Source: Thiorhodococcus drewsii AZ1 (GTDB lineage: Bacteria; Pseudomonadota; Gammaproteobacteria; Chromatiales; Chromatiaceae). From it: 64,000 nucleotides of DNA. The stretch is taken from contig NZ_AFWT01000002.1 of assembly GCF_000224065.1 (NCBI RefSeq), positions 186,001 to 250,000 on the forward strand, written 5' to 3'. Shown in pieces: positions 1 to 64,000 of this stretch. The first letter of the stretch is position 1; every line of letters starts with the position of its first letter. The notes beneath the pieces are model-generated. The model was given only the letters and a program-made list of their open reading frames with translations, ran no database searches and was not told the DNA's origin. Position numbers and translations under genes: made by a program.

Positions 1-1
1 G

Positions 2-70
2 GTCGCACGCATCGCGCGCGAAACCCAGGGCCGGCTCCTAAACCTGGAAGAGCGTAAAAATCGCTGGTAA
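2..70 (+). CDS. C-terminal fragment of an unidentified protein (5' end outside window)
   Basis: An open frame enters from the left edge and stops at TAA (68-70). It encodes 22 residues rich in Arg, Glu and Leu, ending in KNRW. The tail is too short for a family call. Its position directly upstream of an ExeA-type ATPase and near polysaccharide export genes would fit the cytoplasmic tail of a Wzz/GumC-type chain-length regulator, but that is inference from context only. Confidence 0.45.
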   Translation, partial: VARIARETQGRLLNLEERKNRW

Positions 71-294
71 CACTGCTTTTCATAACTCCCCCTAACGGAC
101 ATGCAAGCGCATCTGCAACGGCAACTCAAGACAAGCAGTCAATCAAGGGCGGAAACACCGAACAAACACCCATTGACCGACCAAACAACACAGACCGAGT
201 TTGTTAAACTGCGGCCTCGACTTAGCCGGGCCGATCTTCGCGTAGATCAGGCACCATGCCTCTATGGACGTCAATCACCCCTGGGAATTCGAAG

Positions 295-2532
295 ATGTAC
301 GAATCTTTTTTTGGACTCGACGAAAAACCATTTTCGCTCCTCCCGGACCCCAGTTTCTTCTATCTCAGCAAGATCCATCAAGAGGCGTTGACGCTCGTCG
401 AATACGGGCTCTATAACCAATCCGGATTCACCGTACTGACCGGCGAAGTCGGCTCCGGCAAGACGACCCTGATGCGTTATTTGCTCGGTCAGCTCGATGA
501 CGAGCTGACCGTCGGGCTCATATCGAACACCCATCAATCGCTCGGACAGATCATGGACTGGGTCTGCGCCGCATTCGAGCTCGATGCGCCGAGCGGTAAA
601 AAACTCGATCAACATCAAGCCTTCGTCGACTTCCTGCTAAAACAATACTCAAAGGGCAAGAAGACCCTGCTCATCATCGACGAGGCGCAGAACCTCGGTC
701 TCGAAAGGCTCGAAGAGATCCGCCTTCTATCCAACATCAACGCCGACAAGGATCTGGTCCTACAACTCCTACTTCTCGGCCAGCCGCAGCTCAGACAACA
801 GCTCAGAAAACCCGAGTTGGAGCAGTTCATTCAGCGTGTTTCGGCGTCCTATCATCTCGGACGCCTCTCATCCGAAGAGACCTTTCACTACATCCGGCAC
901 AGACTTCGCGTCGTCGGCGGCAGCAAGGAGATATTCACCCCGGACGCCTGCCATGCCGCCTTTCATTACAGCAAGGGCATCCCGCGTATCATCAACCTGA
1001 TCTGCGAGACCGCGCTCGTACTCTCGTATGGCATGGGGGAAAAGATCGTCACCGGCAAGGCGATCGACGACTTCGTCCAATCAGAGGCCTCGCACCTGCT
1101 CTTCGCTGTCGACTCGGATGAGCGCGTGCCCTTGACCGAAGAGGCCGTCCAGCGCTTTATGGCATCCGTCGGCTATACCCAAGAGGAGCAAGCCCCTCTT
1201 CTGGAAGAACCGGCACCCGAGGTTGGCGTCGAGCGCAAGGAAACAGAGACCGAACCCACCTCGGCCGAATCCCAGCCCCATGACCGAAGCCACTTCAACG
1301 CAACGGATGCCCCCCAGGAGCCTGCGAGCGGCGACGCGCACTCACCCACTCGATCATCAGCCGAACCCTCTTCTCCCGCGCCTGAGCCAGCGCCCGCGCA
1401 CGAAGCCCTACATCCAACCAAGCGGCAGCCAGCCAAGGCTCTCGGCTTGGTCGTGCAAAGCGTCGCAAACCGCGAGGCCGAGGACGCCATTCCGCCAATC
1501 CGCCTCACCGAGGAGGACCTACCTCAGGCGGATTTTGCTGCCGCCCAGCAGTTAATCGAATCCGGACAGGTTCCCAAGCGCCAACGGACGAAAGAAATCC
1601 TCGCCATCACTCTGGGGCTCGGGCTGGGATTCGTTTTGGCGCTCTCGTATGTGCTCTGGGGACATAAAGAGCGGCCCCAAGAACCGGCCGTGGCGGAATC
1701 CCAAGCAGCGTCGACCGATCCGACAGAGACCGAACAGACGAGCGCTGCGCTAGAGACCCCGCAAACGCCTCCACCGCCCGCCGCTGTAGACGCAAATCAA
1801 CCATCGACCGTGGCCTCGACGACGGATGCGACCGAGGACCCAACGCCCGTAGCAACGGATGAAACCGCCGTCATGGCTCAGACGCCAAAGACCCCGGAAG
1901 CGACCACACCCGCATCGGCCCAACCCGAGAAGCAGGACTCGACAGCCTCGACGGAAGAGCCAGACACATCCATGGCCCAGGCTCGGCCTGTCGAGGAGAC
2001 CGCCGATGCATCCGTGTCGACCCAAGATGACAAGAGCAACGGACTCACTCAGGTCGCACAGGAGATCGCCTCCATGGGCCTCTCCCCAAAACGCATCGCA
2101 CCCGACCGGATTCGGACCAATCTAGCCGATCGGGTTCAGTTCGGACCCGGTAGCGCAGAGCTGGACCAACAGGCGCTGACCCTAATCATACGCCTCGCCG
2201 ACATCGCCAAGCAGGACGCCAGGCTGGATGTCGTCGTCACCGCACACACAGACAGCAAGGGAAGCCGCGCACTCAATCAGTCGCTCTCCGACAGGCGTGC
2301 GGCCAAGGTAGCCGACATGCTGATTGCGGCGGGTATCGCACCGGAGCGGGTCAAGGCCGTCGGCAAGGGGGAGGATGAACTCCTCGTCGCACCCAAGGTG
2401 GAGCAGGAACGCGGCCCCTTGGTCAACCGTCGAATCGAGATCGATCTGATCGAGACCCAACCACCCGAGCCGAAAAACGCGCCCGCTCTACTTCCCGATG
2501 AGCTTCTGCGGAAAAACATAGGTCAGATATAG
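295..2532 (+). CDS. ExeA/GspA-type AAA ATPase fused to a C-terminal OmpA peptidoglycan-binding domain
   Basis: A 745-residue inner-membrane protein. Residues 1-270 are an ExeA-like AAA domain beginning MYESFFGL, with Walker A GEVGSGKTT near residue 49 and Walker B LLIIDEAQNL near 125. A long Pro/Glu/Ala/Thr-rich linker follows, then one membrane segment near 436-456, a second low-complexity linker, and an OmpA-like domain near 612-722 with the TAHTDSKG...LSDRRA signature. ATPases of this type accompany exosortase and exopolysaccharide loci or type II secretion. The OmpA domain would tether the periplasmic end to peptidoglycan. I chose the ATG at 295 over one at 256 because family members start M-x-E-x-F-F-G-L and a GGGAA lies just upstream. 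The last 45 bp overlap the convergent barrel gene. Confidence 0.88.
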   Translation: MYESFFGLDEKPFSLLPDPSFFYLSKIHQEALTLVEYGLYNQSGFTVLTGEVGSGKTTLMRYLLGQLDDELTVGLISNTHQSLGQIMDWVCAAFELDAPSGKKLDQHQAFVDFLLKQYSKGKKTLLIIDEAQNLGLERLEEIRLLSNINADKDLVLQLLLLGQPQLRQQLRKPELEQFIQRVSASYHLGRLSSEETFHYIRHRLRVVGGSKEIFTPDACHAAFHYSKGIPRIINLICETALVLSYGMGEKIVTGKAIDDFVQSEASHLLFAVDSDERVPLTEEAVQRFMASVGYTQEEQAPLLEEPAPEVGVERKETETEPTSAESQPHDRSHFNATDAPQEPASGDAHSPTRSSAEPSSPAPEPAPAHEALHPTKRQPAKALGLVVQSVANREAEDAIPPIRLTEEDLPQADFAAAQQLIESGQVPKRQRTKEILAITLGLGLGFVLALSYVLWGHKERPQEPAVAESQAASTDPTETEQTSAALETPQTPPPPAAVDANQPSTVASTTDATEDPTPVATDETAVMAQTPKTPEATTPASAQPEKQDSTASTEEPDTSMAQARPVEETADASVSTQDDKSNGLTQVAQEIASMGLSPKRIAPDRIRTNLADRVQFGPGSAELDQQALTLIIRLADIAKQDARLDVVVTAHTDSKGSRALNQSLSDRRAAKVADMLIAAGIAPERVKAVGKGEDELLVAPKVEQERGPLVNRRIEIDLIETQPPEPKNAPALLPDELLRKNIGQI

Positions 2533-3690
2533 ATGGAGCGAGTTGGAGACAGCCGCTTCGTCGCTGAGATCGTATTTCTGCCAGCGGTAACGATAACTCA
2601 GTCCAAGGTTCAGCTCTTGGGACAATTTGAACTCAAAGCGGGGCGAGATGGCGAAATAGTCACGATCCGAACTTGAGGCGGCATCGTCCTCAGTGCGATT
2701 GCGATAAGCGTCGGCAGTCAGCCTGAAATTCCATTTGTGGCTCAAGGGACGCGTGAAGGAGAGCGCCAAAGAGGTCGTATCCAGCAGTTCGCCATTACTG
2801 CTCGGAAGCATGGAGCGAGAGACGGAGAAATCCAGACCACCGACCTCAAATCTTTTATTGAGCTCGAACTGGAACAGCGGGCCGCTACTGTCGCTCTTCT
2901 GCACGCCGAGCCACGTCGGAACCTCTGACGAAGTCTGTCTCACCCCGGCATAGGCGCTAGCGGACAGCGTCTCGGAAAGCTGATAGCTCGCCCCAAAAAG
3001 CAATCCGGTACTATCGGATTTCAGGCCCACATCGCTCGCCTCATAGCGATCGAAGGTCACACGCGTAAACGCCTGAGCCCGCTCGCTCAGGGCATAAATG
3101 AAGGTGAGGCCCGCCGTCGTGTAGTCGTAGTCATAGAGGGGAATGACGTCGACGTCCTCATAACGGATGTCCTCGTAACTGAGCGTCATCTCGACGCTTC
3201 CACGCGGCGTCAGCTGATAGGTCCAGGTCGGCTGGACGTAGAAGCGCAGCCGGCGCTTGTTGGCCTGAACATATCCAGAGGTCGAAACCTCGCTCGTAAG
3301 AGTCGAGTCGTAATTGAACGCCCCGTTTAGCTTGAAGGTGCTGCGGCCAAGATCATAGGAGGCCAGAGCGTTCAGCGAACCGTCGGTCTTGTCAAGATCG
3401 GATGCCTCGAAATACCGACTCGACGTGAGGTTAGCACCGAGTTGGATATCGCTAATCTCGGTGCGCCGCCCGGCCTTAACGTTGGCCCGAACGTTCGCGA
3501 CCGAGGTATTCCTCTCGTTACGACTGGTGAGACGTACATTATCATCGTAGTAGGCCTCAAGAACCGCGAGCGGCTTGACATACCATTGGTCGGCAACGGC
3601 AATGGAACTGCCGAGAACCAGTGGCAGATACAAGAGCGACACACGATACGAAAGGCATGCACGATATTGTTGCTTATCCATAATCGCCAT
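2488..3690 (-). CDS. Outer-membrane beta-barrel protein of an exopolysaccharide locus
   Basis: A protein of about 400 residues. A signal peptide (hydrophobic stretch near residues 13-32, ending AVADQ) is followed by alternating aromatic and polar strands typical of an outer-membrane barrel (repeated YxF/LxL pairs, Tyr/Asp-rich turns) and a C-terminal aromatic strand near LYLTYVF. It resembles the barrels that accompany exosortase-linked polysaccharide export (EpsL-like), but family membership is by style and context only. The ATG at 3690 is preferred over the longest frame (3738) because the extra residues would bury the signal peptide. It lies 182 bp downstream of the Wza-like gene on the same strand and converges with the ExeA-OmpA gene. 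Confidence 0.72.
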   Translation of the reverse strand: MAIMDKQQYRACLSYRVSLLYLPLVLGSSIAVADQWYVKPLAVLEAYYDDNVRLTSRNERNTSVANVRANVKAGRRTEISDIQLGANLTSSRYFEASDLDKTDGSLNALASYDLGRSTFKLNGAFNYDSTLTSEVSTSGYVQANKRRLRFYVQPTWTYQLTPRGSVEMTLSYEDIRYEDVDVIPLYDYDYTTAGLTFIYALSERAQAFTRVTFDRYEASDVGLKSDSTGLLFGASYQLSETLSASAYAGVRQTSSEVPTWLGVQKSDSSGPLFQFELNKRFEVGGLDFSVSRSMLPSSNGELLDTTSLALSFTRPLSHKWNFRLTADAYRNRTEDDAASSSDRDYFAISPRFEFKLSQELNLGLSYRYRWQKYDLSDEAAVSNSLHLYLTYVFPQKLIGK

Positions 3691-3872
3691 CGATGAGTAC
3701 CCAAAAATCGATACGTCCCATTGCCATGACCATGTCACACAAATTGTCGGGACGCCGCACTTAACCTCATGAGCGTTATAGATCGCAAGAAGTAAAACCG
3801 ACCATATAAATCAATTCCCCACAGATTCATATGTCATGAGATACGCTCAATACTATCGCCAACGAACACACA

Positions 3873-4478
3873 CTAAGGCACGACGATGACATCGCCGGCT
3901 TGAAGCATGATGTTCTGCTCCAGCGCTTGACCGCGCCGGATATCCTTATAGTTGAACAGGATCGAGCGCTGCCTGCCATTCTCCGTGCGCAGCACCTTGA
4001 TATGCTTCTCATCCGCGAAAGGAGTCAATCCGCCAGCCATAGCCAATGCCTGAACGACGGTCACGTCGCGCGTCACCAGCGGAAAATCGCCCGGCTTGTT
4101 GACACGCCCCATCACATAGATCCTGTTACCCGGAATCTCCTGCAACGTCACGGTGACGACCGGATCCGAGATATATTTCTTCAGCCGCTTCTTGAGCGCC
4201 TGGTTCAGCTCCTCGACGGTCAATCCGGATGCCTTCAGATCGCCGGCCAGGGGGAACGAAATACCGCCGTCCGGGCGCACCAGGACCAGCTGCTCCAGGC
4301 CCGGCTCCTGCCAGACCGAAACCGCGACAATGTCACCGGCTTGCAGACGATAGCCCTCGGGCACCGCCCGGTCGGCTTGGGCGGGCATCGCAACCGTTAT
4401 CACGAATAAAACCAGAAGCCCCAATGACAGTTCCAACACTCGGGATCGCGAAATGCCCGATCTGTTCAGTAGCGCCAT
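3873..4478 (-). CDS. Wza-like polysaccharide export protein (Poly_export + SLBB)
   Basis: A 201-residue periplasmic or outer-membrane export protein. An N-terminal hydrophobic signal (residues 15-35) ends at PAQA. The Poly_export domain follows (YRLQAGDIVAVSVWQEPGL, then a beta-rich LVRPDGGISFPLAGDL segment near 65-85), then an SLBB domain (IYVMGRVNKPGDFPL...TVVQALAMAGG near 120-150) ending in LQAGDVIVVP. These features define short Wza/GumB/EpsA-type proteins that form the outer-membrane polysaccharide conduit. Together with the downstream barrel and the ExeA-type ATPase it marks the edge of an exopolysaccharide secretion locus that continues to the left of the window. Confidence 0.9.
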   Translation of the reverse strand: MALLNRSGISRSRVLELSLGLLVLFVITVAMPAQADRAVPEGYRLQAGDIVAVSVWQEPGLEQLVLVRPDGGISFPLAGDLKASGLTVEELNQALKKRLKKYISDPVVTVTLQEIPGNRIYVMGRVNKPGDFPLVTRDVTVVQALAMAGGLTPFADEKHIKVLRTENGRQRSILFNYKDIRRGQALEQNIMLQAGDVIVVP

Positions 4479-4669
4479 CTCGATACTCCTCTATTCAATA
4501 ATTCCAGGAATGAATTACACCATCGCACTATCGCTTTTTCCAGCGACTCACCATTCAAGCGAACAGGCAGAAAGAAAAAGCTGACAGGGTTTCACGATCG
4601 TCCGCCCTCGCCTTGCTTCAGTCTATCGCCTCTATTTCATCCGCAATCTCGTTCAAAAACGCTTGGGAG

Positions 4670-5587
4670 TCAGCCATTGGCGACACCATGCGGAACATGA
4701 CCGGTCGCAACGTGAAGGCTCGCCGCCTCGCAATGAGCTTCCTGATCGTCGAAAAAGATGTCAGCGTCGAATGCGCGCAGGAAATCGGCCTTGCGCATGC
4801 CGCCGAGAAACAACGCCTCGTCGATCCGAATGCCCCAGTCACGCAGGGTACGAATCACACGCTCGTGCGAAGGCGCCCCACGCGAGGTCACCAGAGCCGT
4901 GCGCAGCGGCGAGGCGTCTTGGGGAAAGAGGGCCTGAAGTCGATGCACGGCGACGAGGAAGCCCTTGAACGGCCCGCTGGCCAGCGGCTCGTGCGCCGAG
5001 GCGAACTCGCTCGCGTTGAACACATCGAGCCCTTCCCGGCGAAACAGACGCTCCGCCTCGTCCGAGAAGAGGACCGCGTCGCCGTCGAAGGCAATGCGCA
5101 CCTGGCCCTCGTGCCCCTCGGCCGAGGGCGCGGACGCAGGTAGAACGGTCGCCGCCGCGCAGCCCGCATCCAAGGCTAGACGCACATCCATCGGATCGGC
5201 CGAGAGAAAGAGATGCGCCCCGAACGCCGAAACGTAGCGATAGGGACTCGCGCCACCGGTGAAGGCCGCGCGGGTGATATCCAGGCCATGATGATGGGCC
5301 GATGTGAGGACCCGCAGCCCCGTATCAGAGCTGTTGCGCGACAGCAGGATGACCTCGACACGCCCACGCTGCTCCAGCGTGGCATTGAGGCTCATCAGCT
5401 TCTTGACCAGGGGAAAGGCGACGCCAGGCGAGAGGATGTCCGACTCGTGGGCGACCTGATACTCTCGGTAGGCATCGACCCCCTGCGTCTCGAAAACCCG
5501 ATGGGACTCGCTGAGGTCGAACAGCGCCCGAGAAGAAATGGCGACGACCAGCCGAACCGCCTCGATATCCTTGGAGCCTACCGACAT
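4670..5587 (-). CDS. Cytosolic 5'-nucleotidase (5-nucleotidase family, PF06189-like)
   Basis: A 305-residue soluble protein. It begins with VVAISSRALFDLSESHRVF, a hallmark of the bacterial family related to eukaryotic cytosolic 5'-nucleotidase I, followed by EVILLSRNSSDTGLRV and RVAFTGG-type blocks, a RIAFDGDAVLFSDEAE motif (HAD-like acidic motif, near 165-180) and FLGGMRKADFL...DIFFDDQEAH near the C-terminus. It should dephosphorylate nucleoside monophosphates. No operon partner explains its location. It lies 191 bp upstream of the export gene and 66 bp downstream of the coiled-coil gene, all on the minus strand. Confidence 0.88.
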   Translation of the reverse strand: MSVGSKDIEAVRLVVAISSRALFDLSESHRVFETQGVDAYREYQVAHESDILSPGVAFPLVKKLMSLNATLEQRGRVEVILLSRNSSDTGLRVLTSAHHHGLDITRAAFTGGASPYRYVSAFGAHLFLSADPMDVRLALDAGCAAATVLPASAPSAEGHEGQVRIAFDGDAVLFSDEAERLFRREGLDVFNASEFASAHEPLASGPFKGFLVAVHRLQALFPQDASPLRTALVTSRGAPSHERVIRTLRDWGIRIDEALFLGGMRKADFLRAFDADIFFDDQEAHCEAASLHVATGHVPHGVANG

Positions 5588-5653
5588 CGTCGACCTCGGA
5601 GAAGATGGATCGGATTTCCCGAGGTCAGCACACCTGACTGCGAATTCGAGGAA

Positions 5654-6184
5654 TCACCAGGGCATGAACCCATTCATAAATTGCATCGGGCGACTGATAC
5701 TCTGATTCATGACCGCCATGTCGCGACGCATGGAAGAGGTCGAGGCCGTCATGTTCTGCATCGAACGATCCATGTTCTGCATACTCGCCAGCATCGGCTC
5801 CAAGGCGTTGACATCGCGCGCCATCGAGTCGACGGAGACGGACATGGTCCGCATATCGGAACTCATCTGGGCCATGTTGTCCGAGATCGACTGCATGTTG
5901 CTGGCCAGCACTGTCATGTTGGTATCGACACTGATCGCCAGATAGTGCACGTCTTTCGCCAGACTGAACACCAGATAGAACCCATAGGCCGCCAGGATGA
6001 TGAAGGCGAAGAGACTGGGATAGACGATCAGCTCCCATCGCTTGGCGCTGGTCTCGAACGCCTGAGACAGCCTATCGATCGCGAAGGCGTTGATTTGGGC
6101 ATCGACGCTATCCAGGTTCGCAGCCTGTCCATCGGCCGACTGGACCGATGCGGTCGAGTCCGTGGGCTTCTCGTTGTCCTGCAT
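5654..6184 (-). CDS. Membrane-anchored Met/Ser-rich coiled-coil protein, function unknown
   Basis: A 176-residue protein. A soluble polar N-terminus of about 50 residues precedes one strong membrane segment (YPSLFAFIILAAYGFYLVF, near 54-72). A long helical region follows with regularly spaced Met, Ser, Asp and Asn (SMQNMDRSMQNMTAS), consistent with a periplasmic coiled coil. No enzymatic motif is visible. It follows the ParA gene by 189 bp on the same strand. I do not recognise a named family; a role as a structural or sensory membrane tether is only a guess. The initiation context is weak (no clear Shine-Dalgarno). Confidence 0.7.
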   Translation of the reverse strand: MQDNEKPTDSTASVQSADGQAANLDSVDAQINAFAIDRLSQAFETSAKRWELIVYPSLFAFIILAAYGFYLVFSLAKDVHYLAISVDTNMTVLASNMQSISDNMAQMSSDMRTMSVSVDSMARDVNALEPMLASMQNMDRSMQNMTASTSSMRRDMAVMNQSISRPMQFMNGFMPW

Positions 6185-6373
6185 ATTGGGAATTGCGTCC
6201 TACCTTGCTGGAATGATGCGTGCGATCTGGTTATGCGTGCACGGAGTGCCCGCGATAGAGCCGATCGATCACGTCGGTTGGGAGATTAACAGAATTGACC
6301 GAATGCGCAAAAAGCGCCGCCGGACAGGACGCCTGCGCCCACCAACGGCCAATGGCGTCCGACACACCCGACA

Positions 6374-7015
6374 TCAATGCGTGTCACCCACGAGATGCGG
6401 ATAGAGCGCGGCGGCCAATCCAAGAAACTCGCGCGCCGCCTTGCCTCGGGACTCGAGTTCGAAGACGGCCAAGCCTTCACTGAACGAGCGACGAAAGACC
6501 GTGCGCTGGGACAGACGCGGCTTGATGAAACGAATACCCGGCAGCGAGACCAAGGCTGCGGCGGCCTCGTTGGTCTCCTGCACGGCGTGGTGCGTATCGC
6601 CACGGTTGATGAAGCCCAGCATCTCGATCGGAGTCGAACGCTCGACCTCGGAGACAGACTGGATGTAACGCTGCGTCGACCAGATATCGGCCTGCGAGGG
6701 CGGCACGGGGACCACCACACGATCGCACAGCGACATGGCTAGGCGCATGCTGTCCATGTCCGAGGTCCCGACGTCGATCAGGGCCTCGTCCGCCGAGCGT
6801 AGCGTCTCCTCCGAGAGCGCGCCCCGATCTCTCACCTCCAGGCGTGGCGAGAACCCCTCCTCCTTGCGCACATCGGCCACGTCCGTCAGGGTCGCCTGGG
6901 GATCGGCGTCGACGAGCATAACGTCCAGCTCCGCCATCGCCAGCCACACGGCGAGATTGAAGGTCACGGTGCTCTTACCGGAACCGCCTTTCAAACTACC
7001 GACGATCGTGATCAT
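6374..7015 (-). CDS. ParA/MinD-type deviant Walker ATPase
   Basis: A 213-residue compact ParA-family ATPase. The deviant Walker A KGGSGKST (residues 9-16) carries the signature lysine, followed by VMLVDADPQ (Walker A', near 32-40) and ALIDVGTSD in the Walker B position. There is no N-terminal HTH, so it is of the small ParA type (ParF/VirC1/PpfA-like) that positions plasmids, chemoreceptor arrays or other cargo. No ParB or centromere-like repeats lie next to it, so plasmid partition is unlikely. Neighbours are a DUF4412-like secreted protein (47 bp upstream) and a coiled-coil membrane protein downstream, either of which could be linked to its cargo. A GGAAG sits upstream of the start. Confidence 0.88.
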   Translation of the reverse strand: MITIVGSLKGGSGKSTVTFNLAVWLAMAELDVMLVDADPQATLTDVADVRKEEGFSPRLEVRDRGALSEETLRSADEALIDVGTSDMDSMRLAMSLCDRVVVPVPPSQADIWSTQRYIQSVSEVERSTPIEMLGFINRGDTHHAVQETNEAAAALVSLPGIRFIKPRLSQRTVFRRSFSEGLAVFELESRGKAAREFLGLAAALYPHLVGDTH

Positions 7016-7062
7016 GTCATTCTTCCGAGAAGGGGTCTGCCATCCTGTGATCCGCTGACGGA

Positions 7063-7824
7063 CTAGCGCTGTGTCGGGGGGGGCGATTCCATGCGGCTAT
7101 AGCCGGCCGGAATGTCGAACAGTGCGTCCGGTTGGTCGCCAACCTGAATCCTGTCGAGCTCGCGGACATAGCCGCCCGGAAATTCCTCGCGCACCGAAAG
7201 CTTCAGCTCGGGGTCATACCACTGAAAGGTCTTCACCGGCTGCTGATTGGGCGCGGCGCTCGTCATCTCCCATTTCTCGACAGCGCGGCCATCGATCGTC
7301 TCCTTACCAACCATCCGCAGCTCCATGGATTGGCCATTGGGCATCCGGTATTTGAGCGGTAGACCGCGCTCGACATCGATCCATTGGACACCGGTGAGGG
7401 TCTGACCGTCGCGCACGACCGACATCTCCCACTTCACCGCCGCGCGTCCACCGACATCCTCCTCGCCGACCTTGCGGCAATTCACCCCGTCCAGCCCCGC
7501 ACAGGGATCGGCGTTGGCCGACGCAGGCGAATCCTGCCGATCGGCTGCCAGGTCACGCTCCATGTAACCCTTTCGATCGGGAAAGAGCAGCAGCTCGCGA
7601 CCCTGAGTCTGATCGGTGATGCGCACGACCTCCTTGCCCTGTTGGTTCATTTCCACACGCATCCGGCCATCACCCACATACATCTTGCCGGTCGACACCT
7701 GACCGTCCGGCCCCCGGCTGACCATGTCGGCCGAGAATTGGGTTCCCGCGATCTGAGCCCCGGCCGTCGCCATGACTGCCGACGACAGGAAAATCGCAAT
7801 CTGAACGGTTCTTCGAATACTCAT
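7063..7824 (-). CDS. Exported DUF4412-like protein (LolA/LppX-style beta fold)
   Basis: A 253-residue protein with a clear signal peptide (residues 1-24, ending TAGA). The mature part begins GTQFSADMV and carries features of DUF4412-type proteins: KMYVGDGRMRVEM, then RELLLFPDRKGYMER. A second half has a repeated pattern of Trp, Glu and Met (KWEMSVV, KWEMTSA). Such proteins adopt an unclosed barrel like lipoprotein-sorting factors and may bind lipids or detect metal reduction, but the function is unknown. A strong GGGGAG ribosome site lies 9 nt upstream. It is 121 bp after the secreted gene and 47 bp before parA. Confidence 0.7.
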   Translation of the reverse strand: MSIRRTVQIAIFLSSAVMATAGAQIAGTQFSADMVSRGPDGQVSTGKMYVGDGRMRVEMNQQGKEVVRITDQTQGRELLLFPDRKGYMERDLAADRQDSPASANADPCAGLDGVNCRKVGEEDVGGRAAVKWEMSVVRDGQTLTGVQWIDVERGLPLKYRMPNGQSMELRMVGKETIDGRAVEKWEMTSAAPNQQPVKTFQWYDPELKLSVREEFPGGYVRELDRIQVGDQPDALFDIPAGYSRMESPPPTQR

Positions 7825-7945
7825 TATGTCTCGCTCCCCTGGTGTGTCGCTTTAGATCACGCCGATCGGGTCAGTCGATCCACGGCTCCGAACCAGCGTC
7901 CGTGCGATCGATTCCGCCCGTCATCTGGGCCCTGTCCAGCCCCAG

Positions 7946-8581
7946 TCAACGCCAGCCTTCGGGCTGGTCATATCCGTTGCCACCCGGCGGCTGCATCGAG
8001 TCGTAGAGATCTGCCGGGCGCCGGCCCTCCTCACCGGAGTCGAACGGACGCCAAACCGAATCCTTATCATCGGTGGCCTGTCGACGCTCCGCGTCCGAGA
8101 GCGGACGAAAACGATACCGGCTCGCGTCCTCGCCAGCACGGACGGCCCCATTCAACGAGGGATCGTCACGAAAACGATAGCCCTGGGCCGGAACCGATTC
8201 AGAGAACCCCGAACCCACCGCAGCGGAACCGCCCCTCCAGCGCGAATCGAGCGAGCCATCCGAGCGAAGCCCGTAGCCATCGCTCGAACGCGGCGTATCG
8301 CCCCTCGGAGCGAAGCGCCATGCGTTCGCGTCCTGCGGCGAATAGACGTCCCCCGGCGAAGGCGCTCCGTAGACACTGGGGCTCGCGCTCCAACGCTCCG
8401 CGACCGACGGCTCCCCCCAAGACCGAGCGCCCGAGGACGGCGCGGCGGACCAACGCCCATCCGACGCCGATTGGGCGAGGCACTCCAGGCTGCAGCAACA
8501 ACAGAGCGCGATGATCAAACCGCGCCCCCGCAAGCCCGGGCGAACGCCCCAGCCCGAGCCAGAAAGGATCCAGAAGCTCAT
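7946..8581 (-). CDS. Secreted low-complexity Ser/Arg/Gly/Pro-rich protein, unknown
   Basis: A 211-residue protein with a signal sequence that contains an unusual run of cysteines (ALCCCCSLECLAQ, near 25-37), possibly a lipobox-like site. The mature region is polar and disordered-looking, with recurring Trp-Arg-Phe/Ser segments (RWSAAP, WRFAPRG, YRFRDDP, YRFRPLSD). The start codon lies 3 bp after the stop of the RND pump gene, and its GGAG site sits inside the end of that gene, so the two are translationally linked. It is probably a small periplasmic or envelope accessory to the pump; no family was recognised. Confidence 0.65.
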   Translation of the reverse strand: MSFWILSGSGWGVRPGLRGRGLIIALCCCCSLECLAQSASDGRWSAAPSSGARSWGEPSVAERWSASPSVYGAPSPGDVYSPQDANAWRFAPRGDTPRSSDGYGLRSDGSLDSRWRGGSAAVGSGFSESVPAQGYRFRDDPSLNGAVRAGEDASRYRFRPLSDAERRQATDDKDSVWRPFDSGEEGRRPADLYDSMQPPGGNGYDQPEGWR

Positions 8582-8584
8582 GCA

Positions 8585-11500
8585 TCAGCTCCGATCGGGA
8601 TCCGTATCGTCATCGACCTTGAGACGGATCCCGCGCCGAGGAGACTTCTTCTGGGTCGCACCGCCCGCCGCCTTGGTCGGAGCCGTTTGCGAGGAGGCAG
8701 CCGTTTTCTTGCTCGCCGCCTTTTTCGTCGCCGTTTTCTTGCTTGCGGCCTTCTTGGCCGCCGGCTTCTTGGCGGCTGCCTTTTTGGAAGCGGTCTTCTT
8801 GGATGCCGTTGTCTTGGCCGGAGGCGTCACCACCGATTCGGGCTCTGCACCCGCGTCCAGCGCAGCCGGTTCCTGCGGCGGTTCTGGCTCCGGCACGACC
8901 GAGGTCTCGGGCCGAGCGGGCTCGGCGGCCGGCTGTGCAGCCGGCTCGGGACGCACGGATCGCGACTTGGGCTTGGGTTTGGTCTTGCGCAGCCCCTTCA
9001 AGGCGTCGAACAGGAGTAGGAAGATGCCTCGGATCGCATAGAAAAACAGCACGAAGAACTCGACCAGCATGTCGAACAGACGTCGCATGCGCCCAGTCTT
9101 CACCGCCTTCGCAACCCGCGCGGCACCGGCCTCCATCCGACAGGGCATTTCGACACCGGGCGGCATGCTCGCACCGGCGACCATGCACATATCCTCCTTC
9201 GCCGCGACGCAGCCCAGCGGAATGACGATCAGGGTCAGCATGGTCGAGACCAGCACGCCGGACAGCAGCGAGATGGCCATGCCCTGGAAGATCGGATCCG
9301 TGATGATGACGCTCGACCCGGCCACCAGCGCCAGAGCGGTGATGAGGATCGGACGCGTCCGAATCTTACAGGAGCGGATCATGGCCTCGGCCACAGGTAC
9401 GCCCTTCTGGATCTCGTGGATCGCGAAGTCGACCAGCAGAATGGAGTTACGCACGATGATACCGGCCAGGGCGATCCAGCCGATCATCGAGGTCGCGGTG
9501 AACTCGCCGCCGATTCCCAGGGCGAACATCACCGAATGGGCCGGGATGATGCCTAGCAAGGTCAACGGAATGGGCGCCATGATGACGAGCGGGATACGGA
9601 AGTTCCCGAACTCCCAGACCACCAGGATATAGATGAGGACCAGCGCCACGCCAAAGGCCGCCCCCATATCGCGGAAGGTCTCGTAGGTCACGGTCCATTC
9701 GCCGCCCCACTCCCAGGCCAGACGGCTGTTGTCGGGCGGTGGACCGAGCCAATAGAAGGCATCGCCGGAGCCGCCGCTGGCCGCCGGCTTGGAGCCGTCG
9801 GGCGCCGTATAGTCCTGCGCCGCCATCAGATCCTGGACCTGGAACATGGCATAGACGGGCGCCGCCAAACGGCCGCCGACATCCGAGACCACGAACTCGA
9901 CCGGCCGCAGATCCTTGTGATAGATGAGGTCCTCCTCGGGCGTGCGCTGGAAGGATCCAAGCTCGCTCAGAGGCACGGTGAAACCCTGGCTCGACTGAAT
10001 CGGCAGATCCCCGAGACGCTGGATCTCGGAACGCTCGGCCAACGGCACCTGCAGCGCGATCTGGATCGGCTCGTGCCCGCTCTGGCGCCCGGTCTGCTGT
10101 TTGATGTCGCCCATCGGAGCGCCGCCGAGCGCCATCGACAGATTGCGGTTGATGGTATCGACGGAGATGCCACGACGCACCGCCTTCTCGGTATCCACGT
10201 TGAAGCGCCAGTAATCGAAGGGATCTCGCAGATAGTTGTCGACGTCGCGCGTACTCTCGGCCTGGGTAAAGAAGTCCGTCACCTCGCGCGCGAACCGATG
10301 CCTCAGTTCGGTGTTCGGTCCATAGATCTCGGCCACCACCGACTGGAGAACCGGCGGCCCCGGTGGCATCTCGACCACGGCGATCCGCGCACCGGTGCCG
10401 GACAGGATGGGCTCCAGCAGGTTGCGCGCCTCGACCGCGATCTCGTGACTGCTGCGTTCGCGCGCATGCTTGTCGCTGAGCTGGACCTGGAGCTCGGCCT
10501 GCCAGGGATCGGAACGCAGATAGTAGTGACGGACCATGCCGTTGAAGTCGAAGGGTCGCGCGGTGCCCACATAGAGCTGCATCGCGGTCACCTCGGGGAC
10601 CCCTTTGATCCGCTCGGCCATGCGATGAGCCAGGTTGGCCGTGACCGGCAGCGCGGTGCCCTCGGGCATATCGATGACCACCGAGAACTCGGGCTTATTG
10701 TCGAGCGGCAGCATCTTCACCGACACCCAGTGGAAGTAAAAGAAGGAGCAGGTGAACAGGAAGGTGCCCCAAAGCGTCAGCCGGAAGATGGCGCGCTTGC
10801 GCGGATTCTCCATCAGCGGGGTCAAGATGCGCCGGAAGAAGCGCTCCAGGCGCTCGGCGTCGCGATGCTCGCGCTTCTCGGCAGCGTTCAGATAACGCAT
10901 TGAGGGACGCAGCCACTTGGAGATCGCCAGATAGGGCGTGAAGACGAAGGCCGCGAACAGCGAGATGAACATGGCCACCGAGCCGAGCTTGGGAATCGGC
11001 GCCATGTAAGGCCCCATCATGCCGCTGACGAAGCCCATGGGCAGCAGTGCCGCGATGACGGTGAAGGTGGCGAGAATGGTCGGATTGCCGACCTCGCGCA
11101 CGGCGTCGACCGCCGTCTCGTCGTCGGTACGCCCCTCCTCCAGCCAGCGCCGATAGATGTTCTCGATAACGACTATGGCATCGTCGACCAGGATGCCGAT
11201 CGAGAAGATGAGCGCGAACAGACTGACCCGGTCGATGGTCATGCCCCAGATCCAGGCGACGAAGACCGTCATGAAGAGCACGACCGGAATGACCAGCATG
11301 ACGACGATCGCCGGACGCAATGCACGGAAGGCCGCCAGCACCAGCAAGAAGACGAAGCCGGTCGCGACGATCAGCTTGAAGATCAGCTCATTGACCTTCT
11401 CGTTGGCGGTCTCGCCGTAGTTGCGGGTGACGCTCACCTCGACGTTATCGGGAATGCGCGACCCCTTCAGCTCCTCGACCTTGTCGATGATCGACTGGGC

Positions 11501-12523
11501 GACGGTGACGCCGTTGGTCAACTCCTTCTTGGCGATGGCGATGGTCACTGCAGGACGGCCGTCGGCCCGCTCGACATCCTCGGCGGAGGCGCCGCTGTAA
11601 TAGCTTACGAGCTGCGAGGCATCCTCCTCTGGACCGAGCCGGATATCGGCGACATCGTGCAGATAGACGGGGACGTCATTGTAGGTCCCGACCACCAGTC
11701 GAGCGATGTCCTCGACCCCGGTCAGGAAGGCACCGGTGGTCACCGAGAAGCGCGATCCGCTCACCTCGACGCCGCCGGCGGTGGTCTCGGCATTGGCGCC
11801 CTTGATGGTCTGGGCGACCTGATCGAGACTGATGCGATAGCCCGACAGACGCTCGGGCGAGACGTTGATGGTCACCTGCTCGCGGCGGCCGCCGACGATG
11901 AAGGCGTTGCCCGTGTTCGGGACCTGCTTGAGCGCCTGGAGCACGTCCTGGGCGAGCAGACGCAGCTGGGCGTCGTCGACGTCGGCCGCACCGTCGCGGT
12001 CGAGATCCTTGGACCAGAGCGTCAGCGTGACGATGGGAACGTCGTCGATTCCCTTGCTTTTGACCAGCGGGGGCAGGACGCCGGGCGGAATCTTGTCCAT
12101 GTTGGAGGCGAGCCGGTCGTTCACCTTGACCAGCGAGGGTCCCATCTCCTCGCCGACGTCGAACTCGACCGTAACCAGCCCCTGCCCGCGCTGCGCCACC
12201 GAATAGACGTGCTTGATGCCGGCGATCTCGCTCATGATCCGCTCGAGTGGCTGGACCGCGAGGTTGGCGACCTGCTGTGCCGAGGCACCGGGATACTGCA
12301 CCATGATGTCGATCATGGGGACCGAGATCTGCGGGTCCTCCTGACGCGGCGTCAGAATGAGCCCCAGCAGCCCCATCATGAGCATGGCGACATAGAACAG
12401 CGGGGAAAGCGGAGAACGAATGAAGAATTTGGCCGTGCGGCCGGCAACGCCCAATTGCTCGGACTTCGACAACAGCGGGCTTTCTTGCGAAGACTGTGCG
12501 CTAAGATCTTGACTCATATCCAT
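8585..12523 (-). CDS. RND efflux pump inner-membrane subunit with long Lys/Ala-rich C-terminal tail
   Basis: A 1312-residue AcrB/CusA-superfamily proton antiporter. The N-terminal region has the family's first membrane segment and the porter-domain pattern VQYPGASAQQVANLAVQPLE. TM4 carries the paired acidic residues in GILVDDAIVVIEN (the proton relay), and a second half repeats the fold (ALAGIIVRNSILLVDFAI). Typical members have about 1030-1070 residues. Here some 200 more follow TM12: a hydrophobic amphipathic patch, a Pro/Glu-rich linker and about 80 residues of repeated AAKKPA/ASKKTA units resembling histone H1 or AlgP. It forms an operon with the adaptor 67 bp upstream; no TolC-type outer-membrane gene is adjacent. 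The substrate is unknown. Confidence 0.93.
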   Translation of the reverse strand: MDMSQDLSAQSSQESPLLSKSEQLGVAGRTAKFFIRSPLSPLFYVAMLMMGLLGLILTPRQEDPQISVPMIDIMVQYPGASAQQVANLAVQPLERIMSEIAGIKHVYSVAQRGQGLVTVEFDVGEEMGPSLVKVNDRLASNMDKIPPGVLPPLVKSKGIDDVPIVTLTLWSKDLDRDGAADVDDAQLRLLAQDVLQALKQVPNTGNAFIVGGRREQVTINVSPERLSGYRISLDQVAQTIKGANAETTAGGVEVSGSRFSVTTGAFLTGVEDIARLVVGTYNDVPVYLHDVADIRLGPEEDASQLVSYYSGASAEDVERADGRPAVTIAIAKKELTNGVTVAQSIIDKVEELKGSRIPDNVEVSVTRNYGETANEKVNELIFKLIVATGFVFLLVLAAFRALRPAIVVMLVIPVVLFMTVFVAWIWGMTIDRVSLFALIFSIGILVDDAIVVIENIYRRWLEEGRTDDETAVDAVREVGNPTILATFTVIAALLPMGFVSGMMGPYMAPIPKLGSVAMFISLFAAFVFTPYLAISKWLRPSMRYLNAAEKREHRDAERLERFFRRILTPLMENPRKRAIFRLTLWGTFLFTCSFFYFHWVSVKMLPLDNKPEFSVVIDMPEGTALPVTANLAHRMAERIKGVPEVTAMQLYVGTARPFDFNGMVRHYYLRSDPWQAELQVQLSDKHARERSSHEIAVEARNLLEPILSGTGARIAVVEMPPGPPVLQSVVAEIYGPNTELRHRFAREVTDFFTQAESTRDVDNYLRDPFDYWRFNVDTEKAVRRGISVDTINRNLSMALGGAPMGDIKQQTGRQSGHEPIQIALQVPLAERSEIQRLGDLPIQSSQGFTVPLSELGSFQRTPEEDLIYHKDLRPVEFVVSDVGGRLAAPVYAMFQVQDLMAAQDYTAPDGSKPAASGGSGDAFYWLGPPPDNSRLAWEWGGEWTVTYETFRDMGAAFGVALVLIYILVVWEFGNFRIPLVIMAPIPLTLLGIIPAHSVMFALGIGGEFTATSMIGWIALAGIIVRNSILLVDFAIHEIQKGVPVAEAMIRSCKIRTRPILITALALVAGSSVIITDPIFQGMAISLLSGVLVSTMLTLIVIPLGCVAAKEDMCMVAGASMPPGVEMPCRMEAGAARVAKAVKTGRMRRLFDMLVEFFVLFFYAIRGIFLLLFDALKGLRKTKPKPKSRSVRPEPAAQPAAEPARPETSVVPEPEPPQEPAALDAGAEPESVVTPPAKTTASKKTASKKAAAKKPAAKKAASKKTATKKAASKKTAASSQTAPTKAAGGATQKKSPRRGIRLKVDDDTDPDRS

Positions 12524-12590
12524 CCAATCCAGACTGTCCAGGCCGATGCCACGCGGTCGCGGCCGGCTGAGAGATGTATCGCCGATCGCA

Positions 12591-13733
12591 TCAGCGATCC
12601 GCAGCTCCTCCCTTCGACCAACCGGCCGTCACCCCAGGGCCGGGGTTGAGCAGAACCCGCTCGCCCGCGCGCAGTCCGCTGAGGACCGTGATGAGGCCAT
12701 CGTTCAACGCCTCGCCGACACGGATCAAACGCAGCTGCGGCCGACCGCTGTCGTCGAGCACATAGACGCCTGGAAGGCTGCCGTTGTAGCGCACGGCGTT
12801 CTTCGGAATCACCGGATTGGACTTGACCGGCGCATTGATGTCGGAGACCAACACCTTGGCGTACATGCCGGGCTCCGAGACGCCCTGAGGCAGGTCGAAC
12901 TTGACCTTCACCGTATGGCGCTGCGGATCGGCCATGGGATAGATCTGAGCCACCCGGACCGGCACGCGCCGATCGCCCGGATCGATCTCAGCCGGAATCA
13001 TCTGACCTTCGTGCAATCCGGAGCGAAGACGCGCCGGCACGTCCACTTCGACCTGGAGAAATTCGATGTCGGCGAAATTGATCAGGGGCTGACCGGGCTG
13101 AACCGTATCGCCCACCTCGACGAACTTCTTGACGATGACGCCGGCGAAGGGCGAGATGCTGCGCGCGTCGCGAATCTTGGAGTCGAGCGCCTGCAACTCG
13201 GCCTGCAAACGCATCATGGCGCTACGCGCTTCCTGGATCTGGATACCGGAGGCGAACAGATCGGCCGAACGCTCGGTGGAGTGATCGCGTTCGCCGACGA
13301 AGCTCTCCACCGGACGGGTGAACATCTGATCGAACAGATTGGGCAGCCCCATGCCTCCCGGGGCGTTCCGCGACTGGGGAGAATAGATCTCGCGCGTGTA
13401 CTGCACACCGGCATTGCGCAATTTGGCGTCGGCGCTGGCCATCTGAGCGAGCAGCGCACGACGGTTGGCGAGCAGCTCCTCGTCGTCGATGGCGACCAGC
13501 AACTTGCCATCCTCGAAGGAATTGCCCTCGCGGCCGGCGATGAAGGTCACACGCCCAGGCAGCTGGGCCGAGAGCGTGACCTCCTTATAGGGCACCACGG
13601 TGCCACCCACCGATACCGTGGGCGCCCCCTGGGTCTGCTGAACGACGAAAGATTCCCCGACCTGCCCGAGCACCAAGCCCGGAACAAACGCCAAGACGAA
13701 GGCGAACAGGCGCACAGCGGGCGCATTACTCAT
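12591..13733 (-). CDS. RND efflux periplasmic adaptor (membrane fusion protein)
   Basis: A 380-residue protein. A signal peptide (AVRLFAFVLAFVPGLVLGQ) precedes a biotinyl-lipoyl-like half (VSVGGTVVPYKEVTLSAQLPG), a hairpin region (ARSAMMRLQAELQALDSKI), the returning lipoyl half (SPFAGVIVKKFVEVGDTVQPGQPL), a beta-barrel (IEFLQVEVDVPARL) and a membrane-proximal domain ending GLRAGERVLLNPGPG. It links the inner-membrane pump to an outer-membrane duct. The start at 13733 is supported by a GGGA ribosome site and places the signal peptide at the N-terminus; a longer frame to 13997 has no such support. An unusual insert rich in Pro, Asn and Phe (SPQSRNAPGGMGLPNLFDQMF, a long hairpin-tip segment) occupies residues near 115-140. 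Confidence 0.9.
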   Translation of the reverse strand: MSNAPAVRLFAFVLAFVPGLVLGQVGESFVVQQTQGAPTVSVGGTVVPYKEVTLSAQLPGRVTFIAGREGNSFEDGKLLVAIDDEELLANRRALLAQMASADAKLRNAGVQYTREIYSPQSRNAPGGMGLPNLFDQMFTRPVESFVGERDHSTERSADLFASGIQIQEARSAMMRLQAELQALDSKIRDARSISPFAGVIVKKFVEVGDTVQPGQPLINFADIEFLQVEVDVPARLRSGLHEGQMIPAEIDPGDRRVPVRVAQIYPMADPQRHTVKVKFDLPQGVSEPGMYAKVLVSDINAPVKSNPVIPKNAVRYNGSLPGVYVLDDSGRPQLRLIRVGEALNDGLITVLSGLRAGERVLLNPGPGVTAGWSKGGAADR

Positions 13734-14226
13734 CTGTATTCCCATCGGATCGCACACCAAATGATACTTCTTATATTTGAGTCGAATGCCCGACGGGCAT
13801 GGATGCGGTCGGACCTGAATGGCGAGGACATCGGGCCCTGCGTCGCACATGGCGCCCGTCTCGGGGAGAGGCCGACTGGACTCGGATACATGCCAGACGG
13901 ACCACGCACCGCGCGGGATCGCAGGCCGCTCGCTTCCGTTGCCTCGCCCATGCCTCGCGGCGCAGTTGCGCAGTATGCATTCAGCACATGACCACATTCA
14001 AGCCGATGGCAAGCTCCAGTGCGCGAATCCGGATCGGATTGGGCCTGCAAATTCCCTCGCTAGACAGGCGGCTACCGTCTCGGGCGAGGATGGGTGTAAC
14101 ATCGCGAACCACTGCGGAAGCGCCCGACGCGGTCTCCCGACATACGCCGGTTTCCACCATCATCAGCCCACCCTGTCCGCTGCGGTTTGTTCGACGACCG
14201 CCGAGAAATACCTGAGGAGCCCATCC
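13734..14226. other. Intergenic region between the divergent RND operon and the GTPase gene
   Basis: 493 bp without a convincing gene. Both flanking genes are read outward, so both promoters should lie here. An AT-rich patch near 13757-13785 is the best candidate for the RND operon promoter, but no good -35/-10 pair could be named. A GAGGAG site near 14212 serves the GTPase gene. Open frames across this stretch lack family features and ribosome sites. Confidence 0.6.
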
Positions 14227-15741
14227 ATGACGTCCACGTCCGACGCCCTTCAGCAACGCCTCCAAGAACTGGAATCGCACCTGTCCCAGGAGAACCCCGT
14301 CCTGCTCAGCGCGGTGCAGAGCTTCAGGGCGATCGATCATGTCGCATACCGCATGGGATTGCTGGAATCCAATCAATCCTTCGCCAATCAGATCCCCTGG
14401 TGGCCGCTGATCTCCATCCTCGGCACCTTCTCAGCCGGCAAGTCGACCTTCGTCAACCATTACCTCGGACGCAAACTGCAGCGCACGGGCAACCAGGCGG
14501 TCGACGATCGCTTCACCGTCGTCGTCTACAGCCCCGAGGAGACGAGCCACACCCTTCCGGGTGTCTCGCTCGACTCGGATCCGCGCTTCCCCTTTTTCCG
14601 CATGTCGCAGTCCATCGAAGAGGTCGCCAACGGCGAGGGCAGCCGGATCGACGCCTACCTCCAACTCAAGACCACCCATAGCGATCGGCTGCGCGGCAAG
14701 ATCCTGATCGACTCGCCCGGATTCGACGCCGACGCCCAACGCACGGCGGTGCTGCGCATCACCAACCACATGATCGACCTGTCCGATCTGGTCCTGGTCT
14801 TTTTCGACGCGCGCCACCCCGAGCCGGGCGCCATGCGCGACACACTGAAGCATCTGGTCGGCGACACCATCAAGCGCTCCGACTCCGGCAAGTTTCTCTA
14901 CATCCTCAACCAGCTCGACTCGACCGCAGGCGAGGACAACCCAGAAGACGTGGTCGCCGCCTGGCTGCGCGCCATGGGCGAGGCAGGCCTCACGGCCGGA
15001 CGCTTCTATACCATCTACTGCCCTGACGTCGATACCTATATCAAGGACGAGTATCGCCGCAAGCGCTTCGAGAAGAAGCGCGACGAAGATCTGAACGAGA
15101 TCTATCAGCGCATGGAGCAGGTCGAAATCGAGCGTGCTTACCGCATCATCGCGGCACTACGCAAAACCGCCACCGACTTCAGGCACAACACGGTCGACCT
15201 GCTGAATGGAACGCTACGCAAATGGCGTCGCCGCACCCTGGCGACCGACGCGCTCCTGCTGATCGGTGCCGTCGCCAGCTTCATGGTCTGGAGCCTAAAC
15301 GCAGGCCAGTGGCACGGACTGGTCTACGAGGCACACTGGCTCGACCTGGTGAAGAGCGTCCCCTGGGGACTCGACGCCTTAGAGGGCACGCTGGCGCTGA
15401 TCGCGATCCTGATCCATTTCGGCGTGCGCCGTCTCGCTGCAGCGAGCCTCGTGCCTGGTCTGCGCAAGGAGGTCGAGAAGCGCGATCCGCCCGGCGACGT
15501 CATCGCCGCCTTCCGGCACAACACACGTTTCTGGCGCACCGTGCTGCTCGGACGGGCGTTCGGCTGGAACAGCGGATCGCGCTCCGAGATCGACGAGGTC
15601 TTCCAGGGTTGCGAAAGCTATATCCAGACCCTAAACGCGAGCTTCACCAATCCGAAGGGCGCGCAAGACAGTACCTGGCAGCAATCCTCCACCCCCACCA
15701 ACAGCCGAGACCTGAGCGAGATGAAGCCGGAACCCGCCTGA
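14227..15741 (+). CDS. Dynamin-like GTPase with two C-terminal membrane segments
   Basis: A 504-residue protein. The G1 P-loop GTFSAGKST lies near residue 66, the switch-II motif DSPGFD near 161 and the G4 NQLD near 228, matching the Dynamin_N family (bacterial dynamin-like proteins and related membrane GTPases). A helical charged stretch (residues 270-330) follows, then two hydrophobic segments near 339-360 and 385-408, so the GTPase is tethered to the inner membrane facing the cytoplasm. The C-terminal 90 residues are cytoplasmic. A strong GAGGAG precedes the start. The gene heads a same-strand row with two Ser/Thr kinases. Bacterial dynamin-like proteins remodel or protect membranes; the precise job here is unknown. 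Confidence 0.85.
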   Translation: MTSTSDALQQRLQELESHLSQENPVLLSAVQSFRAIDHVAYRMGLLESNQSFANQIPWWPLISILGTFSAGKSTFVNHYLGRKLQRTGNQAVDDRFTVVVYSPEETSHTLPGVSLDSDPRFPFFRMSQSIEEVANGEGSRIDAYLQLKTTHSDRLRGKILIDSPGFDADAQRTAVLRITNHMIDLSDLVLVFFDARHPEPGAMRDTLKHLVGDTIKRSDSGKFLYILNQLDSTAGEDNPEDVVAAWLRAMGEAGLTAGRFYTIYCPDVDTYIKDEYRRKRFEKKRDEDLNEIYQRMEQVEIERAYRIIAALRKTATDFRHNTVDLLNGTLRKWRRRTLATDALLLIGAVASFMVWSLNAGQWHGLVYEAHWLDLVKSVPWGLDALEGTLALIAILIHFGVRRLAAASLVPGLRKEVEKRDPPGDVIAAFRHNTRFWRTVLLGRAFGWNSGSRSEIDEVFQGCESYIQTLNASFTNPKGAQDSTWQQSSTPTNSRDLSEMKPEPA

Positions 15742-15950
15742 AACCCAGCCGATCGCTCGCTTCCACGCTCCTCGGCAGACAGGTAAACGGCCTGTCTGCC
15801 GACACTGATGGAGCGGTTCGCCCATGAAGATCGCGATCAGGCGACCTCTGCCACCCCCAAAGGCGCACAGCCCCATCGCGAGCGGCTCGATCCAGCGATA
15901 GCAACCCCGTTCACGGATATCGCCGCCGACGCCGCTTCCCGAGAGACCCG

Positions 15951-18338
15951 ATGGATCGTTCCAATCATTGCCCCGATTGTTTTCAGTCCCCTGCCCCCGA
16001 TCCGGTCTGCGGCCATTGCGGATTCGACGCGAGCGTCTATGTGCATGACGCCAGCCTGCTCGCACCCTTCACCAGGCTCGGAGACGGACTCTATCTGGTC
16101 GGTCGCGTCCTTGGCCGACCGGGCGGTTTCGGGGTGGTCTATGCCGGCTGGCAAGCCCGAATCGGCAAACCCGTAGCCATCAAGGAATTCTTTCCCTCCA
16201 CCTTCAACCCATTGGCCAAGCGCAACGGACAGGACAGCCTGTCCGTTTCCCCACTCGACCCGGATGCGTTCGCACGCTGGAAGGAACGCTTCCTAGAAGA
16301 GGCACGGCTACTGGCACAGTTCGATCACCCGGGCATCGTCCAGGCCCATGACGTGCTGGAGGAGAACCAAACCGCCTATCTGGTGATGGAACGTCTCGCG
16401 GGGCTGACCTTGGCGGATGCGCTCGGCGGGCTTCGGCAAACCGGTACGGGACTGGTGCTGGAACGTCGGCTACCCGCCGCCCAAGCACTTCCACTGCTGC
16501 TCTCGGCGCTGGATGGATTGGCCTACCTGCATCGCCAACCCGCACCCAAGGGACCGGTCCTGCACCTGGACCTCACCCCCAACAATCTATTTCTACAACG
16601 GGATCCGATAGCAAACGCACCCGACCCAGGACGCATCAAACTGCTCGATTTCGGCCTGGCGCGCAACGGTGAGCGGACGGTGGGAAACGCCTCGATCGGC
16701 GCTGGAGTCGGACATCCCCACTTCATGCCCCCGGAGCAGGCCGACCGCCAACGCCAGCAGCCCGTCACCCCTACGGCGGACGTTTACACCCTGGGCGCCA
16801 CGCTCTACACCGCACTGACCGCCGCTGCGCCGCCACCTGCGGAAGCACGCCGTGCCGGCACACCGCTTGCGGACCTGAGTGCACGGGTCCCTGAATTGGA
16901 TCCTGGTGTGGCTCGGGTCCTGATGGACTGCCTAAACCTGGCGGCCGACCAACGCCCTCGGGATGCGCTGGACCTGCAAGCCCGGCTGGCGGCACTGACC
17001 CAACTGCCGCCTCCGCCGCCACCCGAACCGACCGCCACCCAACATCCGGTATCGATTCACGATACGTATGAGACCCCATCCCCCTCAGATGCCTCGCCGA
17101 GCGCCGTTGATGCGTCGGACGGCGAATCCGAACGCCCGCAGCACGGCACGCGGGGACGCAAAAAAGGACTGCTCGCACTGATCTTGATAGGAGCCATCGT
17201 CGCGGGCGGCTGGTCTCTTTGGGCCGCCATGTTCCCAGCGTCCGATGAGACACCCCACCCTATTTCTGTGACGCCAATCCCTGAACCGCCAGTCAAGCCG
17301 CAGGGCGAGCTGATCGTGCGCTCCAACGTCAGTGGAGACACCTGGTATCTGGACGGACGCCGTATTGGCCCGACGAGTCCCGAACCCTATGAAGCCGCAG
17401 CGGGGACACACCAAATCCGCATCGAGAAGGCCGGCTTTTTTCACTATGAGGCCCAGGTCGATCTAACGCCTGGTGAGCCGCGCACAGTGCACGCAGAGCT
17501 GATCCCGGCCCCCGAGATGCTTGAAATCCAGGGTGGATGTTTTCAGATGGGGAGTTCCGCGAATGAAGCTGAGCGCCTTGAGGACGAGCGCCAGCACCAC
17601 GTCTGTGTCCAAGACTTTCGACTGGGCAAACATGAAGTCACGGTCGATGAGTTCAGTCGGTTCGTCGCAGCGACGGGATACCTCACGGACGCGGAGCGCA
17701 ACGCGGGGGATCTTGAGGGCTGCTTTGCGGACTACGACCAAGAGAAGCGTTGGACGTCGTGGCGCGCCAGGGCAGACGCGAATTGGCGCAATCCAAACGC
17801 CGATCAATACAACCAGCAACTGCATCCGGTCGCCTGCGTGAGCTGGTACGACACCCAAGCCTACATCGCCTGGCTCAACGCGCAGGGAGAGGGGCGCTAC
17901 CGGCTTCCAACCGAGGCGGAATGGGAATATGCCGCCCGCGCTGGGACGCGGGGCGCGCGTTATTGGGGCGATGCCGTCGATGCCAGGGCATGCCAATACG
18001 CCAACATCGCCGACAAGGCGCATGGCTGGAAGCTGGGCTTTCCCTGTGACGATGGTTACGAATGGTCCGCCCCGGTCGGCAGTTTCCGAGCCAACCCCTG
18101 GGGACTGGAAGACATGCTCGGCAATGTCTGGGAGTGGACCTGCTCGGTCTACGACAAACGCTATGGCGGAGCCGAGAGTCGATGTTCCGATGAAACCAAT
18201 CCCGGCCGCCGGTCGCTCCGGGGCAGCTCCTGGTTCAACGCCGCACCGAACTGGGTGCGCTCTGCGCTCCGAGGCAGCAACAAGCCGGGCTACCGCTATG
18301 CGGACATCGGGTTCCGACTTGCCCAGGATTCACTCTAG
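15951..18338 (+). CDS. Transmembrane Ser/Thr protein kinase with PEGA and FGE-like (SUMF1-type) domains
   Basis: A 795-residue protein. An N-terminal zinc ribbon (CPDC...CGHC, residues 6-25) precedes a Pkn2-type kinase domain (about 45-350) with the Gly loop GRPGGFGVVYAG, the lysine in VAIKEFFP, the catalytic loop HLDLTPNN (HLD replaces HRD, so this is a non-RD kinase) and DFGLAR. After a Pro-rich linker comes one membrane segment near 405-428, a PEGA domain (near 452-520) and a formylglycine-generating-enzyme-like domain (MLEIQGGCFQMGS to GFRLAQ, about 523-795). The catalytic cysteines of true FGE are not present in the C-terminal block, so it is probably a binding fold. The gene is a tandem paralogue of the next kinase; even the bases before the ATG (GAGACCCG) match. 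Confidence 0.92.
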   Translation: MDRSNHCPDCFQSPAPDPVCGHCGFDASVYVHDASLLAPFTRLGDGLYLVGRVLGRPGGFGVVYAGWQARIGKPVAIKEFFPSTFNPLAKRNGQDSLSVSPLDPDAFARWKERFLEEARLLAQFDHPGIVQAHDVLEENQTAYLVMERLAGLTLADALGGLRQTGTGLVLERRLPAAQALPLLLSALDGLAYLHRQPAPKGPVLHLDLTPNNLFLQRDPIANAPDPGRIKLLDFGLARNGERTVGNASIGAGVGHPHFMPPEQADRQRQQPVTPTADVYTLGATLYTALTAAAPPPAEARRAGTPLADLSARVPELDPGVARVLMDCLNLAADQRPRDALDLQARLAALTQLPPPPPPEPTATQHPVSIHDTYETPSPSDASPSAVDASDGESERPQHGTRGRKKGLLALILIGAIVAGGWSLWAAMFPASDETPHPISVTPIPEPPVKPQGELIVRSNVSGDTWYLDGRRIGPTSPEPYEAAAGTHQIRIEKAGFFHYEAQVDLTPGEPRTVHAELIPAPEMLEIQGGCFQMGSSANEAERLEDERQHHVCVQDFRLGKHEVTVDEFSRFVAATGYLTDAERNAGDLEGCFADYDQEKRWTSWRARADANWRNPNADQYNQQLHPVACVSWYDTQAYIAWLNAQGEGRYRLPTEAEWEYAARAGTRGARYWGDAVDARACQYANIADKAHGWKLGFPCDDGYEWSAPVGSFRANPWGLEDMLGNVWEWTCSVYDKRYGGAESRCSDETNPGRRSLRGSSWFNAAPNWVRSALRGSNKPGYRYADIGFRLAQDSL

Positions 18339-18580
18339 CGTCGGTGTCTGGACCTTCGACTGATTCGTCGGCATTCGCCCATGCCAAAGGCCAAGGATTC
18401 CATTTCCAGACACAAAAAGCGTAACCCTATAGCAGTCACATTCGCGCTTGAATCCCTTGCTTCAATCGGGCGAAATGGGTGACGGGCCGCAAATCTATCC
18501 TCCCGGCGCGTCGCACAAAAACTGGGCGCGCCTTTCGAAAAGACCCTGGCGGCTATCGTCCCTGTGATTCTGGAGACCCG

Positions 18581-21526
18581 ATGGACCGCACCAGCCACTG
18601 TCCCGATTGCTTTCAGTCCCCCGCCCCCAATCCGGTCTGCCGCCATTGTGGTTTCGACTGGCGCGATTATGAGCCTGACTCCAGCCTGCTCGCACCTTTC
18701 ACCGGACTCTGTGATGGACTCTATCGGGTCGGCCGCGTCCTCGGACGGCCGGGTGGTTTCGGCGTGGTCTATGCCGGCTGGCAAACCCGGCTCGGCAAGC
18801 CTGTCGCCATCAAGGAGTTCTTTCCCTCGACCTGGAACCCATTGGCTAAACGCAGTGGGCACGACAGCTTGTCCGTTGTCCCAGTTCAAGCGGATAGCGA
18901 GGCGTTGCTGGACAAATGGAAGAAGCGCTTTCTGGAAGAGGCGCAGTTGCTGGCCCGACTCGAGCATCCGGGCATCGTCCAGGCCCACGACGTACTGGAG
19001 GAGAACAAAACCGCCTACCTGGTGATGGAGCGTCTTCGGGGACAGACCCTGTCGGAATTCCTGGGTGGGCTGAAAGAAACCAGCGCGGGCCTGGTGCTGG
19101 AACGTCGACTACCCGCAGCCCAGGCGCTTCCGCTCCTGTTCTCGGCCCTGGATGGATTGGCCTATCTGCATAGCCAATCCAAATCACAGGGGCCAATCCT
19201 GCACCTGGACCTCAGCCCCAACAACCTCTTCCTTCAGAACGACCCCATCTCGACCGAGCCTGACCCGGGGCGCGTCAAACTGCTCGATTTCGGTCTGGCG
19301 CGACACGGTGCGCGAATGGCTGGCAACGCCTCGATCGGTGCCGGGGTCGGACATCCGCATTTCATGCCCCCGGAACAGGCCGACCCTCAGCGAAACAAAT
19401 CCGTCACAGCTGCCGCAGACACCTACACTCTGGGTGCAACGCTCTACACAGCATTGACCGCATGCGCACCACCGCCGACCGATGCACGCAGCACCGGCGC
19501 ACCGCTCGCCGATTTGAGGGCACGGGTCCCGGAACTGGACTCTGGACTCGCCGGAGTACTAATGGACTGTCTGCGCCTAGCGGCCAACCAGCGTCCCCGG
19601 GATGCCATCGACATGCAATTCCGGCTAGCGGCCCTGACCCAAATGCCGCCTCCGTCCGAGCCGGCTCCTATTCCAAAGCCCGAACCGATTACCGATGAGG
19701 ATGAGATCCAATCCGGTGAGGACGAGGCATTAAGCGTTGACGAATCCGAAGAAAGCCCAATACCTAACCGAAAAACAATCAAAGCCCGGATAAAGAAAAA
19801 GAAGCCAGCAGTTCGTCTGCTGACCCCGTTTGGAATCATCTCTGCAGGCGGTTGGGTTCTTTGGATAACCCTCTCTCTGGAAAGCGATATCCAATTTCCC
19901 ACGCCCGTCCACACGGGTGAGCCGGTCATTCCAGCGCCCCCTCCCGCTGCTGCGCCACCAAAACCAACGTTGCCACACATACCTTTGCCGGATGCCCCAG
20001 CGGGCGAGAATAACGTAGGCTCCAACGTCAATGCCAACACTAGGCGTCTGGATAATAGGGCGATCAGCTCAATCAATCCGGCAAGCCACGAAATCCAAGC
20101 CAATGCTCGCCAAATTGCTGATCTTGAGGGTCGCTTCAACACCCATATCAAGCGCAATGCCCTTACTAGTGGGCACGACGGCCACGCTCTAGATGACTTG
20201 CAAAAGATTCTAGCTCTCATTCCCGAAGGTGGTCGCGCGAAATGGAATGGAATCGAACGCGAACGAGCAAAAATTGAATCTAACGGGCGTAGACGCATTG
20301 CCGATGCCTATCTAGCTTTGGCGTATGCTCAACTCGACCGCAGCGCTCCCGATGCAGCCGCCAATTGGATTGCCAAAGCTGAAGAGATCAACCCGATAAA
20401 TTCGGACCTCATAGGTCTACAATCTCATCTCGGCTTCATATATTTGGAAACTAATACCGATCAAGATAACCGAAAAGCTTTGCGCTTATTTAATAAAGCA
20501 GCCATAAACGGCCATGCCATGGCTCAATATAATCTCGGTGTAATGTATGCAAATGGTCTTGGTACCACCAAAGATGACCGACAGGCTGTAGAGTGGTATC
20601 GCAAGGCAGCCGAGCAAGGAAATGCTGATGCACAAAACAACCTCGGCGTAATGTATGCAAATGGTCTTGGCATCACCAAAGATGACCAACAGGCCGTAGA
20701 GTGGTATCGCAAGGCAGCCGAGCAGGGAAGTGCTGATGCACAAAACAATCTTGGTGTAATGCATTCAGAAGGCCGCGGTATCGAACTGGATCAGCATCAG
20801 GCGTCACATTGGTTTAGAAAAGCGGCTGAACAAGGTCATGCTGCTGCGCAAAACAGTCTCGGTATCGCATTTTTTTACGGACGAGGTGTCATCCAAAGTG
20901 ACCACCAGGCATTGAAATGGTTCCATAAAGCGGCCGAGCAAGGGTATATTGAAGCTCAATACAATCTCGGTTTAATTAACACCTTCGGTCGTGGCACTAA
21001 AAAGGATGACCAGCAATCAGCTGAATGGTTTCACAAAGCCGCCAGTCAAGGACATACTGAAGCACAGTACAATCTTGGTATAATGTATTCAGAAGGCCGT
21101 GGAGTTAAAAAAAATCAATCTCAAGCGGCTCGCTGGTACCGCAAAGCGGCCGAGCAGGGGTTTGCTAATGCACAATACAATCTTGGAATAATGTATTCAG
21201 AAGGCCGCGGAGTTAACAAAGACCAATCTCAAGCAGACCACTGGTATCGCAAAGCAGCCGAACAGGGTCACGCGCAAGCCCAAAATAATTACGGCGTCAA
21301 GTTCATGGTCGGTGAAGGGGTCGGCCCTGACTATTATCAGGCGTTTCTTTGGTTTGAAAAAGCATCGAAACAAGGCCATGCTGACGCACAGAATAACCTC
21401 GGCATGCTTTATGAATTTGGCCTTGGAGTCCCTGCGGATCACCATCAAGCCGCATATTGGTTCCATCAAGCAGCAAATCAAGGGCATAAAGGCGCACGCG
21501 AGATGATTAAAAAATTGAATCTATGA
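18581..21526 (+). CDS. Transmembrane Ser/Thr protein kinase with nine Sel1 repeats
   Basis: A 981-residue paralogue of the preceding kinase. It has the same zinc ribbon (CPDC...CRHC), Gly loop, VAIKEFFP lysine, HLDLSPNN loop (non-RD) and DFGLAR. A charged linker leads to one membrane segment near 412-432, then a Pro-rich stretch, a helical region (residues 480-640) and nine 36-residue Sel1/TPR-like repeats (AEQGxAxAQNNLGVMY-type) running to the C-terminus. The ATG at 18581 follows a GGAG and matches the paralogue's N-terminus; an earlier in-frame start at 18479 would add 34 unsupported residues. The DNA from about 20030 onward is visibly less GC-rich than the kinase half, suggesting that the sensor part was acquired separately. 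Sel1 repeats usually mediate protein-protein contacts. Confidence 0.92.
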   Translation: MDRTSHCPDCFQSPAPNPVCRHCGFDWRDYEPDSSLLAPFTGLCDGLYRVGRVLGRPGGFGVVYAGWQTRLGKPVAIKEFFPSTWNPLAKRSGHDSLSVVPVQADSEALLDKWKKRFLEEAQLLARLEHPGIVQAHDVLEENKTAYLVMERLRGQTLSEFLGGLKETSAGLVLERRLPAAQALPLLFSALDGLAYLHSQSKSQGPILHLDLSPNNLFLQNDPISTEPDPGRVKLLDFGLARHGARMAGNASIGAGVGHPHFMPPEQADPQRNKSVTAAADTYTLGATLYTALTACAPPPTDARSTGAPLADLRARVPELDSGLAGVLMDCLRLAANQRPRDAIDMQFRLAALTQMPPPSEPAPIPKPEPITDEDEIQSGEDEALSVDESEESPIPNRKTIKARIKKKKPAVRLLTPFGIISAGGWVLWITLSLESDIQFPTPVHTGEPVIPAPPPAAAPPKPTLPHIPLPDAPAGENNVGSNVNANTRRLDNRAISSINPASHEIQANARQIADLEGRFNTHIKRNALTSGHDGHALDDLQKILALIPEGGRAKWNGIERERAKIESNGRRRIADAYLALAYAQLDRSAPDAAANWIAKAEEINPINSDLIGLQSHLGFIYLETNTDQDNRKALRLFNKAAINGHAMAQYNLGVMYANGLGTTKDDRQAVEWYRKAAEQGNADAQNNLGVMYANGLGITKDDQQAVEWYRKAAEQGSADAQNNLGVMHSEGRGIELDQHQASHWFRKAAEQGHAAAQNSLGIAFFYGRGVIQSDHQALKWFHKAAEQGYIEAQYNLGLINTFGRGTKKDDQQSAEWFHKAASQGHTEAQYNLGIMYSEGRGVKKNQSQAARWYRKAAEQGFANAQYNLGIMYSEGRGVNKDQSQADHWYRKAAEQGHAQAQNNYGVKFMVGEGVGPDYYQAFLWFEKASKQGHADAQNNLGMLYEFGLGVPADHHQAAYWFHQAANQGHKGAREMIKKLNL
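20501..21472 (+). repeat. Nine tandem 108-bp Sel1-coding repeats
   Basis: Nine in-frame units of exactly 36 codons lie end to end. Each encodes A-x-Q-G-x-A-x-A-Q-x-N-L-G followed by a Tyr/Gly-rich turn and W-(Y/F)-R/H-K-A. Units 2 and 3, and units 7 and 8, are the most alike at DNA level, pointing to recent duplication within the array. This is protein-coding repetition, not a CRISPR. Confidence 0.9.
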
Positions 21527-21683
21527 TTCCGTGAGCCTAATGGTAGGATCATTCGATTTTGAGTCATGAAGCGCAATTTGCATCATTTCATCGAGAAGTA
21601 AAGACGAACGATATACTGAATGGACCGTGACAGGCGTATTTTGCGAGACAACCGTTTAGCTCGGCTTTGGCCAATTTAGGCCG

Positions 21684-21875
21684 TCACCGCAAGCTGGTCG
21701 AGCAAGCGATCTTGCCGAAAATGCGCGGACGCGACAGGAAATAGTATTTGCCGCAGCTGGCCAGCGCCAAGGCGTGGGCGGTCTTGTCGACATAGGTGTA
21801 GCCCTCCTTGATGATCTCGCACAAGGTCTGGATGCCGATGGGGAGCTTCTTCAATGGGGTCTCATGGTTCGCCAA
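21684..21875 (-). pseudogene. Remnant of an AAA-ATPase-like/PD-(D/E)XK family gene
   Basis: 63 residues match only the N-terminus of the widespread family beginning KKLPIGIQ...I..GYxYVDKT...L...GKYYFLSRPRRFGKS (AAA-ATPase-like domain, PF09820 type). The Walker A that should follow SRPR is damaged (IFGKIACS) and the frame ends 10 residues later, whereas intact members have about 500-600 residues. The rest of the gene is absent, so this is a decayed fragment. It overlaps the 3' end of the SEDS gene by 14 bp on the same strand. Confidence 0.75.
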
Positions 21876-24354
21876 ACCTCGACGACCGATTATCCGCCCC
21901 GACCATCATCCAACCACTCGCCAGCCCGATCAGCAGCAACGGCAAGGCGAAGAGCAGCAGGTGACTGTTGCCACTGGCGATGAAGGTCATGGGCTGCCCC
22001 ATGACCGGCAGGAGCCCGAGCACATTGCCCCAGGCGATGAGCGCATGGGCGACGAAGAGCCAGGCCAGCGCGAAGAGCGCGAACGACAAAAAGACGCCCA
22101 GTCCCTGTTGGGCGACATCCTGACGGCGCCCCCAGGCGGATAGCCGCTCGCTCAAGGCAAACAGGGATCCGGCGAACAGCAATTGAAGCAGCAGGACGAG
22201 GATGCCGCCGACGGAACCGGCACGGTTGAGCACGAAGGCCCCGATGAAATCGTTCTGGACCACGGGCAACCCCATCACGGCACCGTTCCAGCCGAAGGGA
22301 CCGGTCACTGGCCCCATGCGCCCTCCCTCGGCGGCCAGATCCAAGGCCAACCTGACCTGATAGCCGCTCTCGGGAAAACGCTCAGGCTGTGCCCAGGCCA
22401 TGAGTCGTGCATATTGCGGAAACCAGCGCGGCAGCATGTCCGGATCGGCATAGATCCAAAACAGAAGACCAAGCCCCAGTATGATCGCCACGACGATTCC
22501 GACCCGGGTCCATCGCGCACCCTGGCTCGGTACGCCGAGCGGATGTGGCGCGACCAGCCACATCCCAGGGAGCACCAGCATCAGGAGCAGCAAGGCCGGC
22601 GACATATCATGCACGGCCCAGAGCAGAGCCAAGGCGAACGTCAGGAAGAAGAGTGCAATCCCTGTCAGCTCCAGGCTGGAGCGCAGCGGCGCAACGCGAT
22701 GATAGGTGACGAGACCGACACGGCGCGCCCACAGCCGCCGTGCCACATAGGCGAGCAGCAATGCGGTGAGGATCTTGACGCCTTCGACAGGCTGCACGCC
22801 AGCCAGCCCCTCCTCTCGCCCGAACAGTCCCTGAGCCAGCAATACGAGCACAGCGCCCGACAAGAGTGAGAGACGCGCACGTCTCCAGGCGGCCGATGCC
22901 TCCGGATCGGTCAGCTGGGTCGCCAAACGTTCGAAGGTCTCGCGCCGGACCAGGGTCAGCGGGACGATCAACCACCCCATCAGAGCCAACAGACGCCAGT
23001 GATCCTGGGCGATCAGGAGCCAACGGGTATCGTCGCCACCAAGCCCCAGTTGTCCCTGTACCAGTGCACCGACCAAGACCAGGCCCAGTGCAGCCGACCA
23101 CAACCAACCGACAGGACCGGCGAGCCGGCCACCGAGACCGAGCAGCAGCGTCGCCAGCCCCCAACCCAGACCGATCGACATCAACAACCACGCCGGGGAA
23201 ACGAGACCGGTCCAGGCGGTCGCCAAGGCCAGGATGCCGAACAGAGGCGCCGGCACCGAAGCGGTCAGCCGAACGCCAAGCGGTATCTGTCCATACGGCC
23301 TGGGCCGACGCAGTTCGAGCACTCCGGCAACCAAGGCCAAGACCAGTGCGGCACAGCCCCAAGGCCAGTGCCCGACCATCCATTCGGTCATCGACGGCAT
23401 AGCAGCGGTCGGCGCGTATGGCCGCCAGTCCGGCGACACACGCTCATCTCGCGAAACAAGCCGCGTCACGCCCCGCTCCTCCGGCCAGACATCGGTTCCT
23501 CGGGTCGGTACCAGCGTCAGGGCCGAGCCATCGGACCCGGCATCCGTCCAGGTGAGCCTGTAACTGGTACGCCCCAAGACCAGACGCTGTGCCGGCTCGA
23601 CCGGATCGTCGAGACGCCACTCCAAGTCACCGAAGCCACGCCACTGCGGCTCGCCGGCGCGAGAGAAGCGGACCTCGGCCGTTCCAGGGGCCAGCCAAAA
23701 ACGCCCCTCGGACCAGAGCACACGGACACCTTTGGCAGGCAGGCCCGGCAAGGACCAGCGCGTCGAACAAGGAACCTGACCGCCGATCGAAAACAGGGCA
23801 AGCTCGGCCGTGGGCCGCACCCGGTGCATCCACCAATCGCCGCCTTCGTCCGGGCAGCCGGAAAAGGGCTCCAGTTCCTGGAAGAGCGTTCCTGCTTCCC
23901 AACGGGCGCGACCAGAGGGTGCGGAAAGAATCAGACGATCCGCCTGGACCTCGGTCACCTCGATCACCCTGCCATCCAGGCTCAAACGGTCACCTGGGGC
24001 TAGAGACCAGCGGCGCAGATAGCGTGTGGGATGCATGCTCGTTGGCGCATCGACCCGACGTCGATCGGACACATTGGCAACCCACCAGCCCGACGCGTCG
24101 TGCCGCACGCGCAGATGATCCAAGACCGCAGAATCGCTGCCTGGACGCTGCCCCAATTCTTTTCGGCCAAGAATCAGGGGGCTCTCATCCGATCCGAGCG
24201 CAATCGTCACCTGTGCCACGACCGAGCCGCTTGGTGCATGCGCCAGCAGCAACCAAGCCGCATAGCCGTAACCGAGCAACAGTAGAACCGCTAACGAAAA
24301 GGGACCGAGCGAGCGATCTTGATGCATGTGCGAATTCAGGAACCCAGGGTACAC
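21862..24354 (-). CDS. SEDS-family (FtsW/RodA-like) peptidoglycan polymerase with large N-terminal extension
   Basis: An 830-residue polytopic protein, about twice the usual SEDS length. One membrane segment near residues 18-38 is followed by about 280 soluble residues. These begin with an FHA-like pattern (LILGRKE near 58-64, a GWWVANVS core, APGDRLSLDGRVIEV near 118-134) and continue as beta-rich sequence. From about 335 onward come many membrane helices. The C-terminal half shows SEDS landmarks: PVVQNDFIGAFV (like the conserved T/N-D-F-I) and GLLPVMGQPMTFIASGN (like LLPVTGVPLPFxSYGG). The essential Asp of RodA-type enzymes plausibly lies in this part. It is transcribed away from the FHA-PP2C-PBP genes across a 177-bp divergent spacer and probably works with that transpeptidase. 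Confidence 0.85.
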   Translation of the reverse strand: MYPGFLNSHMHQDRSLGPFSLAVLLLLGYGYAAWLLLAHAPSGSVVAQVTIALGSDESPLILGRKELGQRPGSDSAVLDHLRVRHDASGWWVANVSDRRRVDAPTSMHPTRYLRRWSLAPGDRLSLDGRVIEVTEVQADRLILSAPSGRARWEAGTLFQELEPFSGCPDEGGDWWMHRVRPTAELALFSIGGQVPCSTRWSLPGLPAKGVRVLWSEGRFWLAPGTAEVRFSRAGEPQWRGFGDLEWRLDDPVEPAQRLVLGRTSYRLTWTDAGSDGSALTLVPTRGTDVWPEERGVTRLVSRDERVSPDWRPYAPTAAMPSMTEWMVGHWPWGCAALVLALVAGVLELRRPRPYGQIPLGVRLTASVPAPLFGILALATAWTGLVSPAWLLMSIGLGWGLATLLLGLGGRLAGPVGWLWSAALGLVLVGALVQGQLGLGGDDTRWLLIAQDHWRLLALMGWLIVPLTLVRRETFERLATQLTDPEASAAWRRARLSLLSGAVLVLLAQGLFGREEGLAGVQPVEGVKILTALLLAYVARRLWARRVGLVTYHRVAPLRSSLELTGIALFFLTFALALLWAVHDMSPALLLLMLVLPGMWLVAPHPLGVPSQGARWTRVGIVVAIILGLGLLFWIYADPDMLPRWFPQYARLMAWAQPERFPESGYQVRLALDLAAEGGRMGPVTGPFGWNGAVMGLPVVQNDFIGAFVLNRAGSVGGILVLLLQLLFAGSLFALSERLSAWGRRQDVAQQGLGVFLSFALFALAWLFVAHALIAWGNVLGLLPVMGQPMTFIASGNSHLLLFALPLLLIGLASGWMMVGADNRSSRFGEP

Positions 24355-24531
24355 TCGCCGCTCAGACTTCGAGGAACAGGGGCGGAAGTCGCGCGGTCAA
24401 GTCGGTTTAAGGAGAGGCCGATCGGCCACGAAGATCATACCGTTCAGCGCCTCCAAGCACAGCCTTGCACTGAGACGATGCGTCGAGCATGACCGCCGCG
24501 CGACTCGGATTCGAAATGGGATTGACATGCC

Positions 24532-26175
24532 ATGGTCGACTTCATCAACCGCGTTCGCCAAGCCCTAGGAGGTTCGGGAGACGCGTCCGTTTCCTACCGC
24601 CGCAATGAATGGCTGCCACCGAACGACGATCATCTGCTCTGGAATCTGACCCTGAGCGGAGTCGAGGATCCACTCGATGCGGATGCGCTTTGGGACAATA
24701 GCGGCGGCAGCGGACGCCATATCCGCGAGCTATCCAGCGGAGAGCCCAACAGACGCCTGTGTCGCGCCCTTCAAGATCATCGACGCTGGGTTCGGTTGAG
24801 CGACCCCAATCACGGACGATGGGTTCTGGGCGATCGTTGCTTCACCGACGTCATCCTCTCGATCCCTCAGAGGGCCTGGGATCAGGATATCCGGGCGACG
24901 GGCGGCGAACGTATCGAGGTGGCGGCGCAAAATTTGATCTTCCGCCATCGAGAAGCCTTCAAGGCCAGCCTGCCAACCGGGCGTCCGCCACGTTACCTGC
25001 TGCGACCCGATCCGCAGTTGCCTGACGATCGCGTCGTCTCCCTGTTCGGTCCTGCCGTCTTTCTTCCCGATCCCGAAGACCAGCCAGCCTTCGATCTGTT
25101 ACCAAGCCTCAACCAGGCCCCTTTAGTCTTGGAGTCGCTACGCTGGTTGCCAACTGGACACACGCACGCACAGCCACCGGGTTTTTATGCAGATCAGGAA
25201 TGTCTATTGCTGACACCGGAGGGACGCGGCCCGATACCGGTGCCAGGTTGGCACACCCCGGATGACGCCTATCTCCTATTGCGCCGCACGGGAGTCAATG
25301 AGTGGGCGGCGTATGGCAGCAGCGGGAACGACTGGAAGGCCAGCGAACGACGACACGGAGACGGCTGGGTCTTCGAGCTTCGCAGTCCCGATGGCCAGGC
25401 GAAACAAATACTCTCGCTGGAACTCGCGCCCGCGCATCTCGGACAGCAGCAGACAGTCGGCGACGCCGGCGGCACACTGATACCCGGCCTGCCCTCACCG
25501 GTCTCTCCCTACACCCTGGAGCTCGAAGCCATTGCGCTCCCAGCGCTGCATCAGGGACTGAGACAGTGGACGATCTGGTTGGGACAAGACGGCACGCTGG
25601 CAACGCCAGAGCAGATCGGACGGTATCCAGACACGCTCATTCGCGTGCAGTTGGATGGACGCGGCCTCTCGCTCGCCATTCCAGGCGAGCCGCTTCAGAC
25701 GCTTGGCGAACACCTGACTGAGCCGGTCGAGATCGGCCAAACCGATGCCAAACTGCTTCCGTTCGAGTCACCGGGAGGCCGAGGGCTTTTATCGCTTCCT
25801 CGACCCGACCTCTACTCACCGGCATACGAGAGGCGTCTATTGGGACGCACGGATCCGACGAACCCCGGTAGTCGGCCCGATATTGCACTGGATCAGCTGG
25901 CCCAGCCCGGCGGGCTGCTCTGGTCCAACGGCATCGATCCTGGATTCACGCTCTGCAACCTGAGCGTGTCGCGCAGCCACGCCTGGATTTGGGTGGACGG
26001 AGACCAGTTGCTGGCCGAGGCCTGCAAACCGAACTGCTCACTCATGCACCTCGATCGGAACGGTCGTCTCCAACCCATGCAGGACGACCAAGAGGGTCAG
26101 GCATTGCGCATTCCACCCGGGGATGGCCTGCTCGCCGGCAATTATCTGCTGCGCTTTCGCTCCAAGGGTGGTTGA
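24532..26175 (+). CDS. FHA-domain protein
   Basis: A 547-residue soluble protein. The C-terminus (about 445-545) has an FHA pattern: RRLLGRTD (Gly-Arg), LSVSRSHAWIWVDG (S-R-S-H phospho-Thr loop) and PPGDGLLAGNYLLRF at the end. The long N-terminal region (1-430) is beta-rich, with GRHIRELSSGEP...NHGRWVLGDRCF suggesting a second degenerate FHA-like or related fold; no enzyme motif is seen. The FHA domain would read threonine phosphorylation by the nearby kinases. The stop codon overlaps the start of the PP2C gene (TGATG), so the two are translationally coupled. The start at 24532 lacks a strong ribosome site; an upstream in-frame start was not identified. Confidence 0.85.
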   Translation: MVDFINRVRQALGGSGDASVSYRRNEWLPPNDDHLLWNLTLSGVEDPLDADALWDNSGGSGRHIRELSSGEPNRRLCRALQDHRRWVRLSDPNHGRWVLGDRCFTDVILSIPQRAWDQDIRATGGERIEVAAQNLIFRHREAFKASLPTGRPPRYLLRPDPQLPDDRVVSLFGPAVFLPDPEDQPAFDLLPSLNQAPLVLESLRWLPTGHTHAQPPGFYADQECLLLTPEGRGPIPVPGWHTPDDAYLLLRRTGVNEWAAYGSSGNDWKASERRHGDGWVFELRSPDGQAKQILSLELAPAHLGQQQTVGDAGGTLIPGLPSPVSPYTLELEAIALPALHQGLRQWTIWLGQDGTLATPEQIGRYPDTLIRVQLDGRGLSLAIPGEPLQTLGEHLTEPVEIGQTDAKLLPFESPGGRGLLSLPRPDLYSPAYERRLLGRTDPTNPGSRPDIALDQLAQPGGLLWSNGIDPGFTLCNLSVSRSHAWIWVDGDQLLAEACKPNCSLMHLDRNGRLQPMQDDQEGQALRIPPGDGLLAGNYLLRFRSKGG

Positions 26176-27101
26176 TGGGTGTCATCGGACGCTGTATCTC
26201 CGCGCTACTGCCTGATTTCAAGACCGAGGCGGTCAGCCTCACCGGTCTCAGGCACGAGAATCAGGACAACTATCTGATCATTGCGCAAGGCTCAGATGGA
26301 CAGCCCAAGGCGCGTTGGCTGCGCGACGCATCCGCCGCCGAGGAGACGCGCGCCTCCTGGCCGAGCCGTTGGATCCGATTGGCCGTCTTGGATGGTATGG
26401 GCGGCCATACCCATGGACGCGAAATCGCCGAGGCGGCCGTCGATGCGCTGCGGCGATTGCCACCCTGCCAATCGACATTCAAGCAGCGCCGCGCCGTCGT
26501 CGATCTGCATCGAAACCTGCTTCGCCAGTTCGGAACCGGCCAAGCCAACAGCCCAGGAACCACACTGGTCTGGGCCGAAATCGATCGGCTCCGACGTCGC
26601 TGTCATTTGCTGCATCTTGGCGACAGCCGTGCCTGGCTCGGGATGAACGATCGCTGGCACCCTCTGACCCATGACCATACATTGGCCGAATTCGGCTATC
26701 GTGACGGACGCATCGATCCCTCGGCCTATGCCGCCGAGAGCGAGAGACGCAACCAACCCCTCGCCCAGGCGCTTGGACATGGGACTTGGGGTGTCATCAT
26801 GGATGCGGAGGGCCATGAAAGCTTCGGTTTCGCCCCCGAAATCCGGCTCGATGCCATGCACGACCTATCACCCTCACTGCAGGGGCACGCCGATCTCCGC
26901 ACGATCGACTTGCCAAGAGGCACACCCTTGATCTTGGCGACCGATGGTTTATGGAGTGGAATCGGATGCGATCTGCCACCCCCGACCGAACTCATGGTTC
27001 CCGGCGCAATCGGCGACCTGGCTCAAACGGCGATCGATGCGGGAAGCACTGACAATACGACCTTGATCATTGGTCACTTCGACCCGGAACCCGCCTCATG
27101 A
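26175..27101 (+). CDS. PP2C-type Ser/Thr protein phosphatase
   Basis: A 308-residue PPM phosphatase. Motifs in order: RHENQDNYL (first metal Asp), VLDGMGGHTHG (metal Asp-Gly-Met-Gly-Gly), TTLVWAEI, HLGDSRAWL, LTHDHT, LILATDGLW (metal Asp) and DNTTLIIG. All metal-binding acidic positions are present, so it should be active. It lacks a membrane segment, unlike actinobacterial PstP. It overlaps the FHA gene by 1 base and the penicillin-binding gene by 4 bases (ATGA), giving a tight three-gene operon. It is the likely counter-enzyme of the two kinases upstream. Confidence 0.93.
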   Translation: MGVIGRCISALLPDFKTEAVSLTGLRHENQDNYLIIAQGSDGQPKARWLRDASAAEETRASWPSRWIRLAVLDGMGGHTHGREIAEAAVDALRRLPPCQSTFKQRRAVVDLHRNLLRQFGTGQANSPGTTLVWAEIDRLRRRCHLLHLGDSRAWLGMNDRWHPLTHDHTLAEFGYRDGRIDPSAYAAESERRNQPLAQALGHGTWGVIMDAEGHESFGFAPEIRLDAMHDLSPSLQGHADLRTIDLPRGTPLILATDGLWSGIGCDLPPPTELMVPGAIGDLAQTAIDAGSTDNTTLIIGHFDPEPAS

Positions 27102-29512
27102 GTCGCTTCGCCACGCTCACGCTGAGCGCGCTTGGAATCCTGATTGCCTGGCGCATGCTGACCTTCACCCCTCCGAATCACCAGCTGACCGGCGCCCACA
27201 CCGCCGCCCAGGACCTATTCGAGGGACTCGTCGACTCCGATCTGCTGGTCATTGCCCCTGACGCACGGTTGCAACCTCCACCTCCAGATGCCGCCTTGGC
27301 TGCGGCCTGGCGCAGTGAAAACCCTGAACCGTCGGCCATGCAGCAGGTGCACGATCTCTATGGCACAGCCGCCGGAATAAGCCTGCAAGACCAGATCGGG
27401 CTGTGGAACCGTAGCCGCCGCCTGGCCGCCGTTCGCGACAATGGCGCCTCCAGCGGCGTGACCCACGCGGTCTGGAGAGCCTACGGCTGCAAAGACGATC
27501 GACTCATCAACACCCCGGCATTGGTCGACGCGTCGTTCGGCTACGTTCACCAGGGTCGACTGCGTCTGGGTTTCTCTCCCTGGACGGCCGTCGCTTCAAC
27601 GTCCGATTGCATCGAATGGCGCGGCGAGTTCAACGCGGCCAAGCCGCTGTCGTTGAATGTCCTCTATATCGGTCGATTCATGGACGGGATGCCCGAAGGC
27701 CGGTCCATCGCCTACGCACCACCGCCGGCCTGGAACAACCGCCCGACACCCACCTGTCTCGACCGAAACCCACAACACACCAACCAGGTCGGCGAATGGC
27801 GCATTCCCGCGTCCGCCTGGCAACGCACGCCCCAGGGGGGCTGGAAGCTGTCCGCGACACTCCGCCTTCATCCAGCACGCAATCCCAGCCTGAACGCGCA
27901 GGGTCTGCAGGTCGGCGTTTCGGAGAGTAAAACGCAGGACGAGGCAGCGAAGTGCACACCCGTCTGGCACTCGCCTCGGCCTGGCAGCGGAGGCGCACCC
28001 GCGATCTGGTCCGTCACGACGATCGATGGCGTGCCCCTGCTCGATTCGGAGCTCCACCCCACCCCCGAAGCCGAAAGGCTCGGCTTGATCCCTTTGGTCG
28101 GATATGGACCCGAGGATTATTACGGGCTCGGAGCCATGCTCGGCGCCGCTCGCCCCGCCGGCCGGCTGACCCTCACCTTGAACAGCCGGTTGCAAACGGC
28201 CGCCAACGCTGCACTCACCAAGAAGCTCAAGGAGTTGGACACGCAGGATTCCCGGTCCGCAGAGCGCCGAGCCGCCTTGGTCCTACTCCGCTCGGACGGA
28301 GCAATTCTCGCCGCCGCCGGCCATCCACAGCCACCGCCATTGAATCAGGTCACGCACTGGGATCTGACGGCATTTTCCCGCATCTATCCGTTGGCCAATC
28401 CACTGCAGATGCGCGCCTGGGAGGGTGTGGACCGTCATCAGGCGGCGGGGTCGACCCTCAAGCCACTGATCGCACTCGCCGGGTTAGAGGCCAGCGCCGA
28501 TCGACCGCAGATCGGTCAAATGTTACGCGGACTCTCCGTTGCGGATTTCAAACGGCTCACAGGACTCGGACTGACATCGACACGCATCGATCCCTATGCG
28601 GGTGTGGAAGGCGGCCATCCGAGCGGAGGGCGTCACACCATCAAGAACTTCGGCGGAGAAACGCTGCAGAATTTGCTGAACCCATCCCCGAGCCGGCCCA
28701 GAGCCAGGTGCCCAGGACAGACCGCACCCCAGTATGATTTGAGCGTCGCCAGCGCACTGCGCGAGTCACTCAATACCTGGTTCTCGGCCTTGGCGCTGCA
28801 ACTCGACGGAACCGCCGCCGACCGCTATCAGAACGATCCTCGTCCCCTGAACCAGCGCCCGCAACCCGACCTTCGACTGATAGGCACCATGCGCCAACTG
28901 GGATTCGGCTCCAGTCAATCGCTGCTTGCCGCACCGCCCGCGTCGCTCGGCGACCGCTCGCCACAGATGAGCGTAGATCGGATCGACCTGCTCGGCGAGA
29001 CACCCACGCCACTGCGCTGGATCATCGCCCAGAGCGCCATCGGTCAGGGTGTGCTGGTGACTCCCTTGCGCATGGCGACTTTGGCCGCCACCTTGTCCGA
29101 CGGGGCGATCGTGCATCCGCATCTGGATGCGGCCTGGAACGCGGATCCGGTACGACTCAAGGCACCGACGCCTTTGGGATTGGACCTGTCGCTCGTGCGC
29201 CGAGGCATGCGCGATGTCGTGCAGGCCGGTACTGCGGCCAAGGCCTTTAGCGAAACCGATCCCGAGATATGGTGTAACACATACGCCAAAACCGGCACGG
29301 CCGATGTCGCACAGCAACAGAAGACAGGCCAAAAGGAACAATACGGTACCGCCTGGCTGATCGGCTGGCACCAGCCTCCAGGGGGCTCGGATCGGCTCGC
29401 CTTCGCCTGCATGGTGACCCACACCCAAGGTTTCGGCGGTGACGTATGCGGCTCCATCGTTGCGGATCTACTCAGCCGTATCCCAGACTCGCCATCGGAC
29501 AGCGACGGATGA
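27098..29512 (+). CDS. Penicillin-binding transpeptidase (class B-like)
   Basis: An 804-residue protein with an N-terminal signal anchor ([15 protein letters not shown]). Residues 40-340 form a periplasmic domain with no recognised match, unlike the usual PBP dimerisation domain. The transpeptidase domain (about 350-800) has all three active-site motifs: STLK near 451, SLN near 557 and KTG near 730. It should crosslink peptidoglycan. Class B enzymes work with a SEDS polymerase, and one is encoded divergently 2.7 kb upstream of this gene, beyond the FHA and PP2C genes. The ATGA overlap with the phosphatase gene implies coexpression with the signalling proteins. Confidence 0.92.
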
Positions 29513-29612
29513 ACACCGCTTCACATCTCATCGTCACCAGCCGTTAGAATTGAGCGCATTGTCCGACGCCGAGCCAGGGCAACGGACGTCTTTACCAATG
29601 CGGAGTATCAGA

Positions 29613-30653
29613 ATGCCCAACCCGGCCCCCGAGGGTCTCCAGCCACACCCGGTCAGCGTACCGCCCCATCCTCAGTGGCCCAGCCTGTCTCCAGACGAAA
29701 AGGCCCAGCTCAAGACGCGCATCCGCGACTTGCTCAAGGCGGAGGATGCCACGCTGGTCGCCCACTACTACACCGACGACGACCTCCAGGAGCTGGCCGA
29801 AGAGACGAGCGGCCGTGTCGCCGACTCGCTCGAAATGGCCCGTTTCGGCACCACGACCCAGGCCAAAACCCTAGTGGTCTGCGGCGTTCGCTTCATGGGC
29901 GAGACGGCCAAGATCCTCAATCCGGAGAAGCGCGTCCTCATGCCGGAGCTGGGTGCCACCTGCTCGCTGGACGAAGGCTGTCCAGCGGACGAGTTCACCG
30001 CCTTCTGCGACGCGCACCCGGATCACACCGTCGTGGTCTACGCCAACACCAGCGCCGAGGTGAAGGCGCGCGCAGACTGGGTGGTCACATCGAGCATCGC
30101 GCTGCCGGTAATCGAGCATCTGGCCGCCCAGGGCGAAAAGATAATCTGGGCCCCCGACAAACACCTGGGACACTATGTCCAGCGCATGACCGGCGCGGAC
30201 ATGCTTCTATGGAACGGCGCCTGCGTCGTGCACGAGGAGTTCAAATCCTTCGCGCTGGAACGGGTGCGCAAGCTGCACCCGGACGCAGCCGTGCTGGTGC
30301 ACCCGGAATCGCCGGACGAGGTGGTGGATCAGGCGGACCTGGTCGGCTCGACCAGCCAGCTCATCAACGCGGTCTCGGAGATGTCGAACCCGGAATTCAT
30401 CGTCGCCACCGATGCCGGGATCTTTTGGAAGATGCGCCAGGTCGCTCCACATAAGACGCTGATTCCGGCCCCGACCGCCGGCGAGGGCGCGACCTGCGAA
30501 AGCTGCGCCCACTGTCCCTGGATGGCGATGAACGCGCTGCAAAATCTGGAGACGGTGCTGCGAACGGGCGACCAGGAGATCCAGATCGATCCAGCGATCC
30601 GCGAGCGCGCGCTCGTACCCATTCGCCGCATGCTCGACTTCTCCCGCCGCTAG
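29613..30653 (+). CDS. nadA: Quinolinate synthase NadA
   Basis: A 346-residue enzyme that condenses iminoaspartate with dihydroxyacetone phosphate to quinolinate in NAD synthesis. Residues seen: the [15 protein letters not shown] substrate site near 42-56; the three [4Fe-4S] ligand cysteines in ATCSLDEG (near 117), NGACVV (near 203) and [10 protein letters not shown] (near 297), spaced like E. coli NadA; and PTAGEGATC. Length equals the E. coli protein. The ATG at 29613 is preferred because GGAG lies 8 nt upstream; an in-frame ATG at 29598 is possible. It stands alone, 100 bp after the penicillin-binding gene. Confidence 0.97.
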
Positions 30654-30693
30654 GACCCGCCGATCCGTCCGCCCTACAGCCTTGAGCCGACGC

Positions 30694-31095
30694 CTATTCC
30701 GGGAGCAAATCCGAAAGATCGCGTCTCAGATAGATTGAGGCGGCCTCGGTCGTCGAGAAGATCTGGACCGGATACCGTCCTTCGGCAATCGACGAGAAGA
30801 TATAGGACAGTGCCGTTTCCTTGGGGCGATCCACCAGGATCGCCCATCTCCCCTGGGTGAAGCCCGCATCGATCGTATAGGTGGCGAGAAATCGGGCCTT
30901 GTCCGGCCGTGCATCCTTCAGCATCGACCGGCGCAGATCCACGACACCGTCGTAGTCGCTCGAAAAGGTCTCCTCGCCCATCGCATCCTGCACCCATGCG
31001 ATCACATCCTGATAATCGATCGGCCCGGCAAAGCGTCCAATGACGAGCCGCCGTTCAGGATAGATATCGAGCATTCTCGTCGTTGAGTGCGTCAT
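30694..31095 (-). CDS. Small STAS/SpoIIAA-like hypothetical protein
   Basis: About 133 residues, soluble. It begins TRMLDIYPERRLVIGRFAG, continues with YDGVVDLRRSM and FTQGRWAILVDRPKE and ends IYLRRDLSDLL. The alternating strand-helix layout and short length resemble STAS/SpoIIAA-like proteins that sense or bind partners, but this is only fold-level resemblance. The start is uncertain: ATG codons at 31095 and 31074 are both plausible, the latter directly before the conserved part. It converges with nadA. Confidence 0.6.
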   Translation of the reverse strand: MTHSTTRMLDIYPERRLVIGRFAGPIDYQDVIAWVQDAMGEETFSSDYDGVVDLRRSMLKDARPDKARFLATYTIDAGFTQGRWAILVDRPKETALSYIFSSIAEGRYPVQIFSTTEAASIYLRRDLSDLLPE

Positions 31096-31754
31096 CTGTT
31101 GCTCGTTGCGATCAACGTGACCACGGCCTGGCGATCGCACCAGGCCACCCCATCCATCCAAGGATAGCGACCAATCAGGCAGCTCGCGAGTCAGCCCCCC
31201 ATGACCTCCAGGGCCATGAACCCAAGTCGAAGGTCATCATGCAGGACATGTTCGACCCATTTTCCCACGCCAGGCGAACAAGATTCGACCAGTCACAGAT
31301 TCTTAATATGCAAGAATCGCTTAGACCCATTGATAACAGTTTATCCACAGGGATATGCACTGCATCTGGGGAAAACTGTGCGAGGCGACATCAGCGACCG
31401 CATCGCATGAGGCATAGAGCCACCCGCGCGCATCCTGTCGAGGCCAACCTCTGCGAAATCGGAGTGAACCGAGACCATCCACAGGCGTCCAATGCGCTGA
31501 ACTGGCGCGGCCGCAACCTGCTCGGATGCGCGCTCACGGAGGTCCGAGCGCGCCTGGCCGCAACAAACCGAGCGCCCGCGCCCGACAGAGTCGGACCACC
31601 AAAACAAGCGCGCTACGCGCCGACCTTCTCGCTCGTTTAGAATGGCGGCCATTTTCAGAATCGTGGCATTCCAGCCGCCCTGGCGATCTCGACCCACGAT
31701 TTCGGCCCGTGCGATTGCAGCCCGATTGAGCACCAACCACCGGATCCATAGACC
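31096..31754. other. Intergenic region upstream of ubiG; single DnaA-box-like site
   Basis: 659 bp without a supported gene. An AT-richer patch at 31290-31350 contains TTATCCACA (31341-31349), a perfect DnaA-box match, but it stands alone with no cluster, AT-rich unwinding element or dnaA/dnaN neighbour. The ubiG promoter should lie in the right-hand part. A 185-codon open frame here has no family-like features. Confidence 0.5.
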
Positions 31755-32477
31755 ATGACCGAACAGTATCCCAACGTCGATCGCGCCGAAATCAGCAAGT
31801 TCGAGGAACTCGCCTCGCGCTGGTGGGATCCGCACAGCGAATTCAAGACACTGCACGACATCAACCCGCTGCGTCTCGACTACATCGAGCGCGGCGCCGA
31901 CGGGCTGGCCGGCAAACGCGTCCTGGACGTCGGCTGCGGCGGCGGCATCCTGTCCGAAAGCATGGCACTCCAAGGCGCCACGGTGACCGGCATCGACATG
32001 GGCGACATGCCGCTGCGCGTCGCCGAGCTGCACACCTTGGAGACCGGCGTGGAGGTCGAGTACCGCCGCGTCCCGGTCGAGGTTCTCGCCGACGAGCTGC
32101 CAGGGGCCTTCGACGTGGTCACCTGCATGGAGATGCTGGAACACGTCCCCAACCCGGCCTCCGTGATCGGCGCCTGCGCCCGACTGGTCCGTCCGGGCGG
32201 CAAGGTCTTCTTCTCCACGCTCAACCGCAACGCCAAGTCCTATCTGATGGCCGTCGTCGGGGCCGAATACATCATGCGCATGCTGCCGCGCGGCACCCAC
32301 GACTTCTCGCGCTTCATCCGCCCGTCCGAACTCGACGCCTGGGTCCGACCGACCGAGCTGCGCACCATCAACATGAGCGGCATGAGCTACAACCCGCTGA
32401 CCCAGACCTACCGGCTCGACCCGCACAACCTGGAGGTCAACTATCTGGTCACCTGCGTGCGCGACACCGATGCCTGA
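31755..32477 (+). CDS. ubiG: Ubiquinone biosynthesis O-methyltransferase UbiG
   Basis: A 240-residue SAM-dependent methyltransferase for both O-methylations in ubiquinone synthesis. It has the family start ([14 protein letters not shown]...[15 protein letters not shown]), the SAM motif [13 protein letters not shown] (near 56-68), the acidic end of motif II in [17 protein letters not shown], and the terminal block with NPLTQTYRL and VNYLVTC. Length matches E. coli UbiG (240). The stop overlaps the next gene by 8 bp, indicating an operon. Confidence 0.97.
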
Positions 32478-33156
32478 GCGCTCAGCCGTACGTGACGGCG
32501 CGGTGCTCTTCGACCTCGACGGCACCTTCGCCGACACAGCCCCAGACATGGCCGCCGCGCTCGACCGGCTGCACGCGCGTCACAGCAAACCGGTGCTGCC
32601 CTTCGAGCAGGTCCGCCCGTACGTCTCGCACGGGGCGCGCGGCATGCTCCAGGTCGGCTTCGGCCTGACGCCGGAGGACCCCGACTTCGAGCCACTGAAG
32701 ACCGAATTCCTGGAGCTCTATACCGCCGCCCTGGTCGAGCGCACCCGGCCCTTCCCCGGCATTCCCGAGCTGGTCGATGCGCTCGAAGCACGCGGCATTC
32801 CCTGGGGCATCGTCACCAACAAGCTGACCGCCCTCACCGAGCCACTGATGGAGCAACTCGGCTTTCGCGAGCGTGCCGCCTGCATCGTCTGCGGCGACAC
32901 CACGCCCCGACCCAAGCCGCATCCGGACCCACTGCTGCACGCCGCCCGCCTGCTCGGAATCGAGCCGGCCCGCTGCTGGTACATCGGCGACGACGCACGC
33001 GACATCCATGCCGGACTCGCCGCCGGCATGGGCACGCTCGCCGCACTCTTCGGCTATCTCGGCACCGAAACCGCACCAACCGACTGGGGCGCGCACGGAC
33101 TCATCGCCCACCCGCTGGAGACGCTCGACTGGCTGTCCGCACCCATCGACTCATGA
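32470..33156 (+). CDS. mupP: HAD phosphatase, MupP/Gph family (MurNAc-6-phosphate or phosphoglycolate phosphatase)
   Basis: A 228-residue HAD hydrolase. Motif I is [14 protein letters not shown] (nucleophile Asp), motif II is the GIVTNK segment near 113, motif III lies around RPKPHPDP, and motif IV is YIGDDARDI. It overlaps ubiG by 8 bp and the next gene by 4 bp. In pseudomonads and relatives the HAD gene between ubiG and yciK is MupP, the N-acetylmuramic acid 6-phosphate phosphatase of peptidoglycan recycling; here yciK follows after one extra gene, supporting that name. Gph (phosphoglycolate phosphatase) is the alternative. Confidence 0.85.
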
Positions 33157-33983
33157 CGGAAACAGCACCTGAAGAGCGCTGGGGCTTCCCCAACGCGGCC
33201 ACCCCGCCCGGCTCTTCCAGCTATTACAGCCTGCGCTTCGCGCCAGCGCCTCTGCGTCACGACCTGGCCGTTCTCTGCGCCTGGCGTCACGAGATCGCCA
33301 CCACGCCCGACCAGGTCAGCGAACCCCAGGTCGCCGCCGCCAAACTCGACTGGTGGTCGCACGAACTGGAACGCAGCCTCGACGGCACCGCGCGGCATCC
33401 GCTGACCCGACAACTGACCTCCGTGCGCGAGCGCCATGCACTGCCAGCCGAGCCATTGCGTGAGCTGCTCGCCAGCGCGGTCGAGCGCCTCTCGCCAACG
33501 CAGCCGAACGACTTCACCGCCCTCGCAGCCGAGGCGAAGCAGGATCTGGGAGCGCTCTTCGAGCTGATCGCACACTGTCACGGCCAAACCGATCCGAGCG
33601 CCATCGACGCCGCCCGCCAACTCGGTACCTACTGCGGTCTGGTCGAAGGCATCCGAGACAGCGGCTGGTCGCTGCGCCGAGGCCGTCACGGATGTCTGAC
33701 CAACGACCGCCTCGCCGAGGCGGGCCTCGACCGGCACCGGATCCGACTCACCGAGCACGAGACCCAGCTACGCGCCCTACTCGCCCGCATCGCCGAGGAC
33801 GCACAGACCCTGCGCGCCCACATCGCCCCGAGCAGCGCGACCCTGCCGAGAACGCTCCGCATCCGCGCCCGACTGAGCGACCTGCTCCTGACCGAGCTAG
33901 CATCCAGCGGATTCGACGTCCTGAACCAACGCATCGCGCTCACCCCTATCCTCAAACTCTGGCATGCCTGGCGTGAGCGCTGA
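33153..33983 (+). CDS. Squalene/phytoene synthase-like protein, probably divergent
   Basis: A 276-residue helical protein. The start SSYYSLRFAPAPLRHDLAVLCAWRHEI aligns in style with trans-isoprenyl diphosphate synthases of the squalene/phytoene type (SFYxA...LP...R.A..ALYAFCR.iDD). Instead of the first Asp-rich motif it has HEIATTPDQVS, and the second half has QLGTYCGLVEGIRDSGWSLRRG in place of the usual D-V-x-E-D. Both metal sites therefore appear changed, so catalysis may be lost or altered. ATGA overlap with mupP places it in the ubiG operon. A chaperone-like role, as proposed for the mitochondrial NDUFAF6 relatives, is one possibility. Confidence 0.72.
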   Translation: MTETAPEERWGFPNAATPPGSSSYYSLRFAPAPLRHDLAVLCAWRHEIATTPDQVSEPQVAAAKLDWWSHELERSLDGTARHPLTRQLTSVRERHALPAEPLRELLASAVERLSPTQPNDFTALAAEAKQDLGALFELIAHCHGQTDPSAIDAARQLGTYCGLVEGIRDSGWSLRRGRHGCLTNDRLAEAGLDRHRIRLTEHETQLRALLARIAEDAQTLRAHIAPSSATLPRTLRIRARLSDLLLTELASSGFDVLNQRIALTPILKLWHAWRER

Positions 33984-34191
33984 TTCGGAACCGTTCGAAA
34001 CCAAGAAGACTCAAAGACACGCGTCGCTGGCCGCTCCAAGGCGGACCATGCATCCCGATTTTTAAAGCCGATCATCACCACCAGCCGGACCGAGCCGATC
34101 GATCCGGCATCACACCAACCGACTCGAACGGGGTCAGGGCGAGAGCCGATCCCGATCGGGTGATAGTTCGCAAGACGAGGATCATCCAGCA

Positions 34192-34977
34192 ATGGATCAA
34201 TCGAGCACTCAATCAAACACTCCATCGAACGATCGCGGCCAACGGCTCAACGAGCGGGTCATCCTGGTCACGGGCGCGCTCGAAGGCATCGGACGCGCCG
34301 TCGCACTAGCCTGCGCGGCCGAGGGGGCGACAGTGATCCTGTCCTCCTTCGAGGAGGTCGACCTGGAGCCGGTCTACGATGCCATCGTCGCCAACGGCGG
34401 ACCCGAGCCCGCCATCCTGCCGCTGAACCTGCAGACGGCCAGCGAACGCGATTTCATCGCCGCTGCCGACATCGTCGCCGACACCTTCGAGCGGCTCGAC
34501 GGCCTGGTCCATTGCGCCGCCTCGGCGCCCTTCCTCAGCCGTATCGACGACTATGACACCAACGAATGGGAGGGCGTCATTCGAGTCAACCTCACCGCGC
34601 CCTTCATGCTGACCCAGGCGTGCATGCCTATCCTGCGTCTGTCCAAGGACGCCTCTATCGTCTTCACCTCGGACCGGGTCGGTCGCACCGGCATGGCCTA
34701 TTGGGGTGCCTATGCCGCCGCCAAATTCGGCATCGAGGGTCTGATGCAGGTGCTGGCCGACGAGACGCGCGACAGCAGCCACATCCGGGTCAACAGTCTC
34801 GACCCCGGAATCCTGCGCACCGCCCTGCGCGCCAGCCTCTATCCCGGCGAGGATCCCTCCACCCTTCCGGCTCCCGAGACGGTCACCGAAGCCTACATCC
34901 AGCTTTTGAGCGCGGAATCCCAGGGCATGACCGGCAAGCGTTGCAGCGTCGATGCCACGACGGGTCGACTGACCTGA
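34192..34977 (+). CDS. yciK: YciK-type short-chain dehydrogenase
   Basis: A 261-residue SDR. It has the nucleotide motif TGALEGIGRA near 29-38, a structural VHCAAS in place of NNAG near 105, IVFTSD (Ser) and YAAAK (the catalytic Tyr/Lys, near 183-187), followed by VNSLDPGILRTALR. The sequence matches the YciK family, whose substrate is unknown. Its position after ubiG-mupP (one gene and 208 bp removed) repeats the order known from other gammaproteobacteria. A polar N-terminal extension of about 18 residues suggests that a later start is possible. Confidence 0.88.
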   Translation: MDQSSTQSNTPSNDRGQRLNERVILVTGALEGIGRAVALACAAEGATVILSSFEEVDLEPVYDAIVANGGPEPAILPLNLQTASERDFIAAADIVADTFERLDGLVHCAASAPFLSRIDDYDTNEWEGVIRVNLTAPFMLTQACMPILRLSKDASIVFTSDRVGRTGMAYWGAYAAAKFGIEGLMQVLADETRDSSHIRVNSLDPGILRTALRASLYPGEDPSTLPAPETVTEAYIQLLSAESQGMTGKRCSVDATTGRLT

Positions 34978-34990
34978 GCCACAGGAATCC

Positions 34991-35018
34991 GGCGCGCCCG
35001 GCCACGCCGGTGCGCGCC
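34991..35018. terminator. GC-rich hairpin between convergent genes
   Basis: Arms GGCGCGCCCGGC and GCCGGTGCGCGCC pair with a single bulge and a very short loop. The hairpin sits exactly between yciK (+) and the amidohydrolase gene (-). There is no T-run, so it may act as a bidirectional but imperfect terminator. Confidence 0.5.
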
Positions 35019-35025
35019 CCCTGCT

Positions 35026-35811
35026 TCAATATCGCTCTTCCAGCGTACCAACGGACGCATACAGCGAAGCCAACCGACTCACCCACGCCTCGATCTGCGT
35101 GGGCGTTTCCACCACGTCCTGACGGATCTCGATCATGGCATGCGGAAGCCCTCGGCGCTCGCCGTGTCTGGTCAGGGTGTAATCGTGGCTATCCTCGATC
35201 GCGTAGGGAAAGTTATCTCCGACGACCAGATCCTCGTGCACCGCGAGTCCCCGCAGCAGACGTTTGGCGAGTCGCGGATCGCGTCCGTGGGCGATCCCGA
35301 TGTGCCAGGAGCGGCGCTCGCCATCGAGTTGGGGCGTGAAGCTATGGAGCGCGATGAGGCAGGTCGCGGGATCCGCATGGGCGTCGAGCCAGGCGGCGAT
35401 GGCCTGGTGATAGGGCCAGAACAGCGTCGCGAGTCGTTGCTCTCGGGCCGCCTGGTCCAGGTTCCGGTTTCCGGGAATCGGAACCCCGTCACTACGCTCC
35501 GGGATCAGTTCCGCGCTTTCCAATGGGCGATTGAGATCGACCACCAGACGCGAATAGCCGCCCAGGATCAGCGGGGCATCAAGTCGCTCCGCAAGTCCTC
35601 TGGCAACCGCCGCCGCGCCGGGATCCCAGGCGATATGCTCGCCCAGACGCTCGGGTGCCAGGCCAAGACCCGCGAGTCGTTTGGGGATCCGATTGGAGGC
35701 GTGATCGCAGACCAGCAAAAGCCGCGCCGTCCCGTGCGGATTGACCAGCTCGAACGCAGGCGGCTCATCGGGGTCGAGCACGCGCGCCCCTTCCGCTGAA
35801 TCGCCGCTCAT
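35026..35811 (-). CDS. N-formylglutamate amidohydrolase family protein
   Basis: A 261-residue predicted metal-dependent amidohydrolase. Motifs: LLVCDHASNRIP near 32-43, HIAWDPGAAAVARGLAERL, GGYSRLVVDLNRP and LIALHSFTP (metal His), with DDYTLTRHGERRGLPHAMIEIRQD-type sequence near 215-235. Family members hydrolyse N-formylglutamate or related amides; the exact substrate is unknown. The 5' end overlaps the end of the transglutaminase gene by 4 bp (ATGA), so the two are cotranscribed. Confidence 0.88.
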   Translation of the reverse strand: MSGDSAEGARVLDPDEPPAFELVNPHGTARLLLVCDHASNRIPKRLAGLGLAPERLGEHIAWDPGAAAVARGLAERLDAPLILGGYSRLVVDLNRPLESAELIPERSDGVPIPGNRNLDQAAREQRLATLFWPYHQAIAAWLDAHADPATCLIALHSFTPQLDGERRSWHIGIAHGRDPRLAKRLLRGLAVHEDLVVGDNFPYAIEDSHDYTLTRHGERRGLPHAMIEIRQDVVETPTQIEAWVSRLASLYASVGTLEERY

Positions 35812-36626
35812 GCGCCGCCCGCCACCACCTCATCGGACCAGACGCGGAAGCTCTTCAGGGTATTCGGACCAAAGGCGTTGCTGAGCGGCACATCGGCCGC
35901 GTCACGGCCCTGGGCGATCAGAACCCGTCCGATACGGGGCACCAGATTGCGCGGATCCAGGGTGTGCCAGCGCCCGCCCAGATAGACCTCGAGCCAGGCG
36001 GAGAAGTCCATGGGCTCGGGGGCGGGCGGCACGCCGATATCGCCCAGATAGCCGGTGCAGTAACGCGCGGGGATGTTCATGCAGCGACAGAAGGTGATGG
36101 CAAGATGGGTATAGTCGCGGCAGACGCCAGCCTTCTCCTGAAAGGCTTCGAGCGCGGTCTTGGTGGCGCGGGCGTACTGATAGCCGAAGGTGATGTGCTG
36201 ATGGACGAAATCACTGATCGCCTGCACGCGCGGCCACCCCGGAGGCGTCTTTTCGAACAGCGACCAGGCGATCTCCGAGAGGCGGTCGGTCTCGCAGTAG
36301 CGGCTCCCCTGCAGATAGACCAGGGTCTCGCTGGGCAGGTCCTCGACCGCATGCTGGACGGCTGTCGTATCGACCGCATCGAACAGACCGCTATCGTTGA
36401 TGATGGTGTCGGTGCTGATGCGGATATCCCCAGGAGGCGCGACGAGACGGCTGCACCAATTGCCGAATCCGTCGCGATAGGCGATGACCGGAACCGCTGG
36501 CTGGGTGACGACATGGTCGGGGGCGACCAGATCGGACGCCCGACTGTAGTGGACGTTCAGTGTCAGGATCATGGGCGTGCGCTGAGGGCACGTATAGACC
36601 ATCTCGTAGCCCAGTCGAATCTGCAT
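35808..36626 (-). CDS. Transglutaminase-like cysteine protease family protein
   Basis: A 272-residue protein. An N-terminal beta domain (LNVHYSRASDLVAPDHV...GNWCSRLVAPPG) precedes the transglutaminase core with the nucleophile in AGVCRDYTHLAITFCR (near 168-183) and the catalytic Asp in WHTLDPRN (near 226-233). The usual His position is occupied by Ser (MDFSAWLEVYLGG), verified from the DNA. Such genes often occur next to amidohydrolases or circularly permuted ATP-grasp proteins. Transcribed first in a two-gene operon with the amidohydrolase; the function is unknown. Confidence 0.85.
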   Translation of the reverse strand: MQIRLGYEMVYTCPQRTPMILTLNVHYSRASDLVAPDHVVTQPAVPVIAYRDGFGNWCSRLVAPPGDIRISTDTIINDSGLFDAVDTTAVQHAVEDLPSETLVYLQGSRYCETDRLSEIAWSLFEKTPPGWPRVQAISDFVHQHITFGYQYARATKTALEAFQEKAGVCRDYTHLAITFCRCMNIPARYCTGYLGDIGVPPAPEPMDFSAWLEVYLGGRWHTLDPRNLVPRIGRVLIAQGRDAADVPLSNAFGPNTLKSFRVWSDEVVAGGA

Positions 36627-36841
36627 CGGTCAACTCCTGTTGGAAATCCATTGGCTTCAATGGTGGCCCGCGTGGTCGACAGCGGGCGGGGTTCATGGAA
36701 ATGAAGGTGGTGCGTCGTCCTTGAACGACCTCGGTCTAAGACCGCTGCGAAGACGTACAATTCCTCGACAGCCCGCGCGCAATTCTCTGCCGGTTCGCGT
36801 AATGTATGCGTAAAGAGCCTTAGTAGTCGCAGGTATCCGAT

Positions 36842-37159
36842 ATGGACGACACACTCAAGCGATTGCTCGACGCCGAGATGCGCGCGGAACAGATCGCTCA
36901 GCAAGCCGAAGCGGAACAGGAACGCATCATCCAGAAGGCCATCGCCGACGCCAAGTCGGAGAACGAACGCTTCACGGCTCGGATTCCGGATCTGCATCGC
37001 TCCTTCATCGCCAAGTCGGAGGAAAAGGCGGAGCAGACCATCGCCGAGCTCAGACGCCGCTACGACGAACGCCACATCCAGCTCAGGGACCAGGCGGAGC
37101 AGCGCGAAGAGGCGGCCCTGGAGACGGCCTTCCAGATCCTGACCGGGGTCGAGCGCTGA
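36842..37159 (+). CDS. A/V-type ATPase peripheral-stalk subunit G/H
   Basis: A 105-residue, almost entirely helical, charged protein (LDAEMRAEQIAQQAEAEQERIIQKA, then ERRY-type heptads), typical of the coiled-coil peripheral stalk partner of subunit E. It is the first gene of the ATPase operon, 4 bp before subunit C, with a 215-bp divergent spacer upstream. Sequence alone would not fix the name; the operon does. Confidence 0.8.
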   Translation: MDDTLKRLLDAEMRAEQIAQQAEAEQERIIQKAIADAKSENERFTARIPDLHRSFIAKSEEKAEQTIAELRRRYDERHIQLRDQAEQREEAALETAFQILTGVER

Positions 37160-37163
37160 CGCC

Positions 37164-38225
37164 ATGAGCGACGTCGCAGATCAGGCCTATCTCAACACGC
37201 GCGTATCGGTGATGGCCACGCGGCTCTTCCCGCCCGACCTCGCCGAACAACTCATCCAGATGCCCTTGCCCGCGCTGGCCGAGCGTTTCGGATTGACCGC
37301 CCTACTCGACGAGCAGCACACGACCGCCGCTCGCAGCCGCGCCGTCGAACAGAGCCTGATCTGGCTGCTGATGACCGAGCTTCAGATCCTGATCCGCCCC
37401 ATGAAGTCCGCCGAGCGCGGCCTGCTGCTGGCCTGGGGACGCAAGTACGCGCTCTTCAATCTCAAAACGCTGATCCGGGGCAAGCTCTACGAACTGGACC
37501 AGAAGGACATCGGCGACAATCTCTACGACCTGCCCGAGAGCATCCGGCTACCCGACCGGGCGCTGTTCGGGGCCGAGAACGTCCTGGAGATGCTGCGCCA
37601 GCTTGAGGCAGGCCCGCATCACCGGATCGCGCGCCAGGCGCGCGAGGTCTACGAGCAGCAACGCGAGCCCTTCGCCCTGGAAGCTACAGTCGATCAGCAC
37701 TATTTCGCCGATCTGGCACACCGCATCCTCACCTTTGACAGCCACCAGCAGGCCTCGCTGCGCCGTCTCATCGGTGTCGAGCTAGACCGGACCGCACTGC
37801 TCTGGATGCTGCGTTTCCGCTTCTCCTATCAGCTTTCGCCGTCCGAGACCTTCTACCAGCTCGTGCCCTCGCCCCGTCTGCTGACCCGCGAGCGCCTGCT
37901 GAATCTGGTGAACCTGGAAAACCTGGAACGTATCTTGGAATCACTCCCAGAACCTCTGAACCAAACGATGGCCGACTGCCGAACCATCGCGGACGTGCAG
38001 CGGCGCATGGAGCTTCACACCCAACGCGAAATCCGCTGGCTCTTGGCGCGCAGCCCGTCCGGCGTCGCCCGGGCGCTGGCCTATTTGATGCTCCGAGAGG
38101 CCGATCTGATGCGACTGTTCGCCGTGGTTCAGGGACGACTGCTCGGGTTTCCGAACGACCGGGTCGAGATGGCGCTCAACCTCATCGACCCGGAATGCGC
38201 CACAGGCGCGGGCCAAGCCGCCTGA
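37164..38225 (+). CDS. A/V-type ATPase subunit C (V0d/AC39-like)
   Basis: A 353-residue soluble, helical protein of the V-ATPase AC39/C family, which links the central rotor to the membrane c-ring. It begins YLNTRVSVMATRLFPP and contains the family's recurring three-part repeat (WGRKYALFNLKTLIRGKLYEL, then YYF-x-A-x-x-I and LRFRFSYQLSPSETFYQLVP). It is closely packed with subunit G (4 bp) and subunit I (55 bp). Confidence 0.87.
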   Translation: MSDVADQAYLNTRVSVMATRLFPPDLAEQLIQMPLPALAERFGLTALLDEQHTTAARSRAVEQSLIWLLMTELQILIRPMKSAERGLLLAWGRKYALFNLKTLIRGKLYELDQKDIGDNLYDLPESIRLPDRALFGAENVLEMLRQLEAGPHHRIARQAREVYEQQREPFALEATVDQHYFADLAHRILTFDSHQQASLRRLIGVELDRTALLWMLRFRFSYQLSPSETFYQLVPSPRLLTRERLLNLVNLENLERILESLPEPLNQTMADCRTIADVQRRMELHTQREIRWLLARSPSGVARALAYLMLREADLMRLFAVVQGRLLGFPNDRVEMALNLIDPECATGAGQAA

Positions 38226-38280
38226 GGCGGGAGCGACACCAGTCGGACGCCAACCAACCATCGGATAAAGAGACCCAGCT

Positions 38281-40173
38281 ATGTTGAGGCCCATGCCAAT
38301 GAAGCACGTCCGCCTACTGGTTCTGACCGAGAACCTGCCGCAGGCGTCTCTGGCCCTGGCCGAAACCGAGAGCTTCCACCCGGACACGCGTCCGCCGACC
38401 GAGACTCAGCTCGCCGGCCTGCCCGGACGCGAGTACCGCGAGGTCTTCATTCAGGCCAAGTCGCGTCTGGACAAGATCGTCCGGCACATCCCGCTCGATC
38501 CCGTCGCCGAGATCGCGCCCATCCGGGTGATCGATGCCGAGGAACTCATCCAACTCAACGATTGGCTCGGCCCGCTCTGGGACGAGACCTCCGGTTACGA
38601 GGAGGACTTCCGCCTGCTCGACGACGAGGAACGGCTGGTCAAGGAACAGCAGGCGGCGCTGGCCAACTTCGCCGAGCTCAATATCGACCTGGGAATGCTG
38701 CAAACCAAGACGCGCTTCCTCGATATCCATATCGGCCTGGTCCCGCGCGAAAACCTGCGTCAACTGGAGGGCGCCGTCGGTCTGGCCCATCACATCCTGC
38801 ATGTCTACATGCAGCAGGACGACAACGCCCACGTGGTCATCGTCGGCCCCAAGGGTGACAAGGAATCCACGCTGACGACCGTTCTATCGGCGGCCGGATT
38901 CCAACGGCTGCCGATCCCGCAGGGACTCGACCGTCCCCCGGCCGAGCTGCAACGCGAGCTGGCGGCGCGACTCAACGGCATCGAAGAGCAGCGCCGCACA
39001 CTGGAGGAGACGCTGGTTCGCTGGAGCGCCCCTCAGCGCCCCAAACTGATCGAGGCTCGGCACACCCTCCTGCTGGCCGAGCCGTTGGTGGAACTGGACG
39101 CCTCGCTGCGTAGCGCCGGACATCTGGCGCACCTGGCCGGCTGGGTTCCCGCGCGCGCCGTCGAACGCCTGAAGCAGCGCCTGAGCAAGACGCTCGACCA
39201 ACCCTTCGATCTGACCCTGCGCGATCCGCTCCCCGAGGAACGTCCGCTGGTTCCAACCGTCGCCTCCAAGAACCGACTCCTGATCCCATTCGCCATGCTG
39301 GTCGATCAATACGGCATCCCATCCTATGGCGAGGTGGACCCAACGCCCCTGTTCGCCATCACCTTCCTGCTCATGTTCGGCAGCATGTTCGGCGATCTCG
39401 GACAGGGCGCGGTCATTGCCGGTGCCGCCTTCCTGGCACGTCGCAAGCTCGGACGCTTCTGGCTGTTCGGTCTGCTGGCCGGATTCGCCTCGATGGGCTT
39501 CGGACTCGTCTACGGCAGCGTCTTCGGCTATGAGCACGTCCTGCCGGCGCTCTGGATGAGCCCGCTCAGCGACCCCCTGCTGATGCTCTCCATCGCGCTC
39601 GTCTGGGGCGTGATCTTCATCACCACCGCCTGTCTGCTGGCCATCTACAACCGTCTCGTCATCCGCAACTGGTCGGGTGCGCTGTTCGGACACCACGGCG
39701 TCGTCAACCTGATCTTCTATCTGGCGCTCGTCGCCGGCGGCCTGGAGGTGGCGCGCGGCGGGGGAATCGGCATCCACACCGTCGTTCTGGTCGCCGGCTC
39801 GCTCGCCGCGCTGGCCTGGCACAGCTGGCGGCACCAGGACGGTGGACTGGGCGAAAAGATCCTGGTCGTCTTCATCGAAACCCTGGAGACCGTCATCGGC
39901 TATGTCTCCAACACGCTGTCCTTCCTGCGTGTTGCGGCCTTCAGCCTCAACCATGTCGCGCTCTCCATCGCCGTCTTCACACTGGCGGACATGATGGGCG
40001 CCTTCGGGCATGTGGTCACCGTCATCCTGGGCAACCTCTTCGTCCTGGTACTGGAGGGAGGCATCGTCATGATTCAGGTGATGCGTCTGCAATATTACGA
40101 AGGATTCTCGCGCTATTTCTCAGGGGATGGGCACGCCTTCAAACCGCTGCGTTTCCGTCGCGGCTTCTCGTGA
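38281..40173 (+). CDS. A/V-type ATPase membrane subunit I (a-subunit)
   Basis: A 630-residue two-part protein. The cytoplasmic N-terminal half (1-330) is helical and begins MKHVRLLVL, followed by about seven or eight membrane helices. Family hallmarks include PTPLFAITFLLMFGSMFGDLGQG, where subunit I carries its first conserved TM block, FGYEHVLPALWMSP, and the essential stretch GYVSNTLSFLRVAAFSLNHVALS with the arginine that faces the c-ring (near 540). It forms the ion half-channels. The start could also be an in-frame ATG at 38293 or 38299. Confidence 0.93.
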   Translation: MLRPMPMKHVRLLVLTENLPQASLALAETESFHPDTRPPTETQLAGLPGREYREVFIQAKSRLDKIVRHIPLDPVAEIAPIRVIDAEELIQLNDWLGPLWDETSGYEEDFRLLDDEERLVKEQQAALANFAELNIDLGMLQTKTRFLDIHIGLVPRENLRQLEGAVGLAHHILHVYMQQDDNAHVVIVGPKGDKESTLTTVLSAAGFQRLPIPQGLDRPPAELQRELAARLNGIEEQRRTLEETLVRWSAPQRPKLIEARHTLLLAEPLVELDASLRSAGHLAHLAGWVPARAVERLKQRLSKTLDQPFDLTLRDPLPEERPLVPTVASKNRLLIPFAMLVDQYGIPSYGEVDPTPLFAITFLLMFGSMFGDLGQGAVIAGAAFLARRKLGRFWLFGLLAGFASMGFGLVYGSVFGYEHVLPALWMSPLSDPLLMLSIALVWGVIFITTACLLAIYNRLVIRNWSGALFGHHGVVNLIFYLALVAGGLEVARGGGIGIHTVVLVAGSLAALAWHSWRHQDGGLGEKILVVFIETLETVIGYVSNTLSFLRVAAFSLNHVALSIAVFTLADMMGAFGHVVTVILGNLFVLVLEGGIVMIQVMRLQYYEGFSRYFSGDGHAFKPLRFRRGFS

Positions 40174-40243
40174 TGAAACGCCCAGCCCGGCAACACACGT
40201 TCAACAGCAACCTCGCCACTCACATATGACTTTGGAGCTCACC

Positions 40244-40699
40244 ATGTACTGGCTCGTCGCCCTCATGTCCGTCGCCATTCTCGGCCTGATCGTCTCCGGA
40301 CTCTATCTGGAATGGCGCCCACGCTTCGTCACCTCGATTCGCGGCTGGTACAAGCCAGCCCTCGGAACCCAACTGGTCGTCTTCGTCGGCGCCCAGCTCG
40401 CACTGCTGATACTTGGGATCAACGACGTCCTGGCCAGCCCGGAGACCGCAGGCGCGGCGGCGGAGGGGCTCAAGGAGATGTCCACCGGCATGGGTCTGGC
40501 CATCATCGGTGCGGGCATTCCGACCGGTCTCTCGACCATCGGCGCCGGCATCGCCGTCGGCCCCATCGGTGCCGCATCGCTCGCGGCCATCACCGAAAAG
40601 CCCGAGAACCTGGGCCGCACGCTCATCTATCTGGGCCTGGCCGAGGGTATCGCCATCTACGGCCTGGTCATCTCGATCCTGCTGCTCAACAAGATTTGA
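40244..40699 (+). CDS. A/V-type ATPase proteolipid subunit K (c-ring)
   Basis: A 151-residue protein with four membrane helices. The C-terminal hairpin is classical: GAGIPTGLSTIGAGIAVGPIGAASLAAITEKPE, then LGLAEGIAIYGLVISILLL with the ion-binding Glu. The N-terminal hairpin lacks such a residue, so one site serves per four helices. A GGAG lies 7 nt before the ATG at 40244; an ATG at 40226 lacks one. Whether it carries H+ or Na+ cannot be decided safely from this sequence. Confidence 0.92.
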   Translation: MYWLVALMSVAILGLIVSGLYLEWRPRFVTSIRGWYKPALGTQLVVFVGAQLALLILGINDVLASPETAGAAAEGLKEMSTGMGLAIIGAGIPTGLSTIGAGIAVGPIGAASLAAITEKPENLGRTLIYLGLAEGIAIYGLVISILLLNKI

Positions 40700-40753
40700 G
40701 CCGGCCGCACGATTTGAGCCAGTCAACAGGATCCGAGCCGGACACAGCCTAAG

Positions 40754-41125
40754 ATGGATACCCACCAGGACCTGAGTCACCCGACCCGCATGCTGTTCCT
40801 CGGCGAGGGTCGGCTCGCGGACGGCTTCCGCCTGATCGGTTTCGAGGTCCACCCGGATCCCTCGCCCGAGGAGGTCGATCGCATCTTCCGCGACCTGCAG
40901 CGCACGCGCGAGCGGACCTTCGTCATCGTCGACGACGCCATCATGGGTCAAAACATCCCGCATCTGCAGCAGGCCCGACGCGAGGGCGGTCGCATCCTGG
41001 TGATCGCGGTGCCGGCGCTCAACGCGCCGCCAACGCTCTCCAGCGATGTGGCTCGGCGTCTGGCGGCCCTCTTCGGCGCCGCCGCACTCGAATCCAGTCA
41101 AACCGGAGAGCGAGAACCACAGTGA
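40754..41125 (+). CDS. A/V-type ATPase subunit F
   Basis: A 123-residue Rossmann-like small subunit. It has MLFLGEGRLADGFRLIGFEV near the start, then RTFVIVDDAIMGQNIPHL and ILVIAVPAL, matching the regulatory F subunit of the central rotor. It has about ten more residues at the N-terminus than the minimal fold. It ends in a GTGA overlap with subunit E. Confidence 0.87.
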   Translation: MDTHQDLSHPTRMLFLGEGRLADGFRLIGFEVHPDPSPEEVDRIFRDLQRTRERTFVIVDDAIMGQNIPHLQQARREGGRILVIAVPALNAPPTLSSDVARRLAALFGAAALESSQTGEREPQ

Positions 41126-41769
41126 ATCAGGTAGACGAACTGGAACGAGCCATTCTGGCCCGCGCCGAGCGCCTGGCCAGCGAATACCACGAGCGCGCCG
41201 GACACAGCCGCGACAGCATCCTGCGCGATGCCGCCGAACGTCTGCGTCTGCGCGAGGCGCGCGAGGAAGCCATCGCCAAGTCGCTCGGCGAACGCGCCTT
41301 CCACCAACGGGTGCAGGCCAGCGAGCTCAAGATGCAGACCCATCTCGACCGCATGCGCTGGAATCTGGTGCAGGGCGTCGAACGGCGCCTCACCGATCGC
41401 ATGCGACGGTTCATGGAGGACGAGGCGCAATACGACGCCTGGCTCGACAGTCTCATTCTCAACGCCGTCACGATCATCGAGGGCGATCGGCTCGTGGTCT
41501 CGGCCAACAACCAGGACCAGCACCGCCTCCATGCGCGCTGGGAGCAGATTCGCCCGTCGCTCCCGACCGACAAGACCGTCGAGCTGGCCTCCAGCGCGCA
41601 CGCCATCGATACGCTCGCCGGTGTGCTGGTCACCAGCCACGACAGCCGGATCCGGGTCGACCAGACCTTCGAGGGCCGGCTCGACCGGCTGCGCCCCAAG
41701 ATCCAGCAGACCATTCTCGAACGCCTGCTTCCCGGCGGGTTCGACACTGCCAACCTCTTTACCGGATGA
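41122..41769 (+). CDS. A/V-type ATPase peripheral-stalk subunit E
   Basis: A 215-residue protein starting with GTG that overlaps the stop of subunit F. The first 100 residues form a charged helix (LERAILARAERLASEYHERAGHSRD), and the C-terminal half is a globular alpha/beta domain (GVLVTSHDSRIRVDQTFEGRLDRLRP...ILERLL) as in vacuolar and archaeal E subunits. It pairs with subunit G as a peripheral stator and is 4 bp from the A subunit gene. Confidence 0.88.
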   Translation: MNQVDELERAILARAERLASEYHERAGHSRDSILRDAAERLRLREAREEAIAKSLGERAFHQRVQASELKMQTHLDRMRWNLVQGVERRLTDRMRRFMEDEAQYDAWLDSLILNAVTIIEGDRLVVSANNQDQHRLHARWEQIRPSLPTDKTVELASSAHAIDTLAGVLVTSHDSRIRVDQTFEGRLDRLRPKIQQTILERLLPGGFDTANLFTG

Positions 41770-41773
41770 GAGC

Positions 41774-43579
41774 ATGAACGAAGCGAACAGAGTCGGCGTC
41801 ATCCGCGACATCAACGGCCCCATCGTCACCATCGAGCTGCCCGGCGTGCGCAGCGGCGAGCAGGTCAAGATCGGCGAACTGGGGCTCTTCGGCGAGGTCA
41901 TCTCGCTGCGCGGCCAGGAGGCCGTGGTCCAGACCTACGAATCGACCGACGGGGTGCGACCCGGCGAACCCGCGATCGGCATCGGCTGGCCGCTCTCGGT
42001 CGAGCTGGGTCCCGGACTCATGGGCGGCATCTTCGACGGGGTGCAGCGTCCGCTGTCCAAGATCGCGCTCGAATCGGGCGATTACATCCGCCGCGGCATC
42101 TCCATTCCGGCGCTGGATCGCTCCAAGCAGTGGGAGTTCGAGCGCACAGCAGGACTAGAGGCCGGCGCCAAGATCAGCCCAGGCACGGTGCTCGGCACGG
42201 TCCAGGAAACCCAGACCATCCTCCACCGCATCCTGGTGCCGCCGGGCGTCGAGGGTGAGCTGGAAGAGATCGCCCCGTCCGGCGACTACGATATCGAGTC
42301 CACCATCGCCCGGGTACGCGACGCCAAGGGCAACGACCACCGGCTGAGCATGTATCAGCGCTGGCCGGTACGCAAACCACGCCCCTATCTGCGTCGCGAC
42401 GACGGCATCGCGCCGCTCATCACCGGCCAGCGCGTCATCGACAGCTTCTTTCCCCAGCTCAAGGGCGGCAAGGGCGCCGTACCCGGCCCCTTCGGCGCCG
42501 GCAAAACCGTGGTCCAGCAGCAGATCGCCCGCTGGTCCAACGCCGACATCGTCATCTATGTCGGCTGCGGCGAACGCGGCAACGAGCTGGTCGACGTGCT
42601 CGAAACCTTCCCCCAGCTCGACGACCCCTACACCGGCCGCAAGCTGATGGAGCGCACCCTACTGGTCGCCAACACCTCCAACATGCCGGTGGTGGCGCGC
42701 GAGGCGTCGGTCTATGTCGGCATGACCATGGCCGAGTACTACCGCGACATGGGCTACGACGTGGTCATGCTCGCCGACTCCACCAGCCGCTGGGCCGAGG
42801 CCCTGCGCGAGGTCTCGGGCCGGCTCGGCCAGATGCCGGTCGAGGAAGGCTATCCGGCCTATCTCGCCTCCCGCCTCGCCGCCATCTACGAGCGTGCCGG
42901 CCGGGTCGAGACCTACAACGCCGGCTCCGGCTCGGTTACCCTCATCGGCGCCGTCTCCCCGCCCGGCGGCGACTTCTCCGAGCCCGTCACCAGCCACACC
43001 AAGGACATCATCGAGACCTTCTGGGCGCTCTCCAAAGAGCTGGCCGACGCCCGTCACTATCCATCCATCGACTGGGTCACCAGCTTCTCCGGACACGTCC
43101 ACACCGCCGCCCAGTGGTGGCACACGGAGGTCGATCCGAACTGGGAACAACGCCGCGCCGCCGCCCTCGCCCTCCTCGCCCGCGACGCCGAACTCTCGCG
43201 CATCGTCAACCTGGTCGGCCCAGAGGCGCTCTCCGATGCCCAGCGTTGGGAGTTGGAAGGCGCCTCGCTCATCAAGGAAGGCGTATTGCAACAAAGCGCG
43301 CTCGATGACATCGACACCTTCTGCTCGCCCGTCAAACAGTTCGCGCTGCTGGATCTGGCTATTGGGATCTACCGCAGTGGGGAATCGCTGATTCAACTCG
43401 GCGTCCCCGTCACCGAACTCCAAAACCTGCCGCTCCTGGCCAAAATGCGCAGGATCAAATCCATGTATTCGAGCGATCAGCTAGACCAAATCCAGGCGTT
43501 TCGGAAAGAGGTCGAGAAGACGATGGAAGGGATTCGAATTGAATATGCGAAGCATGAAGGGGAAACGGAAGTGGAATAG
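41774..43579 (+). CDS. A/V-type ATPase catalytic subunit A
   Basis: A 601-residue catalytic subunit. The N-terminal beta-barrel begins GVIRDINGPIVTIELPG; the bulge domain lies around residues 110-190; the P-loop is GPFGAGKTV near 240; and Walker B and the Arg region include VVMLADSTSRWAEALREVSGRLGQMPVEEGYPAYL. The C-terminal helical domain is complete (DDIDTFCSPVKQF...MRRIKSMYS). It therefore binds and hydrolyses or makes ATP, but only together with the regulatory B subunit. No B or D gene follows: after the stop at 43579 comes a convergent acyltransferase gene and mobile DNA. Confidence 0.95.
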   Translation: MNEANRVGVIRDINGPIVTIELPGVRSGEQVKIGELGLFGEVISLRGQEAVVQTYESTDGVRPGEPAIGIGWPLSVELGPGLMGGIFDGVQRPLSKIALESGDYIRRGISIPALDRSKQWEFERTAGLEAGAKISPGTVLGTVQETQTILHRILVPPGVEGELEEIAPSGDYDIESTIARVRDAKGNDHRLSMYQRWPVRKPRPYLRRDDGIAPLITGQRVIDSFFPQLKGGKGAVPGPFGAGKTVVQQQIARWSNADIVIYVGCGERGNELVDVLETFPQLDDPYTGRKLMERTLLVANTSNMPVVAREASVYVGMTMAEYYRDMGYDVVMLADSTSRWAEALREVSGRLGQMPVEEGYPAYLASRLAAIYERAGRVETYNAGSGSVTLIGAVSPPGGDFSEPVTSHTKDIIETFWALSKELADARHYPSIDWVTSFSGHVHTAAQWWHTEVDPNWEQRRAAALALLARDAELSRIVNLVGPEALSDAQRWELEGASLIKEGVLQQSALDDIDTFCSPVKQFALLDLAIGIYRSGESLIQLGVPVTELQNLPLLAKMRRIKSMYSSDQLDQIQAFRKEVEKTMEGIRIEYAKHEGETEVE

Positions 43580-43617
43580 GGGGCTTGACACGGACTTATG
43601 ATCAAGGCTTTATTGCT

Positions 43618-44634
43618 TCAACGCCCTCCAAGCATAAATTTCATTGTTTTTGGGAACTTACGATAACCATATAAATAGACAGGAACCATCATCAAAGCAA
43701 TAATTAAGGGAGCCGAAAACCAATATGCCCAGTAGGGCACATCAGGAACAATTTTTTGATAAATAATCCATAGCGTAAGCAGCATTGGCCCTTGCGCCAA
43801 GAAGGTCAGAAAACTGTATTTAGCTAATCCAGCAATCCAGACGCCAAACTTGGTGTTAACAATCAGCGAACACGCTGGCCAAATCAGAATAGGCGAAACA
43901 AGCCTGAGGTAGTTTCTGTTTTCTATTTGAAAAGCAACAATAGCGAAGCAAAATAGCAAGAACATTACAAAAAGCATTAAGGCATATTTATCCAGCTTTC
44001 TCATATCCCACTCAAGAATAGCTGCCATTCCGCCAACATAAAACAAAATAGGCATAGTATTTCTAAGAACAATGTTGCCATCAAAATTAAACCAGAATAT
44101 TAATAACGTAATTAGAAGCCCCGTCCAAGCAAGTTTTCTAATCAATAATCCAAAAATAGGCGCAAGTATTGATATTACATATAAGTCTCTTAAGAAATTC
44201 AGCGGGTAATTTATTGGGCTTCCAAATAATCCAATTATTGCATCTAACCAGACAAAAAAGTTGAAGGGATATAGTTTTTGCGAAAAATCATGATCTAGGA
44301 GCTGATATGCTTGTACGGTATAAACAATTAATGCGATAGGCAAATTAAATAAGACAAGTGGAACAAGTATCGTTCTTGTTTTTTTGGACAGAAGAGCGCT
44401 ATATCTCAAGTCAAGATTCGCGCTAAATAATAGATATCCGGAAATAAAGGTAAGAACAGGAACGGATGTCCGAAAAATAGCATGTTGGAACGTTGCTTTA
44501 AGAAAATCAAAAGCAGATGCTCCAGTTTCTGTAAGAGGTATATATGGCGGCGCGTGAAGAACAATAATCCCAAAGATCATAATGTAACGTAATATGTTGA
44601 TTCTTTGGCTGATTTCAGGGTCAAGCTTACTCAT
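43618..44634 (-). CDS. Acyltransferase family 3-like membrane protein (OafA/ExoH type)
   Basis: A 338-residue polytopic protein with about ten membrane helices. It has the family signature near the N-terminus (RINILRYIMIFGIIVLHAPPY, with the catalytic-type His), FRTSVPVLTFISGYLLF, and an FLAQGPMLLTLW segment in the late helices. Members transfer acetyl or succinyl groups to polysaccharides or lipids. The base composition is strikingly AT-rich compared with everything to the left, and no partner genes are near, which marks it as recently transferred. It lies between the broken ATPase operon and the attC-borne intron. Confidence 0.85.
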   Translation of the reverse strand: MSKLDPEISQRINILRYIMIFGIIVLHAPPYIPLTETGASAFDFLKATFQHAIFRTSVPVLTFISGYLLFSANLDLRYSALLSKKTRTILVPLVLFNLPIALIVYTVQAYQLLDHDFSQKLYPFNFFVWLDAIIGLFGSPINYPLNFLRDLYVISILAPIFGLLIRKLAWTGLLITLLIFWFNFDGNIVLRNTMPILFYVGGMAAILEWDMRKLDKYALMLFVMFLLFCFAIVAFQIENRNYLRLVSPILIWPACSLIVNTKFGVWIAGLAKYSFLTFLAQGPMLLTLWIIYQKIVPDVPYWAYWFSAPLIIALMMVPVYLYGYRKFPKTMKFMLGGR

Positions 44635-44730
44635 TGCGATTCTCGAAACAATAATCGGTAGGTTTAACGCAAATTGACTTACTGAATTAGCTTACATTTT
44701 ACTACATCTCGGTTTCGGCTCAAAAGCATA

Positions 44731-46733
44731 ATCGGGTAAGGGCGGGTATTTAGCCCGCCCTCCCCACACCACCTAGCATGCGGGTCCGCACTAGGCGGTT
44801 CACGAGAAGGAAGCACACGAGGACTTCAGGCATAGCCATGCGCTTTCATCCACTGATCGCGAATGCTGATCAAGCCCTGGTCTTTCAGCCAGTCATTGGT
44901 CATCCCGGTTTGCGTGCCCAGCGACCGGGACAGATGCCAGTAGCTCTTGGAGCTCATGCCCGTCCAGATCGCGGTCCGTATCCGTGTCCCCAGAGCCCTC
45001 AGCTGGCGAATGCGATTGCGCACCCCGCGCCACTGTTTCCAGTAGCACATGCGGATGCGTCGCCGCAGCCAGTGGTCCAGCTCGGGGATCGGCCGGTAAT
45101 AGTCCGAGATGCCGAAGTAGCCCATCCAACCACGGACGTATTCGGCGAGCTTCTTGAGCCGGTAGTCCATGGACACGCCCCAACTCCGTCCGGTCAGCTT
45201 ACGCAGCCGGTGGCGGAAGTCCTGGTAGGCGCGCTCGGACCAGCGCAGTTTCTTGCCCCGGAAGGTGAATCCCAGGAACACGCCGTCGTCGGTCTTGACC
45301 ACGCGGCTCTTCTGCTCATTGACCACCAGCTTGAGCGTGCCAGTCAGGTAGCGAGACACGCTCGCCATGACCCGCTCGCCCGCACGGTGGCTTCGGACGA
45401 GGATCAGCAGGTCGTCCGCGTAGCGGACGAACCGATGCCCCCGTCGCTCCAGTTCCTTGTCGAGGTCATCCAAGAGGATATTGGCCAGCAACGGCGACAG
45501 TGGCCCGCCTTGCGGCGTGCCGATCTCCGTTGCTTCGATGGTTTCCCCAACCAAGACACCCGCCCGCAGATACGCACCAATCAGCGCCAGCAGCCGCTTG
45601 TCGCGCACCTTCCGACCCACGCGGGCCATCAGGACGTCGTGCCGGACCGTGTCGAAGAACTTCGCCAGGTCCAGGTCAACCGCGATGCAGTAGCCCTCGC
45701 CAATGTAGGTTTGTACCCGCCTCAATGCTCCGTGGGCGGAGCGCCCTGGTCGGAAGCCGAAGCTCGCATCCGAGAACTCTGGATCGAAGATCGGCCCCAG
45801 AACTTGCGCGATGGCTTGTTGGATAACGCGATCCATCACCGTCGGGATGCCGAGCCGACGCTCGCCACCGTTCGGCTTGGGAATCGTCACCCGTCTGACC
45901 GGCTGTGGCCGGTAGCTGCCCTCGCGCAGGGCTTGGCGGATCGCTGGCAGGCTCGAACGTGCGAACTCGGGAAAGTCCTCGATGCGCATCCCATCCATAC
46001 CGGGCGCACCTTTGTTGGCCTTCACGCGCATCCATGCCCGTCGCATGTTCTCGCTCTCCAGCACCCGCTCCATCAGGTCGTCGTGCAAGGCTGGCTGCGT
46101 GGCATCGCGCCGTCCCATGTCTCCCCCGAGCGGGTTCGTCGACAGGGGCAAGCGATCCACGGCTCCGCCTTGACTTCTCATGTTCGGCCCTTCGCCACGC
46201 GCCCGCTCCACGGTTGCACGGCTACTATGGCCTCGGCTGACTTCTGTCCCGTCACGCCGCGCGTTGCCGCCCGACGCGCTGTCCGAGTCACGGTAAGGTC
46301 CGGTGGTGATTCCAGCGCTTTCGCGCTGGCCCTCAGTCCGGCTCCCCTGGCGACCACAGCACCCGTAGGGTTCGATGGCAATTCCAACCCTTTCGGACTG
46401 GGCCTCAGTTCGACTCCCATAGCCACACGGACCGCTCGCAAGACAGATCTCCCCGGATAAGGACATGAACTTTCTCTGCACAACCTCGCCATTTACCGTA
46501 CCCACGTCGGATCACCGGGCTTCGCTATCTGTGGCTAGCTCGCCCCCGGGCTCGGCCTTCTATGACGTTTCTGTTCGTAGGCTCGCAGATTTGCTCCAGG
46601 CTTCCTTCAGACCTCGCCTCGCGGCTCGGCCCTTGCCCTTCGCTAGTAGTTTTCGCCTGATCAGAGACCAGACGGTGATCCTCCTACAGGGGACTCGCAC
46701 CCCATCAGTTCATGCCCATGCCGGGCGTACCAC
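44731..46733 (-). mobile_element. Group II intron (bacterial class C-attC type) encoding a reverse transcriptase
   Basis: On the minus strand the 3' end shows a domain V-like hairpin (GAACCGCCTAGTGCGGACCC...GCATGCTAGGTGGT), a domain VI hairpin GGGCGGGCTAAATACCCGCCC and an end at about CCCGAT. The 5' region begins near GTGGTACGCCC and has the domain I stretch GGGGTGCGAGTCCCC. Ends are given to within 1-2 nt. The 3' exon TATGC and 5' exon GGCGTT together rebuild the core of an integron attC site, the known target of class C-attC introns. The encoded protein lacks an endonuclease domain, as in class C. Confidence 0.85.
44826..46181 (-). CDS. ltrA: Group II intron reverse transcriptase/maturase
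   Basis: A 451-residue protein from the preferred ATG (46181); the frame stays open upstream to 46505 but that part overlaps the intron's structured RNA. RT blocks: NKGAPGMDGM (block 0/1), IPKPNGGERRLGIPTVMDRVIQQAI (block 2), GFRPGRSAHGAL, VDLDLAKFFDTV, GTPQGGPLSPLLANI, and the catalytic RYADDLLIL. The maturase X domain is seen as LAEYVRGWMGYFG with RRRIRMCYWKQW. No HNH endonuclease domain follows. It supports splicing and retrohoming of its host intron. Confidence 0.93.
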   Translation of the reverse strand: MRSQGGAVDRLPLSTNPLGGDMGRRDATQPALHDDLMERVLESENMRRAWMRVKANKGAPGMDGMRIEDFPEFARSSLPAIRQALREGSYRPQPVRRVTIPKPNGGERRLGIPTVMDRVIQQAIAQVLGPIFDPEFSDASFGFRPGRSAHGALRRVQTYIGEGYCIAVDLDLAKFFDTVRHDVLMARVGRKVRDKRLLALIGAYLRAGVLVGETIEATEIGTPQGGPLSPLLANILLDDLDKELERRGHRFVRYADDLLILVRSHRAGERVMASVSRYLTGTLKLVVNEQKSRVVKTDDGVFLGFTFRGKKLRWSERAYQDFRHRLRKLTGRSWGVSMDYRLKKLAEYVRGWMGYFGISDYYRPIPELDHWLRRRIRMCYWKQWRGVRNRIRQLRALGTRIRTAIWTGMSSKSYWHLSRSLGTQTGMTNDWLKDQGLISIRDQWMKAHGYA

Positions 46734-46799
46734 TAAAGTGGACCCTAAAAATCGGACAGTCATTTAAGTTGTCAGGCCGGCACGAAAGGGTTGATCACA

Positions 46800-47093
46800 A
46801 TGGGTGAAGCAAAGCGCAAAACCTACGCCGCCGCGTTCAAAGCCAAAGTGGCCTTGGAGGCCATCCGTGGGGTGAAAACCGTCAACGAGATTGGCCAGGA
46901 GCACGGTGTGCACCCGGTTCAAGTTGGGCAATGGAAGAAGGAGATCTTGGAGCACGCCGGCACGCTGTTCGAGACCAAACGGGGGCGCAAACCTGCGGAT
47001 GATCAGAGTGCGCCGGAGCGCCTCTACAGCGAGATCGGGCGCCTGAAGATGGAACTGGACTGGTTGAAAAAAAAGTCCGGGTTGAGCCTGTGA
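46800..47093 (+). CDS. IS3-family transposase OrfA (HTH)
   Basis: A 97-residue OrfA. The N-terminal HTH (KRKTYAAAFKAKVALEAIRG...VNEIGQEHGVHPVQVGQWKKEIL) binds the terminal repeats, and a leucine-zipper-like C-terminal helix (ERLYSEIGRLKMELDWLKKK) follows. A run of eight A (47067-47074) near the end is a typical -1 slippery sequence. Confidence 0.92.
   Translation: MGEAKRKTYAAAFKAKVALEAIRGVKTVNEIGQEHGVHPVQVGQWKKEILEHAGTLFETKRGRKPADDQSAPERLYSEIGRLKMELDWLKKKSGLSL
47067..47074 (+). promoter_or_regulatory. Probable programmed -1 frameshift site (A8)
   Basis: Eight consecutive A lie 20 bases before the OrfA stop. The -1 frame from this point runs without a stop into OrfB (47090), so slippage would give the OrfAB fusion transposase used by IS3 elements. 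Known for the family; not proven here. Confidence 0.6.
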
Positions 47094-48010
47094 GCACCCG
47101 TCGCGGATGGATCGAGCGTGCGGGTGAGGTGGCGGTGATCCGCCAATGTGCCTTGGCCGGTGTCGCGCGCTCCGGGGTCTATACCCGCTCAACAAAGGAG
47201 GTCGTCAGCGAGTTCGACCAGATGCTCTTGGGGTTGATTGATGCGGAGTACACCCGTCACCCGTTCTACGGCAGCCGGCGCATGGTGGTCTTTCTCAAGG
47301 CGCAAGGCCATGTGGTCAACCGCAAGCGCGTGCAGCGATTGATGGGGATTCTGGGCTTGGCGGGCATGGCGCCGGGACCCAACACCAGCCAACCGCACAC
47401 CGAGCACCCGGTCTATCCCTATTTGCTGCGCGGGGTCGAGGTTACGCGCCCGAACCAGGTATGGAGCACCGACATCACCTATGTCCGCCTGGCGCATGGC
47501 TTTGCGTACCTGGTGGCCGTCATTGACTGGTACGCGCGCCGGGTGTTGGCCTGGCGCCTGTCCAACACCCTGGAGGCAGGGTTCTGCGTGGACTGTCTGC
47601 AAGAGGCGCTACGCACGCACGGGCGCCCCGAGATCTTCAATACCGACCAAGGGTCACAGTTCACCAGCGCGGTGTTCACGGGAGTGCTCCTGCGCGAAGG
47701 GATCGCCATCAGCATGGATGGACGCGGGCGGGCATTGGACAACATCTTCGTCGAGCGCCTGTGGCGCAGCGTCAAGTACGAGGATATTTACCTCAAAGGC
47801 TACGCCAGCTTGCCCGAGCTGCTCCTGGGGTTGACTGAGTATTTCGCCTTCTACAACGGAGAGCGCCCCCACCAATCCCTGGGGTACCTCACGCCTGATG
47901 CGGTCTACCGATCGGGAAACGGGGGTGGGGCCAAGATCGTCGATCGCTTCGGCGAGACAACACTGGGGCAGCGCCAAACCGCTGCGATTGAGGTGGCCAG
48001 TACAACTTAA
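47090..48010 (+). CDS. IS3-family transposase OrfB (DDE integrase)
   Basis: A 306-residue catalytic part with a DDE triad: WSTDITYV, NTDQGSQFTS and FVERLWRSVKYEDIYL, preceded by the HTH_21-like region (YGSRRMVVFLKAQGHVVNRKRVQRLM). GTG start in a GTGA overlap with OrfA. The integrase core looks intact. Confidence 0.94.
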   Translation: MSTRRGWIERAGEVAVIRQCALAGVARSGVYTRSTKEVVSEFDQMLLGLIDAEYTRHPFYGSRRMVVFLKAQGHVVNRKRVQRLMGILGLAGMAPGPNTSQPHTEHPVYPYLLRGVEVTRPNQVWSTDITYVRLAHGFAYLVAVIDWYARRVLAWRLSNTLEAGFCVDCLQEALRTHGRPEIFNTDQGSQFTSAVFTGVLLREGIAISMDGRGRALDNIFVERLWRSVKYEDIYLKGYASLPELLLGLTEYFAFYNGERPHQSLGYLTPDAVYRSGNGGGAKIVDRFGETTLGQRQTAAIEVASTT

Positions 48011-48053
48011 ATTCGGGGGAAAACTGTCCTGGACATGGGGTCCACTTTACCAC

Positions 48054-48154
48054 AAACGCCTGAAGCCGAGCCTGTACTGCGCCATCGAGATCAACGTGTT
48101 GTATTCCAGGTCTTCTTGGGCGCAGTACAGCCCGGCTTAGGCTTCACGTTATGC
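48054..48154 (+). repeat. attC-like recombination site 1 (right part), interrupted by the group II intron
   Basis: An imperfect palindrome: AACGCCTGAAGCC and CTGTACTGCGCC on the left pair with GGCGCAGTACAG and GGCTTCAC on the right, ending in the core GTTATGC (48148-48154). The matching opposite core GCATA(AC) is found at 44726-44730, just outside the intron's 3' end, so the intact site was about 104 bp. This size and the RYYYAAC/GTTRRRY-like ends fit integron attC sites. Confidence 0.75.
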
Positions 48155-48157
48155 ATC

Positions 48158-49149
48158 ATGACTAGCGGCTATCCTCAATTTCACCGATCTGCGCAGATGG
48201 GCGAGCGCGGGGTCAACGTAGTCTCTCGAATAGTCAATGAAACTCTCGGTTGGCTCTTCAAGCGAAACCATCAAGAGCATGACTTCGGCGTTGACGGGCA
48301 AATCGAAGTAATTACGCCCAGCGGCTCCGTTACTGGTCAGATGCTTGCCGTGCAAATCAAGTATGGAAAGTCATTCTTTCAAGAGAAAAACCGTTGGGGT
48401 TACGTCTACCGCGGCGAACTCAAGCACTTCAACTATCTGTCGAATTACCCAGTTCCGTTTCTTATCGTTATCTGCCATCCCGAATCTGAAGAATGCTAAC
48501 TGAAGCTGCATGGAAGATGACTATTCCCTTCGGAAACAAGCTTCACGAGGCGAAAGGTGCAATTGAGGAGATGCTTCCTCCCCTTCAAGATAGCCTTTCA
48601 GACCTTCAAGCGTACTGGGCGATCAACAACCTAATGGTCGAGTCGTCATACATCCACTTCATTATTGATCGTCCCGAAGTAAAGGCGCTTGATGTGACCC
48701 GTCCAAGGGAATTCTTCGACCGCCTTCGGATAACAAAGGAGTTGGCCTATCAGTGCCAAGGTAAGGTCGAGATAAGTTTTCACGGCTACGAAAACGATGC
48801 TCACGAGCTATTTGTGATAGACGAAGTGCGTAACTACGTTCCATTGCTATGTGCTGCGCTACCTGAGTTGTTATTCTTCTCGCGAACAGAAGAACCCACT
48901 CACGCCCTTAAGACGTTAGCCCTGTGTCAGACCCGCGTTAGTTGGCCCGACGGGCGCTCTACCAGGGAGGTGACTCGGAAGGTAATCTTCGATACAGACA
49001 AGGTCGGGGAATTCATCATGCGTCACTGGCCTGGACTCAACGAGATGACTGAGTGGCTATCCATGTCCATTGACGAAAACAAGAGAATTTCGTTCGATGT
49101 AATTCGCTGTCTCGGGCTTCGAGTTCCTACGGAGGCCGATGATGCATAA
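48158..49149 (+). pseudogene. DUF4365-domain gene broken by a frameshift or small deletion
   Basis: The first part (48158-48499) encodes the DUF4365 start (GERGVNVVSRIVNETLGWLF...HDFGVDGQIEV...GQMLAVQIKYGKSF...YPVPFLIVICHPESEEC) and stops. The frame -1 relative to it continues at 48493 with TEAAWKMTIPFGNKL and runs to 49149, as expected for the rest of one protein of about 320 residues. The junction (48488-48497) appears to lack about a dozen residues. DUF4365 domains resemble restriction-type nucleases. The gene starts 4 bp after an attC core and ends in the next attC, so it is an integron cassette gene. Confidence 0.8.
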
Positions 49150-49151
49150 CC

Positions 49152-50571
49152 CATCTCATTACACACATCTTCATAAGTCATGAGATTCTTTGGCGTATTT
49201 GATCCCGGCTGCCACGTCTCTGATGCGCTGCAGTCCGAGCCAAATGCTCTTCACACCAGGCTCGCCATCGCCCTTGCGTCCGAGAAATCCGCCCTGGCGG
49301 GCGATCAAGCGCAACACCTCGTTGAGTCGCGGAGACTGCTTGGGCACGGGCTTCTTGGCCAGAATGTAGGCCGCTTGCCACTCCTCAGGTTCGAGCAGCA
49401 GCGAGGCATCCAGGTCTGGCACGGTGCGTCCCAGTCGCATCAGTCGGGCGATGCGCCATCCCACCACCAGAAACAGCGCGAAGGCGCGCTGCAGGCGCTC
49501 GACAGTGCCCAGTTGCAGGGCCTCGACACGACAGGCTTCCTTGAGGACCAAGAACAGCAGCTCGATTTCCCAGCGCGCCCGATACCATTCGATCAGTTCG
49601 ACAGCGGCCTCAAGCGTCTCGGCGCTGCGGTTGGTCAACAGACGCCATTCAATCGGTTTGACTCCTTTGGGGGCGTCCGCTTCACGGGCAATCACACAGG
49701 TGACCTCAAGGAAACCTTGGCGCCGATCCGAAAGGCTCACCCGCTGGGCATAGAGTTCCTGACGCACCGTTCGGGCGGTGCGCCCGCGTCCTGGCGGCAG
49801 GTTGAAGCGCACCTCCCCGAGTGGTTCGCTCTCCAGCACACTTCCCCACAGCTTCTTGCCCTCGCCACCGGGCAACGCGCGGTTATGCTTAGCGCGCAAC
49901 AGCCAATCGGCCGGGGTGCCCAAATCACGGGCGCGCACCATCAGCTCCAGCATGTCGGCCTCACGATCCGCCACATAGACCAGGCGGGTGTCGGGCAACT
50001 CTCCGGCCAGGTCCGCGACCCGTTCATAGCCCTCTTTCCAGCGCAGACTCTCGGGGGCTCCCGGACGCTGGCCGTCGGCGTCTTTCGGCTCGCGCGCCCA
50101 CATCCAGGCATCCAGCACACCCAACGGTTCGCGCTCGGGCGTCACCGCGTAGGTTGGGTGCAGATACATCCCGCGCTGGGCCTCGTAGCTCAAGGGACCA
50201 AGTCCTTTGATCGTCTGGCCGTTGAAGTCCAGCTCCGTGGTGTCCTGCAGACACAGCACCACCGGATGGGCCGCCATGCGCGTCTGCGTGCACTGACGAT
50301 GCGGCTCAAGGATGTCGAGCCAGTCGTAGGTTTCACTGCCGAGAAACCGATAGCCCGCCTGCGTCTCCGACCAGCCGTTGCAGGCCCCCGGAATACTCGC
50401 CGTCGGATGCTCAGCCAAGCGCTCGATCAACTGAATCGCGCGCCGGTTGCGGCGCGTGTCGCCCAGATCAATCGAGGCCAATTCTTCCGACGCCCAGCCC
50501 ATCGTGTGCTCCAACATGTCTCAGAAAAAATAGTTCGCTATCGTACACTCAGAGTTCTGTGTAATGGGATG
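49152..50571 (-). mobile_element. IS4-family (Tn5/IS50-like) insertion sequence, 1420 bp, with 9-bp target duplication
   Basis: The ends are CATCTCATTACACA (left) and, on the other strand, CATCCCATTACACA (right). Direct repeats TGCATAACC flank it (49143-49151 and 50572-50580), the 9-bp duplication typical of the Tn5 branch. One transposase gene fills it. The target is the first core of attC site 2, which also overlaps the stop codon of the DUF4365 gene. Confidence 0.92.
49171..50517 (-). CDS. IS4/Tn5-like DDE transposase
   Basis: A 448-residue transposase. The N-terminal Tn5-type DNA-binding block (WASEELASIDLGDTRRNRRA...GACNGWSETQAGYRF) is followed by catalytic LQDTTELDF (first Asp), YVADREADML (second Asp) and the Y-(2)-R-(3)-E-(6)-K signature YRARWEIELLFLVLK, then a C-terminal domain ending in IWLGLQRI. 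An internal ATG at 50502 has a GGAG upstream and may be the true start. It appears intact. Confidence 0.94.
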   Translation of the reverse strand: MLEHTMGWASEELASIDLGDTRRNRRAIQLIERLAEHPTASIPGACNGWSETQAGYRFLGSETYDWLDILEPHRQCTQTRMAAHPVVLCLQDTTELDFNGQTIKGLGPLSYEAQRGMYLHPTYAVTPEREPLGVLDAWMWAREPKDADGQRPGAPESLRWKEGYERVADLAGELPDTRLVYVADREADMLELMVRARDLGTPADWLLRAKHNRALPGGEGKKLWGSVLESEPLGEVRFNLPPGRGRTARTVRQELYAQRVSLSDRRQGFLEVTCVIAREADAPKGVKPIEWRLLTNRSAETLEAAVELIEWYRARWEIELLFLVLKEACRVEALQLGTVERLQRAFALFLVVGWRIARLMRLGRTVPDLDASLLLEPEEWQAAYILAKKPVPKQSPRLNEVLRLIARQGGFLGRKGDGEPGVKSIWLGLQRIRDVAAGIKYAKESHDL

Positions 50572-50572
50572 T

Positions 50573-50638
50573 GCATAACCCTGCGTTCGAGGCGACCTGC
50601 GCGAAAAGTCGCGCAGCCACCTCAACTCCACGTTAGGC
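50573..50638 (+). repeat. attC-like recombination site 2 (66 bp)
   Basis: It begins GCATAAC and ends GTTAGGC (50632-50638), with internal arms CTGCGCG-AAAA-...CGCGCAG (loop AAAAGT) and GAGG/CCTC. The size and core sequences fit integron attC sites. A cassette-like gene starts 24 bp later. The left core is part of the 9-bp duplication made by the neighbouring IS4 element. Confidence 0.8.
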
Positions 50639-50661
50639 AAAAAATAGTGGCCGTTTGAATT

Positions 50662-51060
50662 ATGAAAAACGATCCAGCCATCAACTATTCACCTCACTAC
50701 GTAGCCTTTCTCGACGTTCTAGGCTTCGAGAAACTCGTGATGAGCAAAACCCCTAAAAGCATCAAGGAGATATCGGAGTACTTCGCTTTGGTGCGGGACA
50801 GTATCAAGAAGCTCAAAGCATCAAATGATGCTGTCGAGATCGGCTCCATCGTAATCAGCGATTCTGTAATCCTTTCAATCAACTCTGGGAGCAACCGCAA
50901 GGAGAAGTTACAGAGGCTACGAGATCTTTGTATCGCCGTCCGTGAGATTCAATACGGGCTTGCAAAAAACAACATTTGGATGAGGGGTGGAATTTCGCAT
51001 GACGATGCATTTTTTAATAGTAACCATCCCCCGGCAGAGCCGGGGGCTTTAAATTCGTGA
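50662..51060 (+). pseudogene. Cassette gene with class III nucleotidyl-cyclase-like start, truncated by an IS200 element
   Basis: 132 codons. The genuine part (to about 51025) shows the order YVAFLDVLGFEKLV, VISDSVILSIN and WMRGGISHDD, which resembles the F-x-D-(I/V)-x-G-F, D and R-x-G-I elements of class III nucleotidyl cyclases. The last dozen residues are read from the inserted element. The 3' half of the gene is not found on the other side. It lies just after attC site 2, as a cassette gene should. The cyclase reading is an inference from motif spacing. Confidence 0.6.
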
Positions 51061-51676
51061 GCCGCTCAAAGCGGCAAAGGGTCGCTAACGCGGCCCCACG
51101 GTGTTTGGGCCGCCTAAAGGCGGCAGGTCAGCGCCACAGATTCAGCTGCTCTAATCGTTGATCCTCAACCTCTTGGTGCTGAATGTACGCTCGGATTAGG
51201 GCTTCATCTCGGCCCACCGTCGATGCGAAATAGCCACGTGCCCAGAAATGCTGACCCCGATAGTTGCGTTGCCGTTCGCCGTAGACCCGTGCCAAGTGAA
51301 TCGCACTCTTGCCCTTGATGTAGCCGACCACTGCGGAGACGGCATATTTCGGCGGAATCGAAATCAGCATGTGAACGTGGTCTGGCAGCAGATGCCCTTC
51401 TTCGATTCGGCATTCCTTGTGGCTCGCAAGTTTATGGAACACTTCTCCGAGATGTCGGCGCAGCTGTCCGTACAACACCTTTCGGCGACACTTCGGAATG
51501 AAAACAATGTGATATTTACACTCCCACCGGGAGAGGCTTAGGCTGTCAAAGTCGTCCATCGGGACTCTCCTCAAACGTGTGCTTGGCGGCTCACGCTAGG
51601 GAGTGTCCCCGATGGACTCTTGTAAATGTCAAACTTCTACGGTCTCCCCGGCAAAGACGGGGGATTTCTCAACTGA
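51026..51676 (-). mobile_element. IS200/IS605-type insertion sequence (approximate ends)
   Basis: A hairpin CCCCCGGCAGAGCCGGGGG lies at about 51029-51047 and an imperfect hairpin (CCCCGGCAAAGACGGGG) at about 51645-51661, the subterminal structures used by Y1 transposases. A single tnpA lies between them and no tnpB. Ends are accurate to about 10 bp. Confidence 0.75.
51128..51559 (-). CDS. tnpA: IS200-type Y1 transposase TnpA
   Basis: A 143-residue HUH single-strand transposase. It has the start SLSLSRWECKYHIVFIPKCRRKVLYG, the metal-binding HVHML near 62, and the catalytic Tyr in AYIQHQE near 125. Length and motifs match IS200. An in-frame ATG five codons upstream (51574) is an alternative start. 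Confidence 0.93.
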   Translation of the reverse strand: MDDFDSLSLSRWECKYHIVFIPKCRRKVLYGQLRRHLGEVFHKLASHKECRIEEGHLLPDHVHMLISIPPKYAVSAVVGYIKGKSAIHLARVYGERQRNYRGQHFWARGYFASTVGRDEALIRAYIQHQEVEDQRLEQLNLWR

Positions 51677-51721
51677 TTAAATGATTAGAACCCCAAAACC
51701 CGAAGCACATTGATCGAGACA

Positions 51722-52225
51722 ATGCAGATTCGCGAAGCGACCACCACCGATTTCGATGCGATCTGGCCGATTTTCCAGGAGATTGCCTCGGCCGGTGAAA
51801 CCTATGCCTATCCGCGTGAGATCTCGAAGGAGGAGGCGGAGAGACTGTGGATGCAACTGCCCCGCAAGACCTTCGTCGCCGAAACGCACGACGGGATTGC
51901 CGGCACCTATTACATCAAAACGAATCAGGCCGGCCCCGGCAGCCATGTCTGCAATTGCGGCTACATGGTCGCGTCGACCGCTCGCGGACAGGGACTGGCG
52001 ACGACGATGTGCGAGCATTCCCAGGCGATCGCGCGCGATCTGGGCTACAAGGCCATGCAGTTCAACTTCGTCGCGTCCAGCAATCTGGGGGCGATCCGGC
52101 TCTGGACTCGGCTCGGATTCGAAACCGTCGGGCGCCTGCCCAGAGCGTTCGATCATCCGGCCAAGGGCCTGATCGATGCGCTGGTGATGTACAAATGGCT
52201 GGCCGAGGACCCGCCGAACGCCTGA
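51722..52225 (+). CDS. GNAT-family N-acetyltransferase
   Basis: A 167-residue acetyltransferase. It begins MQIREATTTDFDAIWPIFQEI, has the acetyl-CoA loop STARGQGLATTMCEHS (Q/R-x-x-G-x-G/A, near 84-95) and the late motif ASSNLGAIRLWTRLGFETVGRLPRAF. Similar proteins acetylate small amines or antibiotics; the substrate is unknown. The GAGA before the ATG supports this start. It marks the return to host-like sequence right of the cassette island. Confidence 0.87.
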   Translation: MQIREATTTDFDAIWPIFQEIASAGETYAYPREISKEEAERLWMQLPRKTFVAETHDGIAGTYYIKTNQAGPGSHVCNCGYMVASTARGQGLATTMCEHSQAIARDLGYKAMQFNFVASSNLGAIRLWTRLGFETVGRLPRAFDHPAKGLIDALVMYKWLAEDPPNA

Positions 52226-52511
52226 TCGCTCCTCACGGACTCGTCATCAGACGATGACCTGTCGCAGCAGCCCCGCACTTGGCTCCTAACAACCAAGCCA
52301 GGCTGGTCGACAGCAACCAGATAGGCGTGCCCTCCTCTGTTCTGCCTCTGTCAGTGACTGACGTATCAGCCATCCCGTTTTCGGCACGGTCAATGCGTCA
52401 CTCAATGCGAACTGTCACTCCGAGTCCGAGTCGCCACCCAAGGATGCTGTCCACCGTGGGTTCGACTCGGATCATCACTGAGCACGCAAACGCATTGATA
52501 GGAGGCCACCC

Positions 52512-53786
52512 ATGTCCAGACATTTCTCGACCGCTCCGGTCGCGGCAGCCATTTTGATCGCCCTCGGGACCGCGAGCCCGGCGTTCGCGGACGATACAGC
52601 GAGCATGACGTCCAGCGACACCGAGTCACGCCCGCTCACGGCCCAGAACGCATCCCGCCTCTCCGCTGCAGCGGTCAAGGTTCTGCGCAACATCGCCGAT
52701 GCGCGGGGCGAGCTGCACGGCGACGCGCCCGATCTGGTCAAGGCCAAGTCGCAGCTCGATCAGGCCAGACAGACCCTGGATGAGATCCAGCAGATGCTGC
52801 CGACTGCCGTCATCAAGGACAGGGTTTGGATCGCCAAGAAGCACCTGGAGTACGAAGACAGCGAAGCGGTTCTCCCCGATCTGATCCCCATTTACGCCTC
52901 GCTCGATGAGCTGGTCGACGCCATGCCCACCGAAAAGGCGAAGGCGCATCTGGATCGAGTCCAGCAAGCCCTGCAGAATGGCGACAAGTCTGCGGCCACC
53001 GAGCAATTGCAGGCGGTCGACGCCGCCCTGCTTTACGTCGAGGCCGATCTGCCGCTCAACAGCACCCGGCATCTCATCGCTCAAGCCGAGGCCGACATCG
53101 CCAAGCAGGATGCCAAGGCGGCGGACGCGGCGCTGGCCGATGCCGAGGGCAATGTGGTCTTCGTTTCGATGGGTATCGAGTCGCCCCTCACGCAAGCGAA
53201 AAGCTCACTCTGGCGCGCCTGGAAGGACCGCGAACTGGGCAGAATGGATTATGCCAAGGCCGAACTGAGCCGCGCGGTCAGCTACCTTGAACGGGCGGCG
53301 CAAAGCACCGATCAGGTCACCCGCGAAGCGGCAGCCGGACTGGTCTCGGAGGTCCGCGAGCTGCACGGAATGATCGACGACGGAGACGACACGATCACGC
53401 GTCAGCTGGAGCGGACCTGGCAAGAAACCAAGGCGCTTTCGGAGCGCTCGGTCGAGTACATCAGCACCGGCTGGCAGCGGATGCGGGCCGGTCGGAAGGA
53501 TAAGAAGGAGTTGATCGAGGCCAAGCTACACCTCGCCGACGCACGCATCGACCATCTCTACTCGCACGACAACGACGCGGCCAAGGCGGAGCTGGCCGAG
53601 ACGAACGGCTACCTGAACGCGGCGCTTCCGCTGGTTGATGACGCAGACAAGGCCGAGGTCAAGGACGTCATCGCCCAAGTCAACGCCCTTGAGCAGGCGG
53701 TGAAAAAGGGCGACGACACAGCGGACAATGCGCAGGCATTCCAGCAGACCGAGGACGCCCTGGCAGACCTGATTCATCAGCTCTGA
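52512..53786 (+). CDS. YfdX-family periplasmic protein
   Basis: A 424-residue exported helical protein. A signal peptide (APVAAAILIALGTASPAFA) precedes a YfdX-like region (LSAAAVKVLRNIADARGELHGDAPDLVKAKSQLDQARQTL) and a second helical half (AKAELSRAVSYLERAAQ) that resembles a repeat. Family proteins are periplasmic stress factors of unknown mechanism. GGAGG lies at the ideal distance upstream. It stands between the acetyltransferase and a DedA gene. Confidence 0.87.
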   Translation: MSRHFSTAPVAAAILIALGTASPAFADDTASMTSSDTESRPLTAQNASRLSAAAVKVLRNIADARGELHGDAPDLVKAKSQLDQARQTLDEIQQMLPTAVIKDRVWIAKKHLEYEDSEAVLPDLIPIYASLDELVDAMPTEKAKAHLDRVQQALQNGDKSAATEQLQAVDAALLYVEADLPLNSTRHLIAQAEADIAKQDAKAADAALADAEGNVVFVSMGIESPLTQAKSSLWRAWKDRELGRMDYAKAELSRAVSYLERAAQSTDQVTREAAAGLVSEVRELHGMIDDGDDTITRQLERTWQETKALSERSVEYISTGWQRMRAGRKDKKELIEAKLHLADARIDHLYSHDNDAAKAELAETNGYLNAALPLVDDADKAEVKDVIAQVNALEQAVKKGDDTADNAQAFQQTEDALADLIHQL

Positions 53787-53810
53787 CCCGATCCTTTCCA
53801 CCAAAACCGC

Positions 53811-54443
53811 GTGGAGCTCGCATCCTTGAGCGTATTCGAGACGACAGTGGCACACATGACACCCTGGCTACAGGCTTACGGCTATCCCATCTTGGGGGTG
53901 GCCGTCGCCCTTGAGGGCGCGGCCATTCCGCTCCCCGGCGGCATTCTCATGGCCGCCGCAGCGATCCTTGCGGCGCATGGCGAACTCAGTCTGGTGGGCG
54001 TGCTACTCACCTGCTGGCCGGCCGCCGTCGCCGGAGACAATCTCGGCTACTGGATCGGTCGCAACGGCGGACGTCGTATCTTGCTGCGCAGTGGGCTGCA
54101 CCGTCGCCGCCTCGGTCGGCTCCAGCGCTTCTTCAGACGCTTCGGGATCTGGCTCCTCGTCTTCGGTCGCTTCTTCGACGGCACCCGTCAGCTAGAAGCC
54201 CTGGTCGCCGGAAGCGCCAGCATGCCCTGGCGGCGGTTCTTCCTCGCGGACCTGGCCGGAACCGCGCTCTGGGTCCTCACCTGGGTCATCGGGCTCTATG
54301 CCTTCGACCAGCACCCCGGAGCGATCCATCGCCTCATCCTGCAGCTCAACCCCTGGGTGGCAAGCATCGCGTTGATCGTGCTGGCGTTGGTGATCTGGAG
54401 ACTGCTGTCGCGCGGACCGAACCGCACCTCGGAGATTCGGTGA
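53811..54443 (+). CDS. DedA-family membrane protein
   Basis: A 210-residue protein with about five membrane helices. Conserved DedA parts: GYPILGVAVALEGAAIPLPGGILMAAAAIL near 24-52, DNLGYWIGRNGGRRIL near 82-97, and FGRFFDGTRQLEALVAGSASMPWRRFFLADLAGTALWV near 122-160 with the conserved Arg. DedA proteins act as proton-coupled lipid-carrier or membrane transporters. The start is uncertain: GTG 53811, TTG 53826 (with GGAG) or ATG 53856. Confidence 0.88.
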   Translation: MELASLSVFETTVAHMTPWLQAYGYPILGVAVALEGAAIPLPGGILMAAAAILAAHGELSLVGVLLTCWPAAVAGDNLGYWIGRNGGRRILLRSGLHRRRLGRLQRFFRRFGIWLLVFGRFFDGTRQLEALVAGSASMPWRRFFLADLAGTALWVLTWVIGLYAFDQHPGAIHRLILQLNPWVASIALIVLALVIWRLLSRGPNRTSEIR

Positions 54444-54448
54444 TACCG

Positions 54449-56770
54449 CTAGCCCGAACCGGCCGGCGGTCCAGGCCGAATGATATGCAGATCCCGCTGC
54501 GGAAAGGGAATCTCGATGCCGGCCTCGCGGAAGGCAGCGTCGATGGCGAAATTCAGGTCGCTCAGTACGGTCAGACGCTGGCCAACATCGAACACGAAGG
54601 CGCGTAGCTCGAAGTTGAGCGCGCTGTCGCCGAAGGAGAGGAAGAGCACGTAGGGATCGACGACGGACGCGCTGCCCTGAACGATCTGCGGATGCGCCCG
54701 GGCGACCGCCAGCAGGGTCTCCTTCACGCGCAGGGTGTCGGAGCCATAGGCCACCCCGACCGGTACGCGCAGCCGTCCGAAGCGGTCGCGCAGCATCAGG
54801 TTGGTCACGCTGTTGGAGATGAGGTCGGAGTTGGGCACGATGACATCGGCGCGTTCGAAGGTCTGGATCTGGGTCGAGCGAATACTGATGCGCCGCACAT
54901 ATCCCTCGATATCGTTGACGATGATCCAGTCGCCGGTGCGAATGGGGCGCTCGAACAGCAAAATGAGCCCGGACACGAAGTTGTTGACGATGTTCTGCAG
55001 CCCGAACCCGATGCCGACCGACAGCGCCCCGGCGATGAGCGCCAGGTTCTGAAAGGTGACCCCGGCGATGGCGAGCGCGATCAGACCGGCGGCGATCATG
55101 AGCCCGTAGCCGCTCATGGTCACGGCCGTCTCGCGGGCGCCGCGCTCCAGGTGTGTGCTCGCCAATCGCCGATCCAGGCGCGTCCGCGCCCAGGAGGCGA
55201 ACGAGAGCAGCAGACCCAGCGCCAGGATAGCGAGCAGGACACGCGCCGGCTGGATGTTGACCTGCCCCAGAGTCACGCCCTCCTCCGCCCAGCGAAGCAG
55301 TGCGTACTGAGCGCTGTCCGGCAGCCCCCAGACCTCCAGCAGGACCAGACCCAGCACCAGCCAGATCAATAGATGGAAGAGGATGCGCAGCCAGAAGAGT
55401 CCGGGGATGAAGGCGTCCGGCCCGACACCCATCCGCACCCGCAGCCGCCGTTCCCAGGCATGCCGCCCCTCATCGAGACTGTCGATGAAGTCGTTGCCCA
55501 GCGTCGCGACCAACCAGGCGAGCAGCAAGCAAACCAGAGTCAGCACCACGCCCTCGCCGATGAAAACGGACAGGTTGCGATAGCCCGCCCATTCAGCGCC
55601 TAAGGCGCCGAGCAGCGCGAGCGCGATGCTGAAGCGGACCACCCCGAGTCCGCCCTTGCCGCGCAGACGCCGAATCAGCCAGACGGTCCAAATCAGGTTG
55701 GCGACGAAGAGCGTGCCCCAGAGCGAGCGAACGACCAGAAGCAGATCGGCGTTTGCCGCCTCCGCAACCGGCGTCGCCAGCAGCAACGCGCCGATCAGCG
55801 CGCTCAAGGCCAGCCACCAGAGTGAACGGGCGAACCGCTGCGCCAGATCCGCTGGCACGCGGAGATAGCGGCCTGCCGGCGGCGGCGGATTGAAGCCCGT
55901 GCGAATCGCCACGAGCGCCAACTGGTAGCCGAGCAAGGCGACCGCCGCGTCCGCGAGCAGCGGCCAACCGGCCGGATCCTGACCACGGATCAGCCAATAG
56001 AGCGACCAGAGTGCCCCCGCAGAGAGGCCGGGCAGATAGCGACCCAGGCTCAAAAAGAGGCCTTGCAACACCGCGCGCGCCAGGTCGCGCTCCGGATCGA
56101 CCGGGACGACCCGCTGCATCCGACGACGGGGCAGCAGACCGAGCGCCAGCCCGATCAGTCCGAGCGCGCCCAACCATAGGAGAACGCGGGCGTCTGCCAC
56201 GCCGAGCCGTCCGTCCAGCGCCTTGAGATCGAACAGCGAGGTTAGCGCCAGCGGGTTCGCGATCCACGCCTGGATCAGGCTCGGTGTTGCCGGACCGCGC
56301 ATCAGCAGACGGTCGGTGAGCTGTTCCTTCTGGCGTGCCGCCAGGGCCTGGAGCGCATCGCTGCTTTTGACCTCGAGCAGCCGGCAGTCCGAGAGCAGCG
56401 CCGTGGCCTGAGCCTGCTGCTGCGCGAGCTGAGTACGGGCCTCGGCCGCCTGCGCGGACTCGCCGGCGACCGCCGTTCCCAGGGCCTTGAGCTGCGCGGC
56501 AATGGTCGCCGTCCGTGTCTCCTGCGCACTGATGCAGTCTTGCGCCTGGCTTTGATTGGCGGTAGCCGCGTCGGTGAGTGTGGCGAGCCGCGCATCGCTC
56601 AGGGTCCCTCGCTGAAGCGCCCGACCGATCTCGGTCAGGCGGCTCAGCGCACCCTCCGTGCTGGCGGCATCGAGCGAGGGCTGGTCGGACCAGGCCTGGC
56701 CGACGACCAAGCCCAGCACGATCAGCAGCAGAAGACGCGACAGGCGCCGGCCCAGAGTCCCCGAGGTCAC
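54449..56770 (-). CDS. MscS/MscK-type mechanosensitive channel
   Basis: A 773-residue channel. A signal-like segment and periplasmic helical domain (residues 30-175) come first, then about eight further helices, then the MscS core: FQNLALIAGALSVGIGFGLQNIVNNFVSGLILLFERPIRTGDWI (pore helix and beta domain, near 560-605), followed by IVPNSDLISNSVTNLML and a C-terminal alpha/beta domain. A GTG start at 56770 is chosen since an AGG precedes it and the upstream open frame overlaps the Kef gene. It should open under osmotic downshift. It follows the Kef-type gene by 18 bp, an operon of ion transporters. Confidence 0.88.
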   Translation of the reverse strand: MTSGTLGRRLSRLLLLIVLGLVVGQAWSDQPSLDAASTEGALSRLTEIGRALQRGTLSDARLATLTDAATANQSQAQDCISAQETRTATIAAQLKALGTAVAGESAQAAEARTQLAQQQAQATALLSDCRLLEVKSSDALQALAARQKEQLTDRLLMRGPATPSLIQAWIANPLALTSLFDLKALDGRLGVADARVLLWLGALGLIGLALGLLPRRRMQRVVPVDPERDLARAVLQGLFLSLGRYLPGLSAGALWSLYWLIRGQDPAGWPLLADAAVALLGYQLALVAIRTGFNPPPPAGRYLRVPADLAQRFARSLWWLALSALIGALLLATPVAEAANADLLLVVRSLWGTLFVANLIWTVWLIRRLRGKGGLGVVRFSIALALLGALGAEWAGYRNLSVFIGEGVVLTLVCLLLAWLVATLGNDFIDSLDEGRHAWERRLRVRMGVGPDAFIPGLFWLRILFHLLIWLVLGLVLLEVWGLPDSAQYALLRWAEEGVTLGQVNIQPARVLLAILALGLLLSFASWARTRLDRRLASTHLERGARETAVTMSGYGLMIAAGLIALAIAGVTFQNLALIAGALSVGIGFGLQNIVNNFVSGLILLFERPIRTGDWIIVNDIEGYVRRISIRSTQIQTFERADVIVPNSDLISNSVTNLMLRDRFGRLRVPVGVAYGSDTLRVKETLLAVARAHPQIVQGSASVVDPYVLFLSFGDSALNFELRAFVFDVGQRLTVLSDLNFAIDAAFREAGIEIPFPQRDLHIIRPGPPAGSG

Positions 56771-56787
56771 TGCAAGACCTAGCCTAT

Positions 56788-58203
56788 CTATTGCGCCACC
56801 CGCCGACCCAGCCGAGCCAGCAGGGCCTCGGCGCGCGCTGACCGGGGTCCGAAGGCCCACTTGAGCGCGACACCGGAGCCGAAGGCGAGCAGGATGATGA
56901 CCGCCACCAGAGCGGCGAAGACATGGTCGTCGATGACGCCGAGCGCGCGCCCGACCCCAACGAAGATGAGTGCGACCTCGCCGCGCGGCAGCATCCCGAG
57001 CGCGACCGTGGCACGGTCGACTTCGGGTCCGGCCAACAGCGCGGCCGGCAGCTTGCCGAGCACCGCCGCCAGGAGCAGCGCAACGGTCAGCAGCAGGGTA
57101 TGCCACTGCAGAAAGACCGCCAGGTTGACCTGCATGCCGATCAGCAGGAAGAAGATGGGCGTGAAGACCGCGATCAGCGGCATCAGCATCTCCTTGGTCT
57201 TGTCGCGCAAGGATTCATCCGACAGGATGAGCCCGGCCGCGAAGCCACCGACCGTACCGCTCAGACCCAGCGAACTGCACAGCCAGCCGAGCAGGAAGGC
57301 GAAGGCGAGCGGCGCGAGAAAGCGGTTCTCGGTGGGACGGATACGGTTGAGCTGCTGCGCGAAGGGTCGGCCCAGCTGATCCCCGAAGAGCACGATGGCA
57401 CCGAGGAAGGCTCCGCTGGAGGCCAGCAGCCAGGCGACGGCGGGCAGGTCCAGATGGCCCTTGACGACCAGCTCGATGGAGAGCGCGAGCAGCACCAGCC
57501 CGAGCATATCATTGAGCACGCAGGCGCCGAGGATCATCCGCCCCTCGGAGGTGTCGGCCTTGCCGATGTCTTCGAGCATGCGGGTAGCGACCCCGATGCT
57601 GGTCGCGCTCAGGGTCGCGGCGATGAAGAAGCGTCCGGCGCCGGAGAGATCGACCGGCAGTATCCAGATCACCAGCAGCCCGACCACCAGGGTCCCGAGC
57701 GCGCCGGCCACGGCGACCCGTGCGGCGTCTGCCCCGACGCTGCGCAGCTGACGCACACCGGTCTTGAGCCCAACGTGGAAGAGCAGCAGGATGATGCCCA
57801 GGCTGGAGAAGAGCCACAGGCTCATGCCGGTGTTCACGTTGGCCAGGGCATGGTCCCCAGTGAGCAACTGCAGCACCTCATGCCCGCGCCCGCCTGGGGC
57901 CAGTTCCCCGGCGCCGAAGACCTGCCCTGCCGCCTGTGCGGCGGAAACGCCGCTCTGCCAGACCTGATCGAACACCGGGCTGGCCGCGCCATAGCTCATG
58001 ACAAAGTTAAAGAAGGGCAGACCGACCCAGTAGCCCAGGTTGCCGACCAGGACGCCGATCAGCAGCTCGCCGAGCACCGCCGGTTGTCGGTAGCGATCGG
58101 TGAGCCAGCGGGCGACGAGGACCATGGTTATCAGCAGCGCCAGTTCGAGCATGATGCTGGAAAAGGGATGCAGAATCATCGGGTGTGCCAAGGATGAAGG
58201 CAT
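56788..58203 (-). CDS. Kef/CPA2-type cation:proton antiporter
   Basis: A 471-residue membrane protein with about 12 helices. It has PAVLGELLIGVLVGNLG near the start, the conserved GIILLLFHVGLKT, SATSIGVATRMLEDIG, and GACVLNDMLGLVLLAL with the Asn-Asp pair, then LPRGEVALIFVGVG. It lacks a TrkA-N nucleotide domain after the membrane part, so regulation differs from KefB/C. It exchanges K+ or Na+ for H+. It is upstream of the MscS-type gene in the same unit. The start could also lie at the ATG eight codons in. Confidence 0.9.
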   Translation of the reverse strand: MPSSLAHPMILHPFSSIMLELALLITMVLVARWLTDRYRQPAVLGELLIGVLVGNLGYWVGLPFFNFVMSYGAASPVFDQVWQSGVSAAQAAGQVFGAGELAPGGRGHEVLQLLTGDHALANVNTGMSLWLFSSLGIILLLFHVGLKTGVRQLRSVGADAARVAVAGALGTLVVGLLVIWILPVDLSGAGRFFIAATLSATSIGVATRMLEDIGKADTSEGRMILGACVLNDMLGLVLLALSIELVVKGHLDLPAVAWLLASSGAFLGAIVLFGDQLGRPFAQQLNRIRPTENRFLAPLAFAFLLGWLCSSLGLSGTVGGFAAGLILSDESLRDKTKEMLMPLIAVFTPIFFLLIGMQVNLAVFLQWHTLLLTVALLLAAVLGKLPAALLAGPEVDRATVALGMLPRGEVALIFVGVGRALGVIDDHVFAALVAVIILLAFGSGVALKWAFGPRSARAEALLARLGRRVAQ

Positions 58204-58390
58204 GACGCGTACCCCTAAGGTTGATTAACAATGACCGACCTCCGGACGCGGGCACGAACGCCGCTTGCGAGCCTGGTCGTTGGCCTGTTATTCAGCACGG
58301 ATCGAGCCAACTTGCGCCCGGCCTGAATCGGGCTCGGCCGGACATCGGACCGCGCACTTTGCTGACAGCAACCAACGGGGGTTGGTGAAT

Positions 58391-60538
58391 ATGGACCAGG
58401 TGGAACATCAGGGCGGGACCGATCCCGACCGGACCGGATTGCCGAGGCCGGCGGGGCATCTCGGATGGCTGCTCGCCGCCATCCTCCTGACTGGGACCGA
58501 ACCGGGTTTCGCGGGTCAGTCGTATGGTCCGGTGCGTTCCGGCGAGTCGCTGTGGATGATCGCGGGGCGCATCGAGACGGACCGTTCGCTCAACCGCGAC
58601 CAGATCATGCTCGCGCTCCTGCACGCCAATCCCACGGCCTTCTCGACGCCCTGCAACGTCAACGGTACCTTGAGACTGGGCGCCGTGCTGCGAATCCCGG
58701 ATGAGGATCAGATAACCGCCCTGGATACGGAGCGCGCACGCGCGGAGGTCGCGGAGCAGAACCGAGCATGGCGTGCGCACCTGGCGCGGGGCACAAGGCT
58801 GACCTGCCTCGCCGGCCCCCCGGAAATGCCTAACCTCGGCGACGAAGCACCGGCAGCAGCGCCGCCGCCGACCGAAGACGTCAAGCCCGCCCCTGCCGCA
58901 CCGTCGCCCGCAAGCACACCGGAGAGCGCGTGTCCGCCCGCGCCCTCCGTGGCCTCGGCGCCCTGCCCCTGCTCTTGCTCGGACTCGGGCGCCGCTCAGC
59001 CGACCGAGTCCGAGCGAGCGAACGAGACCAGCCCGCAACCCGGGCTCGACGAAGCGCGCCCGAGCCGCCTGGCCCCTGGCCCACGCGCGCCCGGTTGGCT
59101 GCTGGTGCCCCTGGTGCTCGTCCTAGTCACGGCGGCGATGTTTCGCTGGGAGCGCCGTCGCACCATCGCTGACACATGGCGCGCTCCGAGATCGGTGCCC
59201 GGGGCGATGCTCGAAGCGGCGACCAAGTTGCCGAAGCGCGCACTGACACTCCTGTCCCCGAGCGGACAGGAGTCGCGCCTGCTGCTGCCGCTGGCGGCGC
59301 TGGCAGGAATCCTCGGCGCCTTGGTCACGGTGGTCTTTCGCGAGGGGATTCACGGGCTGGAGTGGCTGCTGAGCGGCTATAGCGGCAGCCTGGTCGCGAT
59401 GGCGATGTCCTTGCCCCCCTGGGAGCGGTTCCTGCTGCCGGCGGCCGGTGGGCTGGCCGCCGGGCTGGTGCTGCAGGAGATCGGTCAGCGGCTGCGCGGC
59501 CTGCGTACCACGGACTACATGGAGGCCATCGTCCTGGGCGACGGCCGGATCAGCATTCGGCAAAGTCTGGTCAAAGGCGCCTCGTCACTCTGCACCGTTG
59601 CCTCGGGCGGATCCATCGGTCGCGAGGGCGCCATGGTGCAACTTTCGGCCATGGTCGCCTCGACCCTGGGCCGGCTGTTACGTTTCGAGCGCGATTCCAT
59701 GCGACTGCTGGTGGCCGCAGGCGCGGCGGCGGGACTGGCCTCGGCCTACAACGCCCCCATCGCGGCGACCATCTTCGTCGCCGAGATCGTGCTCGGATCC
59801 ATCGCCATCGATCACATCGGACCGCTCATCATCGCTGCGGTCATCGCCAACATCACCGTCCACGACCTGCTGGGCTACGCCCCGGTCTACGACATCCCGA
59901 ATTTCCACATCGTCAGCGACTGGGAGCTGGGACTCTATCTCGTCCTGGGCCTGATCGCCGGCCACGTGGCGCCGGTCTTCCTCAACCTGCTGGAGCGCTC
60001 GCACCAGCTCTTCGCGCGACTGCCGCTGCCGCTCGCGGCACGCCTGGGGCTCGGCGGTCTCATCGTCGGCGCCATCTCGGTCTACGAGCCCCAGGTCTGG
60101 GGCAATGGCTACAGCGTGGTCAACAGCGTACTGCTCGCGCCCTGGATCTGGCAGGCACTGCTCACGGTGCTGGTCCTTAAGATGCTGGCCACGGCGGCCA
60201 CCCACGGCTCGGGCGCGGTCGGCGGCGCCTTCACCCCGACGCTCTTCGTCGGCGCCCTTCTCGGCGCCCTCTTCGGAACGCTGGTGCAGCTGGTCCTGCC
60301 CGAAGGGACGGCACCGCCCAACGCCTATGCGGTGGTCGGCATGGGCGCCATGCTGGCCGCCACCACACACGCCCCTTTGATGTCCATTCTCATGGTGTTC
60401 GAGATGACCATGGACTACCAGATCGTCCTGCCCCTGATGCTCGCCATCATCGTCGCCCACTACACCTCCCGGCGTTACAGCGGGGTCAGACCTATGTATG
60501 CCGAATCGCTGCTGCCGCGAGAACGCCCAAATCCGTAG
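58391..60538 (+). CDS. ClC-type chloride channel/transporter fused to a FimV/LysM-like N-terminal region
   Basis: A 715-residue fusion. Residues 20-120 carry a signal peptide and a FimV-core-like LysM sequence (SYGPVRSGESLWMIAGRI...DQIMLALLHANPTAF...LRLGAVLRIPDEDQI). Then comes a Pro/Ala/Cys-rich linker, a membrane segment near 235-255, and a ClC domain (about 300-700) with ASGGSIGREGAMVQLSA (the G-R-E-G-x-P selectivity motif, with Met replacing Pro), AYNAPIAATIFVAEI and GSGAVGGAFTPTLFVGALLG. No CBS domains follow. The single frame is uninterrupted, so the fusion is not a frameshift artefact. Confidence 0.85.
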   Translation: MDQVEHQGGTDPDRTGLPRPAGHLGWLLAAILLTGTEPGFAGQSYGPVRSGESLWMIAGRIETDRSLNRDQIMLALLHANPTAFSTPCNVNGTLRLGAVLRIPDEDQITALDTERARAEVAEQNRAWRAHLARGTRLTCLAGPPEMPNLGDEAPAAAPPPTEDVKPAPAAPSPASTPESACPPAPSVASAPCPCSCSDSGAAQPTESERANETSPQPGLDEARPSRLAPGPRAPGWLLVPLVLVLVTAAMFRWERRRTIADTWRAPRSVPGAMLEAATKLPKRALTLLSPSGQESRLLLPLAALAGILGALVTVVFREGIHGLEWLLSGYSGSLVAMAMSLPPWERFLLPAAGGLAAGLVLQEIGQRLRGLRTTDYMEAIVLGDGRISIRQSLVKGASSLCTVASGGSIGREGAMVQLSAMVASTLGRLLRFERDSMRLLVAAGAAAGLASAYNAPIAATIFVAEIVLGSIAIDHIGPLIIAAVIANITVHDLLGYAPVYDIPNFHIVSDWELGLYLVLGLIAGHVAPVFLNLLERSHQLFARLPLPLAARLGLGGLIVGAISVYEPQVWGNGYSVVNSVLLAPWIWQALLTVLVLKMLATAATHGSGAVGGAFTPTLFVGALLGALFGTLVQLVLPEGTAPPNAYAVVGMGAMLAATTHAPLMSILMVFEMTMDYQIVLPLMLAIIVAHYTSRRYSGVRPMYAESLLPRERPNP

Positions 60539-60573
60539 CCGGGTGAAGCACAGCGCCCCCGGAACGACGCGTC

Positions 60574-62448
60574 TCACAGTTCATAGTGCACCCCGATCTC
60601 GATCAGCCGTTCCGGCGGCGCGCCGAGCAGGAAGGCCGGACTGGGCGTATTGCGCTGCATGAAGGCATAGAGCCTGGCCCGCCAGCGGCTCGCCGCGCCA
60701 ACCTTGGCGATACCGACACGCGCACGGCTGAGGAAGAGGCTCGGATGCTCAGTGGACGGCGGATAGGCGCTCTGCGAGAGCAGGTCGAGGATGGTCTCGA
60801 AGCGGGGTCGTTCCATGTATCCCAGGTGCAGCACGGCCGCGAAGAAACCGGAGCCAAGGCGCTCAACCGTCAGCTTGTCCTCCAACTTTACGCGCGGTGC
60901 GTCCTCGATCTCGACCTTCAGGACATAGGTCTCGCGGTGCAGCATCTGATTGTGGCGGAAGTTGTGCAGCAGACTCTGCGGGACGTGGCGTGCGGTCCGG
61001 GTGAGAAAGATGGCGCTTGCCGGCGAGCGGGCGGCCGATTGGGCCTCTTCGCTGGCAACGAAGTCGGTCAGCAAGGGAGCGGTCCGCTGCTGGCCCGAAC
61101 GCAGCCGGTCCTGGCCCCAGCGCCAAGTGAGCATGATCAGCAGCATCCCTCCGCTGATGACGACGATGATCTGCGCCCCGGAGAACAGCTTGGTCGAGAG
61201 CGCCACGAGGAAGGCCAGATCGACGCCCAGGAAGACGACGCCTAACGACAGGATGGCGAGCCAGCCGCGCCGCTTGATCTTGCGCTGGACACCCAAGAAG
61301 AGCACGGACGTGATGAGCGTAACCCCGCCGATCGCCAAACCGTAGGCATTCGCCAGACCGTCCGCAGAGCGAAAACCGAGCACGAGCAGGAGGGTGCCGG
61401 CCATCAGCAACCAGTTGATGGAGCCGATGTAGATCTGCCCCGCCTGACTCGCCGAGGTGTGGCTGACGCGCAGCTGCGGGTAATAGTCCAGCTCGCCGAG
61501 CTGACGGAAGAGCGAGAAGAGTCCGCTGATGATCGCCTGCGAGGCGATGACCGTTGCCAGGGTCGCGATGCCGATCAGACCGATCAGCCAAGGCCCGGAC
61601 ACCAGCCCGAAGAAGCTGTTGCCAGGATGCTCGGGCGCGCTTAACAGCAGGGCGCCCTGCCCCAGATAATTCAGCATCAGGGCCGGCCAGACCAGAAACA
61701 GCCAACTCATCTGGATAGGCCGTCGGCCGAAGTGGCCCAGATCTGCGTAGAGCGCCTCCGAGCCCGTCACCACCAGGAACACCGTGCCGAGCGTCAGAAA
61801 GCCGATCCAACCGTTGTCCTGGAAGAACCAGACGGCGTAACGCGGATCCAGCGCGGCCAACACGCCGGGAACCTTGAGGATCCAGACGATCCCCGTCCCG
61901 CCGAGGACGAGAAACCAGGCCAGCATCACGGGGCCAAAGAGCGTGCCGACCCGTGCCGTGCCACGGTGCTGAATCGCAAACAGGACGATCAGCACCAGCA
62001 CCGTCAGCTCGGGCACCAGGTCGGTCAGCTCCGGCGCGACCAATTCCAGACCCTGCACCGCGCTCAACACCGAGATGGCCGGGGTCAGGAGCCCGTCACC
62101 GATCAGCATGGCGCTGGCGACCACTCCCAGCAGCAGCGCCAGCGAGCGTGCCCGTCCGTGGCTGCGACGGCGCAGCAGGGTGGCGAGCGCGATCACACCG
62201 CCGTCCCCATCGTTGTCCGCCGATAGCACGAAGAGCATGTACTTGACGCCGACGACCAGCACCAGCGACCAAAAGATCAGCGAGAGCACGCCGAGGACGT
62301 TGACCACCTCGACCGACAGACCCGCGCCGCCGAAGAGGATATTCATGGTGTAGATCGGACTGGTGCCGATGTCGCCGAACACCACCCCCAGGGCGGCAAT
62401 GACGAGGGAGAAGCCGATCGGTTCGCGCTGAGAGACGTTGAGCGACAT
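60574..62448 (-). CDS. kup: Low-affinity potassium transporter Kup
   Basis: A 624-residue protein with 12 membrane helices and a cytoplasmic C-terminus. It begins LVIAALGVVFGDIGTSPIYTMN (family signature with the conserved Asp/Gly/Thr), has LATLLRRRS, DNDGDGGVIALA and ATVIASQAIISGLFSLFRQ, and a C-terminal part with LERLGSGFFAAVLHLGYMERPRF. Length matches E. coli Kup (622). It takes up K+ by symport. It converges with the ClC fusion gene and is divergent from the gene at 62991. Confidence 0.95.
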   Translation of the reverse strand: MSLNVSQREPIGFSLVIAALGVVFGDIGTSPIYTMNILFGGAGLSVEVVNVLGVLSLIFWSLVLVVGVKYMLFVLSADNDGDGGVIALATLLRRRSHGRARSLALLLGVVASAMLIGDGLLTPAISVLSAVQGLELVAPELTDLVPELTVLVLIVLFAIQHRGTARVGTLFGPVMLAWFLVLGGTGIVWILKVPGVLAALDPRYAVWFFQDNGWIGFLTLGTVFLVVTGSEALYADLGHFGRRPIQMSWLFLVWPALMLNYLGQGALLLSAPEHPGNSFFGLVSGPWLIGLIGIATLATVIASQAIISGLFSLFRQLGELDYYPQLRVSHTSASQAGQIYIGSINWLLMAGTLLLVLGFRSADGLANAYGLAIGGVTLITSVLFLGVQRKIKRRGWLAILSLGVVFLGVDLAFLVALSTKLFSGAQIIVVISGGMLLIMLTWRWGQDRLRSGQQRTAPLLTDFVASEEAQSAARSPASAIFLTRTARHVPQSLLHNFRHNQMLHRETYVLKVEIEDAPRVKLEDKLTVERLGSGFFAAVLHLGYMERPRFETILDLLSQSAYPPSTEHPSLFLSRARVGIAKVGAASRWRARLYAFMQRNTPSPAFLLGAPPERLIEIGVHYEL

Positions 62449-62990
62449 GGGACACCCCCGTGAAAGGCAAGCGCCAGTGCTTGCGCGAAGACCAACCGAA
62501 GGCGCCGAACATCGAGCCGTCGAGTCGTTGCCTGGTGATGCTTCGGTCTTCCTTGTTTCTTCTTCCTTCTTTCTCTGTTGTCGAAGCGAAGATTCAGAGA
62601 TTCACGATTCGCGCCACCACCGTCGGCGAGCGCCGCCACACGCCCGAAGCCGGGTGCTCACAGATGTCACTCGGCTTCATCGTCACGACTGGCGACAGAC
62701 AAAATTTCGGTTCAGTGCCTATGCTTTGGTGAATTTGCACCAAATTCCTTGGGTCTAATCGACCAGACAGGGATCCGATCCTTCTCAACCAACGCGGTAT
62801 TAAACGAGGAAAGCGCTGCGCTGATGCGCCTCACCGACTTTGGCAAACAAGATGCATTGGCTTGGGGTTGTCAGAGCGACGCGATACGATGCGCTCCGAA
62901 ATTCTACAGGTTCGACCTCAGGACGCCGGTCGTCCGGCACCCTGGAACTCGAACCAGACATTCTCGCGATACGAACCGGAGATAACACTC
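62449..62990. other. Intergenic region between kup and the following membrane-protein gene
   Basis: 542 bp without a supported gene. Its left part, read on the kup strand, is a purine-rich leader (a CT-rich tract at about 62540-62580 on the plus strand). No riboswitch or hairpin with clear pairing was recognised. Divergent promoters should be here. Open frames across it have no family features. Confidence 0.5.
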
Positions 62991-63653
62991 ATGTCGAACC
63001 CAATCATGTATGTCGAAAAGCTTATCCAGTCAGATAAGCTCGCGCAGCTGGGCAGTACGATCACCGATGTAATCGATCACATAATCCCACGCCCCACGAG
63101 CACTGTCGGCAAGTTCACCTTGGCGACCCTGCCCTACCTGGTGCTCTACGCGATTGCGGTCGTACTCATCGCAATAACCGACCACGATCCGGCCTCGACA
63201 GAAGACGTCTGGAACTACTTCATTCCGCTCGTCGCGCTTGTCTCAACCATCACCAGTTGGGGCCGCCACGCCGGCGACAGCTGGCAAACCCGGTCTCTCT
63301 ACATCCTGCGACAGCTGGTGCACTGGGGCGCCCTGCTCCTGGTTATCCACCTGCTCTTTCAGTCGGATGTCCAGCACTTCCTCAAGGCCGAAACGGATGG
63401 CTTCGTCATCATCTACATCCTGGGTCTGGCCAGCATTCTGAGCGGCGTGTATCTGGATTGGAAAATGGCCGTTTTCGGGCTCTTCCTGATCTTCAGCGGG
63501 GTCATCATCGCCTTCCTGGACGATAACGCCTTGCTGATCGTGCTTGGCGGTACCGCCACCCTGGCCGTCATCGGAACCGCTTACATCTGGATCAAGCATC
63601 ACCAGCACATCGACGCCCAAAGTGCCGATGGCGCCAAGATCGAAGGCCATTGA
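62991..63653 (+). CDS. Polytopic membrane protein, unknown
   Basis: A 220-residue protein with five or six hydrophobic segments: LATLPYLVLYAIAVVLIAI near 48-66, FIPLVALVSTITSWG near 80-94, LVHWGALLLVIHLLF near 110-124, FVIIYILGLASILSGVYL near 138-155, and two near 158-190. The C-terminus is polar (KHHQHIDAQS). No family was recognised. A CGGAG lies 9 nt before the ATG at 62991; the frame is open further upstream but without a ribosome site. A 13-bp hairpin follows the stop. Confidence 0.72.
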   Translation: MSNPIMYVEKLIQSDKLAQLGSTITDVIDHIIPRPTSTVGKFTLATLPYLVLYAIAVVLIAITDHDPASTEDVWNYFIPLVALVSTITSWGRHAGDSWQTRSLYILRQLVHWGALLLVIHLLFQSDVQHFLKAETDGFVIIYILGLASILSGVYLDWKMAVFGLFLIFSGVIIAFLDDNALLIVLGGTATLAVIGTAYIWIKHHQHIDAQSADGAKIEGH

Positions 63654-63659
63654 GCCATC

Positions 63660-63687
63660 GGCAACCGAGCCCTTGGGCTCGGTTGCC
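63660..63687 (+). terminator. Perfect inverted repeat after the membrane-protein gene
   Basis: GGCAACCGAGCCC and GGGCTCGGTTGCC form a 13-bp perfect stem with a 2-base loop, 7 bp after the stop codon. No T-run follows. Its location between two convergent genes fits a bidirectional transcription stop. Confidence 0.6.
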
Positions 63688-63779
63688 TCCTCCGCACCGC
63701 CGCACCGCACGACCTCACCCGCACCATCCCACCAGCAGCTCCCAGTCTTCCCCCCGCCGATCACGACCGACAGGCCGCG

Positions 63780-64000
63780 TCATTTCTTCCCAGTCGGCTT
63801 CAAGAGCAACAACAAGGGCAGCATCAACACGAAGCTCAGGGCAATCATGCCGAAAACCTGTGTGAAGGCGAGCATGGAGGACTGGCGGCTGAGTTCATTG
63901 GTGAGCAGCACGGCGGCCTTTGGGTTGGACAGCGTCAGTCCCTGAACCTGGAGCCAGTGGTGCAGGGCCGGATTGAAGGGATTGATGTGTCCGCCGAGCT
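63780..64000 (-). CDS. C-terminal end of an EmrB/QacA-type (DHA2) MFS drug exporter (5' part outside window)
   Basis: 73 codons ending at TGA (63780-63782). The translation LGGHINPFNPALHHWL...LLTNELSRQSSMLAFTQVFGMIALSFVLMLPLLLLLKP matches the last helix and preceding loop of EmrB-type 14-helix exporters. The gene runs off the right edge on the minus strand. Confidence 0.8.
   Translation of the reverse strand, partial: LGGHINPFNPALHHWLQVQGLTLSNPKAAVLLTNELSRQSSMLAFTQVFGMIALSFVLMLPLLLLLKPTGKK

What the first reader, a model, noticed from the sequence alone, without database searches (positions are those of the whole stretch)
36842..43617. A/V-type ATPase operon that ends after subunit A, with B and D missing
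Seen: G, C, I, K, F, E and A genes are intact and tightly packed, but the expected B and D genes are not in the window; 38 bp after the A stop an AT-rich acyltransferase gene and mobile DNA begin. Known: the enzyme cannot work without B (stator ring) and D (rotor shaft). Inference: insertion or rearrangement by the island removed or displaced them, leaving a dead or split operon.
Basis: partly seen in the sequence, partly recalled or inferred. Interest (0 to 1): 0.66.

Follow-up and report, generated by a model that had tools for sequence, protein, structure and literature searches.

The report
Rotary ATPase operon split in two
A purple sulfur bacterium keeps the genes of one rotary ion-pumping enzyme in two distant places; the two 'missing' genes are intact elsewhere in the genome, so the operon looks split rather than dead, as it is in many of its relatives.

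Summary
In detail: G-C-I-K-F-E-A ends at 43579, and no B or D follows. The "dead" reading fails. The same genome carries an open B and D on another contig (C130:46800-48179 and 48459-49082), far from contig ends, with a small overlapping CxxCxxCC gene between them. This B is 95% identical to the B lying 1.7 kb after A in Thiorhodococcus mannitoliphagus. dN/dS is 0.08-0.48 across the ten genes.
The break looks older than the island. Of 74 family genomes with A at least 79% identical, A-B-D is tight in 6; of 60 more distant ones, in 51. In the 14-row clade holding the window, 9 of 9 scorable members have A and B apart; 5 cannot be scored. Relatives show intermediates with cargo genes (Uma2, DUF6398, toxins, a transposase) between A and B. 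Related Uma2 genes lie after A in one species and before B in another; a decayed Uma2 tail lies before B here.
Best reading: one V/A-ATPase encoded in trans by two units, split by cargo insertion and then rearrangement. Expression is untested. New variant of a known kind.

The parts
36842..37159 (+). subunit G (peripheral stalk)
   Evidence: Pfam V-ATPase_G 2.7e-4, 21.9 bits, below the cut-off of 28.6; similar gene first in the operon in many relatives
37164..38225 (+). subunit C (AC39)
   Evidence: Pfam vATP-synt_AC39 1.4e-48
38281..40173 (+). subunit I (membrane stator)
   Evidence: Pfam V_ATPase_I 3.7e-32
40226..40699 (+). subunit K (proteolipid ring)
   Evidence: Pfam ATP-synt_C 5.4e-17; start taken at the first Met after the I stop
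40754..41125 (+). subunit F
   Evidence: Pfam ATP-synt_F 3.8e-6, 27.6 bits over the cut-off of 23.5
41122..41769 (+). subunit E (peripheral stalk)
   Evidence: Pfam vATP-synt_E 8.8e-17
41774..43579 (+). subunit A (catalytic), last gene of this half; B and D are on G000:C130:46800-48179 and 48459-49082, outside the window
   Evidence: Pfam ATP-synt_ab 4e-75, Xtn and VA_C domains; Walker A motif GPFGAGKT; B and D found
43580..43617 (.). 38 bp between the A stop and the convergent acyltransferase: the A-side breakpoint; no terminator-like site found
   Evidence: similarity to I. purpurea stops within a few bases of the A stop (by eye)
43618..44634 (-). acyltransferase gene, foreign composition, edge of the mobile DNA
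   Evidence: Pfam Acyl_transf_3 1e-17; GC3 0.34

Best explanation
This is one V/A-type rotary ATPase encoded by two gene groups in trans: G-C-I-K-F-E-A in the window, and B-(CxxCxxCC gene)-D on contig C130. Shown: both halves are present, open, under purifying selection, and vary together across genomes. Inferred: both are expressed and the subunits assemble after translation. The split most likely arose in two steps (inferred). First, cargo genes (Uma2, DUF6398, toxin-antitoxin, IS) entered the A|B junction in an ancestor shared with Thiocystis, Allochromatium and Chromatium. Later, rearrangements broke the DNA inside that cargo, leaving B-D at another place. The island now beside A is a late arrival, or at most the agent of the last step.
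For: Open B and D on C130, 46 kb and more from a contig end. B is up to 95% identical to B genes downstream of A in cis (93-95% in Thiorhodococcus, A. humboldtianum and several Thiocapsa). dN/dS: A 0.107, B 0.083, D 0.092, other subunits 0.21-0.48 against I. purpurea; three neighbouring genes 0.16-0.39. A-B, A-D and B-D distance correlations 0.86, 0.89, 0.81, each reached by 0 of 999 permutations, on 26, 23 and 24 genomes. In G033 and G102, genomes with one D, A and B are 375 kb and 828 kb apart on one contig. Tight A-B-D in 6 of 74 near relatives against 51 of 60 far ones. 9 of 9 scorable clade members are open at A|B. Uma2 genes lie in the A-B gap of A. humboldtianum and G123 and after A in A. 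palmeri; a relative (54-56% identical) lies directly before B in I. purpurea; a decayed tail of that one lies before B here (79% over 99 bp, E 1e-19). A DUF6398 gene lies in the gap of Thiorhodococcus minor, and one 66% identical lies before B in I. purpurea.
Against: No expression or assembly data. No promoter-like site was found before B, nor a terminator after A (weak scans for a GC-rich genome). E, F and C have higher dN/dS (0.48, 0.36, 0.28) than in seven control pairs (0.11-0.31, 0.07-0.24, 0.09-0.26), so a mild loosening is possible. The distance correlations would also hold for unrelated genes passed on vertically. The Uma2 genes could be separate insertions rather than one. The genome is a 141-contig draft. 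I. purpurea and some others may be gap rather than split, since A and B lie near contig ends there.
Confidence: 0.86

Rival explanations
1. Dead remnant: the island deleted the end of the operon and the window genes are decaying; C130 B and D serve something else.
For: Foreign AT-rich DNA starts 38 bp after A; E, F and C have somewhat raised dN/dS.
Against: The ten genes have no stop inside and dN/dS below 0.5. At the cut-offs used the genome has one match each for this B and this D, and the second A (C116) lies with a DUF2764 gene and its own B and D. A and B are also apart in relatives with other genes after A.
Confidence: 0.05
2. The split in this genome is a single recent displacement by the island from a tight A-B-D operon.
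For: The breakpoint touches the A stop, and the gene upstream of B (a permease) was not found at E 1e-60 in the five relatives searched.
Against: The decayed Uma2 tail before B and the open A|B junction in 9 of 9 scorable clade members say that A and B were already apart.
Confidence: 0.06
3. Assembly artefact: the C130 and C140 stretches are neighbours in the real chromosome.
For: Draft of 141 contigs.
Against: A lies 27.6 kb from its contig end and B-D over 46 kb from its own; separation within one contig is seen in G033 and G102.
Confidence: 0.03

Closest known systems
Intact V/A-type ATPase operons of related Gammaproteobacteria (e.g. Sedimenticola, Thioalkalivibrio MAGs)
   Same: Same nine subunits in the same order G-C-I-K-F-E-A-B-D
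   Different: There A-B-D are closely packed; here B-D is elsewhere with a CxxCxxCC gene between B and D
Split F-type ATP synthase operons (Rhodospirillum, Synechococcus, Cyanobacteria, Bacteroidetes; PMC5709465, passages seen)
   Same: One rotary ATPase encoded by two or more transcription units
   Different: The passages give such splits as typical of whole classes or phyla (76-98% in the groups named); here the V/A type is broken several times within one family, with intermediate states visible
Achromatium V-type ATPase operon (PMC5587575, passages seen)
   Same: V-type ATPase in a related large sulfur bacterium
   Different: The passage calls the Achromatium V-type operon strongly conserved, in contrast to operons interrupted by transposable elements or nuclease genes (the cut passage points to its Fig. 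6c, ATP synthase); here the V-type is the one broken

Membership tests
V/A-type rotary ATPase | catalytic A with V/A-specific extension and C-terminal domains and a Walker A motif | tested here: met
V/A-type rotary ATPase | B and D present in the genome | tested here: met
   C130; B 459 aa, D 207 aa
V/A-type rotary ATPase | C, I, K, E, F subunits | tested here: met
   Pfam above the cut-offs
V/A-type rotary ATPase | G subunit | tested here: inconclusive
   21.9 bits, below the cut-off of 28.6; position and conservation fit
V/A-type rotary ATPase | assembled, working enzyme | not testable with these tools
   no expression or biochemistry
Pseudogenised (dead) operon | essential genes absent from the genome | tested here: not met
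Pseudogenised (dead) operon | stops, or loss of purifying selection | tested here: not met
   no stops, dN/dS below 0.5 in all ten genes; E, F and C somewhat above the control pairs
Naturally split rotary ATPase operon | A and B apart in related species too | tested here: met
Naturally split rotary ATPase operon | both units expressed together | not tested
   no transcript data at hand

The most novel reading that the evidence does not exclude
The CxxCxxCC protein whose gene overlaps B and D is an added accessory, assembly or metal/redox-sensing factor of the ATPase in purple sulfur bacteria, and its arrival between B and D opened the way for the operon to come apart. For: it overlaps both reading frames here, lies within 1.5 kb of B and/or D in 48 of 61 genomes that have it, and stays with D in some lineages and with B in others. 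Against: G022 has it with no match to this ATPase's B or D, 18 of 74 near relatives gave no match at 1e-8, and in 13 of 61 it lies away from both or could not be placed.
Probability: 0.12. Interest if true: 0.55.

Novelty: new variant of a known kind. Interest (0 to 1): 0.4.

Why it matters
PMC5709465 (passage) argues that splitting of ATP synthase transcription units by rearrangement is unlikely, because interruption would be harmful to the subunit ratio. Here one family shows a graded natural series for the V/A type: tight, cargo-filled gap, and fully separated, with at least 5 changes at A|B and 4 at B|D among the near relatives on the tree. This makes it testable whether gene order matters for assembling the A3B3 head and the D shaft.

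Tried and rejected
Dead operon: rejected (B and D found, selection intact). A regulatory hairpin upstream of B (arms L013:9749-9762 and 9766-9779, the pattern once in the genome): set aside, because it lies in the decayed Uma2 tail and I saw no like hairpin in the 12 other upstream-of-B sequences printed (by eye). Shared upstream motif for G and B: none seen by eye. A search for one inversion joining the two flanks: the gene upstream of B was found in none, and a Kup-like gene (named by eye, window 60577-62448) in one, of five relatives searched at E 1e-60, so these flanks gave no path. dN/dS for K in two Sedimenticola pairs came out above 1.6 and was dropped as a likely frame artefact of my tblastn boundaries; one G value there had infinite dS. 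In one search I tabulated 134 of the 144 genomes that matched A; 10 were left out because their A was another type, in pieces, or not among the printed rows. B was not found in 3 of 74 near and 2 of 60 far genomes. The tree used 75 of 81 rows; 6 had under three of four subunits. 'Other contig' cases (16 of 74 for A-B) include unresolved contig ends. A|B is also open in 4 of 21 scorable far rows, so the opening is not confined to this family. Only some gap genes were sent to Pfam, not all 43 listed. Paper searches for a split V-type operon in this family: I saw none in the listings, which show titles and abstract starts; of the papers I opened I saw found passages only.

Full report
Check of the finding. 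Only G falls below its Pfam cut-off.

Where B and D are. The window is G000:C140:186001-250000. A family search of its own genome gave two D genes and eight ATP-synt_ab matches. B (C130:46800-48179) and D (C130:48459-49082) lie together. Between them is a 102-codon CxxCxxCC (PF03692) gene that overlaps B by 14 bases and D by 16. A sits 27.6 kb from its contig end and B-D over 46 kb from its own, so contig ends do not explain the separation. The other D lies in a second V-type cluster on C116, with a DUF2764 gene and its own A and B. Two ATP-synt_ab matches 1.9 kb apart on C93 are probably the F-type pair (identity by order and recall). C124 looks like the flagellar ATPase (by its neighbours, by eye). 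C133 was not examined.

Same B as in joined operons. Among 80 named loci, the B downstream of A is 93-95% identical to the C130 B in Thiorhodococcus, Allochromatium humboldtianum and several Thiocapsa. Pairwise distances of A, B and D correlate (0.86, 0.89, 0.81) across 26, 23 and 24 genomes, each reached by 0 of 999 permutations; other vertically inherited genes would do so too.

Not decaying. Against I. purpurea (G049), dN/dS is A 0.107, B 0.083, D 0.092, I 0.230, C 0.278, K 0.236, G 0.213, F 0.364, E 0.477, CxxCxxCC gene 0.277, and none of the ten genes of the window's genome has a stop inside. Three neighbouring genes gave 0.16-0.39. Seven control pairs from five lineages gave A 0.03-0.11, B 0.02-0.13, C 0.09-0.26, E 0.11-0.31 and F 0.07-0.24, and D 0.01-0.11 in the five pairs that had it. 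E, F and slightly C are therefore higher here, a result that leans mildly against full constraint.

A family-wide break-up. In 134 genomes tabulated of 194 searched, the near group (A at least 79% identical, n=74) has A-B within 150 bp in 26, 150-600 bp in 15, 0.6-10 kb in 11, over 10 kb or on the other strand in 3, on another contig in 16, and no B found in 3. B-D is within 150 bp in 8. Both junctions are tight in 6 of 74. In the far group (n=60) both are tight in 51. In G033 and G102, each with a single D, A and B lie 375 kb and 828 kb apart on one contig, with B-D together. In G138, G188 and G023, A-B is close and D lies 25-48 kb away.

Age of the split. On a tree of 75 loci, a 14-row clade (support 100) holds the window, Imhoffiella, Thiocystis, Allochromatium, Chromatium and Thiorhodococcus minor; 9 members can be scored and all 9 have A and B apart, 5 run into contig ends. 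Over the whole tree the fewest changes are 8 for A|B and 4 for B|D. Among near relatives alone they are 5 and 4; the far rows add 3 at A|B, with 4 of 21 scorable far rows open there.

How it came apart. Between A and B in relatives lie Uma2, DUF6398, ParE and HicA-type toxin genes and a DDE transposase, among the gap genes tested. Uma2 links the states: it is in the gap of A. humboldtianum and (in pieces) G123 and after A in A. palmeri; a 54-56% identical relative lies directly before B in I. purpurea, behind a DUF6398 gene whose 66% identical relative is in the gap of Thiorhodococcus minor. In the window's genome a decayed Uma2 tail lies before B (79% over 99 bp to I. purpurea, 81 bits; best of 100 shuffles 29). 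So the break probably fell inside an already filled gap, although separate Uma2 insertions are not excluded. In I. purpurea, A is 1.6 kb and B 2.3 kb from contig ends in fitting orientation, so that species may still be in the gap state.

The CxxCxxCC gene. It was found in 61 of 194 genomes at 1e-8: within 1.5 kb of both B and D in 27, of D only in 14, of B only in 7, of neither in 13. G022 has it without a match to this B or D. It is a companion by position; a role in the enzyme is open.

Function. The likely job is ion pumping or ATP synthesis beside the F-type enzyme (inference). For the related Achromatium, PMC4530308 (passages) proposes calcium transport, proton pumping or energy generation at inclusion membranes. 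In Thiodictyon syntrophicum (PMC6413534, passages) F-type subunits are abundant, and the term 'V-type' does not occur in the main text.

Verdict. The operon is split, not dead; the island is late, or at most the last agent. This is a new variant of a known kind.

Noticed in passing
G000:C116:25308-40287 (L014:3307-18287): A second, DUF2764-type V-ATPase whose B is also apart: B, then FHA-ABC transporter, Ser/Thr kinase, VWA, Gly-zipper and M48 genes (about 7 kb), then D-I-K-E-DUF2764-A (K and E read by eye), followed by an AAA-FHA protein.
   Followed up: partly
window 32470-36626; L191:8000-19999: In I. purpurea another V-type cluster (I, K, A and B by similarity, D by Pfam) stands divergent between the G gene and SDR, squalene-synthase-like and HAD genes; in the window an N-formylglutamate amidohydrolase-like and a transglutaminase-like gene stand there instead (names by eye, no family search).
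   Followed up: partly
L013:11166-11474: PF03692 CxxCxxCC gene overlapping both B and D; stays with D in some lineages and with B in others.
   Followed up: yes
L013:9677-9774: Decayed tail of a Uma2 gene just before the orphan B, carrying a hairpin found once in the genome.
   Followed up: yes
window 44778-46505: A 559-aa group II intron reverse transcriptase on the - strand with an equally long open frame (560 aa) on the + strand.
   Followed up: no
G022: A genome of the same family (completeness 99) with no match to this B or D and only a weaker A match at my cut-offs, but with the CxxCxxCC gene.
   Followed up: no
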